Part shown: positions 1 through 64,000 of the stretch, one piece after another | Layout of the letters: each line of letters starts with the position of its first letter | Position numbering within the stretch: the first letter of the stretch is position 1 | Assembly: GCA_017549335.1 (NCBI GenBank) | Contig: JAFYVB010000017.1 | Coordinates: forward strand, 22,162 to 86,161 | Source: Clostridia bacterium | Lineage (GTDB): Bacteria; Bacillota; Clostridia; Christensenellales; Aristaeellaceae | Direction of reading: 5' to 3' | Length of the DNA stretch: 64,000 nt | Notes under the pieces: generated by a model | Databases searched by the model: none | The model's input: the letters and a program-made list of their open reading frames with translations, nothing else | What the model was told of the DNA's origin: nothing | Made by a program: the position numbers and the translations under genes

Positions 1-773
1 AGCTGGGCGAAGAACACATAAAAACCGGCAAGGTGATCGTCTACACCTCCGCCGACAGCGTATTCCAGATCGCCGCCCACGAGGAGATCGTTCCCGTGGA
101 AGAGCTTTACGATATGTGCCGCAAGGCCCGTGCCATTCTGCAGGGCAAGCATGCCGTAGGCCGCGTGATCGCCCGTCCCTTTGTGGGCACCTGCGCCGCG
201 GATTTCAAGCGCACCGGCAACCGTCACGATTTCTCGCTGGAGCCCATCGCCCCCACCATGCTGGATGCGCTCTCCAAGGCGGGCTTTGACAGCCTGGCTG
301 TGGGCAAGATCGAAGATATCTTCTGCATGCGCGGCATCACCGACAGCGTGCATTCTGCGGGCAATCCCGCCTGTCTTGACTCGCTGATGCAGTATATGCA
401 AAAGGATTTCAAGGGTCTGTGCTTTGTAAATCTGGTGGACTTTGACATGACCTTCGGTCATCGCCGTGACGTGGAAGGCTACGCTCAGTGCCTGCGTGAC
501 TTTGACGCCTTCCTGCCCCGTATTCAGCAGGCCATGGGCGAAAACGACCTGCTGCTGATCACCGCCGACCACGGCTGCGATCCCACCTACAAGGGCACCG
601 ATCACACCCGCGAGCGCGTGCCGATCCTGGCCTGGCACAAGGGCATGAAGAAGGCTGTTGATCTGGGCACCCGCGATTCTTATGCCGACATCGCCGCCAC
701 GATCTGCGAAGGCTTCGGCCTTGAAGAGCGTTTCGGCGCGAATTCCTTCTATTCCGAATTGGAGCTGAACTGA
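1..773 (+). CDS. deoB: Phosphopentomutase, C-terminal part (cut by window start)
   Basis: The reading frame is open from the first codon of the window (LGEEHIKTG...), so this is the C-terminal part of a longer gene. Phosphopentomutase interconverts ribose/deoxyribose 1- and 5-phosphates in nucleoside salvage in the cytoplasm. The stretch IVYTSADSVFQIAAHEE, the D-H pair in TADHGCDP and the later TDHTRERVP are alkaline-phosphatase-superfamily metal-site motifs typical of DeoB. The GTG at 33 is internal and not the true start. The stop lies one base before the start of the purine nucleoside phosphorylase gene, so the two are surely one operon for purine nucleoside breakdown. Confidence 0.95.
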   Translation, partial: LGEEHIKTGKVIVYTSADSVFQIAAHEEIVPVEELYDMCRKARAILQGKHAVGRVIARPFVGTCAADFKRTGNRHDFSLEPIAPTMLDALSKAGFDSLAVGKIEDIFCMRGITDSVHSAGNPACLDSLMQYMQKDFKGLCFVNLVDFDMTFGHRRDVEGYAQCLRDFDAFLPRIQQAMGENDLLLITADHGCDPTYKGTDHTRERVPILAWHKGMKKAVDLGTRDSYADIAATICEGFGLEERFGANSFYSELELN

Positions 774-774
774 C

Positions 775-1596
775 ATGACTGAAATGGAACGTATTACCCG
801 CGCAGCGGACGTTGTGCGTGAAAAGCTGGGCACGGCGGAGATCGCCGTTGTGCTGGGCAGCGGCCTTGGCAATTACGGTGAAACGCTGGAAAACGTCAGC
901 GAAATTGCATACAGCGAGATCCCCGGTTTCCCCGTATCCACCGTCGCCGGTCATGCCGGCAAGCTGATCTGCGGCGAAAAGTGCGGCAAGCGGGTACTGA
1001 TGATGAGCGGCCGCTTCCACAGCTATGAGGGCTATGACATCCACGACGTTACGCTGCCCATCCGCGTGATGGCGCTGCTGGGCGTAAAGCTGCTGATCCT
1101 CACCAATGCCGCCGGCGCTGCGAACACCGGCTTTTATCCCGGCGATCTGATGCTGATCTCCGATCATATCAATCTGGCGGGCAAGAATCCCCTGATCGGG
1201 GCAAATCTGGATGAGTTCGGCCCCCGCTTCCCCGATATGTCCAATGTGTATGACAAGGAGCTTCGCCAGCTGGCGCAGCGCGTCGCTGCCAAAGAGAATA
1301 TTCTTTTGCGGGAGGGCGTGTACACCTGGTTCTCCGGTCCCTGCTACGAAACGCCTGCCGAAGTGCGCATGGCGCGCATTCTGGGCGGCGACGCCGTGGG
1401 TATGTCCACCGTGCCCGAAGCCATCGTTGCAGTGCACAGCGGCATGAAGGTGCTGGGCATCTCCTGCCTGACCAACATGGCCGCCGGCATTCTGGAACAG
1501 CCCCTGAATCATCAGGAGGTCATGGAAACGGGCGCCAAGGCCCGCACCTCCTTCCGCAAGGTGCTGGACGGCGTGATCGCCGACGTCGCCTTGTAA
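775..1596 (+). CDS. punA: Purine nucleoside phosphorylase (inosine/guanosine type)
   Basis: A 273-residue protein, the usual length of trimeric PNP-I enzymes, which split inosine and guanosine into base and ribose 1-phosphate using phosphate. Visible signatures are VLGSGLG near residue 25 (phosphate site), MMSGRFHSYEGY, the LTNAAGAANTGFYPGDLMLISDHIN block and the substrate-site region GPCYETPAEVRM followed by AVGMSTVPEAIVAVH. The ATG follows the deoB stop by one base. Coupling to deoB makes metabolic sense because the ribose 1-phosphate released is the mutase substrate. An intrinsic terminator closes the operon 16 bases downstream. Confidence 0.95.
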   Translation: MTEMERITRAADVVREKLGTAEIAVVLGSGLGNYGETLENVSEIAYSEIPGFPVSTVAGHAGKLICGEKCGKRVLMMSGRFHSYEGYDIHDVTLPIRVMALLGVKLLILTNAAGAANTGFYPGDLMLISDHINLAGKNPLIGANLDEFGPRFPDMSNVYDKELRQLAQRVAAKENILLREGVYTWFSGPCYETPAEVRMARILGGDAVGMSTVPEAIVAVHSGMKVLGISCLTNMAAGILEQPLNHQEVMETGAKARTSFRKVLDGVIADVAL

Positions 1597-1611
1597 AATT
1601 TCAGCACATAC

Positions 1612-1642
1612 AAAAGCAGCCTGAAAACAGGCTGCTTTTTTT
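1612..1642 (+). terminator. Intrinsic terminator of deoB-punA
   Basis: The stem AGCAGCCTG / CAGGCTGCT encloses an AAAA loop and is followed by a run of T. It lies just after the punA stop and before the next ribosome site. Confidence 0.9.
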
Positions 1643-1654
1643 GAGGAGTTTTCA

Positions 1655-2074
1655 TTGAAAAAGCTGCGCAATCTGCTGCCCCGCGCCTTGTTCATCCTGT
1701 ATCTGGCCGTCCTGCTTCGGCTCACCGTTTTTCGAGCCGGCATGCTGCATAACGGGCTTTTTTCGGGGCGCATGAATCTCCCGGTTTTCACTGCCTACGG
1801 ACAGCTGTTGTCATGGGGATCATACTTTCACGCCTTTTATCTCTTTGTCGGCAACATCGTATGGTTCGTGCCGCTGGGCTGGTTTCTGAGCCGGGAAGGT
1901 TTTCCCTTCCTCCCTGCCCTGCTGACAGGCTTTTTGCTGTCGCTGGCCATTGAATCGCTTCAGTTCGTCTTCGGCTGCGGTATAACGGAAACCGACGATC
2001 TGATCCTCAATACGCTGGGAACAGCCTGCGGCGTACTTTTGTGTATACTCTTTCAGCGCGGCAAAAAACACTGA
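1655..2074 (+). CDS. VanZ-like family membrane protein
   Basis: A 139-residue integral membrane protein with four hydrophobic stretches. It shows the VanZ-like pattern: N-terminal LRLTVFR, the central GNIVWFVPLGWFL motif and the conserved acidic end ETDDLILNTLGT. Members resemble the teicoplanin-resistance protein VanZ, whose exact biochemical activity is unclear. The start is TTG at 1655, with GAGGAG about seven bases upstream. It sits behind the deoB-punA terminator, so it may be read through at low level or from a promoter I did not identify. It converges on the XRE regulator gene, six bases away. Confidence 0.85.
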   Translation: MKKLRNLLPRALFILYLAVLLRLTVFRAGMLHNGLFSGRMNLPVFTAYGQLLSWGSYFHAFYLFVGNIVWFVPLGWFLSREGFPFLPALLTGFLLSLAIESLQFVFGCGITETDDLILNTLGTACGVLLCILFQRGKKH

Positions 2075-2080
2075 CAGGAT

Positions 2081-2545
2081 TTACCGGCCTGCGATGCTTT
2101 TTCCGGCCACAAAAATACCTGCCAGCATTTCAGCGACCGAAAGTCCCAGAAGAATCCCGGAAAAGAAATCCTTTACCGCGGAACCTCCCAGAGTATGGGA
2201 CAGCGCCTGCGAAGCAATGCCCATCACCACCAGCATGATGCCGAAAAGCAGATTCTTTTGTTTTTCCAGCTCCTGCGTTCTTCTCAGCAGCTCCATGATC
2301 TGCTCGTCGTCATATGCGCGGACGCTTCTTTCCCGAGCGACTTCTCCATCCATCAACTCGGCAACCGTGATTTCCAGTTCCTCACACAGGCTTTTGACGA
2401 CAGCGTAATCAGGCATACATTTTCCCGTTTCCCATTTTGAAACGGTCTTATTGGAAACCCCCAGCTTTTCCGCCAGCCGTTCCTGTGTTAAATTTTTCTC
2501 TTTTCTTTTTTGCGCGATAAATTTTCCCGTTGTCTGCTGATTCAT
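2081..2545 (-). CDS. XRE-family regulator with C-terminal membrane anchor
   Basis: A 154-residue protein. Residues 5-60 form a helix-turn-helix of the Cro/CI (XRE) type (KRKEKNLTQERLAEKLGVS then NKTVSKWETGK). A charged, probably coiled segment follows (about 75-95), then two hydrophobic stretches (LLFGIMLVVMGIASQAL and FFSGILLGLSVAEMLAGIFVA). This HTH-plus-transmembrane layout is common in Firmicutes and suggests a membrane-tethered regulator. The frame stays open upstream, but the ATG at 2545 has a strong AAGGAGG ribosome site, so that start was chosen. Its target is unknown. Confidence 0.88.
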   Translation of the reverse strand: MNQQTTGKFIAQKRKEKNLTQERLAEKLGVSNKTVSKWETGKCMPDYAVVKSLCEELEITVAELMDGEVARERSVRAYDDEQIMELLRRTQELEKQKNLLFGIMLVVMGIASQALSHTLGGSAVKDFFSGILLGLSVAEMLAGIFVAGKSIAGR

Positions 2546-2690
2546 TTTATGTGCCTCCTTTGACAATCTGCACAAAAAGCATAGCGCTTTTCCCCCGAAA
2601 TAACATCCCCTGTTGAGCGAATTTGCGTGGAATGCGCAATTATTGTCGAATAAACGCTTGTTTTCCGCACCCATTCTATCACAGGGAATC

Positions 2691-2729
2691 AAAAAACAGC
2701 AAGCCGTATAAATGATCCGGCTTGCTGTT
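2691..2729 (-). terminator. Intrinsic terminator after the phosphodiester glycosidase gene
   Basis: Read on the minus strand, AACAGCAAGCCG pairs with CGGCTTGCTGTT across an 11-base loop and is followed by TTTTTT. It lies 12 bases beyond the stop at 2741. Confidence 0.9.
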
Positions 2730-2740
2730 CATTGTGCGTT

Positions 2741-4273
2741 TTATTCCAGCGTACCGATGCCGATCACGCTGCTGACCTCGCGCAGGCCCGTGCGCTTGAC
2801 GTTTTCCTTCTTATTGACGGCTTCGCCCATGAAATACAATACCGTGGTATAGCCGCCGTCCAGATTGAAGGCGTCCTTGGCGCCCAGACGCTGCATTTCG
2901 TCGATCATCCACTGGATGGTCACGCCGTCGCTGTCGTCGGCACGGCCCTTGGCGGTGACGATCACATAATGACCGGGCTCGTAATGGCCGATGGCCTGAC
3001 GGGGCTCTTTGACGTTGTATTCGGTGTAGACGTACTTGCTCTTGTCGTACACGCGCTGGTTGACTTCGCCGTCCTTGAGCAGGATGGGGCCGAACGCCCA
3101 CGTGCTCTGCACGCCGTCATCCACATACCACTGAGCGTCATGTTCCTCGGCGTAGTACAGCTTGATCGTGCCGTCGGGATAGTAGGCCATCACGTCCAGC
3201 GGCGGGAAATCGTAATAATTCTTGGTGGGCTTGTTAGCCGATTTGATATCGCCGTCACGCACGATGGCGCCCTGCTCGTACTTGTACTCTTTATCGATGG
3301 TACGGCGGCTCCAGCGATAGCCGTAGTTATCGTCGGTGATGGCAAAAATGGCCTTGCCCTTATCGGCGATGGTCAGAGGATCCTTGAAGTTATGACCGGG
3401 TACGCGGCTGCCTTCCGCCAGCAGGGCGCGGAAGGTCTCCTTTTCGGGATCCATTTTCAGATCCGTCACATACCACACCAGCGGCTGGTTGGGATCGTTA
3501 TAGCGGCTGATCTCAATGGCCAGCGTATCGCCGATGTAATACCAGTGACCGTCTTTCCAATCCTCATGGATGAAGGGCTTGGCCTTTTTGTCGGCAAGGA
3601 AGCCGTTTTCATCCCGTTCGGGCAGCTTGACCGCCACTTTCGGCGAGGTGGTGGGCTTGGGCGTTGCCGTGGGCTTGGGGGTGACCACGCCCTTGGCATG
3701 ACCGTAATACAAAAGCGCCTGTGTTTCCACGGTAACCACGCCGTTGGCAGGCAGATCGTTGGCCTTCTGGAACTTGGTAATACGATCCATCATGCCGGAG
3801 TTGCACTGTTCGGAAAGGCTGCTGCCGCTGCTGTACAGACCCAGCTTTCGCATCTGCTTTTTCAGCTTTTCCACGTCGTTTCCGTAAGCGCCTTCACCGT
3901 ATTCGCGGTAAAGACCGTCGCCGCCCGTGCCTTCCTTGGGCTTGACCGCCTTGGCATCCACAGGCTTGCCGTTCTTTTTCACAGCTGCATCGGAAAACAG
4001 CACCTGCTGGGTGTATACGTCCGCCTCGCCCGATTGCGTCAGGCCGTTGTTCTTTTGGAACAGCTTGATCACGTCGATCATGGCTTCGGTGAAATTGGCG
4101 TTGAATTTGCTGGTGGTATAGTATCCCAGCTCCTTCAGGCGCAATTTGACCGCCATCACGTCATCGCCCGAATTACCGGACACCAGATTGCGGTATACCG
4201 TTTCACCCTGCGCCGCGCAGATGCATCCTGCCAGCAGCAGACAAACAACAAGAAGTACGATTTTTTTCATCAT
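2741..4273 (-). CDS. Exported phosphodiester glycosidase with peptidoglycan-binding repeats
   Basis: About 510 residues. The N-terminus is a signal sequence with a possible lipobox (LLAGC). Two peptidoglycan-binding-like modules follow (about residues 30-90 and 125-190; DVMAVKLRLKELGYY, DVEKLKKQMRKLGLY), then a Thr/Pro/Lys linker. The C-terminal half resembles the NAGPA/phosphodiester glycosidase family (DUF2233), with ARGRADD-like AKGRADDSDG and the hallmark NLDGG. Such enzymes uncap sugar phosphodiesters on glycans or teichoic-type polymers. The ATG at 4273 overlaps the TGA of the upstream CotH-like gene as ATGA, so the two are translationally coupled. A GTG at 4282 is an alternative start. 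Confidence 0.85.
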   Translation of the reverse strand: MMKKIVLLVVCLLLAGCICAAQGETVYRNLVSGNSGDDVMAVKLRLKELGYYTTSKFNANFTEAMIDVIKLFQKNNGLTQSGEADVYTQQVLFSDAAVKKNGKPVDAKAVKPKEGTGGDGLYREYGEGAYGNDVEKLKKQMRKLGLYSSGSSLSEQCNSGMMDRITKFQKANDLPANGVVTVETQALLYYGHAKGVVTPKPTATPKPTTSPKVAVKLPERDENGFLADKKAKPFIHEDWKDGHWYYIGDTLAIEISRYNDPNQPLVWYVTDLKMDPEKETFRALLAEGSRVPGHNFKDPLTIADKGKAIFAITDDNYGYRWSRRTIDKEYKYEQGAIVRDGDIKSANKPTKNYYDFPPLDVMAYYPDGTIKLYYAEEHDAQWYVDDGVQSTWAFGPILLKDGEVNQRVYDKSKYVYTEYNVKEPRQAIGHYEPGHYVIVTAKGRADDSDGVTIQWMIDEMQRLGAKDAFNLDGGYTTVLYFMGEAVNKKENVKRTGLREVSSVIGIGTLE

Positions 4274-5919
4274 TGCAGCCACTTCTTCGCACTCAGATCA
4301 TTGCCGTTGAAGTAGGAATCAACGTAATCCCAGCGCGCCTTCATATAATCCTGAATGTATTTGTATTCCGTTTCGGCGTCAAATTTGTACGTTTTGCTGA
4401 ACTTGGGCCATTTGATCTGCTCGCGTTCCCATACGCCCTCCGCATCCAGCGCCTGATAATAATCGTCAAAGCGGGCCATCAGGCTGTCGTAGGAGAACAA
4501 ACCGTTTTTGTTTTCGTTCCACTTCTCACGAAGGAGATCCGCAAAGCCCTGGGCATTAGTCTTGATCAGCCGCTCAAAGAGCTGATTGCTGGACAGCACC
4601 TCGATATCGCGCTTGCTGGCATTGTTGCGGCGACCGAAGGAGCCGTCCACGTCCCAGGGCACCACCAGCCATTTGGCGTCCTCGGCGGTGGCGTCCTCCA
4701 TGATGAAATAGAGGTTTTTGTTCATGTTGCCCGTGGCGCCAATCGCCGTGATGTAAACGTAATAAGAAGCGAAATTATCCAGATCGATGTAGTTGCCGAT
4801 CTCGGCGGCAAATTTATCGTCCTTGCTCTTGGCAACGAAGTACACGAAATCGTAAAATTCGTTCCAGTGCGCCTTCTTCACCACGTCTTCCTTGGGGAAC
4901 TTGATCTCCATATTGTACCAGGTGGTGCGGTTGGCAGGTTTGTTGCCGCCCAGATTTTTGAAGGACATGATGTTCACGCCGTTCTTTTCGGCTTCCACCG
5001 AGCGGACGATACGACCGTTTTCCTTATCCAGATCGGCCTGCTTGCGGTCCAGCTTTTCCATCAGGCAGAAAAGACCCATGTACTTGCCGTTCATGATGAC
5101 TTCACAGTACTCGCCTTCAATGGCTCCCGAATCCTTGCTCCACGGCAGGGTGTAGAATTCATCCCACACCTGCATGGCCACCATGTTGCGCACGCGCAGC
5201 TGATCGTTCATGGCGCCGGAGAGCACCCAGTCGTCATCCTTGCGAAGGCCCAGCAGCGATACCTTGCTCTGTCCGTCCGATTCATCCTTGAGATGGATGG
5301 AATAATTGTGCTTGTCATAGCTGAGGGAGGACTGGCCGCGGTATCCCACGGTGATTTTCGTGGTATAGGCCATTTCACTCTGCCCGTGAGCGGCATAATC
5401 GGTATCATACAGGGTCATGGTGCCGTTCACGTTATTGGCATACAGGTCAGAGCCCTTGTAATCGATCACAGCCACAGGCAGCGTGGTAAAATAAACATAG
5501 AATACCGCGCGGCGGTTCTTGGTGGCAACGCGCACCGGAACGTCCTCCCCCAGGGGCACTTCCACGTCCTTGCCATGGGAGAGCAGCTTGCCGTTTACCT
5601 CGATCGTTGTAAACGCCGCGCTGTAAGGCAGATGCAGCACCGCCTCCGTGCTGCCCACGGGAATGGGGCAGATATAGGAAATACCTTCCGTCAGCTGCGG
5701 CCCTTTGATGGGGCCGATACCGTTCACAACGGGCGCCGTCATCTCGCGGTCGTAGGTACGTTTATCCTTTACATATTTTTTGTTGCCGCTCTGCTGCGTT
5801 TCTTCGCTGAGCTTCAGCGTGATCGTGCGGCTTTCGTCGGCCAGCGAAACCGCGCACAGCATGCACAGCAGCACCAGCACCATCAGGCAGATTCTTCCCG
5901 GATGCTTCAGGGGAGTCAC
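4270..5919 (-). CDS. CotH kinase family protein, exported
   Basis: A 549-residue protein with a signal peptide (MVLVLLCMLCAVSLADE) and an N-terminal beta-sandwich-like region (about 30-135). A CotH-type kinase domain follows: YRGQSSLSYDKHNYSI near 195, NGKYMGLFCLMEKLD near 275, and the metal-site motif VPWDVDGSFG near 420. CotH proteins are atypical kinases related to the spore-coat protein CotH that act outside the cytoplasm. The GTG at 5919 sits only two bases after GGAAAGG; an internal ATG at residue 13 is a possible alternative. It is coupled by ATGA overlap to the phosphodiester glycosidase, which suggests a joint role on a surface polymer. The pairing is seen; the substrate is unknown. 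Confidence 0.85.
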   Translation of the reverse strand: MTPLKHPGRICLMVLVLLCMLCAVSLADESRTITLKLSEETQQSGNKKYVKDKRTYDREMTAPVVNGIGPIKGPQLTEGISYICPIPVGSTEAVLHLPYSAAFTTIEVNGKLLSHGKDVEVPLGEDVPVRVATKNRRAVFYVYFTTLPVAVIDYKGSDLYANNVNGTMTLYDTDYAAHGQSEMAYTTKITVGYRGQSSLSYDKHNYSIHLKDESDGQSKVSLLGLRKDDDWVLSGAMNDQLRVRNMVAMQVWDEFYTLPWSKDSGAIEGEYCEVIMNGKYMGLFCLMEKLDRKQADLDKENGRIVRSVEAEKNGVNIMSFKNLGGNKPANRTTWYNMEIKFPKEDVVKKAHWNEFYDFVYFVAKSKDDKFAAEIGNYIDLDNFASYYVYITAIGATGNMNKNLYFIMEDATAEDAKWLVVPWDVDGSFGRRNNASKRDIEVLSSNQLFERLIKTNAQGFADLLREKWNENKNGLFSYDSLMARFDDYYQALDAEGVWEREQIKWPKFSKTYKFDAETEYKYIQDYMKARWDYVDSYFNGNDLSAKKWLQ

Positions 5920-5959
5920 ACCCTTTCCAAGTGTTTTTTGAGCAAAGTAATCCTTTTAA

Positions 5960-5988
5960 ATCATACACATAATATGCCGTTTGTGCAA
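5960..5988 (-). promoter_or_regulatory. Sigma-A-type promoter for the CotH/glycosidase operon
   Basis: On the minus strand TTGCAC and TATGAT are separated by 17 bases, about 40 bases upstream of the GTG start at 5919. Confidence 0.7.
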
Positions 5989-6037
5989 GTATTTTCGACG
6001 AAAAGCAGGGGGCAATTTACAGTCTTTTTACATTTTA

Positions 6038-6064
6038 AGAGCGGAAGCCGACGGCCTCCGCTCT
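6038..6064 (-). terminator. Likely terminator after the ABC exporter genes
   Basis: The perfect arms AGAGCGGA / TCCGCTCT (with inner GGCC/GGC pairing) lie just past the stop of the ABC gene that ends at 6071. The T-run is weak (TAAAATG). Confidence 0.6.
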
Positions 6065-6070
6065 GATTTA

Positions 6071-7963
6071 TTATTTCTTGGAAGACAATATTTCCTGCGC
6101 TCTTTCTTCTTCGAACTGGCTCATATAGAGTTTGTAGTAGCTGCCCTTTTGCCGCATCAGTTCCTGATGGCTGCCCATCTCCTTTATACCGCCGTTTTCG
6201 ATCACCAGAATGCGATCGGCAGAGCGCACGGTGGACAAACGGTGAGCGATAATAAAGGACGTTCTGCCCTTAAGCACCTGCGAAATGGCATTCTGAATGA
6301 TGATTTCGGTCTCGGTATCCACCGAAGAGGTGGCTTCATCCAGTACGAAAATGCGGGGATCGCCAAGGATCGCACGGGCAAAGGAGATCAGCTGCTTTTC
6401 ACCGGTGGACAGGCGGTTGCCGCCCTCGCCCACGTCGGTATCATAGCCGTTTTCCAGTTTCAGAATGAACTGTTCGGCATTCACCATCTGCGCGGCGCGG
6501 CGGATCTCCTCCTCCGTTGCATCCAGCTTGGAATAGCGGATGTTATCGCGGATGGTGCCCGAGAACAGCCTCGGCTCCTGGAGGACGTAGCCCAGATTGC
6601 TTTGCAGCCACAGCTGGCTGCGCTTGCGGTAGTCCACGCCGTCGATCCTGATCTCGCCCGCCGTGGGTTCATAGAAACGGCATACCAGATTGACAACGGT
6701 GGATTTTCCGGCGCCCGTGGGGCCGACCAGGGCAATGGTTTCCCCCGCCTTAACGTGAAGATTGAAGTCCGAGAGCACTTTATCGCCCTCTTTATACTTG
6801 AAATCCACGTGTTCAAAGTCGATGTCGCCGCAGATCTCGGGCCAGTTTTCCCGCTTGGGATGGAAGCTGTCCCCAAAGACCGCCTCCACCTCGGGAGTAT
6901 CCTTGATCTCGGCTTCGGTTTCCAGCAGGGTGATCACCCTTTCTGCCGCCGCCTGCGCCGACTGCATTTCGGACAGTACGCCTGCAATGCCGCGGACAGG
7001 CTCAAAGAACTGCACGGTGTAATTGACAAACACCTGGATCACGCCCAGGGACATGGCGCCGGCCAGCACCAGATTGCCGCCGTGCCAGAGCGCATAGGCG
7101 GTGGCGATGGAGCCAAGAGAGATAACAATGGGCAGATAGGCCGCATTGATGGACGCTGCACGCACGGAGGAGCGGTGCATCTCCCGCGTCAACTCCGTAA
7201 ACTCTTCTTCGTTCATTTCCTCGCGCACCAGCGTTTTGGTGGTCTTGGCGCCCATGATGCCTTCATTGAAGGAGCCCGTGATGCGGGAGTTGGTTTTGCG
7301 CACGGCGCGCCAGCTTTTAAGGATCTTTCTTTGGAACCAGAAGGAGATCAGCGCCAGCGGCGGCAAAACCAGCATGACTGCCAGCCCCAGCTTCCAGTTG
7401 ATGGACAGCATGGTCGCCGAGCACATGATCAGCATCGCCACGCCCCAGCACAGATCCAGCAGACTCCAGCCGATGGTTTCGCTCAGACGCTGAATATCGC
7501 TGGTCATGCGGCTCATCAGATGCCCCACCGGCATCCTGTCATAATAGGAGAAGGGCAGTTCCTGCAGCTTGTGGAAGGCTCTGTCACGGATGATAAAGCA
7601 CACGCCCGTTTCGATCTTGGTTCCCAGATACAAAAAGGCATAGATCATAGCCACCTGCATGGCCAGCGTGACCACATACACGCAGATAAAGCCTGCCATG
7701 GCGCTGCCGCCGAAGAAAAGGCAGCCAACAGCTTCAATTACTTTCCCGATCAGATCCCGTTTTCCTGCGGGGTTATCGTAGATCAGAAAGTCGATGGCAT
7801 AGCCGGTCATCAGGGGAAACAGTACGTCCAGCAGCGCCGAAACGGTCATACATACCGCCAGAACGATCAGATGTCCCCAGTATTCCCGGGAATAGCGCAG
7901 AAGCGTGCGCCACAAGCCCAGATCAAATTTTTGAGAATAATCCTGTTCCTGTACCTGCTGCAT
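6071..7963 (-). CDS. ABC exporter half, catalytic Walker B, degenerate signature
   Basis: A 630-residue type IV ABC exporter half: six transmembrane helices (about residues 25-330) then a nucleotide-binding domain. Walker A is GPTGAGKST near 417 and Walker B is FVLDEATSSVD near 540, with the catalytic Glu present. The signature is LSTGEKQ instead of LSGGQ. The partner gene has the opposite defect, so the two form a heterodimer with one working and one degenerate ATP site, as in TM287/288 and BmrCD. In that comparison this is the TM288/BmrD-type subunit. Its ATG overlaps the partner stop at 7963. Export of drugs or peptides is likely, but no substrate can be named. Confidence 0.92.
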   Translation of the reverse strand: MQQVQEQDYSQKFDLGLWRTLLRYSREYWGHLIVLAVCMTVSALLDVLFPLMTGYAIDFLIYDNPAGKRDLIGKVIEAVGCLFFGGSAMAGFICVYVVTLAMQVAMIYAFLYLGTKIETGVCFIIRDRAFHKLQELPFSYYDRMPVGHLMSRMTSDIQRLSETIGWSLLDLCWGVAMLIMCSATMLSINWKLGLAVMLVLPPLALISFWFQRKILKSWRAVRKTNSRITGSFNEGIMGAKTTKTLVREEMNEEEFTELTREMHRSSVRAASINAAYLPIVISLGSIATAYALWHGGNLVLAGAMSLGVIQVFVNYTVQFFEPVRGIAGVLSEMQSAQAAAERVITLLETEAEIKDTPEVEAVFGDSFHPKRENWPEICGDIDFEHVDFKYKEGDKVLSDFNLHVKAGETIALVGPTGAGKSTVVNLVCRFYEPTAGEIRIDGVDYRKRSQLWLQSNLGYVLQEPRLFSGTIRDNIRYSKLDATEEEIRRAAQMVNAEQFILKLENGYDTDVGEGGNRLSTGEKQLISFARAILGDPRIFVLDEATSSVDTETEIIIQNAISQVLKGRTSFIIAHRLSTVRSADRILVIENGGIKEMGSHQELMRQKGSYYKLYMSQFEEERAQEILSSKK

Positions 7964-9786
7964 TACGCATTCACCTCTTTCGCAGCATGACGGGCTTCCT
8001 CTTCCTCCAGCGCAGTCTGAATATTGAAGATACGGCTGTACAGCCCCTCCTGCGCGATCAGCTGCTTATGGGTTCCCTGCTGGGTAATACGCCCGTCCTC
8101 CACCACCAGGATCAGATCGGCCTGCGACAGCGTGACGATCCGGTGGCTGATGATAATGGTCGTGGTATCGCGGCTGCGTTCCTTCAGCGCCTTGCGGATG
8201 GCGGCGTCGGTTTCGGTATCCACAGCCGAGAGAGAGTCGTCAAAAATGAGAATATCGTTTTCCTTCATCAGCGTGCGGGCGATGGCCACGCGCTGCTTCT
8301 GTCCGCCGGACAGCGTTACGCCCCGCTCGCCTACCACCGTTTCCCAGCCCTGCTCGCTCTGAAGAATAAACTCAAGGGCTGCCGCATCCCGGGCTGCACG
8401 GTCGATCTTCTCCTGCGCGGGCTCGCGCACGGCGATTCCCACGTTATCGCGGATGGACTTGGAATACAGGAAGGGCTCCTGCAGAACCAGTCCCACGCGG
8501 GAGCGGAGATACCCGCGGTCGATCCGGCTTATGTCCACGCCGCCGATGGTGATCTTGCCCGAATCGGGCGTAAACAGCCGCTGCAAAAGATGCACGATGC
8601 TGGACTTTCCGCTGCCCGTCGCCCCCAGAATGGCTACCGTCTTGCCCTGCGGCACGGTGAAGGACAGATCTTTCAGCACACTGCGCTGGTTATCGTAGCC
8701 GAAGGTCACGTTATCAAATACGATGTCGCCGCGCAGAGAGGGCTTGACCGCATCCGTTTCTTCGGGTTCTTCCTTTTCGTTCAGCACTTCCTCGATACGG
8801 GAAAGGGCCACGAAGCTTTTGCCGATGTCCGACAGCGTGCGTCCCAGCTGACGGATAGGCCAAAGCAGTTTGCCCACATAGCCCGTAAAAACAACCAGCG
8901 TACCCACGGTGATCTCCCCGCGGGCTGCAAAGAACACACAGGCCAGCAAGGTAATGCAGCTCTGGGTCATGATCAGAGCATCTGAAACCGCCCAATATAC
9001 CGACAGCAGCTTGCTGCACAGAAAATTCTCTTTGGTGAAGTTTTTATTGACGCGGTCAAATTTCTCCACTTCGTATTGTTGTCTACCAAACGCGCGTACC
9101 ACGCGCACGCCGGTGAGACTTTCCTGCAGCATGTCGCTCAGACGCCCCTCAGCTTCATCCACACGGGTAAAGCTTTTATGCACCAGATTGAAAAACACAT
9201 AGGCAAACGCAAACAGCACAGGCACCAGCACAAGGCTGAACAGCGTCAGCCGCCAGTCCTTCATAAACAGAACGGTCAGCGCGACAACGATCATCATCAC
9301 CGAGGAAAACACCGCCATCAGCTGATTGGACAGCGTTCTGCGCACAGTATCCACGTCGCTGGTGCAGCGCTGGATCAGATCACCCGTTTCTGCCTTCACA
9401 TGATAGCTGAAGGGCAGACGCTGGATGTGGCGGTAAAGCTTTTCACGCAGGTGCAGCGCAGCGTTCTCGCCCGCGGTATTCTGCAGGCGCACCTTGGCGT
9501 AATTGAAGGCGCCGCCCACGGCGCTGACAGCCACGATGAGGATACCCACGATCCACAGATTTCTGGCCATAAAGCCCGGTCCGCCCCAGGAATCCACGAT
9601 CCTGTTGATAAAAGCAGGCATGGCCGAAGGCTTTCCGCTCAGATAATAGTCCAGCGTTTCACCCAGCAGCAGCGGCGTTACATAATCCAGCGCCACCGAG
9701 ATCACCGTGCAGATCGCCGCACCGATGAAAAACCGCTTGTTTTTCCCGATCAAACGCGCCATCAGCCGCACTCTTTTTTGATTCAT
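7963..9786 (-). CDS. ABC exporter half, degenerate Walker B, canonical signature
   Basis: A 607-residue membrane-plus-ATPase protein. Walker A is GATGSGKSS near 388, the signature is canonical LSGGQKQ near 494, and Walker B reads ILIFDDSLSAVD near 515, with Asp in place of the catalytic Glu. This is the hallmark of the TM287/BmrC-type subunit of heterodimeric exporters and complements the defect of the downstream gene. The ATG at 9786 has AGGAAAGGAAG upstream. A leader ORF and terminator lie between its promoter and the start, pointing to attenuation control. Confidence 0.92.
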   Translation of the reverse strand: MNQKRVRLMARLIGKNKRFFIGAAICTVISVALDYVTPLLLGETLDYYLSGKPSAMPAFINRIVDSWGGPGFMARNLWIVGILIVAVSAVGGAFNYAKVRLQNTAGENAALHLREKLYRHIQRLPFSYHVKAETGDLIQRCTSDVDTVRRTLSNQLMAVFSSVMMIVVALTVLFMKDWRLTLFSLVLVPVLFAFAYVFFNLVHKSFTRVDEAEGRLSDMLQESLTGVRVVRAFGRQQYEVEKFDRVNKNFTKENFLCSKLLSVYWAVSDALIMTQSCITLLACVFFAARGEITVGTLVVFTGYVGKLLWPIRQLGRTLSDIGKSFVALSRIEEVLNEKEEPEETDAVKPSLRGDIVFDNVTFGYDNQRSVLKDLSFTVPQGKTVAILGATGSGKSSIVHLLQRLFTPDSGKITIGGVDISRIDRGYLRSRVGLVLQEPFLYSKSIRDNVGIAVREPAQEKIDRAARDAAALEFILQSEQGWETVVGERGVTLSGGQKQRVAIARTLMKENDILIFDDSLSAVDTETDAAIRKALKERSRDTTTIIISHRIVTLSQADLILVVEDGRITQQGTHKQLIAQEGLYSRIFNIQTALEEEEARHAAKEVNA

Positions 9787-9885
9787 CGGACAAATTCACT
9801 TCCTTTCCTTTGTCCATACATTAAAGAAAGATATTATGCCGTGCGCAAATGCCCCGCTCATCTGCGCATAAGCATACAAAAAGGC

Positions 9886-9920
9886 CGCCTGCCATGGCAG
9901 ACGACCTTTTATTGCGCAAA
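9886..9920 (-). terminator. Intrinsic terminator (candidate attenuator) between leader ORF and exporter genes
   Basis: On the minus strand AAAAGGTCGTCTGCC pairs with GGCAGGCGGCCTTTT (two G-T wobbles) and is followed by a T run. It stands after the leader ORF stop at 9939 and 100 bases before the exporter start. No other promoter is evident between it and the exporter gene. Confidence 0.85.
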
Positions 9921-9938
9921 CAAACGGGAAAATCTCCC

Positions 9939-10037
9939 TTACGCTTTAACAGGCGGCTGCACACAGACAGATGCAAATGCACCAAAAAGACGCACCTTTG
10001 CCATGATTGCCAGTTTGCAGAAAATCAAATTCGTCAT
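9939..10037 (-). CDS. 32-residue leader peptide upstream of the ABC exporter
   Basis: A short ORF reading MTNLIFCKLAIMAKVRLFGA then FASVCVQPPVKA. It is supported by a textbook ribosome site (AAAGGAGG, seven bases before the ATG) and a consensus promoter 47 bases upstream of that. It is followed by an intrinsic terminator and then the exporter genes. The end of the ORF carries GCAGCCGCCTG. This can pair with the leader's own ribosome site (AGGAGGCTGC, 9 of 10) or with the 3' arm of the terminator (CAGGCGGC, 8 of 8). The arrangement recalls the BmrB leader that controls bmrCD in Bacillus by ribosome-mediated attenuation. It has no homology I recognise; a small secreted or signalling peptide is the alternative. 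Confidence 0.65.
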   Translation of the reverse strand: MTNLIFCKLAIMAKVRLFGAFASVCVQPPVKA

Positions 10038-10090
10038 GTTGCAGCCTCCTTTCTCAAATTTCATTTATTGGTAATTCATACCACGCGTGC

Positions 10091-10119
10091 ATTGTAGCAC
10101 GCAGTTTTTCATCTGTCAA
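10091..10119 (-). promoter_or_regulatory. Consensus sigma-A promoter for leader peptide and ABC exporter
   Basis: On the minus strand a perfect TTGACA and TACAAT are separated by 17 bases. The -35 lies ten bases after the pfkA stop codon, so the exporter unit has its own strong promoter. Confidence 0.9.
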
Positions 10120-10128
10120 CCCTCTTTT

Positions 10129-11190
10129 TTACAGCGCGTTGATGGTGTTGTACAGCTGACGGTTGAAGGGGCGCTTGGCCGCAAGCGCCGTGGTGATATC
10201 CTCGTGGAAGATCTTGCCCAGCTTCATGCCGATCACGCGATTGGACAGGCCGTGATGCAACAGGTTTACCGCCATCACGCCGGCTTCAAAGGCAAACGTG
10301 GCGTCACGGGCCGTGGGACGGGCGCCGCGCTGGGTGTAACCGATCACCGTCGCACGGGGCTCGGGACGGCTGCCGTCAGGCATGACGCACTTATAGTTGA
10401 GCACTTTGGCAAAATAATCCGCATTGATGGAATCATCCTCATGCACACGCTTGCCGTGGGCGGAAAGATAGCCGTACAGATCGAACTTCTCCATCATTTC
10501 CCAAGCGCCCTCGGCAACGACGATCGTGCTGCGGTAATTGCCGCGGTTGATCTGGCTCTGCAGACGGCGGGCAACGTCTTCAATATTCCACTGATCGGCT
10601 TCGGGCGCGATCACGATCTCCGCGCCGGTGGAAGCAGCGGTCATCAGGGCGATATCGCCGCAGTGACGGCCCATGACCTCCACCACGTGGGGTCTGTCAT
10701 GGGAACGGGAGGTAGCACGGATGGAGCGCACGGCATCAACGCACACATTCACCGCGGTGTCAAAACCCAGCGTCATTTCGGTATAAGCCAGGTCGTTGTC
10801 AATGGTGCCGGGGATACCGATGCAGGGAATGCCCTGCTCGCACAGCGCACGGGCGCCCTGGAAGCTGCCGTCGCCGCCGATGACGATCAGACCGGCCACG
10901 TCCATATCCCGCAGGATCTTCGCAGCGTTCTGCTGCACAGCCTTTTCCTTGAATTCAACGCAGCGGGCGGTGCGCAGACGGGTACCCGCCTGGTCAGCCA
11001 TATCCAAAGCGTTTTCAAGGGTGAGATGTATGAAATCCTTCTCGGGATTCTTTCCCAGAAGACCATTATAACCGCGGTCCACACCGATCAGGGGCATATC
11101 ATAAAGCGCTGCGCAGCGAGCGATCGCCGAAACAGCAGTATTCATTCCCGGGCTGTCGCCGCCGCTGGTCAAAACAGCAATTTTCGACAT
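10129..11190 (-). CDS. pfkA: ATP-dependent 6-phosphofructokinase
   Basis: A 353-residue PFK that phosphorylates fructose 6-phosphate in glycolysis. It shows LTSGGDSPGMN at the N-terminus, GGDGSFQGA (Gly in the position that is Asp in PPi-dependent enzymes) near residue 105, the catalytic PGTIDND near 130, and MGRHCGDIAL near 175. Both the GGDGS and PGTIDND forms favour ATP over pyrophosphate as phosphoryl donor. The ATG at 11190 has GAAAGGAG upstream. No terminator is visible between its stop and the exporter promoter, so some readthrough is possible. Confidence 0.95.
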   Translation of the reverse strand: MSKIAVLTSGGDSPGMNTAVSAIARCAALYDMPLIGVDRGYNGLLGKNPEKDFIHLTLENALDMADQAGTRLRTARCVEFKEKAVQQNAAKILRDMDVAGLIVIGGDGSFQGARALCEQGIPCIGIPGTIDNDLAYTEMTLGFDTAVNVCVDAVRSIRATSRSHDRPHVVEVMGRHCGDIALMTAASTGAEIVIAPEADQWNIEDVARRLQSQINRGNYRSTIVVAEGAWEMMEKFDLYGYLSAHGKRVHEDDSINADYFAKVLNYKCVMPDGSRPEPRATVIGYTQRGARPTARDATFAFEAGVMAVNLLHHGLSNRVIGMKLGKIFHEDITTALAAKRPFNRQLYNTINAL

Positions 11191-11245
11191 AAACGGAAGA
11201 CTCCTTTCAAACTAACGATGCACTTGCCAAAAGTCCATCAGTATA

Positions 11246-11274
11246 ATTATAACATAGCCTTTAACATTGCGCAA
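11246..11274 (-). promoter_or_regulatory. pfkA promoter with palindromic -35 region
   Basis: On the minus strand TTGCGC and TATAAT are 17 bases apart. The -35 lies inside the perfect 10-bp palindrome ATTGCGCAAT (11267-11276), which could be an operator. Confidence 0.75.
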
Positions 11275-11344
11275 TTTCATTTTTTGTTATTTTTATCCAC
11301 CTGCGCATCAAATAGTGTTATTTTTCGTCTTTTTATTGCACATA

Positions 11345-11374
11345 AAAAGCGCCGCCCGTTTCCGGGCAGCGCTT
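11345..11374 (-). terminator. Intrinsic terminator after the exported protein gene
   Basis: On the minus strand AAAGCGCTGCCCG pairs with CGGGCGGCGCTTT around a GAAA loop and runs into TTTTTATG. It is 14 bases past the stop at 11388. Confidence 0.9.
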
Positions 11375-11387
11375 TATTCGGAACAGA

Positions 11388-12023
11388 TTACAGAATGCTC
11401 TTGGTCTGCTCGATGCTCAGCACGTCGCAAACGAAGTAGAAAGAAGTGGCCTGACGGTCAGCTCCGGAGTAACCGGTGGCGAATTCGCCGGCGTCATAAG
11501 CTTCCTTGGTGAACTTCTGCTCGTAAACTTCCACGGTGTTCATGTGGATCAGGTAGGTGGTGCCGTCGATCTTCACCTGGATGGTGGAGCGGCCGCCGAT
11601 GCCGGCAGCAGCCAAATTGCGGGCGTTCTGGCCGTCGGTCAGCTGGAAGACAACCTGATCGGCGCCGGTGCCGCGGCGGGTGTAGGTCCAGTCGCCGGCA
11701 GTGATCTTCACGTCCGCGCCGCCTTCATGATTGTCAACATAGCGCCAGTAGCCGATGGTGGACAGGCCGGGGCAGCCGTCGGGATTGACGGTGATGATGT
11801 TCACGTGGGCGTTGTACATCTTGACGTAATCGGGAGCAGAGGCTTCCTTGGTGGTGGCAATGTCAGCACCCTTGGTGGTGAGCATGGCAGCCAGAGCGGC
11901 CATATCGGCTTCCGCCACGAAGGACTTGGTCAGGGAAGCGCCGGTGTAGGCGTCCACGGTTTCGGCCAGCACGCAGGGCATAGCCATCATGCATACGAGT
12001 ACGAGAGCGATCAGCTTTTTCAT
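11388..12023 (-). CDS. Exported protein of unknown function with flavinylation-like motif
   Basis: A 211-residue protein with a clear signal peptide (MKKLIALVLVCMMAMPCVLA). Immediately after it comes DAYTGASLTKS, which resembles the D-x-x-(S/T)-G-A-(S/T)-x-T motif that ApbE-type enzymes flavinylate. The following region (VKMYNAHVNIITVNPDGCPG, then a Trp/Tyr-rich strand) is reminiscent of split-barrel flavin proteins, but I cannot assign a family. The ATG at 12023 with AAAGGA upstream was preferred to an ATG six codons earlier that has no ribosome site. It is divergent from a LysR gene, and a perfect inverted repeat fills its promoter spacer. Confidence 0.65.
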   Translation of the reverse strand: MKKLIALVLVCMMAMPCVLAETVDAYTGASLTKSFVAEADMAALAAMLTTKGADIATTKEASAPDYVKMYNAHVNIITVNPDGCPGLSTIGYWRYVDNHEGGADVKITAGDWTYTRRGTGADQVVFQLTDGQNARNLAAAGIGGRSTIQVKIDGTTYLIHMNTVEVYEQKFTKEAYDAGEFATGYSGADRQATSFYFVCDVLSIEQTKSIL

Positions 12024-12059
12024 GGGTATCGATCCTTTCATTTTGAATTTTGCAACATC

Positions 12060-12088
12060 ATTCTATACGAATCGCAATTCGTGTTCAA
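12060..12088 (-). promoter_or_regulatory. Promoter of the exported protein gene with candidate LysR operator in its spacer
   Basis: On the minus strand TTGAAC and TAGAAT lie 17 bases apart. The spacer is almost exactly filled by the perfect inverted repeat ACGAAT-CGCA-ATTCGT (12067-12082), so a bound protein would block RNA polymerase or remodel the promoter. Confidence 0.65.
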
Positions 12089-12102
12089 ATTCAAACTATT
12101 TA

Positions 12103-12132
12103 TTGACCTATAAAAAACTTTTATGATACAAT
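12103..12132 (+). promoter_or_regulatory. Promoter of the LysR gene
   Basis: TTGACC and TACAAT are separated by 18 bases, about 25 bases upstream of the LysR start. It is divergent from the promoter of the exported protein gene. Confidence 0.7.
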
Positions 12133-12157
12133 ACGCATATCAGGAGGGTTTTATCCC

Positions 12158-13048
12158 ATGAACGAAGAACAGATCCGTACATTTCTCAGCATCATAAAGC
12201 GCGGCAGTTTTTCAGCAGCGGCACAGGAAATGTTTATGTCCCAGCCCGCTGTCACTCACCGCGTGAAAACACTGGAAGAAGAACTGGGCGTTCCCCTGTT
12301 CGTCCGCGATAACGCCCGGGCTGTGCTGACGCCTGCGGGACAGGTGTTTTTGAAAGAAGCCCAATCCCTTGAAAACGCTTTTCGGCGCGCCCATGCCAGC
12401 GTTTCTCCCTTTTCTCAGGGCAGCATCCTGCGCATCGGCTTTCCATCCATCATGATGTTGGGCGAATGCCGGGCATTTTTTGCCGTTATGAAGCTTGCCG
12501 GTCTTTCGGATAATCTGACGCTGCATTCCGTGCTGCTTGAAAATCCCTCGCAGAATCTGCAAAAGCTTTTGTCGGGCGATGTGGATCTGGTGTTTTCCGA
12601 TATCGATCCCGTCGTTTATAACGCTTCGCAGTTCAACAAGCGTATTCTTTTCCACTGCACGGCTTACGCCTGCGTCCACAAAGATCACCGCTGGGCTTCG
12701 CTCCAGCAAATTCCCGTCCATTCGCTGCAGGAGGAAACCGTTTTCCGCTACCGCGACAGCACCCATTTTTCCGCACAGTTCAGCAGTCTTTTGCGGGAAT
12801 TTCCGTTGATGAAGACCACAAAGGAATTTGACACCATCACGCAGGCATTGGCGATGCTGACCGCCCGGGAAGGCGTGGTCATTACCAACGGAAAATGGAC
12901 CAGCTCCTCCAGCCACGTTTATCTCCCGCTTGCGCCCGATATTTCCATGCGTATCGGCGTGATCTGGCTGAAAAAGCGCTCCTCCTCCGCGCTCCGTCTG
13001 CTTGTTGACCGCATCGGCGAACTGCCCGGTGATATCTGGCGTATTTGA
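12158..13048 (+). CDS. LysR-family transcriptional regulator
   Basis: A 296-residue protein with the LysR winged HTH at residues 1-60 (FLSIIKRGSFSAAAQEMFMSQ then PAVTHRVKTLEEELGVPLF) and a periplasmic-binding-like effector domain behind it. AGGAGGG precedes the ATG. It is divergent from the exported-protein gene and 22 bases ahead of an M20 peptidase gene with which it is probably cotranscribed. LysR proteins usually control a divergent neighbour, and an inverted repeat sits in the shared intergenic region. The effector is unknown. Confidence 0.92.
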   Translation: MNEEQIRTFLSIIKRGSFSAAAQEMFMSQPAVTHRVKTLEEELGVPLFVRDNARAVLTPAGQVFLKEAQSLENAFRRAHASVSPFSQGSILRIGFPSIMMLGECRAFFAVMKLAGLSDNLTLHSVLLENPSQNLQKLLSGDVDLVFSDIDPVVYNASQFNKRILFHCTAYACVHKDHRWASLQQIPVHSLQEETVFRYRDSTHFSAQFSSLLREFPLMKTTKEFDTITQALAMLTAREGVVITNGKWTSSSSHVYLPLAPDISMRIGVIWLKKRSSSALRLLVDRIGELPGDIWRI

Positions 13049-13070
13049 TCCATTCTCCGGAGGTAGCATC

Positions 13071-14342
13071 TTGAACTGTTTTGAATCAAACCAACGCGCC
13101 GTGCGGGCGCTGTCGCTGGCCATTATGCAGCCCACAGTATCGGGCGGCGACGCCGCGCCCTTTTATCGGCTGCATACGCTGCTGCGTCAGCTGTTCCCCA
13201 AGCTGTTTTCCCACGCCTCCTGCGAAGCATTCGGGCTGTCGCTGCTCATTCACCTGCCCGGAAGGCAAAGCGCCCGTCCCATGGTTTTCCTTTCCCACAT
13301 GGACGTGGTGGATGCCGGCGATGAAAGCCGCTGGACCCACGCTCCCTTCGGCGGCGAAGTGGACGGCGGCTACATTTACGGCCGCGGCGCTGCGGATATG
13401 AAGGGCCATATGATCGCCCTGCTCACAGCGGCGGAAGATCTGCTTTCGGAGGGCTGGAACCCTGCCAGCGATATCTATTTTGCCTTTTCCTGTGATGAAG
13501 AACTGCGGGGCGGCAGTATGGAAAAGCTCTCCTGCATCCTGCGGGACAGAGGCGTAAAGCCCCTGTTTATTCTGGACGAGGGCGGCAGCGTATCCAGCCC
13601 CTATGCCCTCACCACCGAAAGCGCCGCCTACGTGGGCGTAGCGGAAAAAGGCCGTCTGTGGTTTTCGCTGTCCTGCGAAGGCATGTACGCCATGGAAAAG
13701 CTGTCCAAGGCCGCTGCACGCATCGCCCGCATTCATCCCAAAGGCCGCCTGTCTGCCCCTGTCTTAGCAGAAATGCTCCCCGCGATGCGCCCGATCCTCC
13801 CCCGGCGCGACCGCTGGTGTCTACGATATCACAGCGTTCTTGGCAAACGCCTGATCTACCGTTTTTCCCGCACAGCCGCAGGCTATTCCATCACCCATAC
13901 GCAGCTGATGCTCTGGAAGCAGCAGGGAGATGCGCTGATGCATGAAAAGCCCACGCTGTACTATACCGCCGGCATTCTGCCAGGCGACAGCACCGAAGAA
14001 ATGCTCGACCGCGTGCGCCGTATCATCCGCAGAACGGACATCACGCTGACGCTGGGCTGCCTTGAAGAGCCCAGCAATGTATCTCCCGCCCAAGGCTTGG
14101 CATGGGACGCGCTGGTCACCGCCATTCAGGTGCATTTTCCGGGCAAAAGCATCATCCCTTCCCTCCTTGCCGGCGGCACGGACGCCCGCCGCATGGAAAA
14201 GCTTTGCCCTCATGTTTTCCGTTTCAGCCCCTTCGTTTTCTCTGCCGAGGAGCTCAGCCGCGTCCACGGCTATGATGAAAGAATCTCCATCGAAAATCTC
14301 TCCCGCGGCGTGTCTTTTTTCAGGCAAATGCTGCAATCCTGA
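13071..14342 (+). CDS. M20-family metallopeptidase lacking the dimer-loop His motif
   Basis: A 423-residue protein related to carboxypeptidase/deacylase enzymes of the M20 clan. The metal site is visible as SHMDVVDAG, the GRGAADMKG aspartate, the catalytic DEELRG glutamates and a late VHGYDE. The lid/dimerisation domain normally carries a GGHxSxP loop whose His stabilises the transition state. Here the sequence runs SLSCEGMYAMEKLSKAA with no such motif, as though about a dozen residues were missing. Start: TTG at 13071 with GGAGG seven bases upstream; the open frame further upstream overlaps LysR. It may be inactive or act differently. Confidence 0.8.
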   Translation: MNCFESNQRAVRALSLAIMQPTVSGGDAAPFYRLHTLLRQLFPKLFSHASCEAFGLSLLIHLPGRQSARPMVFLSHMDVVDAGDESRWTHAPFGGEVDGGYIYGRGAADMKGHMIALLTAAEDLLSEGWNPASDIYFAFSCDEELRGGSMEKLSCILRDRGVKPLFILDEGGSVSSPYALTTESAAYVGVAEKGRLWFSLSCEGMYAMEKLSKAAARIARIHPKGRLSAPVLAEMLPAMRPILPRRDRWCLRYHSVLGKRLIYRFSRTAAGYSITHTQLMLWKQQGDALMHEKPTLYYTAGILPGDSTEEMLDRVRRIIRRTDITLTLGCLEEPSNVSPAQGLAWDALVTAIQVHFPGKSIIPSLLAGGTDARRMEKLCPHVFRFSPFVFSAEELSRVHGYDERISIENLSRGVSFFRQMLQS

Positions 14343-14347
14343 TTTCA

Positions 14348-14376
14348 TTGACAAATAAGGAAAATCCCGCTATTAT
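14348..14376 (+). promoter_or_regulatory. Consensus promoter for the cyclophilin-zapA-U32 operon
   Basis: TTGACA and TATTAT are separated by exactly 17 bases, 42 bases upstream of the cyclophilin ATG. Confidence 0.85.
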
Positions 14377-14417
14377 TAGATTGAAAAAATATGCATCAAT
14401 ACAGGAGGTACACCCTT

Positions 14418-14945
<528 letters not shown>

Positions 14946-14960
14946 TCCCAAGGAGCACCC

Positions 14961-15212
14961 ATGGAAACCACAGCCGTTGTTGTGCAGATCATGGGCCGCG
15001 ATTACCGGCTCACCAGCACCACTCCGCCCCAGCAGGTTCAGCGCGCCGCCGCCTATGTTGACCGCAGGATGCGCGAACTGAATGCCGCAGGGCTTCAAAA
15101 CCACGAAGCGCTGTCTGTGATGACGGCGCTGCAGATGGCAGACGAATTACTCCGTGCGCAGGACGAAAACACCCGTCTGCGCCGCAAACTGGACGAATTG
15201 AACCATGACTGA
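14961..15212 (+). CDS. zapA: Cell division protein ZapA
   Basis: An 83-residue protein with the ZapA form: an N-terminal beta hairpin containing VQIMGRDYRLTS, then AAAYVDRRMRELN and a long C-terminal coiled coil (SVMTALQMADELLRAQDEN, then charged residues). ZapA bundles FtsZ filaments at the division site. Its 3' end overlaps the start of the U32 peptidase gene by eight bases, a zapA-U32 order that is common in Clostridia. Confidence 0.9.
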   Translation: METTAVVVQIMGRDYRLTSTTPPQQVQRAAAYVDRRMRELNAAGLQNHEALSVMTALQMADELLRAQDENTRLRRKLDELNHD

Positions 15213-17538
15213 TTTTCTCCCCGAGCTCCTTGCTCCCGCAGGCAGCCGCGAGGCCGCACTGGCTGCGCTTGCCAACGGCGCCGACGCCATTTATCTTGGC
15301 GCGGCGTCCTTTGGTGCGCGTGCAGCCGTGGGTTTTGACGAAACCAGCCTGCAGGAGATCACGGAGCTTTTTCATTTTTACGGAAAGCGCGTATATGTAA
15401 CGCTGAACACCCTCATCAAGGAAAAGGAACTGGAGGGTGTGCGGCAGACGCTGAAAATGCTGGAAAGGCTGCAGGTGGATGCCGTTTTGGTGCAGGACAT
15501 GGGCGTTTTGCAGCTGATCCGGGAAGAATTTCCCGCCCTTTGCATCCACGCCAGCACGCAAATGTCCATCCATAACGCGCAGGGCGCCCGCTTTTTGCAG
15601 TCCCTTGGCGTGACCCGCGCCGTGCTGGCCCGTGAATGTACCCTTGACGCCATCCGCGCCACCGCCGCTACGGGGATCGAGACCGAGGTTTTCGTTCACG
15701 GCGCACAGTGCGTGTGCGTATCCGGTCAGTGCCGCTATTCGGGGCTGATCGGCGGCCGCAGCGGCAACCGCGGCAGATGCGCTCAGCCCTGCCGACTGCA
15801 GTATGACTGGCAGGGAGACACGGGCGCATGGCTTTCCCCCCGGGATCTGTGCCTGCGGGACAATCTGGATGCATTGTGCGAAGCCGGGGTACACACGCTG
15901 AAGATCGAAGGCCGTCTCAAGCGTCCCGAGTATGTGGCGGTCATCACCCGCGCCTATCGCCGGGCTCTTGACAGCATCGCCCAAAAGTGCTTCAGCAAAG
16001 CCACCCTTGCCGAAAAAGAAGAGATCAGTCAGGTCTTTACCCGGGGATTTTACTCCGGTTATGCCTTTAATGCCCGGGACGCGCAGGTGATCAATCCCCG
16101 CCGCGTCATGCATGAAGGCATCCCCATGGGCCGTGTCAAGCGCATGCTGCGCAAAGGCAATCAGCTTTTGTGCGAGGTTTTGCTGGAGCGGGAGCTGAAC
16201 AACGGCGACGGTCTGCAGCTCCGCGGCGCCCGGGAGCAGGATCTGATCTACAGCGGTCCCGACGTCAAAGCCGGACAGACCGCTACTTTGCGCGTGCATC
16301 ACAGCGCAAACCCAGGCGATATGGCGGTGCGCATCGACAGCGAAAAGCAGCTGCGTGCCGCCCGGGAATGCAGCACTTCCGACAGGCTGCCCCGCATCTC
16401 CTTTGACGCCGTCCTCACCGTGCATCCCGGCGCCGCCGCCACGCTGACGGTCTGTGATGACCGCGCGCAGGCCAGCGTCACGGGCGATACCGTTCAGGCC
16501 GCGCAAAATGCCGCGCTGGATGAAGCCCGCGCCCGCAAATCCCTTGAAAAAACAGGCGATACCGCCTATACTCTGCAAAATCTCACCGTTGTGGGCGAAA
16601 ACGCCTATCTGCCCGCCGCTTCCCTCAACGCCCTGCGCAGAGAGGCGCTCACGCAGCTGCGCACCGCCCGCATTGCCGCATACCGCAGGCAAACGCCCCC
16701 CGCTTATACTTTTGATCAAGATCCCGCAGACGCCGCTGCCGAAAAGCCCCTTGTATTCGTCCAGTGCTGCCACGCGCAGTGGGCGGATGCACTTCTTCGC
16801 GCCGGCGCAGACCGCTTTATCTACGCCCCCTGCGATCTGACGGAGCCCGCTTTCTCAAGAGAGCTGTCGCTTTTGCCCAAGGGCGCATACGTTGCCCTGC
16901 CTGTGCAGCTAAGCGATCAAGCCCTGACACAGGCGCTGCAGGCCATCGCAGACCACGGGCTCCTTGCCGCCGTGGGCAGCATCGGTCAGATCGATCAATG
17001 CCGTGAAAAAGCCCCCGCTGAAATGATGACCACCGAAGGCGTGCCTGTATGGAACCGCAAGGCCTCCGATTTTCTCCGCGCCCGCGGCGCAGCATGGCAG
17101 GTGCTTCCCCGTGAACTGACAGGAAGCGAGATCGAGGACTTTTCCGAAGCCGCCGATGCCCGGTTCATTCTGCCCGTGTACGGACGCGCAAGGCTGATGT
17201 ATCTCAATCACTGCCCCGCCCGCACGGCCAAGGGGCTGAGTGCAGGCCGCGAAAACTGCCGTCTGTGCGAAAAAGGCCAGGGCTGCATCGGTCAGTCGCT
17301 GACCGACAGACGGGGAGAAGCCTTCCCCCTGCTGCCCGTGCGCATGCCGGAAGGCTGTCTTGTGCAGCTTTTGTCCAACCGCGTCCGCAATCTGGGTGAA
17401 AAAGCCCTTCCCCGCATGCACTGTCTGCTGGATTTCACGCTGGAAAGCAAGGAGGAAGCCCTTGATATTCTCCGCGCATGGCGCGAAGGCAAGGCCGTTT
17501 CCCTGTATACCGAGCGCTTTGAGCAGGGCGTGGAATAA
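15205..17538 (+). CDS. U32 family peptidase with C-terminal DUF3656-type region
   Basis: A 777-residue protein. The U32 domain occupies residues 1-320: PELLAPAGSREAALAALANGADAIYLG, then the cysteine block CVCVSGQCRYSG with RGRCAQPCR, and LKIEGRLKRPEYV. The long C-terminal part contains a beta-rich DUF3656-like region and a second cysteine cluster near 680 (NHCPARTAKG, CRLCEKGQGC). Relatives (RlhA, TrhP) are now linked to hydroxylation of 23S rRNA or tRNA rather than proteolysis; which target applies here cannot be read from sequence. It is translationally coupled to zapA. Confidence 0.9.
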   Translation: MTDFLPELLAPAGSREAALAALANGADAIYLGAASFGARAAVGFDETSLQEITELFHFYGKRVYVTLNTLIKEKELEGVRQTLKMLERLQVDAVLVQDMGVLQLIREEFPALCIHASTQMSIHNAQGARFLQSLGVTRAVLARECTLDAIRATAATGIETEVFVHGAQCVCVSGQCRYSGLIGGRSGNRGRCAQPCRLQYDWQGDTGAWLSPRDLCLRDNLDALCEAGVHTLKIEGRLKRPEYVAVITRAYRRALDSIAQKCFSKATLAEKEEISQVFTRGFYSGYAFNARDAQVINPRRVMHEGIPMGRVKRMLRKGNQLLCEVLLERELNNGDGLQLRGAREQDLIYSGPDVKAGQTATLRVHHSANPGDMAVRIDSEKQLRAARECSTSDRLPRISFDAVLTVHPGAAATLTVCDDRAQASVTGDTVQAAQNAALDEARARKSLEKTGDTAYTLQNLTVVGENAYLPAASLNALRREALTQLRTARIAAYRRQTPPAYTFDQDPADAAAEKPLVFVQCCHAQWADALLRAGADRFIYAPCDLTEPAFSRELSLLPKGAYVALPVQLSDQALTQALQAIADHGLLAAVGSIGQIDQCREKAPAEMMTTEGVPVWNRKASDFLRARGAAWQVLPRELTGSEIEDFSEAADARFILPVYGRARLMYLNHCPARTAKGLSAGRENCRLCEKGQGCIGQSLTDRRGEAFPLLPVRMPEGCLVQLLSNRVRNLGEKALPRMHCLLDFTLESKEEALDILRAWREGKAVSLYTERFEQGVE

Positions 17539-17578
17539 TAACAATCTGAAAACAAATTTTGAACTTTCTCTCCTTTGG

Positions 17579-17608
17579 ATTGCGCAGACAAAAAGCGCAA
17601 TCTATACT
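17579..17608 (+). promoter_or_regulatory. mutS2 promoter overlapped by an inverted repeat
   Basis: TTGCGC (17580-17585) and TATACT (17603-17608) lie 17 bases apart. A perfect inverted repeat ATTGCGC-N9-GCGCAAT spans the -35 and most of the spacer, ending next to the -10. Confidence 0.7.
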
Positions 17609-17627
17609 TGGAAAGGAGCCTGATTTT

Positions 17628-19991
17628 ATGATGAGAGAACGCACGCTGCGCGTATTGGAATTCACCAAGATCCGCGAGCAGCTGAGCACCTATTCCGTCA
17701 CCGATATGGGACGGGAGCTGTGCCTTTCCCTTACCCCCTTCACCAATCTCTCTCAGGTGACCGAAGCGCTGGAGATCACCGAAGAAGCTCAGGTCATTCT
17801 CACTTATATGGGCGGAAGCCCCCTGATCTCCTTTTCGGACGTCCGCGCCTATCTCACCCTTGCGGACAAGGGCGCTACGCTGAATCCCCATGCGCTGCTG
17901 GACGTGGCTGAGTGCCTGCGTGCAGCCAGAGCCGCCCGGACAGCCCTTGTGACCGAGCGTGAAAACACGCCCCGCATCACCGCCCTTGCCAGCCGTCTGC
18001 AGACCTTCCGCAATCTGGAGGACAGCATCACGACTGCCATCATCAGCGAGGAAGAGATCGCCGACCGCGCCAGCCCCGCACTTTTTGACATCCGCCGCCA
18101 TATCAAGCAGGCCAATGAGCGCATCCGCGAAAAGCTGAGCAGCATGGCTCACGGCTCAACCTTCAGCAAATACCTGCAGGAAAGCATCGTTACCGTCCGC
18201 AACGGACGCTACGTGCTGCCCGTCAAGCAGGAATACCGCCAGTTCGTCCCCGGTCTTGTTCACGATCAGAGCAGCACGGGCGCCACGCTGTTTGTGGAGC
18301 CCATGGCGGTCGTGGAATTGGGCAATGACCTCAAGCAGTGGACGAGCAAGGAAAGGGAAGAGATCCAGCGTATTCTGGCGGAGCTTTCCGCGCAGGTGGG
18401 CGCACAGCAGGAGCTGATCGCAGAGAATATCAACATTCTCACCTCCCTTGACTTTATCTTCGCCAAGGGCCATCTCTCCCGGGAAATGCGCGCCGTGATG
18501 CCCAAGATCAACGATCAGGGACGCATCCGCCTCGTGCGCGTCAGACATCCCCTGATCCCCCGGGAAACGGTGGTTCCCTGTGATCTGTGGATGGGCGAGG
18601 ACTTTACCACGCTGATCATCACCGGCCCCAACACGGGCGGCAAGACCGTCACGCTGAAAACCGTGGGGCTGCTCACCCTCATGGCCCAGTCCGGCCTGCA
18701 TGTGCCGGGCAATCTGGGTACCGAGCTGAGCGTGTTCGAGCAGGTGTATGCCGATATCGGCGACGAGCAAAGCATTGAGCAGTCGCTGTCCACCTTCTCC
18801 TCCCACATGAAAAATATTGTAGAGATCGTCAGCGAAGTCACCGACCGCGATCTGGTGCTCTTTGACGAACTGGGCGCGGGCACCGATCCTACCGAGGGCG
18901 CGGCACTGGCGCAGACCATCCTGCATACGCTGCTGCAAAGCAAGGTGCGCACCGTTGCCACCACCCATTACAGCGAGCTGAAAGCCTATGCCCTTTCCAC
19001 CCCCGGCGTGGAAAACGCCAGTGTGGAATTTGACGTTTCCACCCTCCGTCCCACCTACCGTCTGTCCATCGGCGTGCCCGGCAAATCCAACGCATTTGAG
19101 ATCTCCAGCCGTCTGGGCCTGCCGGAATACATCATTGACGGCGCGAAAAAGCTGCTTTCCGCCAATGACGTACGGTTTGAAGACGTCATCGCCGGTGCAG
19201 AATATCAGCGGCAGATCGCTCAGCGTGAGCGCGAAGCCGCGGAAAGCGCCCGGGCGGAGACCATCCGGCTGCGCAACGAAGCCGAAAAGCTGTACCGCGA
19301 AATGGAAGAAAAGCGCCAGAACATCGAGCGCAAGGCCAAGGAAGACGGACGCCGCATCGTGGAAAATGCCCGCCGTGAGGCTGAAAACGTCATCCTTGAG
19401 CTGAAAAAGATGAAAAAAGAGGGCGCTGCCGGCCGCGAGGCGGAGGTCAACGCCCTGCGCAAAAAGATGCAATCCAGCATTGACGGCTTAAGCGAAGGCC
19501 TGATGGCGAAAAATCCCACGCTTACGCCGCCGCCCAAGGATTTAAAGAGCGGCGACACCGTGGAAATCATCCACCTGAATACCCAAGGCACCGTCCTTTC
19601 CGCTCCCGACGCCAAGGGCAATGTGCAGGTGCAGGCGGGCATCATGAAGATGAACGTCAATATCACCCAGCTGCGGTTGATCAGCCAGAAAAAAACGCAG
19701 CAGAAAAAATCCTCCGTTCACGTGCACTCTCAGTCCCAATCCCGTACCGTACGCATGGAATGCGACGTGCGCGGCATGGCGCTGGATGAAGCGCTGATGG
19801 AAGTGGAACGCTATCTGGATGAAGCCGTGATGGCCGGCATGAACGAAGTAAGCATTGTGCACGGCAAAGGCACGGGCATTTTGAGACAGGGCATCCAGCG
19901 GCATCTGAAAACCTATCCCCACGTCAAGTCCTACCGCTCCGGCGTGTACGGCGAGGGCGAAATGGGTGTGACCATCGTGACCCTGAAATAA
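17628..19991 (+). CDS. mutS2: Endonuclease MutS2 / ribosome-rescue factor RqcU
   Basis: A 787-residue protein with the full MutS2 layout. The core and clamp helices come first, then an ATPase with Walker A GPNTGGKTV near 340 and Walker B LVLFDELGAGTDPTEG near 410. A long coiled coil follows (about 520-630), then a KOW-like segment (LKSGDTVEIIHLNTQGTVL) and a C-terminal Smr domain (ECDVRGMALDEAL ... VHGKGTGILR). MutS2 suppresses recombination, and in Bacillus it splits collided ribosomes. The ATG pair at 17628 follows AAAGGAG; the frame upstream of it has no ribosome site. Confidence 0.96.
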   Translation: MMRERTLRVLEFTKIREQLSTYSVTDMGRELCLSLTPFTNLSQVTEALEITEEAQVILTYMGGSPLISFSDVRAYLTLADKGATLNPHALLDVAECLRAARAARTALVTERENTPRITALASRLQTFRNLEDSITTAIISEEEIADRASPALFDIRRHIKQANERIREKLSSMAHGSTFSKYLQESIVTVRNGRYVLPVKQEYRQFVPGLVHDQSSTGATLFVEPMAVVELGNDLKQWTSKEREEIQRILAELSAQVGAQQELIAENINILTSLDFIFAKGHLSREMRAVMPKINDQGRIRLVRVRHPLIPRETVVPCDLWMGEDFTTLIITGPNTGGKTVTLKTVGLLTLMAQSGLHVPGNLGTELSVFEQVYADIGDEQSIEQSLSTFSSHMKNIVEIVSEVTDRDLVLFDELGAGTDPTEGAALAQTILHTLLQSKVRTVATTHYSELKAYALSTPGVENASVEFDVSTLRPTYRLSIGVPGKSNAFEISSRLGLPEYIIDGAKKLLSANDVRFEDVIAGAEYQRQIAQREREAAESARAETIRLRNEAEKLYREMEEKRQNIERKAKEDGRRIVENARREAENVILELKKMKKEGAAGREAEVNALRKKMQSSIDGLSEGLMAKNPTLTPPPKDLKSGDTVEIIHLNTQGTVLSAPDAKGNVQVQAGIMKMNVNITQLRLISQKKTQQKKSSVHVHSQSQSRTVRMECDVRGMALDEALMEVERYLDEAVMAGMNEVSIVHGKGTGILRQGIQRHLKTYPHVKSYRSGVYGEGEMGVTIVTLK

Positions 19992-20016
19992 AGTTTGCTT
20001 CTTCGGAGGTGACACC

Positions 20017-20706
20017 GTGAAAGAAAAACCCGTCATTATGATCGTGGATGACGATCCCAATATTGCGCAGCTGGTGAGGCTGTATCTGGAAAAGGACGGC
20101 TATCCCACCGTCGTATCCTCCCGCGGAGACGAAGCGATGGAGCTTTTCCGCCAGAACCCGCCGGGGCTGATGATCCTTGATATCATGCTGCCCGGTATGG
20201 ACGGATGGCAGGTGTGCCGCGCCGTGCGGCAGATCTCCCAGATCCCCATTATCATGCTTACCGCCAAGGACGAGACCTTTGACAAGGTGCTTGGGCTTGA
20301 ACTGGGCGCAGACGATTATATGACCAAGCCCTTTGAAGGCAAGGAGCTTCTCGCCCGTGTCAAGGCCGTGCTTCGCCGCACCTCTTCGGGCGCAAGCGAA
20401 AAGGATACGCTCTCCTTCCCCGGACTCACCGTCAGCCTTGACAAATATGAAGTGTATTATCAGGGCAATCCCGTGGAAATGCCCCCCAAGGAGCTGGAAG
20501 TGCTGTATTTCCTTGCCGCGCACCAGAATCGCGTGTTCACCCGCGAACAGCTGCTGGAGCAGGTATGGGGCTTTGATTTCTTCGGCGACAGCCGCACGGT
20601 GGACGTGCATATCAAGCGTCTGCGCGAAAAGCTGCCGGGCTGCGAAAATCTGGGCTGGTCCATCCGCACGGTATGGAGCGTAGGCTATAAATTTGAGGTG
20701 AAGTAA
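20017..20706 (+). CDS. OmpR/PhoB-type response regulator
   Basis: A 229-residue two-domain regulator. The receiver has the acidic pocket VDDDP, phosphoacceptor Asp55 (LMILDIMLPGMDGW), and the Thr/Lys pair in MLTAKDE and MTKPFEG. The C-terminal winged helix (about 130-228) contains PPKELEVLYFLA, EQLLEQVWGFDFFGDSRTVD and IRTVWSVGYKF. It starts at GTG 20017 behind CGGAGGTG. The stop TAA shares its last base with the ATG of the cognate kinase (TAATG), so translation is coupled. The regulon is unknown. Confidence 0.95.
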   Translation: MKEKPVIMIVDDDPNIAQLVRLYLEKDGYPTVVSSRGDEAMELFRQNPPGLMILDIMLPGMDGWQVCRAVRQISQIPIIMLTAKDETFDKVLGLELGADDYMTKPFEGKELLARVKAVLRRTSSGASEKDTLSFPGLTVSLDKYEVYYQGNPVEMPPKELEVLYFLAAHQNRVFTREQLLEQVWGFDFFGDSRTVDVHIKRLREKLPGCENLGWSIRTVWSVGYKFEVK

Positions 20707-22199
20707 TGTTCCGAAGCATGTTTGCAAGGCTGATGGCGGTTGTTCTGTCAATCGTCCTTGTTTGCGTGCTGGGATTGTTTTCCCTTTTCTACTTATCCAT
20801 GCGCAGCACCTATATCGACAACCGCATGAACAGCCTGAAAACCCAGGCGTATGAGATCGCCTATCTGGCCAGCCGCGTGCGCAACAACGATATGCTCTTC
20901 CCCTTCGCTCCCAATAACAGCACCACCAATTCCTATATCGAATGGAAGGTCAATTCCGTTTATCAGGAGTTTCAGGCTTATAGCGTGGTCGTGGATCGCT
21001 CGGGAAAAGCCACGCTGTATGCCAGTCAGGCTCTGCTGCAAAGCAGCAATATCCACTTTGACGAACGCCAGATCATCAAGACGCTGTCAAGCGTGCTGCA
21101 GGGCGAGGAAATCGTCTATAAAGATACCACCGAAAACGGCCCCACCTTCACCGTGGCTGTACCGTGGGTGGATAACGGCAGCGTGCTGGGCGCCGTTTAT
21201 GTGCAGACTGCTGCGCAAACGGTATACGCCACCTACGAGGGAATGGCCATGCAGGTCGCCCTGGCTGCCCTTGCTTCCTTCCTGATCGCCAGCATCTGTC
21301 TGTTCCTGATCACCAAGCAGCTGATCGGCCCGCTGCACGTCATGGCGCAGATGGCCGGCGATATGTCGCAGGGCAAGTTTGACCGCCGCGTTCCCGAAAC
21401 GGGCAGCCGCGAAACAAAGGAACTGGCTGCCGCCTTTAATTCCATGGCCACGCAGCTGGAAGCGCTGGAGCAGACGCGCCGTGACTTTGTGGCCAACGTA
21501 TCCCACGAGCTGCGCTCGCCCATGACCAGTATGCAGGGCTTTCTGCAAGGAATGCTGGACGGAACCATCCCCATGCAGGAGCACAGGCAATATATGCAGA
21601 TCGTTCTGGATGAGACCCGCCGCTTGTCCAAGCTGGTGGGCAGCCTGCTGAATCTCTCCCGCATGGAAAACGGCGAAACCCCGCTGGCCATGAGCCATTT
21701 CGACGTGCATGAAACCATTCGCCGCGTGATCATCGCCGCTATGACGCAGCTGGATGAAAAAGGGATGGAGCTTTCTCTCTCCTTTGAGGACGAGGCCATG
21801 TACGTTCACGCTGATCAGGATCAGATCGAGCAAGTGCTGATCAATCTGCTTTCCAACGCCATCAAATACACCCCCGAGGGCGGGCACATCTCCATCGAAA
21901 CACAGCAAAAAGACCAAACGCATATCATCCTGCGGGATGACGGTCAGGGGATCCTGCCCGAAGACGCGCCCTATATCTTCGACCGCTTCTACAAGGCCGA
22001 TAAAGCACACACCGTGGGCAAAGGCACAGGACTTGGGCTTGCCATCTGCAAGCGCATCATGGAGCGTCACCGTCAAGTGATCCGCCTGCTGCCCGCAGAC
22101 CGAGGCGCAGCCTTTGAATTTACGTTGGAAAACGGCCATGCGCCGCAAAACGAACAACCGCAGCAGGAGGACCCCGATGCAGCTGAAAGCATGGGCTAA
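20706..22199 (+). CDS. Sensor histidine kinase, PhoR-like
   Basis: A 497-residue membrane kinase: TM1 about 10-30, an extracytoplasmic sensor about 31-175 with a Cache/PAS-like pattern (YSVVVDRSGKATLYAS), TM2 about 180-200 and HAMP to about 250. The HisKA phosphoacceptor His lies in NVSHELRSPMTS near 266. The ATPase has N box INLLSNAIKYTPEGG, G1 LRDDGQGI and GKGTGLGLAIC. It pairs with the response regulator encoded just upstream. Its 3' end overlaps the ispE start by 23 bases. Confidence 0.95.
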   Translation: MFRSMFARLMAVVLSIVLVCVLGLFSLFYLSMRSTYIDNRMNSLKTQAYEIAYLASRVRNNDMLFPFAPNNSTTNSYIEWKVNSVYQEFQAYSVVVDRSGKATLYASQALLQSSNIHFDERQIIKTLSSVLQGEEIVYKDTTENGPTFTVAVPWVDNGSVLGAVYVQTAAQTVYATYEGMAMQVALAALASFLIASICLFLITKQLIGPLHVMAQMAGDMSQGKFDRRVPETGSRETKELAAAFNSMATQLEALEQTRRDFVANVSHELRSPMTSMQGFLQGMLDGTIPMQEHRQYMQIVLDETRRLSKLVGSLLNLSRMENGETPLAMSHFDVHETIRRVIIAAMTQLDEKGMELSLSFEDEAMYVHADQDQIEQVLINLLSNAIKYTPEGGHISIETQQKDQTHIILRDDGQGILPEDAPYIFDRFYKADKAHTVGKGTGLGLAICKRIMERHRQVIRLLPADRGAAFEFTLENGHAPQNEQPQQEDPDAAESMG

Positions 22200-23049
22200 A
22201 ATCAACTGGTCCCTGGATATTCTGGGACAGCGCGAGGACGGCTATCATAAAATGGATATGGTGATGCAGCTGATCGAGCTGCACGACGATATCACTATCG
22301 ATGCTTCGGATACGCTGTCGCTGCAGGTGGACGGCCGTGTACACGTGCCCGACACAAAGGATAACCTGATCCTCCGGGCTGCCGAGGCGCTGCGCAGCCA
22401 TGCCGGTGTCGAAAAAGGCGCTGCGATCCGGCTTCACAAGCGCATTCCCGTCTGCGCGGGGCTTGGAGGCGGCAGTGCCGACGCCGCCTGCATCCTCCAC
22501 GGGCTGAACAAATTCTGGGAACTGAACTATCCCCTTGAAACGCTATGCGCCATCGGCGTTCAGCTGGGGGCGGACGTGCCCTTCTGTCTGACGGGCGGCC
22601 TGATGCGTGCCGAGGGCATTGGTGAAATCCTCTCGCCCCTTTCCTGCAAGCGCCCGCTGCCGCTTTTGATCATCCAGCCCTGCCGCGGTCTGTCCACCCG
22701 CGAGGTGTTCACCGCGCTGCATGAAATGCCCGAAAACGAATGGGAGCATCCCCATACCGAAAACGTGATCAAAGCGCTGGGCGAGGGCAATCTGCATCTG
22801 CTTTCCGCCTCCCTTGGCAACACCCTCCAGCCTGTTTCCGAGAAAATGCGTCCCGAGCTTCGCGCCTGCATCCGTATGCTGAAAGAGCACGGCGCCCGCG
22901 CCGCACAGATGACAGGCTCGGGCAGCGCGGTGTACGGCGTGTTTGCCTCCACAGCCGCCGCACGCACCGCCTATGAATCGCTGCGCAAAAAATACCGCAT
23001 CTGTCATCTCACCTACGCCATGACAGAAAGCGGCTATGATACCCTGTAA
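22177..23049 (+). CDS. ispE: 4-diphosphocytidyl-2-C-methyl-D-erythritol kinase
   Basis: A 290-residue GHMP kinase of the MEP isoprenoid pathway. It begins MQLKAWAKINWSLDILGQRE (the KxNxxL substrate motif) and has the ATP loop PVCAGLGGGSADAA near 95 and a C-terminal MTGSGSAVYGVF. The frame is open further upstream, but the ATG at 22177 is preceded by AGGAGG and gives the expected length. It overlaps the kinase gene end, so it is cotranscribed with the two-component system. Confidence 0.95.
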   Translation: MQLKAWAKINWSLDILGQREDGYHKMDMVMQLIELHDDITIDASDTLSLQVDGRVHVPDTKDNLILRAAEALRSHAGVEKGAAIRLHKRIPVCAGLGGGSADAACILHGLNKFWELNYPLETLCAIGVQLGADVPFCLTGGLMRAEGIGEILSPLSCKRPLPLLIIQPCRGLSTREVFTALHEMPENEWEHPHTENVIKALGEGNLHLLSASLGNTLQPVSEKMRPELRACIRMLKEHGARAAQMTGSGSAVYGVFASTAAARTAYESLRKKYRICHLTYAMTESGYDTL

Positions 23050-23059
23050 ATCCAACTAT

Positions 23060-23103
23060 AAAAGGAGCGCATTTATTCCTTCCGGAATAGATGCGCTCCT
23101 TTG
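23060..23103. terminator. Bidirectional terminator between ispE and the HExxH protein gene
   Basis: The long stem AAAGGAGCGCAT...ATGCGCTCCTTT (with inner TATTCC/GGAATA pairing) lies between converging genes and has T or A runs on both sides. Confidence 0.85.
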
Positions 23104-23105
23104 TT

Positions 23106-23810
23106 TCAGAAGTTCAGCAGCTCTTCCATCCGCTGTTTCACCTTTTCATCCACAGCGAACAGTTCAATAAAGCTTGTAAATTCCTTATCCAGTTCTTCGG
23201 GCGTTTTCTGATACACCAGCTGCATGCCTTCCGCTGTGTTTTTCTGTTTATACAGGCGCATATAGCGCTCCATGCCGTATGCACTGATCAGCCACTCGGT
23301 AAACGCGCCCATGATGGGATAGGTCAGCCAGCAGTCATGGGCATCGAAGATTTCCTCCTCCAGCAGCTTCGCAACCGAAATATACTGTCCCATTTTTATA
23401 TAATATCCCGTCCAGTCCATGTTGTGGATGCCCCACCACTTCCTGTCGAAGTACATCGCCAGTCCTTCGCGGATGGCAGTGGACTCCGGGCTGTTCACCG
23501 TATAGCTGATGATATGCGCATCCTCATGGAAGCCGATGCACTGGGTTTCTGCATTATAAACAGCATAGATTTTGTCCGGCGTCTCCGCAAAGCCGTCGCA
23601 GGGCTCGTCACCGTCATTATAAAGACGCCCAACTTCCTCGGGAGATGCGCATAGATAATAATGGATTTTAAAATCCAGCGTCACGCCCAGCACATTACAG
23701 ATATAGGCATAGCAGCTTTCCTGATACGCTGCGATCGCCTCTATATCCCGCGCTGCCTGCGTATCCGCGCCGTAGTGAAAAATATAGTGCGCAGTTTCAA
23801 ATTGTTCCAT
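23106..23810 (-). CDS. Putative gluzincin-type metalloprotein (HExxH)
   Basis: A 234-residue protein with no signal peptide. It carries HEDAH near residue 115 (GFHEDAHIISYTV) and an REGLAMYFD downstream, the spacing and form of HExxH...E zinc peptidases of the gluzincin type. The N-terminus (FETAHYIFHYG) and the middle alpha-rich region fit DUF1570/M1-like relatives loosely. The ATG at 23810 with GAAAGG was preferred to the longer frame. It is downstream of the DUF1284 gene with a 17-base gap, so they form one operon. The substrate is unknown. Confidence 0.65.
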   Translation of the reverse strand: MEQFETAHYIFHYGADTQAARDIEAIAAYQESCYAYICNVLGVTLDFKIHYYLCASPEEVGRLYNDGDEPCDGFAETPDKIYAVYNAETQCIGFHEDAHIISYTVNSPESTAIREGLAMYFDRKWWGIHNMDWTGYYIKMGQYISVAKLLEEEIFDAHDCWLTYPIMGAFTEWLISAYGMERYMRLYKQKNTAEGMQLVYQKTPEELDKEFTSFIELFAVDEKVKQRMEELLNF

Positions 23811-23827
23811 ATTTGCCTTTCTGTTTA

Positions 23828-24151
23828 TCAAAAACCGTTGTTCTGAAGGATGCCGCTCAGCTCCTCCCAGCTGATCCACAGTCCCGAGCGCAGGCCGCAG
23901 CGTGCGGCGATCTCCCGGTCAAGGGCGCGCACCTTTTCCTCTTCCTTGCAGGCTGCGTCCTTTTCACGGGAGCAGGCGCGGCACAGCGTGTCGCGGTGCA
24001 TGATGATCTGCACCATTTCCCTCTCGCCGCTGTTTAAGCGTGCGCGGATCTCTTCCAGATTATCGGCATACTCTTTCTCCGGCTGTCTGTCCTCAAAACG
24101 ATACAGCATCACAGCATGATGCGGGCGCAGACGGATGATCGTTTTCTCCAT
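23828..24151 (-). CDS. DUF1284 domain protein
   Basis: A 107-residue cytoplasmic protein. It opens IIRLRPHHAVMLYRFED and has NLEEIRARL, then a cysteine-containing centre (RDTLCRACSREKDAAC) and a conserved C-terminal VRALDREIAARCGL. This matches the DUF1284 pattern (RLRPHH..., paired cysteines), a family of unknown function that may bind metal or an iron-sulfur centre. It is the first gene of a two-gene unit with the HExxH protein. Confidence 0.8.
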   Translation of the reverse strand: MEKTIIRLRPHHAVMLYRFEDRQPEKEYADNLEEIRARLNSGEREMVQIIMHRDTLCRACSREKDAACKEEEKVRALDREIAARCGLRSGLWISWEELSGILQNNGF

Positions 24152-24230
24152 AGCAAATCAGTAAGCGCAGCAAAAAAGCGCTTATTCTCCTTATTTTTTC
24201 TGTTTTCAACGGACTACCCCATTTTTGTAT

Positions 24231-24260
24231 ATTATATCCCTTTTTTGACCATTTTGTCAA
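24231..24260 (-). promoter_or_regulatory. Promoter of the DUF1284/HExxH unit
   Basis: On the minus strand TTGACA and TATAAT are separated by 18 bases, about 80 bases upstream of the DUF1284 start. Confidence 0.75.
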
Positions 24261-24271
24261 GGGCGGCACAT

Positions 24272-24302
24272 AAAAAAGGCAGCCTTTACAGACTGCCTTT
24301 TC
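24272..24302 (-). terminator. Intrinsic terminator of the nucleoside hydrolase-ybaK-isomerase operon
   Basis: On the minus strand AAAAGGCAG pairs with CTGCCTTTT and is followed by T residues. It is directly downstream of the stop at 24309. Confidence 0.85.
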
Positions 24303-24308
24303 AAATGC

Positions 24309-25217
24309 TTACGCTTCAATGCGATGAATCAGATACCGTCCCGTATCGGCAATGAGCTTGATGCAGGTCTTGGCCAGTTCGGGCGGGAAGACCTTGAGCA
24401 CGCGGAAGGTCTCAAAGCTGAAGCTGCCCTGATAGCCGATGTCCTTCATGCCCTGAATGAAATCCTCCCAGTTGATATTGCCCATGTAGGGGCACAAATG
24501 CTGGTCGGTCACGCCCATGTTATCATGCACGTGCAGCACCTTGATGCGCTTGCCCATGGTCACCAGCGCATGGTACATATTACCCCGGGTAATGTTCACA
24601 TGCCCCGTGTCAAAGCAGAAGCCAAACAGTTCCTCGCCCGCGATCTCATTCAGTTCGTCCACCCAGCGCGCCGCCACGTCAAACTCAGAGCAGGCAGAAG
24701 CCATATACATACGATCATCATTGGCATGGAACATATTTTCCGTGCAGCAGATCACGCCGTACTGCTTGAGGGTGGGGATCAGATCGGTATAGAATTTTTT
24801 GTTCAGTTCCCACTCTTCCTTGGGCGACAGACGCTCCGACGCCTTGGTGGGATGCAGCGGATGGATGACGCAATATTTGCAGCCCAGATAAGCCGTCAGC
24901 GCAATGGCTTTTTTCGTTACTTCGGTCATGCGGGGAAGAATATCAAGCCCCGGCAGCCAGCAAGGGAAGGGCGCATGGGTCTGGCCGATGGCAACGCCGT
25001 GCTTTTTCGCCGCGGCGATAATGGGATCAAGCTCTTTATACATGACCTCCAGCGGCTCATCGATCATGGTATGCTCACCCGAGCGGATCTGATCGCCGCT
25101 GATCCACAGCGAAAAGCCGAAATCCACCTGATCGGCGCCCGCTTCGTGCATACAGGCAAAGGCCTCGTCATATCCCAGATAATTCTGCAGCGGAGACAGC
25201 TGAATGCAAAGCTTCAT
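24309..25217 (-). CDS. Sugar phosphate isomerase/epimerase-like TIM-barrel protein
   Basis: A 302-residue protein of the xylose-isomerase-like/AP-endonuclease-2 TIM barrel superfamily. Supporting stretches are MKLCIQLSPLQNYLGYDEAF at the start, GQTHAPFP near 78, CVIHPLHP near 118, CCTENMF near 152, GFCFDTGHVNI near 198, and KVLHVHDNMG. These supply the Glu/His/Asp metal ligands of the family. It is cytoplasmic and probably acts on a sugar or inositol-type substrate. It is last in an operon with ybaK (19-base gap). Confidence 0.85.
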   Translation of the reverse strand: MKLCIQLSPLQNYLGYDEAFACMHEAGADQVDFGFSLWISGDQIRSGEHTMIDEPLEVMYKELDPIIAAAKKHGVAIGQTHAPFPCWLPGLDILPRMTEVTKKAIALTAYLGCKYCVIHPLHPTKASERLSPKEEWELNKKFYTDLIPTLKQYGVICCTENMFHANDDRMYMASACSEFDVAARWVDELNEIAGEELFGFCFDTGHVNITRGNMYHALVTMGKRIKVLHVHDNMGVTDQHLCPYMGNINWEDFIQGMKDIGYQGSFSFETFRVLKVFPPELAKTCIKLIADTGRYLIHRIEA

Positions 25218-25236
25218 TTTTAATTCCTCCTGTAAT

Positions 25237-25710
25237 TTAATCCGTCAGATCGGCGTACGCGCCGTCTGTCATTCTCAAAATCGCTTCGGGATCCACTTCC
25301 ATCTGAAAGCCCCTTCTGCCGGCGCTGACACAGATCGTATCAAACAGCTGCGCCGTTTCGTGCAGGAAGGTGGGAAACAGCTTTTTCATGCCCAGCGGCG
25401 AGCAGCCGCCGTGAATATAGCCCGTCAGGGGCAAAAGCTCCTTCTGCGGAATCATGACGATGCTTTTTTCCTTGGCCGCACGGGCTGCCTTTTTGAGATT
25501 GAGCGTGCAGTTGACCGGCACGATGAAAACATAATTTTTACGGCTGGGCGCCACCGTCACCAGCGTTTTAAACACCTTATCCGCTTCCTGATGCAGCAGC
25601 GCCGCAACACTTTCGCCGTCGGTGGTGTCGGGATCATAGGTATGGGTGATGTACGTTTCGCCGCTTGCGTCCATCAGCCGCAGCGCGTTGGTTTTATCCT
25701 GAGGCTTCAT
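25237..25710 (-). CDS. ybaK: Cys-tRNA(Pro)/Cys-tRNA(Cys) deacylase, YbaK/EbsC family
   Basis: A 157-residue editing-domain protein. It shows the conserved Lys of the active site in EADKVFKTLVT near 45, FIVPVNCTLNLKKAARA near 68, and the GYIHGGCSPLGMKK loop near 100. It hydrolyses mischarged Cys-tRNA(Pro). Its ATG overlaps the nucleoside hydrolase stop as ATGA at 25707-25710. Confidence 0.9.
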   Translation of the reverse strand: MKPQDKTNALRLMDASGETYITHTYDPDTTDGESVAALLHQEADKVFKTLVTVAPSRKNYVFIVPVNCTLNLKKAARAAKEKSIVMIPQKELLPLTGYIHGGCSPLGMKKLFPTFLHETAQLFDTICVSAGRRGFQMEVDPEAILRMTDGAYADLTD

Positions 25711-26636
25711 CGCACGTCCTCACCCGTCAGACGGCTGACAAGATCACGCAGCAGCAAATCGCGGCGGATATAGTACACATATTTACACAGCGGCATTTGA
25801 GGATTCTCGCCCCACAGGTTGTCATATTCCGGCACAGGACGGGGCATCACGCGGTCATAAAGCATTTCACCCTTTTCATCCAATAGCCACGCCACCGCCG
25901 TCACATCCCAGATCACCCGCGTCCACGGCTTGCCCTTGGCATAGCTTTCGGCCTCGCGTATCGTATTTTTCGCCAGATAATCGCACAGCTTGCCGCGCCC
26001 CGCAAACCACGTTTCCAGCTCGGGAGCGGAAAGCGCAAAGCCGGACACCACGCCCTGACAGGGCAGCATCACCAGCGGCACGCCGGAAGCAAACACCACC
26101 CGCGCTGCGGCAATATCCTGATAGAGATTGAACTCCCGGTTATCCTTATAATGCAGCGCATGACCGCCCAGCCAGATGACCACCGCTTTTTCGGCGATCT
26201 CGGGCCGCATCAAGATAGCGGAAGCCACGTTGGTAATGGCGCCGATGGCGATCACATACAAGGGCTTGTCCGAAGTATGCTCCATGGCCAGATGGGCGAT
26301 CCTGCGGGCGGCGGGAGAATCCACCGGCGTTTTTTCATCGGGCAGGAAGGTTTCCGAGCCTTTGAAAACAAGGGGCATCAGATCCTTTCTGTCCATGAGC
26401 GACAGCAGATTTTCGATCTCCCCGTAGCTCAGCTCCATGCCGATGGCAGGGGTCGCAGCCTTTTTATTCAGGAAAGGCGCCGCCGTGATGGCCATCACTT
26501 TCAGCTTTTCAGGCGCACTGAGCATATAAGCCAGCGCAAACTGATCGTCGATCTCGTTATAGGTATCGGTGTCCAACAGCACGTCCACCCGTCCTGAGGG
26601 GCGCTCCAGCATGCGCAAGCGTTCATATTCTTTCAT
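25707..26636 (-). CDS. Nucleoside hydrolase family protein
   Basis: A 309-residue protein with the IUNH calcium-site motif DTDTYNEIDDQFAL at residue 22, a GAITNVASAI stretch near 145, and WLGGHAL near 165. Nucleoside hydrolases cleave ribonucleosides to base and ribose. The Asp positions are kept, but the motif DTDxxxEIDD differs from the classical DxDxGxDD in spacing residues, so substrate preference is open. The ATG at 26636 was chosen for AAGGCGG upstream and removal of a basic N-terminal tail. It is first in a three-gene operon. Confidence 0.85.
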   Translation of the reverse strand: MKEYERLRMLERPSGRVDVLLDTDTYNEIDDQFALAYMLSAPEKLKVMAITAAPFLNKKAATPAIGMELSYGEIENLLSLMDRKDLMPLVFKGSETFLPDEKTPVDSPAARRIAHLAMEHTSDKPLYVIAIGAITNVASAILMRPEIAEKAVVIWLGGHALHYKDNREFNLYQDIAAARVVFASGVPLVMLPCQGVVSGFALSAPELETWFAGRGKLCDYLAKNTIREAESYAKGKPWTRVIWDVTAVAWLLDEKGEMLYDRVMPRPVPEYDNLWGENPQMPLCKYVYYIRRDLLLRDLVSRLTGEDVR

Positions 26637-26673
26637 CTTAACGTACCGCCTTGCAGTATTGATCTTTATGTAC

Positions 26674-26702
26674 AGTATAGCAACGGACGAACTGTTTTTC
26701 AA
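26674..26702 (-). promoter_or_regulatory. Promoter of the nucleoside hydrolase operon
   Basis: On the minus strand TTGAAA and TATACT lie 17 bases apart, 38 bases upstream of the start at 26636. Confidence 0.7.
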
Positions 26703-26785
26703 TCGTTTTTTCGGTCTTTCCTGTGTTTTCTTTCGCCGCTGCCCGTGATACAATAGAGATGTTCAAACGAAAGGAACTTAAGCAA

Positions 26786-27571
26786 ATGATCATTGATGTG
26801 CATGCTCACATTTTCCCGCTGAAGCTGGCAGAGCGCGCCGCCGAAAACATCGGCGCGTTCTACGATATCAAAATGGCTCATCCCGGCAGCGTTCCCGCAC
26901 TGATTGACGCCATGGATCGCGGCGGCGTCGATAAGGCGCTGGTGCATTCCGTAGCCATGTCCAAATCACAGGTCACCGTCATCAACGATTTTATCCACGG
27001 TGAGGTTACCGCAAGCGGCGGCAGATTGTTTGGCTTTGCCACGCTGCATCCCGATATGGAAAACGCCTGTGACGAGGTGACCCGCGCCCTGAATATGGGG
27101 CTCAAGGGTGTAAAGATCCACAGCGATATGCAGCGCGTGAGCCTGCTGGATCAGCGCATGAACGCCCTATACGAAGCCTGCGAGGGCCGCTGTCCCATGC
27201 TGCTGCACATGGGCGATCGCCGTTATGAATACGATAATCCCGGGATGATCCCCCAAATCCTCAAGCGTTTCCCCCGGCTTCAGCTGATCTGCGCCCACAT
27301 GGGCGGATACTCCGAGTGGGACAACGCACGGGAATATCTGAAGAATGAAAACGTGCTCTTTGACTGCTCCAGCACCTCCTTCGCGCTGGGGGCTGAGGGC
27401 TTAAAGGATATCATCCGCTATTTCGGCGTCGACCGGGTGATGTTCGGCAGCGATTTCCCCATGTGGGATCCCGGCAAGGAAGCAGCGCTCGTCCGCTCGC
27501 TGAACCTCGGAACGGAAGCTACCGAAAAAATCTTTTACAAAAACGCACAAACCCATCTGGGAATCAAATAA
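26786..27571 (+). CDS. Amidohydrolase-family TIM-barrel hydrolase
   Basis: A 261-residue metal hydrolase of the amidohydrolase-2 type. Visible motifs are IIDVHAHIFP at the start, VKIHSDM near 112, LLHMGDRRYEYDNPG near 142, ICAHMGGYSEW near 170, and the catalytic Asp in MFGSDFPMWDP near 225. Relatives include ACMSD-like decarboxylases and lactone hydrolases, so the reaction is uncertain. The ATG at 26786 follows AAAGGAAC. It is divergent from the nucleoside hydrolase operon; a TACAAT at 26749-26754 is a plausible -10. Confidence 0.85.
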   Translation: MIIDVHAHIFPLKLAERAAENIGAFYDIKMAHPGSVPALIDAMDRGGVDKALVHSVAMSKSQVTVINDFIHGEVTASGGRLFGFATLHPDMENACDEVTRALNMGLKGVKIHSDMQRVSLLDQRMNALYEACEGRCPMLLHMGDRRYEYDNPGMIPQILKRFPRLQLICAHMGGYSEWDNAREYLKNENVLFDCSSTSFALGAEGLKDIIRYFGVDRVMFGSDFPMWDPGKEAALVRSLNLGTEATEKIFYKNAQTHLGIK

Positions 27572-27576
27572 ACCAC

Positions 27577-27607
27577 AGCGGTCTTGGAAAACCAAGGCCG
27601 CTTTTTT
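27577..27607 (+). terminator. Terminator of the amidohydrolase gene
   Basis: GCGGTCTTGG pairs with CCAAGGCCGC around an AAAA loop and is followed by TTTTTT. Confidence 0.9.
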
Positions 27608-27612
27608 GCGCA

Positions 27613-27643
27613 CAAAAAGCCCCCTCCGTGTGGAGGGGGCCCG
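27613..27643 (-). terminator. Terminator of the sugar ABC importer operon
   Basis: On the minus strand GCCCCCTCC pairs with GGAGGGGGC around ACAC, followed by TTTTTGTG. It stands 18 bases beyond the solute-binding protein stop. Confidence 0.9.
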
Positions 27644-27660
27644 TAATTCAGTTGTAAGAA

Positions 27661-29139
27661 TTACTTGGCGATGTTCTGAGCCTGCAGCTGCTCTTCGCAG
27701 ATGTCCAGCCAGGTCTGGAAATCATACGCATCATACAGTTCCTTGATGAAGGCGTCGTATTCTTCCAGAGCACGCTCGCCCTTGATGAACTTGATCATTT
27801 CTTCGTTGACATAGGCATCCAGGTCAGCCAGGTTGTAATCTTCGGGGCAGACCACGTTGCCGTTGTAAACGATCAGCTTGGGAGTGGCCAGACCGAAGGC
27901 GATGGCTTCCTTGGCTTCCGGGAACTTACCCTTGAGATATACGGCATCGTCACGTCCCAGAATCTGATAGGCATGTACGAAGTTGGCTTCGCCATTTCGA
28001 CTAGTCAGTGCAACTTCGTGATTTTCATCGTACACCCAGTGCACATTCTCCTGGCCCTGATAAACCAGCATCATGCCTTCATCGGTGCAGAAGTAGCGCA
28101 GAACCTTCCAGATGGCTTCGATTTCTTCTTCGGTGCAGGCTTCGTTGATAACGAACTTCGCGCCGGTGTACTTTTCATACTCAGCAATCGCATAGACGGG
28201 GTCGCCGCCCTTGCCATCGGTCAGAGCGCCGATCCAGCCGTACTGGGCATCGGGCTTAACAGCCTTATACTGTTCGACGTACTTGGCCTTGAGGATGTTG
28301 GACCAGGGCATCGCGGCAACGCCAACGTTGCAGGCAACTACATTGGCCTTCACATTGGAGTCGCCAGTAAAAACTTCCGCGTCTACCAGACCGTCAGCCC
28401 AGAACTTGCGAACCCATTCCAGCGCTTCCTTCATACGGGGAGCCAGCAGGGTATTGGAAGCCTTGCCTTCCGCATCCAGAATGACCTTGTTGCCAAGGAA
28501 CACGCCGAAGGGAGCGGTGATGGCGGTGAAGCCGTTGTTCTTGGTCCAGCCGGTGAAGGGGATGGTGTTGTCCTGACCATCTTCATTCACGTCGATGGCC
28601 TTCAGCGCCTTGCAGTAGTCATACAGCTCGGGCACGGTGGTGGGGGTGGTCAGGTTGTACTTCTGGTTAATGTCTTCGCGGACCAGAATCAGGTAGTAGT
28701 AGTCAGAGATGGCCTTGGCAGCGGGGATGCCGTACTGCACGCCGTCATAATACAAGGAAGGAATGTCGGTGTCATAGCCGTATCTTTCATAAGCGACTTT
28801 CAGATCATCGGCGTAGTCGGTCAGGGGCAGCAGCATTTCCTGAGAAGCGTAGGTCACCAGGTTGGTGGCGGACTTCATGGAAGCCATATGCCATTCTTCC
28901 TCGCCCATGATGCGGGCGTTCAGAGCTACGTCATACTCGTCCAGATAGATCACTTCGAAGGCAACGCCGGTGCGATCCAGAATCTGCTGGTACACATAGT
29001 TGCTCTCCAGATCAGCGGGGAAACCGTTGGCGTTGGTGTCGGTGTAGCACACGATGCGGATGGGCTCTTCAGCCTGCGCGAAAGCAGCCATGCTCAGCAC
29101 CATCATGATCGCCAGCATAAGGGTTACGATGCGTTTCAT
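27661..29139 (-). CDS. Extracellular solute-binding protein of a carbohydrate ABC importer
   Basis: A 492-residue family-1 binding protein (LplA/YtcQ-like), with ANGFPADLESNYVYQQI, EVIYLDEYDVALNARI, the YYLILVREDINQKY hinge region and a C-terminal EEYDAFIKELY. The signal peptide ends AAFAQAEEP without a lipobox Cys, so it looks secreted rather than lipid-anchored, which is unusual for a Gram-positive binding protein. It follows two LplB/LplC-type permease genes in the same operon. No ATPase gene is present; such systems usually share a housekeeping MsmX-like ATPase encoded elsewhere. Confidence 0.9.
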   Translation of the reverse strand: MKRIVTLMLAIMMVLSMAAFAQAEEPIRIVCYTDTNANGFPADLESNYVYQQILDRTGVAFEVIYLDEYDVALNARIMGEEEWHMASMKSATNLVTYASQEMLLPLTDYADDLKVAYERYGYDTDIPSLYYDGVQYGIPAAKAISDYYYLILVREDINQKYNLTTPTTVPELYDYCKALKAIDVNEDGQDNTIPFTGWTKNNGFTAITAPFGVFLGNKVILDAEGKASNTLLAPRMKEALEWVRKFWADGLVDAEVFTGDSNVKANVVACNVGVAAMPWSNILKAKYVEQYKAVKPDAQYGWIGALTDGKGGDPVYAIAEYEKYTGAKFVINEACTEEEIEAIWKVLRYFCTDEGMMLVYQGQENVHWVYDENHEVALTSRNGEANFVHAYQILGRDDAVYLKGKFPEAKEAIAFGLATPKLIVYNGNVVCPEDYNLADLDAYVNEEMIKFIKGERALEEYDAFIKELYDAYDFQTWLDICEEQLQAQNIAK

Positions 29140-29194
29140 GTTTGGGTCCTCCTTAAATTATTTTAATATGCGCACTTGGCATATTAGGAACCGA

Positions 29195-30052
29195 TTAACC
29201 TTTGACGGCGCCGGCCAGCGTACCCTTGACAAAGTACTTCTGGATAAAGGGATAGATGATGACGATAGGGGCGGTGGCGAAGCACACAGCCGCCATGCGC
29301 AGCGTTTCGGCGGGCACAACGTCTTCTGCGTTGTAGTCCATGTTGGCCGATTTGAGCATACGGCGCAGGATGACCTGCATGGGACGCAGCTCGGCGTCGG
29401 TGATGTACAGAACGGCGACCATGTAAGCGTTCCAGTGGGTCACGGCGTAGTACATGCCGATGGTCATCATAATAGGAAGGGACATGGGCATTACGATGCG
29501 CAGCAGCACGCCGAACTCGGTGGCGCCGTCGATGCGTGCAGCCTCGAACAGTTCCTCGGGCAGACCTTCAAAGAACGCCTTCATAACGATCAGGTTATAC
29601 ACCGTGATCAGGCTGGGAAGGATCATGGCCCAGATGGTGTTCATCACGCCCGTGGCCTTTACGATCAGGAAGGTGGGAATGGTGCCGGCGGAGAACAGCA
29701 TGGTGAAGATGATCAGCTTGGTCACCAGCTTGCTGCCGGGCATCTGACGGCGGCTCAAAGGATAGGCTGTCAGGGTGGTGGCGATCAGGTTCAGGATGGT
29801 ACCGATGACCGTGACCTGCACGGTGATCCACAAACCGCCCAGCAGCAGACCGTCGGAGAGCATTTCCTTATAGGCGGTCATCGTCACTTTGGTGGGGATC
29901 AGCACGAAGCCGCCGCGCTTGATCAGCTCCTCATAGGGCGTAAAGGACATGGATACAACGAACATAACGGGAATGAGCGTAATCAGCAATACGAACAGCA
30001 GGATGCCGTATACCAGCGCGTCAAACGCGCGGTCATTCTTCGATCTTACCAT
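29195..30052 (-). CDS. Carbohydrate ABC importer permease, LplC-type
   Basis: A 285-residue inner-membrane permease with six hydrophobic helices and the MalG/LplC EAA loop (ELFEAARIDGATEFGVLLRIVMP) near residue 185. The ATG at 30052 follows GGGAGG; a GTG five codons upstream lies inside that ribosome site and was rejected. The start overlaps the preceding permease gene by seven bases. It forms the translocation pore with the LplB-type partner. Confidence 0.92.
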   Translation of the reverse strand: MVRSKNDRAFDALVYGILLFVLLITLIPVMFVVSMSFTPYEELIKRGGFVLIPTKVTMTAYKEMLSDGLLLGGLWITVQVTVIGTILNLIATTLTAYPLSRRQMPGSKLVTKLIIFTMLFSAGTIPTFLIVKATGVMNTIWAMILPSLITVYNLIVMKAFFEGLPEELFEAARIDGATEFGVLLRIVMPMSLPIMMTIGMYYAVTHWNAYMVAVLYITDAELRPMQVILRRMLKSANMDYNAEDVVPAETLRMAAVCFATAPIVIIYPFIQKYFVKGTLAGAVKG

Positions 30053-30996
30053 ATAGAAGCCTCCCACTTTCTGGACAACGCATTGGTAGCGAGTACCAAG
30101 GTGGTGCTGAGCACGGATTTCATCAGGCCGACGGCTGTCGCCAGCGAATAGTTGCTCTTACCGATACCCTGCGTATACACCCAGGTATCGATGATCTCGC
30201 CGGAGGAACGAACTTCGTCGGTCAGGAATACGTACACATGGTTGAAGCCTGCATCCAGAATCGTACCCACCTTGAGGATCAGCAGAACCACGAAGATCTT
30301 GCGGATGCCGGGCAGGGTGATATGCCAGATCTGACGGAAGCGGCCGCAGCCGTCCACCGTGGCGGCCTCATACAGGGAGGTATCAATGCCCATGATGGCA
30401 GCCAAATACGTGATGGCGCCCCAGCCCAGACCCTTCCACAGGTCCGTGCCGATGATAACGCCCTGGAAATACTCGTTGGAGTTCAGGAAAGGAATGGCCT
30501 GACCGCCCAGCTTCTTGATCACGTCGTTGACAACGCCGCGGTTGACCGACAGCATGGCGGTGGCCACGCCGTACACAACAACCCAAGAGAGGAAGTGGGG
30601 CAGATAGGAAACGGTCTGCACAATGCGGGCGAAGCCGCGCTTGCGGCACTCGGAAACAGCCAGCGCAAAGATCAGCGAGGGGAACATACCCACAAAGAGC
30701 TTCCACAGACTGATGGAGATGGTGTTGGCAATGATGTTACGGTTTGCCGGGCTTTTGAAGAACTGCTGGAAGTACTTATACCACGGATCCACCCAGGGGC
30801 TGCCCCAAATACCCTTTTTGATCTTGAAGTTCTTAAACGCCAGTACAAGACCGCCCATGGGCGCATACTTATACACCGCGAAGAAGACGATGCCGGGAAT
30901 CAGCATCAGATACAGCGGCCACCAGCGCAGAAGCGTGCGCTTGATGCGCTCGCCCAGCGGGAGACGGCTGTACGCCAAATCACGTGTGGTACTCAT
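30046..30996 (-). CDS. Carbohydrate ABC importer permease, LplB-type
   Basis: A 316-residue MalF/LplB-like permease. It has the cytoplasmic N-terminus and first helix (WWPLYLMLIPGIVFFAVYKY), the family-typical YAPMGGLVLAFKNFKIKKGI, and the EAA loop LYEAATVDGCGRFRQIWHITLPG near 225. The ATG at 30996 with AGGAGG upstream was preferred to a longer frame. It is first in the importer operon. Confidence 0.92.
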   Translation of the reverse strand: MSTTRDLAYSRLPLGERIKRTLLRWWPLYLMLIPGIVFFAVYKYAPMGGLVLAFKNFKIKKGIWGSPWVDPWYKYFQQFFKSPANRNIIANTISISLWKLFVGMFPSLIFALAVSECRKRGFARIVQTVSYLPHFLSWVVVYGVATAMLSVNRGVVNDVIKKLGGQAIPFLNSNEYFQGVIIGTDLWKGLGWGAITYLAAIMGIDTSLYEAATVDGCGRFRQIWHITLPGIRKIFVVLLILKVGTILDAGFNHVYVFLTDEVRSSGEIIDTWVYTQGIGKSNYSLATAVGLMKSVLSTTLVLATNALSRKWEASIW

Positions 30997-31141
30997 GTGT
31001 TCCTCCTCAGTTCCGACAGCCAATATAATACAACAGACCCGTATATTGGGTAATACAACGGGTAAAACGAAACGCAAACGGGATTCAAACGAAGGGCCAA
31101 TTCGGCTGTCCGGCAGCAATGAATGATTTATCTATGCTTTT

Positions 31142-31170
31142 AGTATAAGCATGTACGAACATATTGTCAA
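31142..31170 (-). promoter_or_regulatory. Promoter of the sugar importer operon with GntR-like operator in its spacer
   Basis: On the minus strand TTGACA and TATACT are 17 bases apart. The spacer holds the palindrome ATGTaCGaACAT (31151-31162). The same ATGT-N-CG-N-ACAT form recurs at 33930-33941, and a GntR-family gene lies between the two sites, so repression by that protein is the natural reading. Confidence 0.8.
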
Positions 31171-31223
31171 GGGGAAATTTATCCATGCCGTCAAAAACAA
31201 AGACGTTTTATGCAATGTGCCGG

Positions 31224-31940
31224 TCAAACGGTAATGCGCAGTGCGAAATCGTTTTTGTCAATGGGATAGAGGCTGGAAGAGTATTCCAGCGGCTTTTTGT
31301 TCTGATCCCAGGATACCGAGGTAATGAGAATGGCAAGCGATCCCGTGGGCACGCCCATCATGTGGCTCTCGCGGTCGGTCAGCACCCGCGCCGTGAGATT
31401 CTTTTCAAAGGTGCGGCGGGTGTAGCCTCTCTCCAGCAAAACGGAATACAGCGGGGATTTTTCAAGATCGGCGTCCTGCATCAGATCAAAGAATTTCCCC
31501 GCAAAATGGGAAGTGGTCAAAACCATCGGCCCCTGCTCAAAGTTATCCTTTACATAACGCAGACGGGTGATCTTCAGCAGCCTTTCGTTTTCGGGCAGAT
31601 GCAACGCGGCGTTGATCTCCGGCACGCCGGGAACGGTGCAGAAGGTCAGCAGCTCCGTACAGGGCGTAAGGCCTCTGCCCTCCAGCTCCTGAGCAAAGCT
31701 GGTGATGAACAGCGACGAGCTTTCCAGCTTCTGTTTGCCCGTCACGTAAGAGCCCATCCCCTTCACGCGGGTGAGGGCGCCGGCATCCACCAGATGGGAC
31801 ATGGCCATGCGGATGGTGGAGCGGGACACGTCATACATCGTGCACAGATCCACCTCGCGGGGGATCATTTCTCCCGCTGCCCACTCGCCGGTGCGGATCT
31901 TTTCCTGCATGGATTTAAGGACTTTATCGTAAAGCGGCAT
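31224..31940 (-). CDS. GntR-family regulator, HutC/UTRA type
   Basis: A 238-residue regulator. The N-terminal winged helix (residues 5-70: WAAGEMIPREVDLCTMYDVS then RSTIRMAMSHLVDAGALTRV) is followed by a UTRA ligand domain (about 85-235, ending GSLAILITSVSWDQNKKPLEYS). UTRA domains usually sense sugar phosphates or related metabolites. It is cotranscribed with the phosphoesterase gene (27-base gap). Palindromes at 31151-31162 and 33930-33941 flank this unit on both sides and are likely its operators. Confidence 0.92.
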   Translation of the reverse strand: MPLYDKVLKSMQEKIRTGEWAAGEMIPREVDLCTMYDVSRSTIRMAMSHLVDAGALTRVKGMGSYVTGKQKLESSSLFITSFAQELEGRGLTPCTELLTFCTVPGVPEINAALHLPENERLLKITRLRYVKDNFEQGPMVLTTSHFAGKFFDLMQDADLEKSPLYSVLLERGYTRRTFEKNLTARVLTDRESHMMGVPTGSLAILITSVSWDQNKKPLEYSSSLYPIDKNDFALRITV

Positions 31941-31967
31941 GGTGTTTTCTCCTTTCGTATGGCTGCG

Positions 31968-33734
31968 TCAGGGCAGCGTGACCAGCTGATCGTAGACGGG
32001 CAGCCAGCGGCGGTTTGCAAAGTCTGCCGCGCGCAGCAGAACGGTGCGGCCGAACAGATAGGCAAAATAACCGCAGTGTCTGACCTCAGCATCCGGCTTG
32101 GATTCATCGTATCCGTAGCCGTATGTGCTATTTTTGAACCCAGGAATATCCAAAACATGATATCCGTCAATGGGGAAGAGCCCTGCCAGTTCGCCCAGGC
32201 CGTGATGCACATGACCGGTGCAGAGCACCACGTCCTTGTACTGACGCATCAGCTCATACAGCTCCTCACCGTGCAGGATCTTGCTGTGGCTCATACAGCC
32301 GCCTTCGGTCTGCTTTTCAAGCAGCGGACCGTGGGAATTGTGGATCACCAGGAACACGGGCTTGCCCTGTCCGCAGTAAGCATTCAGCTTTTCGCGGATC
32401 CAGTCAAGCTGTTCGCGGCCGATCTTGCCGGCAAACTGCCACATCAGCTTGTAGCCCGTAACTTCATAATCGTAATACTGCGCCAGCGTCAGCACATGAT
32501 ATCCGTTGACTTCGCCGTCATAATACATGGTTTTATGATCTTCGCCCACCATGCCGAATTCCCGCAGCCAATCGCACTGACGGCGGGCCAGCGTTTGGGC
32601 GTCGTTATGCAGCGTTTCGTGATTGCCTACCGTCAGGAAGAACGGTTTCCCCTTGAAATTTTCCCGCATGACGTTCCAGAAGCCTTCAAAATCGCACTCG
32701 CGGCCATACTGGGAATAATCGCCGCCGTGGAGCATACCGTCCATGCCCAGTTCGTTTGCCCAGCAAAGGGCATTGCGGAAGGCTTCCGTACGGTGATTTC
32801 CCGCCTCTGCGCAGTGGGTATCGGCCACCACCAGCAGCTTGGCGTCCGGTTTTACCGTATGCAAAAGCATTTCTTCGTATGCTGCCTGCAGCGCCGTCAG
32901 CAGTGCTCCGGGCGCATGACCGAGGGACAGTTTTTCCTCGGTTTCACGGACTTTTTCCAGCAGTTTTTCAGCCGCTTCCCCTTCGAAAACAGGGGTTTTT
33001 TCCAGATTTCTGCTCCTGATTTCATAAGCCAGCGCCCTGACCGCCGCGTCTTCGTATTCCCGGGCTGCATCTTCCGCCGTAACGGCGCCCTCCAGCAGGG
33101 AAAGCTCCGCCAGATCCACCTTGCCAAGGCCGTACAGCCCCTGCGTATCCGCGCCCAGCACGATCTTCTGCGCTCCCAGCGATTGCCCCGCATAGGCCGA
33201 AATATCCGCCGACCGAAGCAGTTTTCCGTCGCAGTAGACGCACAGATCGCCCTTTCTGGCCACCGATACGGCGATCAGGTGCCAAACGTCATCACAGCAC
33301 TGACGCATCCCGCGCAGCTGAATGGGCTCCTGCATTGCATCGGTCTTGAAATTCACGGTAAAATAGGACTGCGGTTGATTGACCTGCAGGCTCAGACCCG
33401 TGGAAAACACGCGGCAGGGATGATTCGTCAGCACAGCGCCGCCGTGCTTTGCCTGCAGGGGCGTGCGCTTGGCCGGATCGATCACGCCTTCTTTGCCGGG
33501 CAGCGCGGCTTCTGAGATGCATACGCCGTTGCAGCCGCAGGCATAGGTGCGCATCCATACCCGCACCGTAAAATCCTCCGCGGGCAGCACCGCATCGGTT
33601 TTGATGTAATCGGAGGCAAATTCCCCCGCAGGATTATGAAATTGCAGGGCTTCTCCGCCCATGGGGCCGGCAACATTCCGGCAGCCTTTTCGCTCGAAAC
33701 AGGTTTCAAACAGCGAACGGATCTCAGCAGACAT
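31968..33734 (-). CDS. Metallophosphoesterase with N-terminal LamG-like domain
   Basis: A 588-residue protein. Residues 1-210 form a concanavalin/LamG-like beta sandwich (FTVRVWMRT, WHLIAVSVARKGDLCVYCDG). The C-terminal half is a calcineurin-type phosphoesterase: LLVVADTHCAE near 287, LHGGDYS near 320, TVGNHETLH near 345, VIHNSHGP and CTGHVHHG. All metal-site motifs are kept. No signal peptide is seen, so it may act in the cytoplasm on imported material. The ATG at 33734 has AAGGAGG upstream; an ATG six codons earlier overlaps that ribosome site. Confidence 0.85.
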   Translation of the reverse strand: MSAEIRSLFETCFERKGCRNVAGPMGGEALQFHNPAGEFASDYIKTDAVLPAEDFTVRVWMRTYACGCNGVCISEAALPGKEGVIDPAKRTPLQAKHGGAVLTNHPCRVFSTGLSLQVNQPQSYFTVNFKTDAMQEPIQLRGMRQCCDDVWHLIAVSVARKGDLCVYCDGKLLRSADISAYAGQSLGAQKIVLGADTQGLYGLGKVDLAELSLLEGAVTAEDAAREYEDAAVRALAYEIRSRNLEKTPVFEGEAAEKLLEKVRETEEKLSLGHAPGALLTALQAAYEEMLLHTVKPDAKLLVVADTHCAEAGNHRTEAFRNALCWANELGMDGMLHGGDYSQYGRECDFEGFWNVMRENFKGKPFFLTVGNHETLHNDAQTLARRQCDWLREFGMVGEDHKTMYYDGEVNGYHVLTLAQYYDYEVTGYKLMWQFAGKIGREQLDWIREKLNAYCGQGKPVFLVIHNSHGPLLEKQTEGGCMSHSKILHGEELYELMRQYKDVVLCTGHVHHGLGELAGLFPIDGYHVLDIPGFKNSTYGYGYDESKPDAEVRHCGYFAYLFGRTVLLRAADFANRRWLPVYDQLVTLP

Positions 33735-33790
33735 GATATTTTCCTCCTTCATGTTACGAAACAGAAGTTGTATTTTCGGGTATGTTCTAT

Positions 33791-33820
33791 TTTAACAGCA
33801 ATATGCCCTCAAAAGCAAGA
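33791..33820 (-). promoter_or_regulatory. Possible promoter of the phosphoesterase-gntR unit
   Basis: On the minus strand TTGCTT and TAAAAT are separated by 18 bases, about 55 bases upstream of the ATG at 33734. Downstream of it, GTTaCGaAAC (33755-33764) is a short palindrome loosely like the GntR sites but with different arm spacing. Confidence 0.45.
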
Positions 33821-33929
33821 GGAGAGAATAACATAATGTCATGAATTTCTCTGACATGCCTTGCCGAACGTCGCATTTCCTTTTGCCGTTTGAAAACCTT
33901 GTGTGAAACGCACTCTTCAAAACCACAGT

Positions 33930-33941
33930 ATGTACGGACAT
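33930..33941. promoter_or_regulatory. Second GntR-like operator palindrome
   Basis: ATGTaCGgACAT matches the palindrome inside the importer promoter at 31151-31162 (ATGTaCGaACAT). It lies in the 360-base intergenic region between the divergent phosphoesterase and FAD oxidoreductase genes, 33 bases upstream of the oxidoreductase -35. Confidence 0.6.
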
Positions 33942-33974
33942 ATACGCATAGCAAAACTTTGTTATGTTTTATGC

Positions 33975-34003
33975 TTGTATTTCGGCAGAAGAAGTGCTAC
34001 AAT
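33975..34003 (+). promoter_or_regulatory. Promoter of the FAD oxidoreductase gene
   Basis: TTGTAT and TACAAT are separated by 17 bases, 90 bases upstream of the ATG at 34093. Confidence 0.7.
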
Positions 34004-34092
34004 GAAAAAAACTGTGTTTTTTCTGCGGCAGACTGTCCGCTCTGTCCGTATTATCCTGTTTTATAAGAAATAAATGAACGGAGGATCCCATC

Positions 34093-35961
34093 ATGGCCAT
34101 TCGTAAAAAGCAAAAGCAGGCGGCCTTTGACGTGATCGTGGTAGGCGGCGGCATGACCGGTCTGTGCGCAGCCATCGCCAGCGCCCGTCACGGTGCCAAA
34201 ACAGCGCTGGTACAGGACCGTCCCGTATTTGGCGGCAACGGCAGCAGCGAAATCCGTATGCATATCTGCGGCGCTTCCAATAATATGCGCAAAAAGAACG
34301 CCGAGGAAACGGGCATCGTGCGCGAACTGCTGCTGGAAAACCGCCGTCATAACGATTACTATAACTGGTCTGTATGGGATCGCATCCTGCACACCGCCGC
34401 CAAGGAACAGGAAAATCTCAGTATGTTCCTGAACACCACCATGTTCGACTGCGAAACGGAAGGCAAGCGCGTCACTTCCATCAAATGCTACCAGCTGACC
34501 ACCGAGATCGAATGGACGCTCACCGCGCCTGTTTTCTGCGATTGCACCGGCAACGGCACGCTGGGCTTCATGGCCGGCGCTCCCTACCGCACCGGCACCG
34601 AATGCAAGGCCGAATTCAACGAGCCTCACGCTCCCGAGCAGCCCGATAACGAGCGCATGGGCAATACGCTGCTGTTTAAGGCCGTCAACCGCGGCAAGCC
34701 CGTGGAATTCGTCGCCCCCGAAGGCTCCTACAAATTTACCGAAAAGCAGCTGCGCTACCGCAAGCACGCCGACCTGATCGACGAAACCGGCAAAAAGCTG
34801 GAAGAGGAAGCCGATGAGCTGCTGGACAACATGGACGACGCCACCAAGAGTCTGGTGACCGACTCCTACTGCGTGGACTACGGCTACTGGTGGATCGAGA
34901 TTACCGGCGAAAAGGCGGATATCATCGAAGAGTACGAAGACATCCGCGACGAGCTGATCAAGTGCGTCTACGGCGTATGGGATCACATCAAGAACGACGG
35001 CAACCACGGCGCCGCCAATTACGACCTTGAATGGGTGGGTATGCTGCCCGGTATGCGTGAGAGCCGCCGTCTGGAAGGCGACTATATCCTCACCGAGTGC
35101 GACCTGATCAACAACGAAGTTTTCCCCGACGCCGTTGCTTACGGCGGCTGGGCGGCTGACAAGCACGTTGCCCGCGGTCTGTTTGACTTTGACAAGATGC
35201 CCAGTGAGATCTACGATTTTGACGGTCTGTACACCATCCCCTACCGCAGCTTCGTGGCCAAGGATATGGAAAACCTCTTTATCAGCGGCCGCAGCCTGTC
35301 TGCATCCCGTCTGGCCATGGCCTCCAGCCGCGTTATGGCCACCTGCGCCGTGGGCGGTCAGGCCGTAGGCACCGCCGCCGCACTGTGCAAAAAGTATCAT
35401 TGCGATCCCCGCGGCGTGATGGAGCACATGAAGGAACTGCAGCAGGAGCTGCTCAAGGATGACTGCTACATCCCCGGTTACAAAAACGAGGATGAAAAGG
35501 ATCTGGCTCGCAAGGCCTGCGTCACCGCTACCACCGAAAAGCACGCCGCCGCCAACGTCATTAACGGCGTTGCCCGCAGCGAAGGCGAAAACGAAAACTG
35601 TTGGCAGTCCTGCGGCATTGCGGAAGGCGGCGAAACCCTGTCCCTGCGCTGGAAGGAAACTCAGCAGGTTTCTCAGGTGCGGTTGACCTTTGACCCCAAC
35701 CTCAACCACTGCATCAAGCTGACCATGTCTTCTCACCGCATGGCGGAGCAGGGCACCGGCGTCGCCCCCGAGCTCATCCGCGATTATGACGTGCTGCTGA
35801 TCAGGGACGGCAAAACCGTGGCCGAAAAGCAGGTGCGCGGCAACTACCAGCGCCTCAACGTCATCGATTTCGATGCCGCCCTGTGCGACGAGATCGCCGT
35901 TCGCGTACACGCCACCCACGGCTGCGCGGACGCCCGCATCTTCGAAGTGCGCGCGTACTGA
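34093..35961 (+). CDS. FAD-dependent oxidoreductase with C-terminal beta domain
   Basis: A 622-residue flavoprotein of the FAD_oxidored (PF12831-like) type. The dinucleotide motif VVGGGMTGLCAAIASARHGA starts at residue 14, followed by FGGNGSSEIRMHI and CDCTGNGTLGFMAG. A second FAD contact appears as NLFISGRSLSASRLA near 395. The last 140 residues look beta-rich with a galactose-binding/discoidin flavour (AANVINGVARSEGENENCW). No signal peptide. Members sit in glycan-utilisation loci; a sugar or polyol oxidation role is likely but unproven. Context: divergent from phosphoesterase-gntR and next to a sugar importer. Confidence 0.85.
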   Translation: MAIRKKQKQAAFDVIVVGGGMTGLCAAIASARHGAKTALVQDRPVFGGNGSSEIRMHICGASNNMRKKNAEETGIVRELLLENRRHNDYYNWSVWDRILHTAAKEQENLSMFLNTTMFDCETEGKRVTSIKCYQLTTEIEWTLTAPVFCDCTGNGTLGFMAGAPYRTGTECKAEFNEPHAPEQPDNERMGNTLLFKAVNRGKPVEFVAPEGSYKFTEKQLRYRKHADLIDETGKKLEEEADELLDNMDDATKSLVTDSYCVDYGYWWIEITGEKADIIEEYEDIRDELIKCVYGVWDHIKNDGNHGAANYDLEWVGMLPGMRESRRLEGDYILTECDLINNEVFPDAVAYGGWAADKHVARGLFDFDKMPSEIYDFDGLYTIPYRSFVAKDMENLFISGRSLSASRLAMASSRVMATCAVGGQAVGTAAALCKKYHCDPRGVMEHMKELQQELLKDDCYIPGYKNEDEKDLARKACVTATTEKHAAANVINGVARSEGENENCWQSCGIAEGGETLSLRWKETQQVSQVRLTFDPNLNHCIKLTMSSHRMAEQGTGVAPELIRDYDVLLIRDGKTVAEKQVRGNYQRLNVIDFDAALCDEIAVRVHATHGCADARIFEVRAY

Positions 35962-36064
35962 TTTGTCCGAAAAGCATGAGCAGCCGGCAGATGCATTGTC
36001 ATTGCACAGAGGAAGGTTTTTCCCTCCTTGTCTTAAATCACGGGAAATACAAATAATTCAGGCA

Positions 36065-36107
36065 GTTATGGTTTGAAGGAAACCCTTCAAGCCATAACCG
36101 CTTTTTT
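36065..36107 (+). terminator. Terminator of the FAD oxidoreductase gene
   Basis: GTTATGGTTTGAAGG pairs with CCTTCAAGCCATAAC around a short loop, followed closely by TTTTTTC. The 100 bases between the stop at 35961 and this hairpin hold nothing I recognise. Confidence 0.85.
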
Positions 36108-36152
36108 CTTTCCGCGGAACGATCAAACCTGCCCCGGCAGCCATCATGTGCA

Positions 36153-36181
36153 TTGACACCGCATAGTTTTCGGAATAAAAT
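36153..36181 (+). promoter_or_regulatory. Consensus promoter of the partner-switching operon
   Basis: TTGACA and TAAAAT are separated by exactly 17 bases. It is the only strong promoter found ahead of the eight-gene run 36371-46101. Confidence 0.8.
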
Positions 36182-36187
36182 ATATGC

Positions 36188-36370
36188 AATAAACTGAAAG
36201 AAAAATCATGAGAAAGGAGGACTGTCGGATCGGCGTTTTCCTTGGGCTGCGCTCGGCCTCTGCTACGGTATTGATCCGATATAACTGCACGTCGCCGTCC
36301 GGGCCGGAGGAAACGGAAGGAACCATCAAATACGCTTTATTGACAAGGCACTGATAAAGGAGAGCAAGCG
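36188..36370 (+). other. Long 5' leader of the partner-switching operon
   Basis: About 180 untranslated bases separate the promoter from the first STAS gene. The stretch contains an isolated AAGGAGG near 36216 with no usable start codon at the right distance, and GC-rich complementary segments (CCGTCCGGGCCGG). A 48-codon ORF from 36209 has no ribosome site and no recognisable sequence. I see no known riboswitch consensus. Confidence 0.4.
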
Positions 36371-36667
36371 ATGACTATCAACAAAAATGCAATCGGAACT
36401 CAAACCACACTGGAGATTATCGGAAGGCTGGATACAACGACCTCGCCGGAACTGGAAGCAGCCGTTGACGCCTGTTTTGCCGATACGCAAACGTTGATAT
36501 TGGATTTTCACGGATTGGAATACATCTCCTCCGCCGGCTTACGTGTTCTTTTGAAAGCCCAGAAAGGCATGGCGCAAAAAGGAAGCATGAAAGTTCTGAA
36601 CGTCAACGAAACCATCATGGAAGTATTTGAAATCACCGGTTTTTCCGACATTCTGACGATTGAATAA
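36371..36667 (+). CDS. STAS-domain protein 1 (anti-sigma-factor-antagonist type)
   Basis: A 98-residue single STAS domain like SpoIIAA/RsbV. It keeps LEIIGRLDTTTSPELE, the phosphoacceptor loop LEYISSAGLRVLLKA (Ser54 aligned with the phosphorylated Ser of RsbV) and the C-terminal helix EVFEITGFSDILTIE. In partner switching such proteins are phosphorylated by an RsbW-type kinase and dephosphorylated by a SpoIIE-type phosphatase; both domain types are encoded downstream in this operon. ATAAAGGAGAG precedes the ATG. It is a close paralogue of the STAS gene at 37296. Confidence 0.93.
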   Translation: MTINKNAIGTQTTLEIIGRLDTTTSPELEAAVDACFADTQTLILDFHGLEYISSAGLRVLLKAQKGMAQKGSMKVLNVNETIMEVFEITGFSDILTIE

Positions 36668-36685
36668 ACAAAGGAGGATGCAACC

Positions 36686-37282
36686 ATGAAATCAAACATC
36701 TGCACGATTCAAAAAGGCGGCCTTGGACTGGAAACCATTTTGACCGAAGTGGAAAAGGTTGCCGCTTACAACGGCCTGCAAAAGAAAGAAACCCTCCGTC
36801 TCCGTTTGCTCGCAGAGGAGCTGACGGGCATGCTGCCGGAGCTTGTCAGGAACTTTGAAGGCTCCTTCTGGATGCAGAATAATGAAAACAAGTACGAGCT
36901 TCATGTGGATCTTTCCGTTGACAGCCTGAGCAAGGAAAGAAAGCAAGCGCTGATCGACGTATCCGCCGCCAAGAAAAACGCTTCCGCTGCGGGCTTCATG
37001 CAGAAAATTCGGGATATTGCCGAAAACATGCTGCTCTATTCCGAAGAGCCCAATATTAACCATTTTTATATGCCCGAGTATATGTTTGATTATTGCCCCG
37101 ATGATTATCACTATGCGTATGCATGGACGCTGGATCACTATGTTTCTCAGCAGCACGAAAGAAAGGCCGACGACAAGGAATGGGATCAGCTGGAGAAGTC
37201 GATCGTTGCCAAGCTGGCGGATGACGTGATCGTGGGCGTGAGAGGCAGAAAAGTCGAGATCATTATCAAGAAAGAATTTTAA
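36686..37282 (+). CDS. Unknown protein with degenerate GHKL-like N-terminal region
   Basis: A 198-residue soluble protein lying between two STAS genes. Residues 15-75 (ILTEVEKVAAYNGLQKKETL, then RLLAEELTGMLPELV and two strands) have the helix-strand order of the N-box part of HATPase/RsbW domains, but the conserved Asn is absent and no DxGxG box is visible. The last third carries the strand pair DDVIVGVRGRKVEIIIKKEF. The same pattern ends the protein encoded at 37636. A non-catalytic partner for the STAS proteins is my inference; no family is recognised. AAGGAGG precedes the ATG by 7 bases. Confidence 0.7.
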   Translation: MKSNICTIQKGGLGLETILTEVEKVAAYNGLQKKETLRLRLLAEELTGMLPELVRNFEGSFWMQNNENKYELHVDLSVDSLSKERKQALIDVSAAKKNASAAGFMQKIRDIAENMLLYSEEPNINHFYMPEYMFDYCPDDYHYAYAWTLDHYVSQQHERKADDKEWDQLEKSIVAKLADDVIVGVRGRKVEIIIKKEF

Positions 37283-37295
37283 GGAGAAAACGGCT

Positions 37296-37592
37296 ATGAC
37301 GATTCATCAGAACAGAGAAGAAGCCAAACTGACGGTTGCTATTGAAGGCCGCCTGGACACCATGACCGCACCGGAACTGGAAAAAGCCCTTGAGAAAATC
37401 TGGAGCGGCGTTTCGGAGTTTGTATTGGATATGACTCGCCTGGAGTATGTTTCCTCTGCAGGCCTGCGCGTGATTCTCAAGGCTCAGAAAATCATGTCCC
37501 GTCAGGGAAAGATGAAGCTTGTCGGCGTGAACGAGAGCATCATGGAAGTGTTTGAGATCACCGGATTTACCGACATTCTGACCATCGAGTAA
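37296..37592 (+). CDS. STAS-domain protein 2 (anti-sigma-factor-antagonist type)
   Basis: A 98-residue single STAS domain, the same length as STAS protein 1 and very close to it in the loop and C-terminal helix (LEYVSSAGLRVILKAQK, MEVFEITGFTDILTIE). Ser54 is again the expected phosphoacceptor. The N-terminal halves differ more (REEAKLTVAIEGRLDTMTAP), which suggests duplication then divergence for different partners. It starts 13 bases after the stop of the GHKL-like gene, with AAGGAG upstream. Confidence 0.93.
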   Translation: MTIHQNREEAKLTVAIEGRLDTMTAPELEKALEKIWSGVSEFVLDMTRLEYVSSAGLRVILKAQKIMSRQGKMKLVGVNESIMEVFEITGFTDILTIE

Positions 37593-37635
37593 TCGGAAAA
37601 AGCGTCCGCAAACGCATTTGAAAGGGAAATCAACT

Positions 37636-39111
37636 GTGGACACCACGCTGAAGGCCATATACATTGCTTTGCAAATCGCACCGGTCATTGCTTTGGTATT
37701 GGTTGTACCGTACGTAATGTTCAGCTATACGAAATCCCGCAGCCTGAACGTGCGATGGTTTACATACCTTTATATACTGACGCTTTATTTTCTGTGCGCA
37801 TACTTCATGACAATGCTTCCTTTGCCAAGCAGAGAAAGCTTTGCAGCCATGCGTCCGGTCAGCGAGCTGATCCAGTTGATCCCCTTTCAGAACTTCCTCG
37901 ATATCAAGGCGCAGTCCTTGGCCCGTGATATTGCCATTCTGGTTTTCAATGTGTTTCTTACCGTGCCGTTGGGATTTTTTCTGCGGTATCTGTTTGGATT
38001 CAATCTGAAAAAAACAGTATGGTACGGTTTTCTGACCGCATTGCTTTATGAAATCACACAGCTGACCGGACTGTTCTTTATCTATCCGAGGCCCTATCGC
38101 ATTTTCGACGTGGATGATCTGACCATCAACACCCTCGGCGCTTTCATCGGATATTACTGCGCGCCTCTCCTGTCCCCTGTTTTGCCGTCGCCCTTTGACG
38201 CCAAGCACAATCTGGCACAGGGAAGCGAGGTATCCTTCTTCCAGCGTTGCGCGGCAAGCCTGATCGATTTCGGCATTGTCTTATGCACCAGCATTCTGGT
38301 GATCGTTGGCATTCCTCCCCTTCGAAAAGTTCTGTCCCACAGCGTCTCTCTGTGGAGATTCCCCCATTTCTACCTGCTGTTTCTTGCCATTGGCGCCGTA
38401 TATGGGCTGCTGTTTCCGGGAGGAACGCCGGGAAGCAGGCTTACGGGGCTCCGGCTGATGACAAAAGGCGGAAAGAGCGCATCCCGTTTTCGCTGCGCCG
38501 CGCGTTTTTTGATCATCTGTACGTCGGTTATCGCAATCCCGTTCTGGGTGTACTTCTTTATGACGGTGAACAGCGAGTATGCCGGTGCAAAGAGCGTCAT
38601 CTGGGTGTCCTTCGGCGCTTTGCTCATGATGTTTGCCGCCGCCGTTCTCCTGGAAATGATGTTCAACGCCGTAACCCACGGAGCATCCATGTTCTATGAC
38701 CGTTTTTTAAAAACCTACATTGCCTACGGGAAAAACCGCAATTTCTCCCTGTTCGGCATCCGGGTCATCGATATTCAGCCGCTGACAAGAGCCAACGTCG
38801 ACCTGTTTGCAACCGAAATCAACGACGTTCTTCTCACCATGGGAGAAGAACGCGAATCGGTCATCAAGGTGCGATTGATGGTAGAGGGCATTATGCTGGA
38901 CTGGATTGGAAACGAACTGGCAAACGCGCCGTGCGAGTTGCGTTTGGATAAACGATACAGACGCAACGTTCTGATGCTGAGCGTGCCCGGAGAGGATCGA
39001 ACCAACCATTCCCTGACCGATAGCTATGCCGAAATGTTAAGCGGCCTGAATCTGACGATCGAAACCTATTATGCCGCAGAGAAAAACATTTGCAACATCT
39101 TTATTCCGTAA
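37636..39111 (+). CDS. VanZ-RDD membrane protein fused to a degenerate GHKL-like domain
   Basis: A 491-residue protein in three parts. Residues 1-185 are VanZ-like, with LTLYFLCAYFMTMLPLP, FNVFLTVPLGFFLRYLFG and the DVDDLTINTLGAFIGY end. Residues 190-360 are RDD-like (FFQRCAASLIDFGIVL, GSRLTGLRLMTKGGK, more helices). The C-terminal 120 residues are soluble: TEINDVLLTMGEERESVIKV, RLMVEGIMLDWIG, then strands, like the protein at 36686. Start: GTG at 37636 behind AAAGGGAAA. Neither a transport substrate nor an enzymatic role is known. The fusion suggests a membrane output controlled through STAS partners. Confidence 0.75.
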   Translation: MDTTLKAIYIALQIAPVIALVLVVPYVMFSYTKSRSLNVRWFTYLYILTLYFLCAYFMTMLPLPSRESFAAMRPVSELIQLIPFQNFLDIKAQSLARDIAILVFNVFLTVPLGFFLRYLFGFNLKKTVWYGFLTALLYEITQLTGLFFIYPRPYRIFDVDDLTINTLGAFIGYYCAPLLSPVLPSPFDAKHNLAQGSEVSFFQRCAASLIDFGIVLCTSILVIVGIPPLRKVLSHSVSLWRFPHFYLLFLAIGAVYGLLFPGGTPGSRLTGLRLMTKGGKSASRFRCAARFLIICTSVIAIPFWVYFFMTVNSEYAGAKSVIWVSFGALLMMFAAAVLLEMMFNAVTHGASMFYDRFLKTYIAYGKNRNFSLFGIRVIDIQPLTRANVDLFATEINDVLLTMGEERESVIKVRLMVEGIMLDWIGNELANAPCELRLDKRYRRNVLMLSVPGEDRTNHSLTDSYAEMLSGLNLTIETYYAAEKNICNIFIP

Positions 39112-39162
39112 CGGTCACCGTTTGACGCTGCCGCAGCAAAGCCGGTGAAAGGAGCGAACGCA

Positions 39163-40407
39163 GTGAAAAGGAAGTATCCGTTGGGCGTAATGGATCTGTA
39201 TCCCATCGCCGCCAACAAAACGCAAATCGAAAACAACCCTTTTCTTCAAGCTCGTCTGAAAGAACCGGTGGATGCAGATCGTCTGCAGGCAGCGGTCAAA
39301 AAATCACTGACTGAGCATCCGCTGTTTGGATGTACCCTCCGGTATGACCGGGGGTATTACCTTGAAACCAACGAAAAGGAATTTTCGCTGATCCACGCAG
39401 ACGAAAAAAGCAGACCGCTGTCCTTCGGCGATGCCACGAACGGCTATTTATGGCAGATATGTTATGACCGGTGTACCATCACCTTCGAATGGTGCCATGC
39501 GGTCAGCGACGGCAGAGGCGGCTTCGCCTTCTTCTCCTCTGTGCTGTGCCATTATTTCGGTGCGGAAATCCCGGTAGAGCCCGCATTGGCTCCGGGACTT
39601 GAAAGCTTCTATAACAAAAAGGAAAAAGGGATCCCCCAGCGGAAACAGGCTCCGGGCTTTGCGGCCAATGCGCTTCCCTTCCTCAAGCGCGGCTATCAGA
39701 CCGATTGCCACATCCTCAAGGCGCCCATGAGCGAGGTGCTTGCCGCCGCAAGGAAGAACGACGCCTCCCCTGCGGCCGTTCTCCCCCCGTTGGTTTCCAT
39801 GGCGCTGCGCAAGCATATCTCCCCCACAGCAAGGAACAGAAACGTTGCCTGCAATGTGGTGATCGACTGCCGCGGTCCCATGAATTTTCAGACGATGCAC
39901 AACTGCATCATCTCCAAGAACATTACATACATTGACCGCTTCGACACCATGGATTTTCCTCTCGTCAGCACCATTTACCGGGCCATTCTTGATCTGGCGG
40001 TGCAGAAGGAAAACATCGTAAAGGCGGCCACGGAAACCGCGGATATGCTCCGCCCCATCGTTTCTGTAAAGCCGCGCTTCCTGCAAAAGGCACTGGCACA
40101 GATTGCAGCCGGTGTGATGAAGCATTCCGACAGCAATTTCACCTTCACCTATCTGGGAAAAATGAACCTGCCCGCCGAAGTGATGGCCGGACTTGAGGAT
40201 TTCAATTTCCGTTCCTGGACGGATTTCGGTGAATGCAACGTCGCCGCCATAGACTTCGGCGGCACGCTGATTTTGAATATTTGCGAGAACTATCGGGATA
40301 AACAGATCATTCCCGACCTGATCGATCTGTGCTCCGGAGTAGGCATTCACTTTGAAACGACAGAGAAGCTCCTCTTTGAGCAGGCGAATCTGAGACTTTC
40401 CGTCTGA
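39163..40407 (+). CDS. Condensation/alcohol-acetyltransferase-fold protein
   Basis: A 414-residue cytoplasmic protein of the CoA-dependent acyltransferase superfamily (PapA, WES, CAT and condensation-like). It opens YPLGVMDLYPIAANKTQIEN, with LQAAVKKSLTEHPLFGCTL, and keeps the catalytic HxxxDG motif as EWCHAVSDGRGGFAFF near residue 113. A C-terminal TYLGKMNLPAEV with NICENYRDKQ is also family-like. It probably transfers an acyl group to an alcohol or amine. The start is GTG at 39163 behind AAAGGAGC; a GTG six codons earlier overlaps the ribosome site. Confidence 0.78.
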   Translation: MKRKYPLGVMDLYPIAANKTQIENNPFLQARLKEPVDADRLQAAVKKSLTEHPLFGCTLRYDRGYYLETNEKEFSLIHADEKSRPLSFGDATNGYLWQICYDRCTITFEWCHAVSDGRGGFAFFSSVLCHYFGAEIPVEPALAPGLESFYNKKEKGIPQRKQAPGFAANALPFLKRGYQTDCHILKAPMSEVLAAARKNDASPAAVLPPLVSMALRKHISPTARNRNVACNVVIDCRGPMNFQTMHNCIISKNITYIDRFDTMDFPLVSTIYRAILDLAVQKENIVKAATETADMLRPIVSVKPRFLQKALAQIAAGVMKHSDSNFTFTYLGKMNLPAEVMAGLEDFNFRSWTDFGECNVAAIDFGGTLILNICENYRDKQIIPDLIDLCSGVGIHFETTEKLLFEQANLRLSV

Positions 40408-40446
40408 TACACGGATCCTTCGAACAGATGAAAGGAGACCTCACGG

Positions 40447-41436
40447 ATGAATGAATCTTTAAAAGCAGCCATGCGCGAAATTCTGCTTGATCGTTACGGG
40501 ATCGACATCGAAAGGGCAAAATGCCATTTTTCGACCCAGAATTATGCCTTTGTGTTCCCCGGCGAGCCCTTTATGATTCGCGTAAGCGCCACGCCCAAAA
40601 AGACCCGCGGCGAGATTTTGAGCGAGCTGATGTGGCTTGATGATTTAAAGCAGTTCAAACAAACGGTTTGCGAGCCCAACGTCTCCCTGCGCGGAAATCT
40701 GCTGGAGGAATTCGAGATCGACGGAAAAACATATCGGGCCAGTATGTTCCGCACCGCCAGAGGCGTGATCAAATCGACCACGGACATGACGCCTCTCTTC
40801 TTCATCTGCGTGGGCGATCTGCTGGGCGCGATCCACCACGTCAGCACAGACGAACGCGAACTGGGCATCAAATTCAAGCGGCAAAGCAAGGCCGGGGATT
40901 TTGCTGCGCTCAAAGCGCGCGTAGCCGATAAGGTTCCGGCCTCCGTCATGGAAAAGATCGAAAGGATCGAAGCGCAGGTCAATGGTCTTTCGCAGGATAT
41001 CGGACGGTACGGCCTCTGCCATGGCGACTTCCACATGAACAACTTCTTCGTGGAGGAAAACAATATCTGGGTCTTTGACTTCGACGGCTGTGCTTACGCG
41101 CATTATCTGTACGATATCGCAAGCTTTATTCAGGCCTGCTTCCTGTGCGGCTATGGCGCCGGACGGGATTTGCGCAAGGTCATGGACGAGATACTGCATT
41201 ATTTCAAAATCGGTTATACGCTCAATCATTCCTGTGATGAGCATTTCTGGGATGATCTGGAACTGTTTATTGCCTACAGAACGGCGCTTACCTATCTGTC
41301 ACTTTGTGAAATCGATAACATCGGCGTGGTTGAGGATACGAACAAGATCAAACAATTCTTTGGCTTTATCGTGTCGCAGGACGACGTGATGAATGCCATG
41401 ACAGCAGCGATGGGAAAAGGCGGCAGACTGATTTGA
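40447..41436 (+). CDS. APH-type phosphotransferase
   Basis: A 329-residue protein of the aminoglycoside phosphotransferase/choline kinase fold. The nucleotide lobe has NYAFVFPGEPFMIRVS with EILSELMWLDDL. The catalytic loop is GLCHGDFHMNNFFVE near residue 195, and the metal-binding Asp lies in IWVFDFDGCAYAHYLYDIAS near 215. Its neighbours give no hint of antibiotic resistance, so a small-molecule or lipid head group is a likelier substrate. The TGA overlaps the TTG start of the MATE gene (TTGA), so the two are translationally coupled. Confidence 0.85.
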   Translation: MNESLKAAMREILLDRYGIDIERAKCHFSTQNYAFVFPGEPFMIRVSATPKKTRGEILSELMWLDDLKQFKQTVCEPNVSLRGNLLEEFEIDGKTYRASMFRTARGVIKSTTDMTPLFFICVGDLLGAIHHVSTDERELGIKFKRQSKAGDFAALKARVADKVPASVMEKIERIEAQVNGLSQDIGRYGLCHGDFHMNNFFVEENNIWVFDFDGCAYAHYLYDIASFIQACFLCGYGAGRDLRKVMDEILHYFKIGYTLNHSCDEHFWDDLELFIAYRTALTYLSLCEIDNIGVVEDTNKIKQFFGFIVSQDDVMNAMTAAMGKGGRLI

Positions 41437-43189
41437 GAAACGATTTCCTTGTCAGAAAAACATATCTTTCTTTCGTTATTACCGCAATTTTGACCTCCTT
41501 GACCGCCACCGTGGGGATGTTGATCGATAATATCATCATCGGTCAGTCCCTGGGCTCCGACGCGCTTGGCGCCATGGGAATCGTAGGGCCGATCAGCCTG
41601 ATCTTTTCCGCGTGCGGCAATATCTGCTCCGGCGGCGGCGGTGCAAAAGCGGCGCAGGCGCTGGGACGCGGTCAAAAAGATCGCTTCCGTCAGATTTTTA
41701 CGGTCAATATGCTGTTTGTGCTGGCTTCCGGCTTGTCCTTTACGGTGCTGGGAATGCTCTTCGCTCCGCAGATCGCTGTTTTTCTGGGCGCAAAGGAGGC
41801 TCTGCTGGAGCCGGCAACCCAGTATCTGTATGGATATTTCCTCGGCGCGGTGCCGACCATTGCCGTCAGCGCAATGATGAGCTTCATCCGCATGGACGGC
41901 TCGCCCAGGCTGCCGCTGGCGTGCATCGCCGTCATGTCCGCAGCCAACATCGTACTGGATCTGATGATGATCTATGTTTTCCATCTGGCATGTTCGGCAT
42001 GGCGCTGGCCACGACGATCAGCTACTGCCTTGCACTGGCAACCGCCTGCCTGCACTTCCTGAAAAAAGACACGGCTTTGCGTCTCATCCGTCCTGCCGGC
42101 CTGCTGCGTGAGCTTGGCAGCACGATCTATACCGGTTTCCCCACAGCGATCAGCCGCATCAGCGACACGGTCAAGGTAACGCTGCTGAACAACCTGCTGG
42201 CGGCCTTTGTTTCGGTGTCCGCCATTACTGCCCTGAGCATCAGAACACAGGCGCAGAATTTTCTCGGAGCGTTCATTCTCGGCATCAGTCAGGCGATCAC
42301 CCCAACAATCGGAATGTTTTTCGGCGAAGAGGATCGCACGGCGATGCGGGACACCTTAAAGGTAACGCTCCGCTTCGGATGTATCGTGGTCGCGGTTCTT
42401 TCTGCCGTTCTCCTTGCAGTTCCCTTCCTGTTTTGCCGTCTTCTGGGAATTCAGGACGCCGGCATCCTGAATATGTCCAATACGGCTTTACGCTTTTTTG
42501 CCGTTGCATTGCCCGTCTATCTGATCAACACCGTTTTGATGAACTTCTATCAGTGTACAAAACGGGTGGGGCTTTCTTCCATGATCTGCATCCTGCAGTC
42601 GCTGGTATATACAGTGGTGTTTGCGTTGATCCTGATTCGCCCGCTGGGCGCAGCAGGCGTGTGGACTGCCTTTTTGCTGGGTGAGCTGCTGACCTTAATG
42701 ACCACTGTGCTCTTTATCAGCTTCAAAAACAAAAAGCCGGTCTCATCGCTGGATGACCTTATGATGCTGGACGCGGATTTCGGCGGATCGGAACAGGATC
42801 GGGTGGAATTGTCCATCGGAAACAGCATGGACGAGGTAATGACCATTTCCGCCGGTATCTATCAATTCGGAAACGATCGCGGAATCAGCACCAAAACGCT
42901 GCACACCCTGTCCCTTTGCATTGAGGAAATGGCCGGCAACGTCATTCGTCATGCCTTTAAACCGGGAGAAAAGCGCTGGCTTGACGTAACCCTTATCAAC
43001 AAGCCGGATACCGTCATCTTCCGTCTGCGGGATAACGGCGCGGCGTTTGATCCGCTTGCGTATCCGGGTCAGGGAAATACCGATACCTATGGGATCCGAA
43101 TGATCCGCGCTTTAGCCCAGGAATTTGAGTATCGGCGCAGCATGGGGCTGAACAATCTGATCATTCATCTGAAAAAGGAAACAGAGTAA
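41433..43189 (+). pseudogene. MATE transporter fused to RsbW-type kinase domain, broken by a 1-nt frameshift
   Basis: The N-terminal frame (41433 on) is a MATE/NorM-like transporter: FVITAILTSLTATVGMLIDN, GSDALGAMGIVGP, GGGGAKAAQALGRGQKDRFRQ. Near 41987 the text CTGGCATG leaves the frame; one extra G (CTGGGCATG) would restore HLGMFGMALATTISYC and lead straight into the second frame to 43189, giving 585 residues. The C-terminal 140 residues are an RsbW-type ATPase: LCIEEMAGNVIRHAF, FRLRDNGAAFDPL, GIRMIRAL. No slippery heptamer is evident. The defect is either a sequencing error in a G run or a recent mutation. The fusion links export to STAS phosphorylation. Confidence 0.85.
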
Positions 43190-43266
43190 CCGGTTAATCG
43201 CATAACCGCCGCCCCGGGCAGCACGCGGCAAGCCAAGCGAACGCAGCCCCTTTTGGATGAAAGGAA

Positions 43267-46101
43267 ATGAATTTGAATATGAGGCTTTCAATTCCGATTC
43301 TTCTGAATATTTTGCTTGTGGTGACCTTTTATTCCGCAGACAAGCGTACAAAATTCAAACTGCTGCCTCAAGCATCAAAACAAATCATCATCGGCGTGAT
43401 GTTCGGCGGCGTGTCCGCTTTTTCGTCGAGCTTTGGCGTGGCGTGGCTCGGAACCATCGTCAACGTCCGTGATGCCGCGCCTTTGTCTGCAGGTCTTATT
43501 TTCGGCGCCCCGGCAGGTATTATCGCAGGATTTATCGGCGGCCTGTACCGCTGGTTTTCCGTGTATTGGGGCGGCGGAGAATACACCCGTCTTGCCTGTA
43601 CGGCAGCAACCATTTTGGCGGGCTTCATCGCAGCAGGGCTGAGAAAGCTGATGTTTGACGACAAGAAGCCCACCTGGGGATACGGAATCTGCGCCGCGGT
43701 TGTGTGTGAAATTCTTCACATGATCCTGATTTTCCTGACCAACATGGATAATTCGTCCCAGGCGTTTGAATTTGTCCGGGGCGCAAGCCTTCCCATGGTT
43801 CTGGGCAATGCCATCGCGGTGGGGCTCTCCCTTGTGTTCGTTTCCTTGCTGAGTCACGAGCGTCTTACCCGCAAAAAAGGCAGCGAACAGATCGCGCAAA
43901 CCTTCCAGCGCTGGCTGCTCATGTGCATCGTGATCGCCTACCTGATCACAAGTACGTTTACATTCATCCTGCAAAACGGGATGGCGAAGATCGAAACCCA
44001 GGAATTGTTTACAACCGCAATCAACGACGTAAAGACCGACGTCAGAGGGAAATCCGACGCCTATATGCTTGCCGTTACCAAAAACATTGCAGACCGCTAT
44101 GAGGCAGACCCGACGGTTTCTTTGGCCTTGCTGGCGGAAGAGTATGACGTTATTGAAATCAACGTCGTGGCGCAGGACGGTCTGATCCTCCATTCCACGG
44201 ACGCCTCCCTGTCCGGCGCGTTCAATATGAACAGCAGCGAGCAATCCAAAGCCTTTATGGTTCTTACCCAAGGCGAAACCTCTCTGGTGCAGGAATACGG
44301 CCCCATCGGCATCGACGGGACAACCATGCGAAAATATGCGGGAATTACCCTTGCGGGCGGCGGCTATATTCAGGTAGGCTACAGCACGGAGCAGTTCCAT
44401 GATATGCTGGATGAGTTTGTTGTGGACGTTACGAAGAACCGGCACGTCAGCGCCAACGGCTTTATCGCCGTATGCGACGAGAACCTGAACTTGGTGACGG
44501 AAACCTTCCGTAACGGTGCGCACATCTCCACCATCGGCATTGTTCCCAATGCGGAAATGAACAACGGGGAATTCGCCAAAGCCCTTTGCGAAGCGGAAAT
44601 TGTGAACAGTGAAACCGGATACCGGGAAGCCTACGTCTATGTGTTTACCTTTGTAGAAGGCTACTGCATCATCGCAGCCATGCCCAAGTCCGACGTAATG
44701 TTCATGCGGGATGCCTCTCTGTATACCAGCGTGTTCATGCAGGTGCTTATTTTTGCCTCTCTGTTTATTCTCATTTACATTCTGATCAAACGAGTGATCA
44801 TCAACAACCTGAAAAAAGTCAACGGCACATTGGCGCAAATAACCAACGGAAACCTGAATGTGACGGTGGACGTACGCAGCAACGAAGAATTTGCCTCCCT
44901 GTCTGACGATATCAATTCCACCGTGGCGACGCTGAAGCATTACATTGACGAGGCGGCTGCCCGTTTTGACAAGGATCTGGAAATCGCAAAGACGATCCAG
45001 CACTCCGCCTTGCCTTCCGTTTTCCCGCCTTATCCCGATCGGAAGGATTTCAGCATCTTTGCCAGCATGGATGCCGCCAAGGAAGTCGGCGGAGATTTTT
45101 ACGATTTCTATCTGTTGGATGATCACCGTCTTGCCTTTGTGATGGCAGACGTTTCCGGCAAGGGGATTCCCGGAGCGATGTTTATGATGACCGCCAAAAC
45201 GCTGCTCAAAAGCCATGCAGAAAGCGGTCTGGCGGTTCATGACGTGTTCACGCAGGTCAATTCGCTGCTTTGCGAAAACAATGAAGCCGGAATGTTTGTG
45301 ACTGCCTGGATGGGTATTCTTGATCTGGAAACAGGTCTGATACGCTATGCCAATGCAGGACATAATCCGCCTGTGATTCGGCGCCGGGACGGTACTTATG
45401 AGTATTTGAAAGGAAAAGCCAATTTCGTATTGGCCGGAATGGAAGGCGTCCGCTACAGAGAGCAGCAGCTTCAGCTGCAGCAGGGGGATGAGATTTACCT
45501 TTATACCGACGGTATAACGGAAGCCCATGACCCGAGCAATCAGCTGTTTGGCGAAGGCCGCCTTTTATCCAGTCTGAACAGTGCAATCCATCTGCCGGTG
45601 GAGGATATCTGTAAAAAGGTCAAAACCGACGTGGATGCATTCGTCGGAACAGCCGAGCAGTTTGACGATATTACCATGATGTGCATTCGGTTAAACGAGA
45701 CGGAAAGCAAAATGCTGTCCGTCAAGCCGACCATGGATGCAATCCCTCAGGCAGCGGCTTTCGTGGAAGAGAATCTGGAGAAATTCGAGGTGCCTATGGG
45801 ACTGAGCGCCAGGCTGATGGTCGCTTTGGACGAAATATTCTCCAATATCGTAAGATACAGCGGTGCATCCGAAGCACAGATCCGCCTTGTCAAGGAAGCG
45901 GATACCCTGAGATTGATTTTCCGTGATAACGGAAAGCCCTATAATCCCCTGGATGCAGAAGCGCCGGATATCACCGCATCCGCAGAGGATCGTACCATCG
46001 GCGGACTTGGTATTTTCATGGTGCGAAAAATGATGGACAATGTGGAATATGAGTATACGCACGGCATGAACAAATTAACGCTGTCGAAGAAATTGACGTA
46101 A
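43267..46101 (+). CDS. 5TM-LYT / Cache-like sensor with HAMP, SpoIIE phosphatase and RsbW-type kinase
   Basis: A 944-residue membrane receptor. Residues 1-205 form a 5TM-LYT module (NVRDAAPLSAGLIFGAPAGI, GGLYRW). TM about 215-235 and 485-505 frame an extracytoplasmic Cache-like sensor (LVTETFRNGAHIS). HAMP covers about 505-560. A PP2C/SpoIIE phosphatase covers about 570-810 (VGGDFYDFY, FVMADVSGKGIPGAMF, YTDGITEAHD). The C-terminal 130 residues are an RsbW-type ATPase (LMVALDEIFSNIVRYSG, FRDNGKPYNP, GGLGIFMV). Both the phosphatase and the kinase of a partner switch thus sit in one chain. The ATG at 43267 is very close to AAGGA; TTG 43273 or ATG 43279 are alternatives. Confidence 0.9.
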   Translation: MNLNMRLSIPILLNILLVVTFYSADKRTKFKLLPQASKQIIIGVMFGGVSAFSSSFGVAWLGTIVNVRDAAPLSAGLIFGAPAGIIAGFIGGLYRWFSVYWGGGEYTRLACTAATILAGFIAAGLRKLMFDDKKPTWGYGICAAVVCEILHMILIFLTNMDNSSQAFEFVRGASLPMVLGNAIAVGLSLVFVSLLSHERLTRKKGSEQIAQTFQRWLLMCIVIAYLITSTFTFILQNGMAKIETQELFTTAINDVKTDVRGKSDAYMLAVTKNIADRYEADPTVSLALLAEEYDVIEINVVAQDGLILHSTDASLSGAFNMNSSEQSKAFMVLTQGETSLVQEYGPIGIDGTTMRKYAGITLAGGGYIQVGYSTEQFHDMLDEFVVDVTKNRHVSANGFIAVCDENLNLVTETFRNGAHISTIGIVPNAEMNNGEFAKALCEAEIVNSETGYREAYVYVFTFVEGYCIIAAMPKSDVMFMRDASLYTSVFMQVLIFASLFILIYILIKRVIINNLKKVNGTLAQITNGNLNVTVDVRSNEEFASLSDDINSTVATLKHYIDEAAARFDKDLEIAKTIQHSALPSVFPPYPDRKDFSIFASMDAAKEVGGDFYDFYLLDDHRLAFVMADVSGKGIPGAMFMMTAKTLLKSHAESGLAVHDVFTQVNSLLCENNEAGMFVTAWMGILDLETGLIRYANAGHNPPVIRRRDGTYEYLKGKANFVLAGMEGVRYREQQLQLQQGDEIYLYTDGITEAHDPSNQLFGEGRLLSSLNSAIHLPVEDICKKVKTDVDAFVGTAEQFDDITMMCIRLNETESKMLSVKPTMDAIPQAAAFVEENLEKFEVPMGLSARLMVALDEIFSNIVRYSGASEAQIRLVKEADTLRLIFRDNGKPYNPLDAEAPDITASAEDRTIGGLGIFMVRKMMDNVEYEYTHGMNKLTLSKKLT

Positions 46102-46155
46102 GATCTTCCCGTCTGAAAAAGAATCCTCAAAGCTCAATGTATCCCGCAGCAAAAC

Positions 46156-46192
46156 ACGAGCATCCGGCGAAAACGCCGGATGCTCGTTTGTG
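46156..46192 (+). terminator. Terminator of the partner-switching operon
   Basis: ACGAGCATCCGGCG pairs perfectly with CGCCGGATGCTCGT around AAAA, followed by TTGTG. The outer arms match those of the hairpin at 50057-50093. Confidence 0.8.
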
Positions 46193-46242
46193 TATGCAGC
46201 TGCAAAGTGATGTGTCTTCGGACCGGCCGGACAAATCGGAAT

Positions 46243-46416
46243 TTACTTATCTTCTTTTTCTTTCTTCGATACGAGAATGATTGAGCCAACAAGTAAAGCA
46301 ACTCCAAGAGTAAAGAACACACATCCCGCCACCGTATTTAGCTGATTTGCAAAGAAACCAATCATTCCGGCACCCGCTGCACAGCAAATTACTTGAAGCA
46401 TTTTTTTCATATTCAT
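46243..46416 (-). CDS. 57-residue two-helix membrane protein
   Basis: A short ORF (MNMKKMLQVICCAAGAGMIG ... SKKEKEDK) with two hydrophobic stretches, about residues 7-25 and 30-50, and a charged lysine-rich tail. GGAGAG lies six bases before the ATG, and the ATG overlaps the GNAT stop as ATGA, which supports its being real. It has no recognisable family. Base composition is AT-richer than most of the window. Confidence 0.7.
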   Translation of the reverse strand: MNMKKMLQVICCAAGAGMIGFFANQLNTVAGCVFFTLGVALLVGSIILVSKKEKEDK

Positions 46417-46958
46417 AAAACACTCTCCGTCAAATGCTTATTTCGGTTCGTCCACTCTTCTCTTGTCATGGCAAAAACCTTTGTAATTTCATTGATCTCA
46501 TCCGAATACTCGCCCACTTGTTTACAGCCATAAGAAAGGGCTGTTTTCGCTGACGGTTCATTGGTATACTTCATATAGGAATAAACCGTATTAAACGGGG
46601 TATTATTGAAAGTCCAATCCCTGACCGCAATCGCCGCCTCTTTGGCATATCCTTTTCTTTGTTTATCAGCTCTTATGTGGTATCCAATTTCCGGCTTTAT
46701 CTGACCGTTGATAAGCTGCATTGTCAAACCGCAATCACCTATCATCTCGCCGGTTTCTTTCAAACAGACAGCCCATAATCCAAAGCCCAATATCTGATAT
46801 CTGTCTATATTTCGCCGGATCCAGTTTTTCACCCTGTCTTCGTCAAATGTATATGGATAATGCTGCATTATATCCGAATCAGCCAATACTTTATAAAGCG
46901 CAACGAAATCGTTTTGCGTCATTTCTCTTAATAACAGACGTTCTGTTTCAATAACCAT
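46413..46958 (-). CDS. GNAT-family N-acetyltransferase, RimJ/RimL type
   Basis: A 181-residue protein: IETERLLLREMTQNDFVALY at the start, GFGLWAVCLKETGEMIGDCG, the acetyl-CoA loop region IRADKQRKGYAKEA near 108, and a C-terminal NEPSAKTALSYGCKQVGEY. This is the RimJ/RimL-like branch (acetyltransf_3), which acetylates protein N-termini or small amines. The ATG at 46958 follows GAGGAG. It is coupled to the 57-residue membrane protein. Its AT-rich codons suggest it is an accessory gene. Confidence 0.9.
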   Translation of the reverse strand: MVIETERLLLREMTQNDFVALYKVLADSDIMQHYPYTFDEDRVKNWIRRNIDRYQILGFGLWAVCLKETGEMIGDCGLTMQLINGQIKPEIGYHIRADKQRKGYAKEAAIAVRDWTFNNTPFNTVYSYMKYTNEPSAKTALSYGCKQVGEYSDEINEITKVFAMTREEWTNRNKHLTESVL

Positions 46959-47015
46959 TACGTTGCTCCTCTTCAAATTCAAGTGTATCGCTTTGATTTT
47001 ATCACGGAAGCAGTC

Positions 47016-47774
47016 TCATTCCCCGTGAATAACCGGCGCGCGCCCGTTTTCCCCGGGGGTTTTAAAGCATTGCGGCACCTGCGTATCGCAGATCATATCA
47101 TCCATGTCCTGCACCTTGCCCAGCACATAGAAATACCCGCGGCCGATCTTGTTGCCCGTCGTCAGAAGGATTCTGCGCTTGGCATGGCGCATCATCAATT
47201 GCCGCAGCTGGGCTTCGGCCACCGAGCTGTCCGTCATGCGTCCGTCCTCGGTCACGCCGCGGCAGGAGAAAAACAGCTTGTCCGCATTGAGGGTGCGCAC
47301 CAGATCTTCGGCATGGCTGCCGATCATGGAAAAGCTGTTGTCGATCATGCGCCCGCCCGTCAGGTAGGTTTTGATATGCCTTTCTCCCAGCGCCATGGCA
47401 GCCTTTACGCCGCTGGTGATAACGATCAGGTTTTTGAAATCCTTCAGATAGGGGATCATATTATAAACCGTGCTGGAAGCATCCATAAAAATAACGTCGT
47501 TATCCTTCACAAGTCCTGCCGCAATGCGGCCGATCTTCTGCTTGGCCTCCAGTTCCTCGCTTTCCCGCAGCAAAAGAGGCACGTCACGGTTGATGCCCAC
47601 CAGCACGGCGCCGCCGTACACGCGGCGAACGATCCCCTCTTTTTCAAGGGCATTGAGATCGCGGCGAACGGTGGCCTCGCTGACGTACAGCCGCTTGGCG
47701 ATATCGCCCACAGACACCATCCGCCCATCGCTCAGAAGCTTTACAATCTGATCGTGTCTTTCTTCCCCGAACAT
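47016..47774 (-). CDS. DeoR-family transcriptional regulator
   Basis: A 252-residue regulator. The DeoR HTH at residues 5-60 (RHDQIVKLLSDGRMVSVGDI then RLYVSEATVRRDLNALEKEG) is followed by a DeoRC sugar-phosphate sensor with IGRIAAGLVKDNDVIFMDAS, YLTGGRMIDNSFSMIG and LFFSCRGVTEDG. The ATG at 47774 with GGAGGT was preferred to an ATG eight codons earlier. It is divergent from the G1P dehydrogenase gene, and three 10-bp repeat units sit between the two promoters. It probably controls that gene and itself. Confidence 0.92.
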   Translation of the reverse strand: MFGEERHDQIVKLLSDGRMVSVGDIAKRLYVSEATVRRDLNALEKEGIVRRVYGGAVLVGINRDVPLLLRESEELEAKQKIGRIAAGLVKDNDVIFMDASSTVYNMIPYLKDFKNLIVITSGVKAAMALGERHIKTYLTGGRMIDNSFSMIGSHAEDLVRTLNADKLFFSCRGVTEDGRMTDSSVAEAQLRQLMMRHAKRRILLTTGNKIGRGYFYVLGKVQDMDDMICDTQVPQCFKTPGENGRAPVIHGE

Positions 47775-47796
47775 AACGGCACCTCCATTTTCTTCC

Positions 47797-47825
47797 ATTA
47801 TAAAACCTCAGCGCCCATATTGCAA
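47797..47825 (-). promoter_or_regulatory. Promoter of the deoR-type gene
   Basis: On the minus strand TTGCAA and a perfect TATAAT are 17 bases apart, 22 bases upstream of the start at 47774. Confidence 0.8.
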
Positions 47826-47830
47826 TTCAT

Positions 47831-47860
47831 TTTTGCTCATCTTTGCTCGTTTATGCACAT
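47831..47860. repeat. Three tandem 10-bp units, candidate DeoR operator
   Basis: TTTTGCTCAT, CTTTGCTCGT and TTATGCACAT follow each other without gap. Direct repeats with a helical-turn period are typical of DeoR-family operators. They lie just upstream of the deoR -35 and 35 bases before the -35 of the G1P dehydrogenase promoter. Confidence 0.6.
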
Positions 47861-47894
47861 TTTTATGTCCTTTTTCCAAATATGATGGCAATTG

Positions 47895-47923
47895 TTGACA
47901 AAACCGATTCATCCTACTAAAAT
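47895..47923 (+). promoter_or_regulatory. Promoter of the G1P dehydrogenase gene
   Basis: A perfect TTGACA and TAAAAT are separated by 17 bases, 45 bases upstream of the ATG at 47969. Confidence 0.85.
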
Positions 47924-47968
47924 GAAATCGTCCCAATAGAAAATCTGAGTAAAGGCTGGTTGATAACA

Positions 47969-49315
47969 ATGATCGATTTCTCCACTGCCTCTCTTGAAAC
48001 CCTGATCGCCAAGGGCGGTCACGACTGCGCCTGCGGCCGTCATCACGCCATGAATATGGACTATCTGCGCATCGAATCCGGCGCGGTGAAATATGTTGCC
48101 GAAGGTCTGAAGGCCATCGGCGGCACCAAGCCCTTCATCGTATGCGATAAAAATACAAAGGCTGCCGCTTGGGAGCCCGTAAAGGCTGAGCTGGACAAGG
48201 CCGGCATCCCCTACGTGCTGTACTGCTTCCCCGGCAAGCACATCGAGCCCGATGAGCATGCCATGGGCTGCCTGACCATGGCTTACGATCCCTCCTGCGA
48301 CTGCGTCATGGGCATTGGCTCGGGCGTGATCAACGACTGCTGCAAGGTGCTGTGCCATGCCGTGGGCGTCAAGCAGATGATCGTGGGCACCGCTCCCTCC
48401 ATGGACGGCTATGCCAGCAACTCCTCCGCCATGATCCGCGACCGCATCAAGGTTTCCCTGTACGGCGATGCGCCTGCCGCCATCATCTGCGACATCGACA
48501 TCATCAAGGAAGCCCCCATGCGTATGCTGTGGGCGGGCTTTGGTGATATGCTGGCCAAGTACATCGCTATCTGCGAATGGCGTATTTCCAACATGGTCAC
48601 CGGCGAATACTACTGCGAAAACATCGCCAACCTGATGCGTGCCTCCCTCAAAAAGATCGTGGACAACGCCCCGGGGCTCAAGACCCGCGACGCTGCCGCC
48701 GTTCAGGCCACCGTGGAAGGTCTGGTACTTTCGGGCGTTGCCATGAGCTATGCCGGCATCTCCCGTCCCGCCAGCGGTCTGGAGCACTACTTCAGCCACC
48801 TGTGGGAAATGATGGCGCTGGATCGCGGTACCGATTACGAGCTCCACGGCATTCAGGTGGGCGTAGGTACGCTGATCACCCTGAAGCTGTACGATGTGAT
48901 CCGCAACATCAAGCCTGACCGTGCCACCGCCGAAAAATTCATCAATGAATTCACCAACGAGGAATGGGAAAAGATGATCCGCTCCATCTTCGGTCAGGCC
49001 GCCGAAACGGTGATCGAGCAGGAGCACAACATCTTCCACAAGAATGACAAGGCCCGTCATGCCGATCGCCTCACCAAGATTCTGGATGGCTGGGACAACG
49101 TGCTGCGCTTCATCGAGGAAGAGCTGCCCGCCACCGAAAAGATCGCCGCGCTGATGAAGGATCTGGGCATGCCCATGGTTCCCGCCGACATCAACGTAAG
49201 CAAGGAAGATACCGACGCTGCCTTCATCGGCTCCCGCGACATCCGCGACAAGTATCTCTCCAGCACCATGCTGTGGGATCTGGGTCTGCTGTACACCACC
49301 AAGCTGCCCGAATAA
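47969..49315 (+). CDS. egsA: sn-Glycerol-1-phosphate dehydrogenase (AraM/EgsA type)
   Basis: A 448-residue iron-containing-alcohol-dehydrogenase-fold enzyme. NAD-binding and active-site motifs are CVMGIGSGVINDCCK near 115, GTAPSMDGYASNSS near 140, AGFGDMLAKYIA, and the metal ligands in RPASGLEHYFSHLWEM and ELHGIQVGVGT. Bacterial AraM makes glycerol 1-phosphate from dihydroxyacetone phosphate, a precursor of unusual ether-type lipids or modified polymers. The ATG at 47969 is 13 bases after AAAGG; a TTG at 47960 is an alternative. The upstream DeoR regulator probably controls it. Confidence 0.9.
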   Translation: MIDFSTASLETLIAKGGHDCACGRHHAMNMDYLRIESGAVKYVAEGLKAIGGTKPFIVCDKNTKAAAWEPVKAELDKAGIPYVLYCFPGKHIEPDEHAMGCLTMAYDPSCDCVMGIGSGVINDCCKVLCHAVGVKQMIVGTAPSMDGYASNSSAMIRDRIKVSLYGDAPAAIICDIDIIKEAPMRMLWAGFGDMLAKYIAICEWRISNMVTGEYYCENIANLMRASLKKIVDNAPGLKTRDAAAVQATVEGLVLSGVAMSYAGISRPASGLEHYFSHLWEMMALDRGTDYELHGIQVGVGTLITLKLYDVIRNIKPDRATAEKFINEFTNEEWEKMIRSIFGQAAETVIEQEHNIFHKNDKARHADRLTKILDGWDNVLRFIEEELPATEKIAALMKDLGMPMVPADINVSKEDTDAAFIGSRDIRDKYLSSTMLWDLGLLYTTKLPE

Positions 49316-49347
49316 CAAACGCGCAAAGCATTCATCCGCTTTCAAAC

Positions 49348-49381
49348 AAAAACCGCAAGCCGAGAAAGCTTGCGGTTTTTG
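49348..49381 (+). terminator. Terminator of the G1P dehydrogenase gene
   Basis: AAAACCGCAAGC pairs with GCTTGCGGTTTT across CGAGAAA and ends in TTTTTGT. Confidence 0.9.
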
Positions 49382-49430
49382 TACTGTCATGATAAAATGT
49401 TCGCAACAAACTTGAACGGACGGGAACAAA

Positions 49431-50036
49431 ATGAACAGAACAATCCCTAAAATCGGCGCGGCGGTCGTCACGATCACAGTTTTTCTTTTTGCGGTATGTA
49501 TGATCGCTGATTTTCCCTTTGGCTCGTACCTTGTGTGTATGTTTTTGCCCTTGGGATACATGATGATGGCAGCGGGCTTTCAATATGAAAGCTGCGAGGA
49601 ACGGCGGGTTCCCGCCAACATTGGCGTTGCTTTGGCCGCCGTTTATGCGGTATTGATTTTCTTGGTCTACTTTGCGCAGACAACGAGCGTCCGGCTGGAC
49701 AATTTGAATGAGCAAGCCCTTCGGATACTGGCTTTTGAGCGCGGAGGCCTTTTATTCAATTACGACTTGCTCGGTTACGGAATAATGGCCCTTTCCACGT
49801 TTTTCATCGGCCTTTCCATCATTCCAAAAAGCAAAGCAGACAAGTGGCTGAAAGGTCTGATGCTCGTACACGGTGTTTTCTTCATCAGCTGCTTTTTTAT
49901 GCCGATGACGGGAATGTTTACCTTCATGGCAGAGGGAGACGCCGGAAACGGCGGAACAATTGCTCTGTTGGGGTGGTGTGCGTATTTCTTTCCGATCGGC
50001 ATACTGGCTTATCGGCATTTTCAGAAGGCTCAGTAA
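49431..50036 (+). CDS. Multi-pass membrane protein of unknown function
   Basis: A 201-residue protein with about six hydrophobic segments: VVTITVFLFAVCMIADFPF, YLVCMFLPLGYMMMAAGF, VALAAVYAVLIFLVYFAQ, LLGYGIMALSTFFIGLSI, MLVHGVFFISCFFMPMTGMF and ALLGWCAYFFPIGILAY. No catalytic motif is visible and I do not recognise the family. ACGGGA lies ahead of the ATG. A possible promoter (TTGCGG, 17 bases, TAAAAT) overlaps the preceding terminator. It is AT-richer than its neighbours. Confidence 0.75.
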   Translation: MNRTIPKIGAAVVTITVFLFAVCMIADFPFGSYLVCMFLPLGYMMMAAGFQYESCEERRVPANIGVALAAVYAVLIFLVYFAQTTSVRLDNLNEQALRILAFERGGLLFNYDLLGYGIMALSTFFIGLSIIPKSKADKWLKGLMLVHGVFFISCFFMPMTGMFTFMAEGDAGNGGTIALLGWCAYFFPIGILAYRHFQKAQ

Positions 50037-50056
50037 CAAGCCCTCATTTATCAAGC

Positions 50057-50093
50057 AAACGAGCATCCGACTATTCTGCGGATGCTCGTTTTA
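50057..50093. terminator. Terminator between the membrane protein and EamA genes
   Basis: AAACGAGCATCCG pairs with CGGATGCTCGTTT around a nine-base loop, followed by T residues. Its arms repeat those of the hairpin at 46156-46192. Confidence 0.85.
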
Positions 50094-50124
50094 TCTTTTG
50101 TTGATTTCATCGTTTTTTGCTTCA

Positions 50125-50997
50125 TTAAACCCTGCGTTTTTCGGGCAGCTGCGAAATGATCACCGCAGCAAGCACCAGCGCGCAGCCGATCCATTCCGTT
50201 CCATGAAGGCTTTCTCCCAGCACGATCATGCCTGCCAGCAAGGAAAATACAGATTCAAGGCTGAGCACCAGCGACGCCAACGTAGACGGCACCCGCGACT
50301 GGGCGATGATCTGCAGCGTATACCCTACGCCGCTGGAAAGAATGCCGGTATAGAGAATGCCCCACCGGGCGTCAACGATATCTGCCCACGCAGGCTCTTC
50401 AAACAGCAGCACCAGCGGAATGGTGCACAGCCCTGCCACAAGGAACTGTGCAGCGCTGAGTGCAACGCCGTTCACATGGGGAGCAAAACGCGCAACCACC
50501 AGAATGTGTACGCCATAGAAAAACGCGCTGGCAAGCACCCAAAGATCGCCCGTCTGCACGCCGCCCGTGCCGCCCAACAGGCCGGAGATCAAAAACAGTC
50601 CCGCCACCGACAGCGCAACGCTCACCCATACCTTGCGGGGCGTGCGCTGCTTCAGGAAAAAGCAGATCACGGGAACCACCACAATATAAAGCGAGCCGAT
50701 AAATCCTGCTTTGCTGGCCGAGGTGGATACAAGGCCGATCTGCTGCGTGCTGCAGGCAATCAAAAGAACCAGACCACACAGCAAGCTGGCCTTTAAAGAA
50801 GGTACGACAAACCGGGCCCCCTGCCGTTTTTTCTGCCAAAAAAGGATCGGCAGCAGCGAGAGCGCACCCAGGAAGCAGCGTGCAACCTGAAAAGTAAAGG
50901 GGCCTACATGTTCCATCCCCGTGCGCTGTGCGACAAACGCCGAGCCCCATATCATCGACGTCAAAAGCAACAGCAGGGTGTTCTTAGCTTTTTCCAT
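50125..50997 (-). CDS. EamA/DMT-family transporter, apparently on a leaderless mRNA
   Basis: A 290-residue ten-helix drug/metabolite transporter with two EamA repeats (LLLLLTSMIWGSAFVAQRTG near the start; ASAFFYGVHILVVARFAP and LVLSLESVFSLLAGMIVLGE in the second half). The substrate is unknown. The ATG at 50997 begins eight bases after the end of a perfect TATAAT and has no ribosome site. Upstream in-frame codons lie within or above the -10, so transcription probably starts at or one base before the ATG. Confidence 0.88.
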   Translation of the reverse strand: MEKAKNTLLLLLTSMIWGSAFVAQRTGMEHVGPFTFQVARCFLGALSLLPILFWQKKRQGARFVVPSLKASLLCGLVLLIACSTQQIGLVSTSASKAGFIGSLYIVVVPVICFFLKQRTPRKVWVSVALSVAGLFLISGLLGGTGGVQTGDLWVLASAFFYGVHILVVARFAPHVNGVALSAAQFLVAGLCTIPLVLLFEEPAWADIVDARWGILYTGILSSGVGYTLQIIAQSRVPSTLASLVLSLESVFSLLAGMIVLGESLHGTEWIGCALVLAAVIISQLPEKRRV

Positions 50998-51004
50998 ATT
51001 ATGC

Positions 51005-51033
51005 ATTATACCATGTATTTTGCATAAAATCAA
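51005..51033 (-). promoter_or_regulatory. Promoter of the EamA gene, abutting the start codon
   Basis: On the minus strand TTGATT and TATAAT are 17 bases apart. The -10 ends seven bases before the A of the start codon, predicting a leaderless transcript. Confidence 0.75.
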
Positions 51034-51080
51034 TCATTCATACACGCCTTTTAGAAATAATCATTTCCATATTTCTTTCC

Positions 51081-51109
51081 TTGCGTTTCGGTGCACAATT
51101 CTGTATAAT
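51081..51109 (+). promoter_or_regulatory. glgB promoter
   Basis: TTGCGT and TATAAT are separated by 17 bases, 45 bases upstream of the glgB ATG. Confidence 0.8.
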
Positions 51110-51154
51110 GATATCAGCAACGATTTATATATCTTCCTATAAGGAGGGTTCTGC

Positions 51155-53098
51155 ATGCTGTATTCACCGCCCGATGCCGCATCCCGCGAACAATTCCACA
51201 TGGGCCAAAGCTGCGACGCCTATAAATGGCTGGGTGCACATAAAACAACCCTCGACGGAACCGAATGGCAGTTTACCGTCTGGGCGCCCAATGCGCTGAA
51301 GGTCTGTGTAACGGGCGAATTTTGCAACTGGCGCTATGAAGATTATCCCATGGAAAAGCAGTTTGACGGCACATGGGAGATCCGTCTGCCCGCCTCCCTT
51401 TTTGCCCCCGAATCCCATGACAGGCACGATCCTCATGCCGCCGAGCGCCTGACGGCCTATAAATACGCCGTCCTGTGTGCGGACGGGCAGTGGCATCTGC
51501 GGGCCGATCCCTATGCTTTCGGCACTGAGATGCGCCCCGGCAACGCCAGCCGCCTGACGGATATCGGCGGCTATCCATGGGGCGACGGTGACTGGATGAA
51601 AAAGCGGGAAACGCTGGATACCCTGCACTCTCCCGTCAACATTTACGAAATGCATCTGGGCTCCTGGCGCCGTCATGAAGACGGCAGCTTCATGACCTAT
51701 GAAGAGATCGCCAAAGAGCTCATCCCCTACCTCAAAGAGATGCATTACACCCATGTGGAGTTTCTTCCCGTGATGGAGCATCCTTTGGATATGAGCTGGG
51801 GGTATCAGGTAACGGGCTTTTTCGCCGCCACCTCCCGCTACGGCACGCCCAAGGGGCTCATGCATCTGATTGATGAGCTGCACAAGGCGGATATCGCCGT
51901 CATCCTTGACTGGGTACCGGCACATTTTCCCCGGGACGAAGTAGGTCTTTACCGTTTTGACGGCACGCCCTGCTATGAAAGCGCCGACCCCCGCCGCAGC
52001 GACATGGCGCAGTGGGGCACCATTCTCTTTGATTATGCCCGCGGCGAGGCCAAATCTTTCCTGCTTTCCAGCGCCTGCTTCTGGCTGGAATGGTTCCATG
52101 CCGACGGCATCCGCTGTGATGCGGTAAGCGCCATCCTCTATCACGATTTCTGCCGCGAGCCCGGCCAATGGGTACCCAACATCTACGGCGGAAACGAAAA
52201 TCTGGAGGGCGCCCAGTTCCTGCGCGAGCTCAACACCGAAGTGTACGCCCGTTTCCCCGGCGTGATGATGATCGCCGAGGAATCCACCGCCTACAAGGGC
52301 GTTACCCATCCTGTATACAACGGCGGTCTGGGCTTTGGCTTCAAGTGGAACATGGGCTGGATGAACGACACCCTCTTCTACATTGATTATGAGCCGCTGT
52401 ACCGCAAGCACATCCACAACAAGCTGACTTTCTCGCTGATGTACGCCTTCAATGAGAATTTCATCCTGCCCTTCTCCCACGACGAGGTCGTCCACGGCAA
52501 GCACTCCATGCTGGATAAAAACCCCGGCGATCTGTGGCAGAAGTTTGCCGGTCACCGCACGCTCATGGCTTATCAAATGGCGCATCCCGGGAAGATGCTC
52601 AACTTCATGGGCAATGAAATGGCGCATTTCATCGAGTGGAAGTTTGACGATCAGCTGGACTGGTTCCTGCTGGCTTACGAACGTCATCCCGAAAACAAAA
52701 AATGCATTGCCGATCTGAACAGGCTGTATAAGGAAACGCCTGCTTTCTGGCAGCAGGATGACAGCTGGGAGGGCTTTTACTGGCTCAACGCCGATGACAG
52801 CGAGCGCAGCATCCTGTCTTTTGTCCGCCGTGACAAAGAAGGCAACGAGATGGTGTGTGTGACCAACTTCACCCCCGCTTACTACGAAAAATACACCCTG
52901 CCCCTGCCTGCATACGGATATCTGTACGAAGAATTGAATACCGACAGTGAAAAATACGGCGGCAGCGGCAAGAAAAATCCCCGCGCCATCCGCATCAGAA
53001 AGCAGCCCTGCGGCAAAATGGCCTATTCTGCCGATATCGTCATGCCGCCGCTTTCCACTGTGATTTTCCGTTATAAACGCCCGAATCGCAAAAAATAA
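51155..53098 (+). CDS. glgB: 1,4-alpha-glucan (glycogen) branching enzyme
   Basis: A 647-residue GH13 enzyme that creates alpha-1,6 branches in glycogen. A CBM48 domain lies at about residues 25-130 (FTVWAPNALKVCVTGEFCNW). The catalytic domain shows NIYEMHLGSWRRHEDG, VEFLPVMEHPLDMSWGYQ, the nucleophile Asp in DGIRCDAVSAILYHD near 313, the acid Glu in MMIAEESTAYKGV near 372, and FSHDEVVHGKHSM. It starts with AAGGAGG seven bases upstream. No other glycogen gene is adjacent, and no terminator was seen downstream. Confidence 0.95.
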   Translation: MLYSPPDAASREQFHMGQSCDAYKWLGAHKTTLDGTEWQFTVWAPNALKVCVTGEFCNWRYEDYPMEKQFDGTWEIRLPASLFAPESHDRHDPHAAERLTAYKYAVLCADGQWHLRADPYAFGTEMRPGNASRLTDIGGYPWGDGDWMKKRETLDTLHSPVNIYEMHLGSWRRHEDGSFMTYEEIAKELIPYLKEMHYTHVEFLPVMEHPLDMSWGYQVTGFFAATSRYGTPKGLMHLIDELHKADIAVILDWVPAHFPRDEVGLYRFDGTPCYESADPRRSDMAQWGTILFDYARGEAKSFLLSSACFWLEWFHADGIRCDAVSAILYHDFCREPGQWVPNIYGGNENLEGAQFLRELNTEVYARFPGVMMIAEESTAYKGVTHPVYNGGLGFGFKWNMGWMNDTLFYIDYEPLYRKHIHNKLTFSLMYAFNENFILPFSHDEVVHGKHSMLDKNPGDLWQKFAGHRTLMAYQMAHPGKMLNFMGNEMAHFIEWKFDDQLDWFLLAYERHPENKKCIADLNRLYKETPAFWQQDDSWEGFYWLNADDSERSILSFVRRDKEGNEMVCVTNFTPAYYEKYTLPLPAYGYLYEELNTDSEKYGGSGKKNPRAIRIRKQPCGKMAYSADIVMPPLSTVIFRYKRPNRKK

Positions 53099-53129
53099 TA
53101 TGAACAAAAATTGATAATTCGGGAATTAC

Positions 53130-53159
53130 TTGTCAGAAGCAGCACTTATGTGCTATAAT
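53130..53159 (+). promoter_or_regulatory. yajC promoter
   Basis: TTGTCA and TATAAT are separated by 18 bases. The short palindrome AGCACttatGTGCT (53141-53154) fills the downstream half of the spacer. Confidence 0.7.
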
Positions 53160-53202
53160 ACCGAATTGTTGAGTATCCCCTATTATGAAAGGAGCTTTTC
53201 CT

Positions 53203-53610
53203 ATGAAGTCCAAGATCTTTGTGGCCGTTCTGTGCCTGATGCTGGCCATGACCACCTTCGCTGTTGCCGAAGCCCCCGCCGCTGACGCCGCTATGGAAGA
53301 AGTAAACCCCATCGCCGCGCTGATCGGTTCCCTCGCTCCCATGGTTATCATCTTCGTTGTTTTCTGGCTGTTCCTCATCCGTCCCCAGCGCAAGAAGGAT
53401 AAGAAAGTCAAGGAAATGCTGGCCAACCTGAAGGTGGGCGACCGCGTATGCACCATCGGCGGCATCTACGGCACCATCACCAACATCCGCGACGAGCAGA
53501 CCGTTACCCTGGCTCTGGGCCCGCAGGATGTTCCCGTTGTCTTCGCCCGCTGGGCCATCCGCAACGTGGAAGAGATCACCGTGGAAAACGACGCCGAAGT
53601 TCTGGCGTAA
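53203..53610 (+). CDS. yajC: YajC-family preprotein translocase subunit with added signal peptide
   Basis: A 135-residue protein. The core is typical YajC: one helix (LAPMVIIFVVFWLFLIRPQR), then the basic KKDKKVKEMLANLKVGDRVC and a beta-barrel segment GGIYGTITNIRDEQTVTLAL. YajC associates with SecDF-SecYEG. Unlike standard YajC, it begins with a cleavable-looking signal sequence (MKSKIFVAVLCLMLAMTTFA, VAEAP). Start: ATG 53203 with AAAGGAG; an ATG six codons upstream overlaps the ribosome site. It stands alone between its own promoter and terminator. Confidence 0.88.
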   Translation: MKSKIFVAVLCLMLAMTTFAVAEAPAADAAMEEVNPIAALIGSLAPMVIIFVVFWLFLIRPQRKKDKKVKEMLANLKVGDRVCTIGGIYGTITNIRDEQTVTLALGPQDVPVVFARWAIRNVEEITVENDAEVLA

Positions 53611-53626
53611 TCCAAATGCAAAATCA

Positions 53627-53660
53627 CCCTGCCGTATGCGAATGCGGCAGGGGTTTTGTT
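53627..53660 (+). terminator. yajC terminator
   Basis: CCCTGCCG pairs with CGGCAGGG across a ten-base loop, followed by GTTTTG. Confidence 0.8.
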
Positions 53661-53666
53661 TGCAGC

Positions 53667-53705
53667 AAAAAGCGCCAAGGCTCCTTGCCTTGGCGCTTGT
53701 TTTTA
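53667..53705 (-). terminator. Terminator of the nucleoside-kinase fusion gene
   Basis: AGCGCCAAGGC pairs perfectly with GCCTTGGCGCT, with A/T runs on both sides, so it may work in both directions. It overlaps the stop codon at 53703 on the minus strand. Confidence 0.8.
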
Positions 53706-54755
53706 TAAAGTCAGATCGGCGCGATCACGGATCGCATAGGCCTTAAAGTACTTTTCCTCCATCGGGATCCATTTTTCCACGTACATCTTTGCCATTTCTT
53801 CGTCGCTGCGGTTATGGATCCTGCGCAGCTGCTCCCGGGGCGTTACGTCGCTGAACACCCTAAGATCCATGTATTCGCCCAGCGCCGGATGGCAGGAATA
53901 CGAGCCTTCGATCAGCCGGATATTCCCCGCAGGAATGCTTCTTTCGCCACCGAAAGCCATTTGCGAACAGTCAAAGCGGGTATAGGCAAAGGCTTCACCC
54001 GAAGCCAGGAAGGGAATCACCTCTTTGGCAAAGCGCTCATAATGCACGTTGCCGCCGGGCGTGGACAGGCGCTCGGCCGTGCGCATCTCCACAGGCAGGA
54101 AGAAATCATCCATGTGGATGACGCCGGCGCCCGTGATCCGCCTGAACTGCTCCGCCAGCGTGCTTTTCCCGCCGGCTGCACGGCCATCCACGGCGATCAC
54201 TTTGGCTTTTCCCTTCTGCGCAGCAGCGTGGGCTGAGAGCAAAAGGGGCAAAAGGCGCAGGAAGGACGTATCCATCACGCGGTAGGCAGGTTTTTCGGCA
54301 ACACGGTAGTTTTCGGAATGATGCAGCGGCCTTACGCCCTCATGAAGATAGCTTTCCTTGGCGCTTTTCCATTCCTCCGTACCGAAGGGCAGTCCGTCCG
54401 CCGCGCACAGCGCATCCACCGAACCCAGAAATGCAAAGAAACGGTTCTGCGCATTGGGCAGCGGCTTGCAGGAATGCACAAACAGATGCAGCATCCACTC
54501 CATGGGCAGCCCCTGTCCCTTCCATGCGCGGATATTCAGGCGGCACACCTCGTTGCTGATACGCTCATAAAGCGCCTCGTCGCTGTCGCCGGGCACTTCA
54601 TTCCATTCGCGCTCAAGGTAATTTCGGGCGCTGTCTTCATCCTTCAAAAGATGCTCTGCGCCAAACGCTGCCTGATAGCACATTTTCAGCACGTCCTGGG
54701 GCTGCATGGAAGGATGCAGCGCTGCCTGCGTGCGCAGCTGGTTCTTAAAAGTCAT
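53703..54755 (-). CDS. Uridine-kinase-like P-loop kinase with unknown N-terminal domain
   Basis: A 350-residue protein. The C-terminal 165 residues form a nucleoside-kinase-like domain: VIAVDGRAAGGKSTLAEQF (Walker A) near residue 190, GVIHMDDFFLPVEMRT (base/substrate Asp), VHYERFAKEVIPFL and IRLIEGSYSCHPAL. The N-terminal 175 residues (MQPQDVLKMCYQAAFGAEHL, WMLHLFVHSCKPLP) are a helical domain I do not recognise. The order suggests a second, fused function on the same small molecule. The ATG at 54755 follows GAAAGAAGG. Confidence 0.8.
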   Translation of the reverse strand: MTFKNQLRTQAALHPSMQPQDVLKMCYQAAFGAEHLLKDEDSARNYLEREWNEVPGDSDEALYERISNEVCRLNIRAWKGQGLPMEWMLHLFVHSCKPLPNAQNRFFAFLGSVDALCAADGLPFGTEEWKSAKESYLHEGVRPLHHSENYRVAEKPAYRVMDTSFLRLLPLLLSAHAAAQKGKAKVIAVDGRAAGGKSTLAEQFRRITGAGVIHMDDFFLPVEMRTAERLSTPGGNVHYERFAKEVIPFLASGEAFAYTRFDCSQMAFGGERSIPAGNIRLIEGSYSCHPALGEYMDLRVFSDVTPREQLRRIHNRSDEEMAKMYVEKWIPMEEKYFKAYAIRDRADLTL

Positions 54756-54791
54756 AAAGCGGCCTTCTTTCGTATGAGAAACGGGGGAGCG

Positions 54792-54819
54792 AAAAAATCG
54801 TCCGCACAAAGCGGACGAT
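54792..54819 (-). terminator. Terminator of the first GlsB/YeaQ-type gene
   Basis: On the minus strand ATCGTCCGC pairs with GCGGACGAT, followed by TTTTTC, 19 bases past the stop at 54838. Confidence 0.88.
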
Positions 54820-54837
54820 CATGCGCCGAAACGTTTA

Positions 54838-55092
54838 TCAGTGCTTGATCTTGGGCAGAATGATGCGGGCCAGATAAATGACCAGGCAAGCGCCCAGTAC
54901 GGAAATGACGATGGAACCCAGCGTATTATCCGCGCTGATGCCCACCAGACCGGCAATGAAGGAACCGATCGCACCGCCGACAAGACCCAGAACGATGTTC
55001 CACACAACGCTCATGCTGCTGCGCATGATATTGGAAGCAACAAAACCGGTCAGCGCCCACAGCGCAACCTTAACGATCCACCAGAACAGCAT
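54838..55092 (-). CDS. GlsB/YeaQ/YmgE-family small membrane protein (first copy)
   Basis: An 84-residue protein with three hydrophobic helices and glycine-rich motifs (ALTGFVASNIMRSS, NIVLGLVGGAIGSFIAGLVG, TLGSIVISVLGACLVIYLAR) typical of the transglycosylase-associated/GlsB stress family. Its role is unclear; members are often induced by stress. AGGAGAGG precedes the ATG. A second family member lies at 58810. Confidence 0.85.
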   Translation of the reverse strand: MLFWWIVKVALWALTGFVASNIMRSSMSVVWNIVLGLVGGAIGSFIAGLVGISADNTLGSIVISVLGACLVIYLARIILPKIKH

Positions 55093-55166
55093 AATTACCT
55101 CTCCTTAACAGGCAGTTTTTTTCATTATAACAGGCATACGCCCAAAATGCAATCGGTATCAAAATT

Positions 55167-55751
55167 TCAGGTGCGGGAAATCTCGTCCAGCGACAGCGCA
55201 AAGCCGGGAGAAAATTCTTCCATAAACGCCTGCACCTCAGGCAGCATATCGCCGCGAATGGCCGCCAGCGTGCTCATCTCGGCTTCGATGAACTCGCGGT
55301 TGCCCGCCTTGCGTTCCTCCACGCACTTGATATAGGCGCTGATGCGATCGGCGGCCTTGACCACCTTCCACTCCGCCGTGGTTTCGTCCGCATCGATCAG
55401 ATCGGTATACTCTTTTCGCAAATCTTCGGGCAAAGTAGAAAGCAGCCGCTGATTTGCAATGCTCTCCAGTCGGTGATATTCATCCTTGATGACAGGATTA
55501 TTGTGCTTGATGGGCGTGGGCAGATCGCCTGTGATCACCTCGCTGGCATCGTGATATACCGCCAGCGCCATGATATGCTCGGCGTCGTAATCGCGGCCGA
55601 AGCGCTTGTTGCCCAGCAGCGCAATGGCATGGGCGATCATGGCCGTCTGCAGGGAATGCTCCATATCGTTTTCCACCTGCGTGTTGCGCATCAGGCCCCA
55701 GCGGCGGATATACTTCATGCGGTTCATGTAAGCAAAAAAATGATGAGCCAT
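55167..55751 (-). CDS. HD-domain phosphohydrolase, YfbR-like 5'-nucleotidase
   Basis: A 194-residue HD-superfamily enzyme. Metal ligands are visible as RNTQVENDMEHSLQTA (His), ALAVYHDASEVITGDLPTPIK (HD) near 65, and a later KAADRISAYIKCVEERKAGN (Asp). The pattern matches YfbR, which dephosphorylates deoxynucleoside 5'-monophosphates. The ATG at 55751 has AAGGAG seven bases upstream. The divergent thiT promoter lies in this same upstream stretch; no separate minus-strand promoter was found. Confidence 0.88.
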   Translation of the reverse strand: MAHHFFAYMNRMKYIRRWGLMRNTQVENDMEHSLQTAMIAHAIALLGNKRFGRDYDAEHIMALAVYHDASEVITGDLPTPIKHNNPVIKDEYHRLESIANQRLLSTLPEDLRKEYTDLIDADETTAEWKVVKAADRISAYIKCVEERKAGNREFIEAEMSTLAAIRGDMLPEVQAFMEEFSPGFALSLDEISRT

Positions 55752-55762
55752 AAATCTTCTCC

Positions 55763-55791
55763 TTGACAATGTGTGTCTTCGTTATTATAAT
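55763..55791 (+). promoter_or_regulatory. Consensus promoter of the TPP riboswitch-thiT unit
   Basis: TTGACA and TATAAT are separated by 17 bases, both perfect hexamers. The -35 overlaps the ribosome-site region of the divergent HD gene. Confidence 0.9.
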
Positions 55792-55804
55792 CAAACCGTA
55801 CATA

Positions 55805-55893
55805 CCCGCTGGGGGCGTCGCAAAAGCGGCTGAGATGGCGTGACCGCCGGTCCCCTTGAACCTGTGTAGATCATCCTACCGTAGGGAAGCGGC
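55805..55893 (+). promoter_or_regulatory. TPP (thiamine pyrophosphate) riboswitch aptamer
   Basis: The conserved THI-element cores are present: GGCTGAGATGG (CUGAGA), GTCCCCTTGAACCTG and the 3' block ACCGTAGGGAAGCGG. Helix P1 is CCGCT (55806-55810) with AGCGG (55888-55892). It sits between a perfect promoter and an intrinsic terminator, in front of a thiamine transporter gene, so thiamine pyrophosphate should shut transcription off. Confidence 0.95.
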
Positions 55894-55928
55894 GCGTTGC
55901 AGGCAATTTCTCCTGTGCGCTATGGCTT

Positions 55929-55957
55929 CCCGTGTGCCGTTTGGCTCACGGGTTTTA
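55929..55957 (+). terminator. Riboswitch-controlled terminator
   Basis: CCCGTGTGCC pairs with GGCTCACGGG, followed by TTTTAT. Its 5' flank GCTTCCC (55925-55931) is exactly complementary to GGGAAGC (55884-55890) in the aptamer 3' strand, giving a mutually exclusive antiterminator. Confidence 0.88.
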
Positions 55958-55984
55958 TAATGCGGAAAAGGAGGAATTGTACGT

Positions 55985-56665
55985 ATGCTTTGGAATTACC
56001 TGTTCCCCGTCGCACGGGCCGATGAGGCCGATCCCGCTTTTGAATTCATTCAGAAGCCCTTCGAAAAGCTGATGGCAGCTTCCGTGTGGGAGTGGCTGGC
56101 CGTACTGGCGCTCGTCGCCTTCGGCGTGCTGATGCTCACCCTCTCCCGCAAGCAAGTGAAGTGGACCACCCAAATGATGGCGCACGCCGCCATGTGTCTG
56201 GCGCTGAGCTTCGTGCTCAGCTACATCCGTCTTTTCCGCATGAACGGCGGCGGCAGCGTAACGCCGGGCTCCATGCTGCCCGTGATGCTCTTTGGCGCAA
56301 GCTACGGACTTGTCCCCGGTCTTTTGGTGGGCTTTGCTTACAGCCTGCTGCAGATCCTGCAGGGCGCGGAGGCCGCCGGTATCATGGGACTTTTGCTTGA
56401 CTACATTCTGGCCTTCTCGGCGCTGGGTCTGTGCGGCCTTTCCCGTCATCTGCCGAAAAAGTGGGGCCTGTACGCCGCCATGGTCGTTGCCCTGCTGGGC
56501 CGCCTTGTATGCAGCGTTCTCAGCGGCGTCATCGTATGGGGAACGCCGCTGTGGGGCAGCATCACCTATAACCTGGGCTATATGCTGCCCGAGATGGTAA
56601 TCTGTCTGATTCTGGGCGTGCTGCTGGGCAAAAGGCTTGTCAGCATGATGCAGAAAGGCCGGTAA
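55985..56665 (+). CDS. thiT: Energy-coupled thiamine transporter S component
   Basis: A 226-residue protein. After an N-terminal extension and extra helix (WLAVLALVAFGVLMLTL), the ThiT core of six helices begins at about residue 60. It includes the substrate loop YIRLFRMNGGGSVTPGSMLP and the family-typical GASYGLVPGLLVGFAYSLLQ. ThiT binds thiamine and works with the shared ECF module, which is not in this window. The upstream TPP riboswitch supports the assignment. AAGGAGG precedes the ATG. Confidence 0.93.
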   Translation: MLWNYLFPVARADEADPAFEFIQKPFEKLMAASVWEWLAVLALVAFGVLMLTLSRKQVKWTTQMMAHAAMCLALSFVLSYIRLFRMNGGGSVTPGSMLPVMLFGASYGLVPGLLVGFAYSLLQILQGAEAAGIMGLLLDYILAFSALGLCGLSRHLPKKWGLYAAMVVALLGRLVCSVLSGVIVWGTPLWGSITYNLGYMLPEMVICLILGVLLGKRLVSMMQKGR

Positions 56666-56678
56666 AACCAAATGACAC

Positions 56679-56710
56679 ACGCAGGGGACTTACAGTCCCT
56701 TGCGTTTTTT
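56679..56710. terminator. Bidirectional terminator between thiT and rarA
   Basis: ACGCAGGGGAC pairs with GTCCCTTGCGT around TTACA, followed by TTTTTT on the plus strand. It overlaps the 3' end of the converging rarA gene. Confidence 0.85.
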
Positions 56711-57985
56711 GATTTTTCCTTCGTGTCCCTGATCGGAGGGCGTATAGTACTCGGCATGCTTAAATTCATCGGGCAGGTACTGCTGCTCAACGTAATGCCC
56801 CGGGAAATCGTGGGGGTATTTATATCCCCCGCCCGCGCCCAGCCGTTCGTGACCGGCGTAATGGGTATCGCGCAGGTGGGCGGGCACGTCGCCGCGAGCC
56901 TTTTCGGCATCCTGCATAGCGGCGTCAATCGCCATCACCACGCTGTTGCTCTTGGGGCTTTCGCACACGGCGATGATCGCCTGCGCGATGGACAATCTCG
57001 CTTCAGGCAGACCGATCTGCTCCAGCGCCTGTCCCGCAGCCACCGCCTGCAGCATGGCAATGGGATTGGCAAGCCCCACGTCCTCGCTGGCATGAGCGAT
57101 CACGCGGCGCACCAGCAGGCGCGGGTCGGCGCCGGCATACAAAAGCCTTCCGAACCAGAACAGCGCAGCATCGCTGTCCGAACCGCGCATACTCTTACAG
57201 AAAGCGGAAAGCATATCGTAATACAGCGTATCGTCGCAGCGGATGACGGGCTTTTGAATGCTCTCCTCCGCCACCTCCAGCGTAATGCGGATGCCATCCT
57301 TGCCCACGGGCGTGGTCAGCGCAGCCAGCTCCAGTGCATTGAGCGCGCTGCGTACATCGCCGTTGGAAACGGTAACGATATGGTCCAGGGCGTCTTCCTC
57401 AATATGCACATTCATTTCGCCCAGACCGCGCTCTTTATCCTGCGCCGCACAGAGCAAAAGATTGCGCACGTTCTTTGCCGTCAGAGGCTTGAAGGCAAAC
57501 ACGCGGCAGCGGCTGACGATGGCGGGCGTCATGGAGATCATGGGATTCTCCGTGGTGGAGCCGATAAAGCGGATCAGCCCTTCCTCGATGGCCGGCAAAA
57601 TGGAATCGGATTGCGCCTTGTTCCAGCGATGGCACTCATCCAGCAAAAGATAGGTGCTTTGCCCGTACATCCTGCGGCGCTCTGCCGCCTTTTCCAGTAC
57701 CTGACGAACATCTGCAACGCCCGACGTGACGGCGTTCATCCGCTCAAAGGCGGATTTGGTCTGGGATGCGATGACGTGAGCCAGCGTGGTCTTTCCGCAG
57801 CCGGGCGGGCCCCAGAAGATGCAGCTGGTGAGACGGTCGGCCTCAATGGCGCGGCGAAGCAGCCGGCCCGGCCCCAGAATATGCTCCTGCCCGAAAAACT
57901 CATTCAGGTTGCGGGCGCGCATACGCTCGGCAAGCGGCGCGTTTTTCTTTGTATTCTGCTGTTCCAGTTGATCAAACAAAGTCAT
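56690..57985 (-). CDS. rarA: Replication-associated recombination protein A (MgsA/RarA AAA+ ATPase)
   Basis: A 431-residue AAA+ ATPase of the clamp-loader clade that acts at stalled forks. It opens PLAERMRARNLNEFFGQEHI, has Walker A FWGPPGCGKTTLAH near 55, Walker B YLLLDECHRWNKAQSD near 105, sensor 1 FIGSTTENP, and the C-terminal tetramerisation region KSMRGSDSDAALFWFGRLL, ending HYAGHERLGAGGGYKYPHDF. The ATG at 57985 overlaps the nitroreductase stop as ATGA. The very long open frame upstream is not used. Confidence 0.95.
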   Translation of the reverse strand: MTLFDQLEQQNTKKNAPLAERMRARNLNEFFGQEHILGPGRLLRRAIEADRLTSCIFWGPPGCGKTTLAHVIASQTKSAFERMNAVTSGVADVRQVLEKAAERRRMYGQSTYLLLDECHRWNKAQSDSILPAIEEGLIRFIGSTTENPMISMTPAIVSRCRVFAFKPLTAKNVRNLLLCAAQDKERGLGEMNVHIEEDALDHIVTVSNGDVRSALNALELAALTTPVGKDGIRITLEVAEESIQKPVIRCDDTLYYDMLSAFCKSMRGSDSDAALFWFGRLLYAGADPRLLVRRVIAHASEDVGLANPIAMLQAVAAGQALEQIGLPEARLSIAQAIIAVCESPKSNSVVMAIDAAMQDAEKARGDVPAHLRDTHYAGHERLGAGGGYKYPHDFPGHYVEQQYLPDEFKHAEYYTPSDQGHEGKIKKRKGL

Positions 57986-58740
57986 TCGTTTTCCTCTACG
58001 ATCAGATGAGCGACGGTCTTGCCCTCGCCCCATTCCCACAGGTGCTTGCGATCCCTCACGGCCGCTTCCATGTGCAGCATGGCGATGCCCATATCCAGCG
58101 AATCGACTCTTCCGTTTGTAAGCAGCTGCAGCGCATGACCGGCATAATGCAGCCGCCAGGGCTGCAGATTCACCGCCGAGGGCGCAGCGCGCACGGCTTC
58201 GGCTGCGTGATACGCCCACAGCGGCCAATCCGTAGGATCGCTCAGGCAGATCTGCGACAGCTTTTTCCGGCTGCGGACGGCGGTCTGTTCCTTCTTTTCG
58301 GCAATGCCCAGGGGCGTCACAGCCAGGATCTTTTCGTTTTCCCCCAGTTCAATATCCGCTTCTTTTCTGCGGTAACTGCCCGCTACCCAGCACGTTCCCA
58401 CGCCCATGGCGGCAGCTTCTAAAACAAAGGCTTCTCCGCTGATGCCCGCAAGGCGGCGCGCATAAGGCAGGGAAGTATCCGCAACAATGTAAGCACAGCG
58501 CGTCATGCCCTTGATCCTGCCCACAACAGGCAGCCCAAAGAACAGTTTGTCCGTGCACTCGGCGATCACAATCCTCACGCCGGGCAGGCACACGCGCTGT
58601 GCGGCATAGCTGAGCGCGCTGATATGGGAAATATCCAGCGGCTCGGAAAAAGTGCGGCAGCTGCGGCGGTGCACAATGGCATTCAGAAACCGCACGCACT
58701 GCGCAGAAGAATAAAATGCATTAAGCGGGCAGACGGGCAT
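57982..58740 (-). CDS. Nitroreductase-family protein
   Basis: A 252-residue FMN-dependent nitroreductase-fold protein. RRSCRTFSEPLDISHISALS is the N-terminal FMN-phosphate motif. FVLEAAAMGVGTCWVAGSYR is the central helix, and the closing region AVRAAPSAVNLQPWRLHY carries the conserved SAxNxQPW. The domain order (N-terminal motif, then a later AxSAxNxQPW) resembles the duplicated-half 'TM nitroreductase' family. The ATG at 58740 has GGGAG upstream. It is coupled to rarA. Confidence 0.85.
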   Translation of the reverse strand: MPVCPLNAFYSSAQCVRFLNAIVHRRSCRTFSEPLDISHISALSYAAQRVCLPGVRIVIAECTDKLFFGLPVVGRIKGMTRCAYIVADTSLPYARRLAGISGEAFVLEAAAMGVGTCWVAGSYRRKEADIELGENEKILAVTPLGIAEKKEQTAVRSRKKLSQICLSDPTDWPLWAYHAAEAVRAAPSAVNLQPWRLHYAGHALQLLTNGRVDSLDMGIAMLHMEAAVRDRKHLWEWGEGKTVAHLIVEENE

Positions 58741-58809
58741 CAGGTTCACTCCCTTTGTAGGATAGTGTACCACGCCCCCATCTTAAATTCAAGGTGCATT
58801 GCGCCTCTG

Positions 58810-59064
58810 TTACGACAGCTTTCTGCGGATAAACCCGAATATCAGCAAAAGCAGCGCCGCACCGGCCACGGCAACCAGCAGGCTGTAGAGATTCAGCCCC
58901 GTCACGGGATAAAGTCCCAGCAGCGCAGCCGCATAGCCGCCCACCACCGCACCAAGCGCACCCACCAGCATATTCTCCCACCAAACGCCCATGCCGCGTC
59001 CGATGATCACCCGGGCCAAATAGCCCGCCAGCATGCCCAGCGCCAGCCAAACAAGAACATTCAT
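58810..59064 (-). CDS. GlsB/YeaQ/YmgE-family small membrane protein (second copy)
   Basis: An 84-residue three-helix protein (ALGMLAGYLARVIIGRG, ENMLVGALGAVVGGYAAALLG, SLLVAVAGAALLLLIFGFIR), a divergent relative of the gene at 54838. Start: ATG 59064, nine bases after AAGGAG; an ATG three codons upstream touches the ribosome site. The function of the family is poorly defined. Confidence 0.82.
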   Translation of the reverse strand: MNVLVWLALGMLAGYLARVIIGRGMGVWWENMLVGALGAVVGGYAAALLGLYPVTGLNLYSLLVAVAGAALLLLIFGFIRRKLS

Positions 59065-59139
59065 ATCCAGCATCTCCTTTCTCTTTCAGCGTATGCCGCA
59101 CAGGTCTTTTTGTGCATACTGAAATCAGGAGGTGAAAAT

Positions 59140-59331
59140 ATGCCGAAAAAAGAATGGAATGAAAAAGTGGACGGGCGTCGCGGCATGGATGAGACTGACC
59201 CCGTAGTGTCCGCTTGCGAATGCACGGGGATGCTGCCCGCCAAAAGCGAGGAGGGAGAAGACACCACCGTTTGCCATCTGCTCAACGTTCATCCCCAGCC
59301 CAAGCGCACCCGCAAAGAAAAAAAGCTGTAA
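59140..59331 (+). CDS. 63-residue hypothetical protein with Cys pair
   Basis: A small charged protein (MPKKEWNEKVDGRRGMDETD ... TRKEKKL) supported by AGGAGGT ahead of the ATG. It contains CEC near 27 and a single Cys-His (VCHLLNVHP) near 45, which could form a small metal site, and a lysine-rich tail. Family unknown. It is divergent from the second GlsB-type gene and 65 bases before the aldo/keto reductase gene. Confidence 0.65.
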   Translation: MPKKEWNEKVDGRRGMDETDPVVSACECTGMLPAKSEEGEDTTVCHLLNVHPQPKRTRKEKKL

Positions 59332-59335
59332 ACAC

Positions 59336-59363
59336 TTGACGGATCCCCCTTCCTGCGTATACC
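59336..59363 (+). promoter_or_regulatory. Possible promoter of the aldo/keto reductase gene
   Basis: TTGACG and TATACC are separated by 16 bases, just after the stop of the small hypothetical gene. Confidence 0.5.
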
Positions 59364-59395
59364 CTTAAAGAAAAGGACGTACGGAGGAATCGTGC

Positions 59396-60421
59396 ATGGC
59401 AAAAGTAAAACTGGGCCGTACCGGTATCATCACCGAGCAGAATGCTTTCGGCGCGCTGCCCATTCAGCGCATCAGCTTTGAGGATGCGGGGAAACTGCTG
59501 AACCGCGCGCTGGACGGGGGCATGACCTTTATCGATACCGCCCGCGCCTATACCGACAGCGAAGAAAAGATCGGTTCGTCCATCGCAAACCGCCGCAGCG
59601 AATATTTCCTCGCCAGCAAAACCATGGCCAAAACGCCCGAAGGATTTTGGGCGGATCTGGAAACTTCTCTGCGCAACCTCAAAACCGATCACATCGATAT
59701 TTATCAGTTCCACTGCGTCAATCAGTGCTACCGTCCGGGAGACGGCACAGGCATGTACGAATGCATGGAGGAAGCAAAACGGCAAGGCAAGATCCTGCAT
59801 ATCGGCATTACCGCCCACAAAATCGGCATTGCCGAGGAGATCGCGGAAAGCGGGCTGTATGACACGCTGCAGTTCCCCTTCTGCTATCTGGCCACCGAGC
59901 GCGACGTCGCCCTTGTGGAGCTTTGCCGAAAAAACGACGTGGGCTTTATCGCCATGAAGGCGCTCTCGGGCGGTTTGATCACCGATTCCGCCGCGGCTTA
60001 CGCCTACATTGCCCAATTCGAAAACCCGCTGCCCATCTGGGGCATTCAGCGGGAAAGTGAGCTAAGCGAATTCCTTTCCTACATGAAAAATCCCCCGAAG
60101 ATGACCGGGGAAATCGCTTCTCTCATTGAGCGCGACCGCAAAGAGCTTTTGGGCGATTTCTGCCGCGGCTGCGGCTACTGCACGCCCTGCCCGGCAGGCA
60201 TCGAGATCAACAACTGCGCCCGCATGGCGCAGCTCATCCGCCGCTCTCCCTCCGCAGGCTGGCTGACGGAGGAATGGCAGGCGAAAATGGAGAAGATCGA
60301 AGGCTGCCTGAATTGCGGCAAATGCCTGAAACACTGCCCCTATCATCTGCCCGTACCCCAGCTGCTCAAAAAGAATCTGGAAGATTACCGAAGGATCGTC
60401 AGCGGTCAGATCCGCATCTGA
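59396..60421 (+). CDS. Aldo/keto reductase with C-terminal 4Fe-4S domain
   Basis: A 341-residue protein. The AKR barrel shows FIDTARAYTDSEEKIGSSI (Asp/Tyr), LASKTMAKTP (Lys) and IDIYQFHCVNQ (His of the tetrad). The C-terminus carries two cysteine clusters, FCRGCGYCTPCPAGIEIN near 258 and CLNCGKCLKHCPYHLP near 305, of the 4Fe-4S type seen in the anaerobe-enriched AKR_9-like branch. Electron transfer to or from the substrate through the clusters is likely. ACGGAGG precedes the ATG. Confidence 0.92.
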   Translation: MAKVKLGRTGIITEQNAFGALPIQRISFEDAGKLLNRALDGGMTFIDTARAYTDSEEKIGSSIANRRSEYFLASKTMAKTPEGFWADLETSLRNLKTDHIDIYQFHCVNQCYRPGDGTGMYECMEEAKRQGKILHIGITAHKIGIAEEIAESGLYDTLQFPFCYLATERDVALVELCRKNDVGFIAMKALSGGLITDSAAAYAYIAQFENPLPIWGIQRESELSEFLSYMKNPPKMTGEIASLIERDRKELLGDFCRGCGYCTPCPAGIEINNCARMAQLIRRSPSAGWLTEEWQAKMEKIEGCLNCGKCLKHCPYHLPVPQLLKKNLEDYRRIVSGQIRI

Positions 60422-60492
60422 CCATCCCTGCATTTCTCTGCTTGCGGCTCCGGATAAAAATATTTCTTTCTATATTATATACCACCGTTTTC

Positions 60493-60528
60493 AAAACCGG
60501 TTTTTCGCCGAAAAAACCGGTTTTTTTG
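60493..60528 (+). terminator. Terminator of the aldo/keto reductase gene
   Basis: AAAACCGGTTTTT pairs with AAAAACCGGTTTT around a CGCCG centre, followed by TTTTTT. Confidence 0.85.
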
Positions 60529-60589
60529 ATTGTGCAAAACGAATTACAAAAAAATACCGAAGAATTAAAAAAATTGTAGTATTTATCAG

Positions 60590-60618
60590 TTGACAATTAA
60601 AAGAGGTAATGTTATCAT
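60590..60618 (+). promoter_or_regulatory. str operon promoter
   Basis: TTGACA and TATCAT are separated by 17 bases. It is the only strong promoter in the 390-base gap before rpsL. Confidence 0.8.
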
Positions 60619-60624
60619 GATACA

Positions 60625-60813
60625 GTTGTCAGTAATATGTGACAGCAGTCTTTTGATGCGGTCATTTGCTACGGACACATTGCCGGCCAAGCCGGCGCGC
60701 ACCGAGGGTTGATCCCCTCATTACTTCAACTATAGCTTCCGAGGGTTGCGGAAGTTTTATAGGAGGAGACGGGTTAAAATCCCGCTCCGATCTAATAATC
60801 AGGAGGTGCTTCC
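60625..60813 (+). other. Structured 5' leader of the str operon
   Basis: About 190 untranslated bases precede rpsL. Two obvious hairpins are GCCGGCCAAGCCGGC (60682-60696) and CTTCCGAGGGTTGCGGAAG (60737-60755). They may serve mRNA stability or ribosomal-protein feedback; no published leader family is recognised. Confidence 0.45.
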
Positions 60814-61188
60814 ATGCCTACGATCAATCAGTTGATCCGCAAGGGAAGAGAACAAGTCGTCAAGAAGTCGACTGCGCCGATCCTGCAGGGTTGCCCGCAA
60901 AAGCGCGGTGTTTGCCTGAGCGTCAAGACCACGACGCCCAAGAAGCCTAACTCCGCTCTGCGTAAAATTGCGAGAATCCGCCTGACCAATCAGATCGAGG
61001 GTACTTGCTACATCCCCGGTATTGGTCACAATCTGCAGGAGCATAGTGTTGTGCTGATCCGCGGTGGCCGCGTACGTGACCTGCCCGGTGTGCGCTATCA
61101 CATCATCCGTGGCGCCTTGGATACGGCGGGCGTCGCCAAGCGTGCCCAGGGCCGTTCGCTCTATGGCGCGAAACGCCCCAAGAAGTAA
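60814..61188 (+). CDS. rpsL: 30S ribosomal protein S12
   Basis: A 124-residue S12, part of the decoding centre. The conserved [13 protein letters not shown] loop (Lys43 present) and [16 protein letters not shown] are intact. Position 88, Lys in E. coli and Mycobacterium (RVKDLPG), is Arg here (RVRDLPG). K88R is a classical streptomycin-resistance substitution. The following Asp89, the methylthiolation site, is kept. AGGAGGT precedes the ATG. It is first in the str operon ahead of rpsG and fusA. Confidence 0.97.
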
Positions 61189-61380
61189 TTCATTACTGTC
61201 AGGGGTTCCTTTCCCGAAAGCTGCTGCAAATTCCCTTCGCACCTTTGCATCCCGCCCGCACGGAACGGCAGGCGCGGTTTACTCAGGATGGCAGGAGAAT
61301 GTGCACTGATTCAAGAACGGCATGATGCTGACATGCTGCCGCCGGCTTAAGAAAGGACCGCTAATCAAGGAGGAAACAAG
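61189..61380 (+). other. Long rpsL-rpsG spacer
   Basis: The 192-base spacer holds no ORF with a ribosome site apart from AAGGAGG directly ahead of rpsG. In E. coli this interval binds S7 for feedback control of the operon. An equivalent role here is possible but no conserved element was recognised. Confidence 0.35.
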
Positions 61381-61851
61381 ATGCCCCGTCGTGGATTTAT
61401 CCCCAAGCGTGAAGTGCTCCCCGATCCCGTATACGGGACGGTTGTCGTCACCAAGCTGATCAACCAGATCATGCTTGATGGCAAGCGCGGCGTAGCACAG
61501 CAGGTGTGCTACAATGCCTTTGAAATGATCACCGAGAAGAGCGGCAAAGAAGCCACCGAAGTTTTCCAGCAGGCCATGAACAATGTTATGCCCCAGCTGG
61601 AAGTCAAGGCTCGCCGCGTTGGCGGTGCCACCTATCAGGTGCCTATCGAGATTCGTCCCGAGCGCCGTCAGACCCTGGCCCTGCGCTGGATCGTGGACTT
61701 CTCCCGCAACCGCGGTGAAAAGACCATGGCCGAACGCCTGGCTGCCGAACTTCTTGACGCTGCCGCGAATACCGGCGCTGCCGTTCGCCGCAAAGAAGAA
61801 ATGCATCGTATGGCCGAAGCCAACAAGGCTTTCGCCCATTACCGCTGGTAA
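61381..61851 (+). CDS. rpsG: 30S ribosomal protein S7
   Basis: A 156-residue S7, the usual bacterial length, which nucleates assembly of the 30S head. Recognised by [20 protein letters not shown] at the start, [20 protein letters not shown] near 80 and the C-terminal [19 protein letters not shown]-like end ([20 protein letters not shown]). AAGGAGG lies eight bases before the ATG. Confidence 0.97.
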
Positions 61852-61903
61852 GACGATCCTTCGTCTTTCCGCTTAACCTAATTATAAGGAGATTACGCAT
61901 TCC

Positions 61904-63976
61904 ATGCCCAGAAGCCATCCGCTTGAAAAGGTACGCAACATCGGCATCATGGCTCATATCGATGCCGGCAAAACGACCACTTCCGAACGCATCCTCTTCT
62001 ATACCGGACGCGTTCATCGTATCGGTGAAACCCATGAGGGCACTGCCACCATGGACTTCATGGCCCAGGAGCAGGAACGCGGCATCACCATCCAGTCGGC
62101 CGCTACCACTTGCCAGTGGCTTGGTCACCGCATCAACATCATCGACACCCCCGGTCACGTAGACTTCACCATGGAAGTTGAGCGCGCTCTGCGCATCCTC
62201 GACGGCGCCGTGGCTGTCTTCTGCGCCAAGGGCGGTGTTGAGCCTCAGAGTGAGACGGTGTGGCGTCAGGCTACCAAGTACGGCGTGCCCCGTATCGCCT
62301 ACGTCAACAAGATGGACATTATGGGCGCAGACTTCATGCGTGTCGTAGACATGATGAAGACTCGCCTGGGCACCAACGCTGTGCCTCTTCAGCTGCCCAT
62401 CGGCGCCGAAGCGACCTTCCGCGGCATCGTTGACCTCATCCGCATGAAGGCTGAAGTCTACTATGATGACGAGGGCAAGGACGTTCGTGAGGAAGAAATT
62501 CCCGCTGACCTGCTCGATCAGGCTCAGATGATGCACGAGGAACTGCTGGATGCCGTCGCTTCCGAAGACGAAGAACTGGTAGAAAAGTACCTTGAAGACC
62601 CCGAGTCTCTGACCGTCGAAGAGCTCGTAGCCGGCATTCGCAAGGCTACCATCGCCGGCCGCATGACTCCCGTCATGTGCGGTACTTCCTACCGCAACAA
62701 GGGTGTACAGCCCCTGCTGGACGCTATCGTTGCTTACCTGCCCTCTCCTATGGATGTACCCTCCATCGTGGGTACCGACCCCGACAGCGGCAAGGAAATC
62801 GCCCGTCATCCCAGCGATGAAGAGCCCTTCTCCGCTCTCGCTTTCAAGATCATGGTTGACCCCTTCGTTGGTAAGCTGTGCTTCTTCCGCGTGTACTCGG
62901 GTTCCGTCAAGGCCGGTCAGGTTGCTTACAACGCTGTCAAGCGTAAGCGCGAGCGTTTCAACCGCATCGTGCTGATGCACGCCAATCATCGCGAAGATCT
63001 GGAAGCTGCCTATGCCGGCGAGATCGCTGCTGCGGTCGGTCTGAGCAACACTTCCACCGGCGATACGCTGTGCGATGAAAAGAACCCCGTTATTCTCGAA
63101 TCCATTGACTGCCCCGATCCCGTTATCCAGGTCGCTATCGAGCCCCGCTCCAAGGCCGGTATGGACAAGATGTCCATCGCCCTGCAGCGCCTGGCTGAAG
63201 AGGATCCCACCTTCCGCACCTGGACTGACCAGGAAACCGGTCAGACCATCATCGCCGGCATGGGCGAACTGCATCTTGAAATCATCGTTGACCGCCTGAT
63301 GCGCGAGTTCAAGGTTGAAGCCAAGGTCGGTAAGCCTCAGGTTGCTTATCGCGAAGCGATCAGCCGCAAGGCGAAGGGCGAAGGCCGTTACGTCCGCCAG
63401 ACCGGTGGTCACGGTGCTTACGGTCACGCTGTGATCGAAATCGAGCCCAACGAACCCGGTGCCGGTTACGTCTTCGAAGACAAGACCGTGGGCGGCGTTG
63501 TTCCCAAGGAATTCATCGGCGCCATCGACAAGGGTATCCAGGAAGCCTGCAAGAACGGTATCCTGGGCGGCTTCGAAGTTGTTGACTTCAAGGTAACCCT
63601 GATCGACGGTTCTTCCCATGACGTTGACTCCAACGAAATGGCGTTTAAGGTTGCCGGCTCCATGGCTTTCAAGGATGCCATGGCCAAGGCTGCCCCCAAG
63701 CTGATGGAGCCCATGATGAAGCTGGACGTCACTGTGCCCGAACAGTATCTGGGCGACGTTATCGGCGATCTGAACTCCCGTCGTGGCCAGATGCAGGGTA
63801 TGGATACCAATCCCAGCGAGTCTGTTGTTCACGCTTTCGCTCCCCTGTCCGAGATGTTCGGTTATTCCACCGGTCTGCGTTCTCGCACCCAGGGCCGCGG
63901 CGTGTTCTCCATGCAGTTCGACCACTATGACGAAGTTCCCAAGTCCATCGCGGAAAAGGTTATTAGCAGTAAATAA
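61904..63976 (+). CDS. fusA: Elongation factor G
   Basis: A 690-residue translocation GTPase. G1 is [15 protein letters not shown] near 20, switch I/II show [12 protein letters not shown] and [16 protein letters not shown], and G4 is [12 protein letters not shown]. Domain IV shows [15 protein letters not shown], and domain V shows [12 protein letters not shown]. Length and all GTPase motifs are standard, so this is the housekeeping copy. It follows rpsG by 52 bases, with AAGGAG upstream. Confidence 0.97.
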
Positions 63977-64000
63977 ATTACCTTTCTTGAATGATTAAGG

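Follow-up and report, generated by a model that had tools for sequence, protein, structure and literature searches.

Partner switching is a textbook route of sigma-factor control, and the classical Rsb and SpoIIA switches have sigma factors as their output. We asked what such a switch would act on at a locus that carries STAS, kinase and phosphatase domains together with a transporter and an APH-type kinase, and no sigma factor gene. The locus lies in the window, by which we mean the whole 64,000-nucleotide stretch of Clostridia DNA that was analysed. An earlier note, made from the sequence alone, had read it as an eight-gene operon.

Gene content of the locus

All eight genes lie on the + strand between 36371 and 46101, with intergenic gaps of 13 to 77 bp and a single 4-bp overlap (Table 1), just as the earlier note described them. 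ORFs were called with a simple script rather than a gene finder, and the start codons of g4, g5 and g7, which have no clear ribosome-binding site upstream, are uncertain. The note had also bracketed the genes with one promoter and one terminator. Both sites exist; the region holds 13 promoter-like sites against 11.3 expected from shuffles, so that a promoter-like site alone is no evidence, and DNA resembling the hairpin recurs elsewhere in the genome, on contigs C3, C6, C7, C20 and C21. An Rfam search of 33000-50000 at gathering score gave zero matches.

Table 1. Features of the locus, with positions in the window.
Feature	Position	Strand	Basis
Sigma-70-type promoter-like site, TTGACA-17-TAAAAT	36153..36181	+	11/12 consensus matches; consensus match only
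g1, first STAS protein (98 aa), with Ser54 as candidate phosphosite	36371..36667	+	Pfam STAS 4.9e-15
g2, member of an unnamed protein family, 198 aa; probably a degenerate GHKL fold	36686..37282	+	Profile tests
g3, second STAS protein, 98 aa, Ser54	37296..37592	+	Pfam STAS 3.5e-16
g4, VanZ, weak RDD-like region, C-terminal extension of ~130 aa; start uncertain	37618..39111	+	Pfam VanZ 6.4e-23
g5, acyltransferase-like (AATase/PapA/condensation superfamily)	39145..40407	+	HAVSDG (HxxxD motif), residue 118
g6, APH-type kinase with both catalytic motifs, HGDFHMNN and DFD	40447..41436	+	Pfam APH 6.5e-14
g7, first piece, N-terminal MATE half	41433..42062	+	Pfam MatE 4.8e-18
g7, second piece, C-terminal MATE half and RsbW-type HATPase_c_2	41612..43189	+	MatE 1.1e-13, HATPase_c_2 2.4e-11
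g8, 5TM-5TMR_LYT, intervening region, weak HAMP, SpoIIE, HATPase_c_2	43267..46101	+	Pfam
Terminator-like hairpin in a dispersed repeat	46156..46187	+	Strong, 14 pairs

Most parts of an Rsb- or SpoIIA-type switch can be recognized. In both STAS proteins Ser54, named in the note, is the second Ser of SSAGL, and it is the predicted phosphorylatable residue; its column is Ser in 116/117 stand-alone STAS sequences of the compared loci and in 24/24 STAS domains from ORFs of at least 300 aa, 22 of which are STAS-APH proteins. The SpoIIE/RsbU-type PP2C phosphatase is provided by g8 (SpoIIE 1.4e-51), which also matches 5TMR_LYT (2.2e-26) and HATPase_c_2 (2.9e-18). A Cache domain had been proposed there as well, but no Cache family in Pfam matched, and the HAMP-like region scores 18.7 bits, under the Pfam cut-off of 25. 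The HATPase domains of g7 and g8 retain the N-box Asn and G1 Asp expected of GHKL kinases, and are predicted to act as such. The locus contains no cognate sigma factor.

The proposed MATE-RsbW gene, g7, stands as to its domains and their fusion, which recurs in relatives, but not as a single frame. Both MATE halves match Pfam, yet they occupy ORFs in different frames: the frame breaks near 41985-42010, and the MATE-like part of the second ORF begins near 41987. In relatives MATE-HATPase is mostly one frame. Since the g7 frame is broken in the assembly, the gene here may be dead or the product of an assembly error.

The neighbouring g6 is predicted to be an APH-type kinase from its APH fold, its HGDxHxxN motif and its metal-binding Asp. 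Unlike the fused kinases of relatives it carries no STAS domain, and its likeness to a profile of STAS-fused APHs (1.6e-10) is only distant. The acyltransferase fold assigned to g5 draws on its motif and its homologs: g5 itself has no Pfam match, but 6/10 homologs scanned match AATase or PapA_C at E <1e-4, and the HxxxD motif is found in 27/29 homologs. As for g4, described as VanZ-RDD-GHKL, only the VanZ part holds. Its RDD score of 21.0 bits falls under the Pfam cut-off of 24.1, and a GHKL domain at the C-terminus is unsupported, because shuffles match the scores of this region against HATPase and g2 profiles (from 6 up to 98 in every 100, over 12 comparisons, a weak test because it uses a single sequence). 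Homolog matches to g4 stop by residue 373 of 497 and never cover the C-terminal extension in searches of 60 and 341 genomes. Regulatory domains are thus fused to the transporter (MATE-HATPase_c_2 by Pfam), and no such fusion is supported for the VanZ protein.

The remaining gene, g2, belongs to a family of hundreds of members (at least 584 matches found). It has no convincing match in Pfam or PDB, and no HATPase family appears among the listed Pfam matches of 64 family members. When g2 was aligned to a HATPase profile with hhalign, however, the score was 24.1, in register, against a mean of 12.4 for column shuffles (sd 2.2, max 19.8); 0/150 shuffles reached it, while hhalign's own probability for GHKL was only 10.6%. 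Glu45 is kept in g2, and Met49 stands at the position of the Mg-binding Asn. Neither a 20-member alignment nor a 64-member consensus has a conserved DxG. The profile scores suggest a degenerate GHKL fold that lacks the Mg-binding Asn. The label 'GHKL-like' given earlier is favoured by a score above all 150 shuffles and disfavoured by the missing database matches and the low probability.

Genes that recur with the switch

To see the locus against its relatives we compared 117 g2 loci, a non-random set made up of 16 from a set of 20 stretches, the best 80 of at least 584 matches, 20 hand-picked loci (same genus, fusions and a few others) and the window. STAS lies within 5 kb of g2 on the same strand in 99/117. 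In the closest relative, L091, whose g2 is 75% identical, g2 and STAS form a lone pair; DNA matches in that genome are limited to the pair and, on a different contig, to the SpoIIE gene. In ten congeners the DNA matches were all short and fell in the STAS genes, the SpoIIE gene and the operon end. Ruminococcus sp. YE71, a cultured relative, has STAS, g2, HATPase and SpoIIE at its locus (L156).

The APH kinase is tied to the switch by fusion. STAS-APH and STAS-APH-HATPase (L072 type) occur as single proteins in relatives, full-length STAS-APH being found in 42/200 genomes among the matches listed. The g2 family is present in 33/42 of these genomes and in 49/158 others (Fisher p 3.6e-8, which is optimistic because the genomes are related). 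The two are seldom adjacent: g2 lies within 10 kb of only 3/53 STAS-APH copies, counting STAS-APH matches that span residue 35 or earlier to 309 or later of 408 and 134 g2 copies from 80 genomes, with partial matches, and weak ones for g2, left out. STAS-APH has HD_4, PHP, formyltransferase and LPG_synthase_C genes as neighbours.

MATE-HATPase fusions number 118 copies in 74/200 family genomes among the matches listed, after filtering for matches that span residue 50 or earlier to 340 or later of 400 and setting aside partials and the window's own copy. Within 10 kb of g2 lie 17/118 against about 1.5 expected (roughly 11x), and within 10 kb of STAS-APH 11/118 against about 0.65 (roughly 17x); both ratios are crude, as the expectations are for random placement in genomes of 2.8 Mb and take no account of short contigs. 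At the tighter limit of 5 kb on the same strand the fusion is found in only 5/117 g2 loci, the window counted. The N-box Asn is kept in 30/30 SpoIIE-fused, 4/4 STAS-APH-fused, 5/6 MATE-fused and 14/17 stand-alone HATPases. The glycine loops of the MATE-fused domains are partly degraded, and the copy in L136 lacks both key residues. Among the papers listed by a search that covered little subscription literature, none concerned MATE-HATPase or STAS-APH fusions by its title or abstract.

The VanZ and acyltransferase genes behave differently from APH and MATE. VanZ lies near the core in 1/116 other g2 loci (L248) and the acyltransferase in 1/116 (L139), while acyltransferase homologs are common, in 106/200 genomes of the order. 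Four VanZ homolog loci that were fetched and kept apart from the 117 (L087-L090) matched neither g2 nor STAS. Across the loci compared, neither VanZ nor the acyltransferase is a conserved member of the predicted system, and we reject a conserved eight-gene unit on the strength of the VanZ loci that lack g2 and STAS and by an acyltransferase near the core only in L139. The earlier note's suggested check, conserved co-occurrence of all eight families, accordingly failed; its view that kinase, MATE and acyltransferase are more than chance neighbours survives for MATE and APH as kinds, which show recurrent linkage and fusions, and is unsupported for the acyltransferase. In L290 and L291 other transferases, formyl and LPG_synthase_C, are found at a comparable position.

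These same data raise the question of whether the STAS-g2-SpoIIE core alone is the system, with VanZ, acyltransferase and APH as unrelated cargo sharing a promoter and the broken MATE as the mark of a decaying locus. The lone pair in L091, the rarity of VanZ and acyltransferase near the core and the MATE frame break all fit. APH and MATE nonetheless recur with the switch, and in fused form, a point silent on VanZ and the acyltransferase, and we consider the core-only explanation quite improbable. Slightly less probable still is an antibiotic-defence cassette in which a stress sensor in the membrane turns on VanZ, APH, an acetyltransferase-like protein and MATE. All four are fold families used in drug resistance, and the Pfam matches to VanZ, APH and MatE are joined by weak ones to the vanZ-F and FepA MATE models; those NCBIfam scores, however, are far under their cut-offs (vanZ-F 32.8 vs 375; FepA 58.4 and 61.7 vs 900), and relatives' loci with formyltransferase, LPG_synthase_C, HD_4 and PHP look more like biosynthesis or metabolite turnover. 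Anti-phage defence is unsupported, with 0 PADLOC matches for the 8 proteins.

Sigma factors and the output of the switch

The genome, which is 86% complete, has seven Sigma70_r2 genes, all on other contigs and none (0/7) on the operon's contig, C15, in agreement with the note's description of a locus without a sigma factor. A sigma gene adjoins the core in 2/117 g2 loci, both times of the ECF type. In L230 it directly follows STAS-g2, and in L248 it follows the HATPase. A set of 20 MATE-fusion loci, taken from 28 near pairs (11/11 with STAS-APH, 9/17 with g2), yielded none. Homologous loci that always included a sigma factor would have told against the note's reading, and this is not the pattern seen.

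The switch could still have a transcriptional output if its RsbW-type domains sequester a sigma factor whose gene lies outside the locus, MATE, APH, VanZ and the acyltransferase being regulon or linked cargo and the MATE fusion merely anchoring an anti-sigma domain to the membrane. The seven sigma genes on other contigs, the ECF genes of L230 and L248 and the precedent of the classical switches are on its side. We regard it as unlikely, given that a sigma gene so rarely adjoins the core and that the 20 MATE-fusion loci gave none, and given that fusing STAS to APH and a kinase domain to MATE would be superfluous for a sigma-only output.

We instead lean towards a sigma-free partner-switching operon whose switch acts on MATE and APH directly, a prediction from sequence that we think somewhat better than even. 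Gene content, the fusions of relatives, the conserved phosphosite and kinase motifs, the recurrent linkage and the rarity of sigma genes are the observations on which it is built. We read the locus as a previously undescribed form of partner switching, with a small-molecule kinase and an exporter as its likely outputs and a mechanism that we infer. The membrane SpoIIE protein g8 would sense a signal through its 5TMR-LYT and the following region and dephosphorylate Ser54 of g1 and g3, and the RsbW-type kinase domains on g8 and on the MATE tail of g7 would rephosphorylate them. Unphosphorylated STAS may then dock on the g7 kinase domain, so that the state of the switch gates the transporter, and g6 may obey the same switch, as the STAS fused to APH in relatives suggests. 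Lacking the Mg-binding Asn, g2 could be a non-catalytic partner that holds STAS or competes for it, and g5 and g4 could be locus-specific cargo of the same pathway, in which a small molecule would be modified and exported. The note's membrane phospho-switch, directly controlling synthesis or modification and export of a small molecule or lipid head group, gains from the recurrence and fusions of MATE and APH; the control itself is what we infer.

More tentatively, and with rather less confidence than for this locus, we propose a class of post-translational switch, widespread in Clostridia, in which STAS directly controls an APH kinase fused to it and a MATE exporter fused to the kinase of STAS, with the pseudo-GHKL family g2 as its own non-catalytic partner and no transcription step. 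Core parts of the switch also occur in Treponema. If the proposal is right, a partner switch controls chemistry and transport directly, its metabolite becomes findable, and both the unnamed g2 family and the MATE-HATPase architecture acquire a function.

Comparison with known switches

Like RsbV/RsbW/RsbU and SpoIIAA/SpoIIAB/SpoIIE of Bacillus, the locus combines a conserved-Ser STAS substrate, a GHKL kinase domain and a PP2C phosphatase with a membrane part. Unlike them, it has no cognate sigma gene, its kinase domains are joined to MATE and to the phosphatase, it includes the extra g2 family, and APH is linked or, in relatives, fused to STAS.

Two switches with other outputs are also comparable. 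In SiaABCD of Pseudomonas aeruginosa, according to the portion of the paper available to us, a PP2C phosphatase and a kinase set the phosphorylation of a small partner, and the output is a diguanylate cyclase, SiaD (PMC7647112). A phosphatase/kinase pair, a small partner protein and, as predicted here, an enzyme output are shared, but the match of the SiaA model to g8, over 567-809, scores only 66.3 against a cut-off of 700, and this operon has no diguanylate cyclase domain by Pfam. The Vibrio fischeri SypA/SypE switch, as the available part of its description has it, consists of a STAS protein that controls biofilm through Ser phosphorylation and a response regulator, SypE, with both activities (PMC4517449). 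It resembles the switch predicted for our locus in placing a STAS protein under Ser-phosphorylation control with an envelope output; that part of the description, unlike our locus and its relatives, reports no transporter or APH fusion (PMC4517449).

Switch-type domains joined physically to a transporter or an enzyme are also found in SLC26/SulP transporters and in the STAS-glycosyltransferase all4160 of Anabaena, as set out in the accessible part of a review (PMC8256260), and these provide a precedent for STAS-enzyme fusions as such. What sets the present system apart from them is that the kinase domain sits on MATE, STAS sits on an APH-type kinase in relatives, and SpoIIE is present in many of the same loci.

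Operon layout

Eight co-directional genes, identified by ORF calling in the window, make up the operon (table), with intergenic gaps of 13 to 77 bp, except that g6 and g7 overlap by 4 bp. Upstream of g1 lies a promoter-like site, and g8 is followed by a strong hairpin. This layout bears out the co-directional eight-gene operon described in the earlier note, except that g7 is not a single reading frame: the ORF that holds its N-terminal half stops at 42062, and the C-terminal half is read in a different frame. The MATE-HATPase genes of relatives are mostly one open frame, typically of ~580 to 690 aa, and some copies also carry a stop; the break in g7 may be genuine damage or an artifact of assembly. 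Several domain assignments are weak or unsupported. RDD in g4 and HAMP in g8 score under Pfam cut-offs, no Cache family in Pfam matched g8, and profile comparison gives a GHKL domain at the g4 tail no statistical support.

Features of the operon and of related loci (plain numbers, window positions; L-numbers, stretches fetched from genomes)
Feature	Position	Description
g1-g8	36371-46101	whole operon
g1		STAS (Pfam)
g2		unnamed protein, 198 aa
g3		STAS (Pfam)
g4		VanZ, weak RDD-like part, long tail (Pfam)
g5		acyltransferase-like protein
g6		APH-type kinase (Pfam)
g7		MATE transporter with RsbW-type HATPase tail (Pfam)
g8		SpoIIE phosphatase, 5TMR-LYT membrane part, own HATPase (Pfam)
Terminator-like hairpin region	46135-46199	repeat dispersed in the genome; similar DNA on five more contigs (C3, C6, C7, C20, C21)
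Second VanZ-like ORF	1655-2074	VanZ profile match 9.6e-23
STAS-HATPase gene pair	L002:1151-1905	window's genome (G000, contig C30), separate; SpoIIA-type in appearance
g2 fusions	L240:9873-11594; L241:9920-11824	g2 behind Mbeg1-like hydrolase (PF11187, 1.8e-76 and 7e-75)
605-aa ORF	L245:8711-10528	g2 domain C-terminal; Pfam scan without match
Dihydroorotate-dehydrogenase/4Fe-4S proteins	L231:1199-2710; L290:12505-14016	near core (Pfam); cluster of the L231 protein also in L082, L230, L236
462-aa family	L122:6625-8013	no Pfam match
BioY-type cluster gene and small genes	L114:6329-9977; L143:6336-9978	Treponema; upstream of HD_4-APH and g2; cluster named from Pfam on L170 member only
1133-aa ORF	L290:688-4089	beside SpoIIE; solute-binding domains, permease, ABC ATPase; HATPase profile match too
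ECF-type sigma genes	L230:9140-9595; L248:12926-13408	adjoin STAS-g2 core; sole such cases among 117 loci

The g2 family

The hallmark of the switch core is g2. A single-sequence search detected it in 14 of 200 genomes from the order, and a profile search in 82 of 200 from the family, six of ten congeners included. Across the genome collection it occurs in at least 584 stretches; the 80 best are titled as Clostridia or other Bacillota, or as Treponema or Spirochaetaceae. Among 117 g2 loci, a sample partly best-scoring or hand-picked, a stand-alone STAS gene shares the gene chain with g2 in 96, and 44 have SpoIIE on the same strand no more than 5 kb away. Of 125 g2 copies, 89 have a same-strand STAS within 100 bp. 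In the closest relative (L091, g2 identity 75%) g2 and STAS stand alone as a pair, and DNA matches to the operon in that genome comprise only this pair and, on another contig, the SpoIIE gene. At five loci (L240-L244) g2 is the end of a longer protein; the Pfam scan covered L240 and L241, with which the L242-L244 proteins cluster.

A xanthine/uracil permease gene follows the HATPase in L232, and the 462-aa family occurs in seven of the 117 loci, all seven Treponema or Spirochaetaceae records, with a NUDIX-type cluster in five of them.

Pfam on 64 g2 members gave nothing convincing (best E 0.007, SpoIIIAH, two members), and solved structures gave no match (best E 0.6). Aligned with hhalign, a 110-member g2 profile matched the HATPase profile in register; the match covers residues 10-74 and takes in the N-box helix. 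Its score was 24.1 versus a mean of 12.4 (sd 2.2, maximum 19.8) for 150 column-shuffled profiles, and the reversed profile gave no match. P-values were 0.003 to 0.004 for two HATPase profiles versus 0.06 to 0.7 for STAS, SpoIIE, MATE and 5TMR-LYT. The last 58 g2 residues alone scored 16.9, without shuffle control, against the last 29 HATPase positions. The probability that hhalign itself assigns is low (10.6% overall, 36.7% over the first 75 residues), so the match to a GHKL/HATPase-like fold is no more than suggestive. The family alignment has invariant Glu44 and Glu45 and no conserved DxG loop, and Met49 occupies what we take, by comparison with SpoIIAB residues, to be the position of the Mg-binding Asn of the GHKL N-box. 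We read g2 as a putative pseudokinase of the switch.

Kinase and transporter partners

The switch residues are widely conserved. Of 117 stand-alone STAS proteins, 116 have Ser in the phosphosite column (Ile in the other), as do all 24 STAS domains of ORFs of at least 300 aa, 22 of them STAS-APH. The N-box Asn is retained in 30/30 SpoIIE-fused and 4/4 STAS-APH-fused HATPases, in 14/17 stand-alone ones (the rest being two gaps and one Asp), and in 5/6 MATE-fused ones, whose glycine loops are partly degraded; the MATE-fused HATPase of L136 retains neither key residue. All 13 relatives checked, and g6, carry the APH motif HGDxHxxN.

The 22 STAS-APH proteins were found among ORFs of the 117 g2 loci, and four (L072, L081, L128, L166) also carry a HATPase; the Pfam check of such fusions covered L072, L079, L081 and L133. 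An HD_4-APH protein precedes g2 in Treponema L114, and L143 has matches to the same HD_4 profile and to APH. HD_4-family proteins adjoin STAS-APH in L108, L133, L139 and L145, and PHP-family proteins adjoin the triple fusion STAS-APH-HATPase in L072, L081 and L128 (Pfam on one member of each family). Full-length STAS-APH occurs in 42 of 200 family genomes, and g2 in 33 of these versus 49 of the 158 others (Fisher p 3.6e-8, ignoring kinship and assuming the same 200 genomes in both searches, as the result tables suggest). The window's genome shows no STAS-APH, the best match being the operon's own STAS; g6, separate from STAS, is distantly similar to the profile of STAS-fused APH (1.6e-10). Judged from these sequence associations, the APH kinase appears to belong to the switch in relatives.

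So, it appears, does the MATE transporter. MATE-HATPase copies were counted when the match ran from residue 50 or earlier to residue 340 or later of 400, with the copy in the window set aside; they number 118, in 74 of 200 family genomes. Of these, 17 lie within 10 kb of g2 and 11 within the same distance of STAS-APH, versus ~1.5 and ~0.65 expected, respectively, taking genomes as 2.8 Mb. Twenty of these 28 near pairs were fetched for inspection: nine loci (L298-L306) combine MATE-HATPase with STAS and g2, and eleven (L287-L297) combine it with STAS-APH, with SpoIIE in seven of the eleven, partly as fragments. HD_4, STAS-APH, STAS, MATE-HATPase and SpoIIE are common to L289, L290, L291 and L296, the L296 MATE gene being cut by the contig end and in opposite orientation. 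In L290 and L291 formyltransferase and LPG_synthase_C-type transferase genes lie between, so the window's combination of a switch with a kinase, a transferase and an exporter recurs in kind, the transferase differing.

L248, from another genus, holds STAS, STAS, g2, SpoIIE, HATPase, ECF sigma, VanZ and a MATE without HATPase match, and in L139 an acyltransferase homolog lies two genes after STAS-APH. One locus each is too little, and we therefore claim membership for neither VanZ nor the acyltransferase. The proposal that acyltransferase, kinase and MATE are linked rather than chance neighbors stands for APH and MATE as kinds of protein, which recur with the switch, but among the other 116 g2 loci the acyltransferase does so only in L139.

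Sigma factors and the output of the switch

Seven Sigma70_r2 matches occur in the window's genome (86% complete), none of them on the window's contig. When the sigma proteins of this genome were searched against the ORFs of the 117 g2 loci, six loci matched. The sigma gene adjoins the core in two, both Pfam-confirmed, directly after STAS-g2 in L230 (same genus as the window) and after SpoIIE and HATPase in L248; it lies ~2.7 kb off the core in L081 and ~7 to 10 kb off in L098, L103 and L161. The same search found none in 20 loci around MATE-HATPase genes. The operon was thus rightly described as lacking a sigma factor as far as its own contig goes, but 2 of 117 related loci have an adjoining one; homologous loci do not always include a sigma factor.

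The output may still run through a sigma factor encoded by a distant gene. Sigma control alone hardly accounts for fusions that join a kinase domain to a transporter and the substrate domain of that kinase to an enzyme, and because of them we favor direct control of the outputs, as the earlier note proposed. A signal would lead SpoIIE to remove phosphate from STAS, which would dock on g2 and on the tail of the MATE protein. The kinase domains would then reset STAS, and the APH kinase would follow the same switch state.

Our searches of open-access literature brought up no paper on MATE-HATPase or STAS-APH, which is weak evidence of absence. A review devoted to STAS-only proteins (PMC8256260) names as larger STAS proteins an Anabaena STAS-glycosyltransferase and the SLC26/SulP transporters, so STAS-enzyme fusions have precedent; the words MATE, aminoglycoside and diguanylate do not occur in it. 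Partner switching is already known, and we file the operon as a new variation on it. Non-sigma outputs of partner switching have precedents in SiaABCD (PMC7647112; PMC8457831) and, with STAS phosphorylation and an output at the envelope, in SypA/SypE (PMC4517449).
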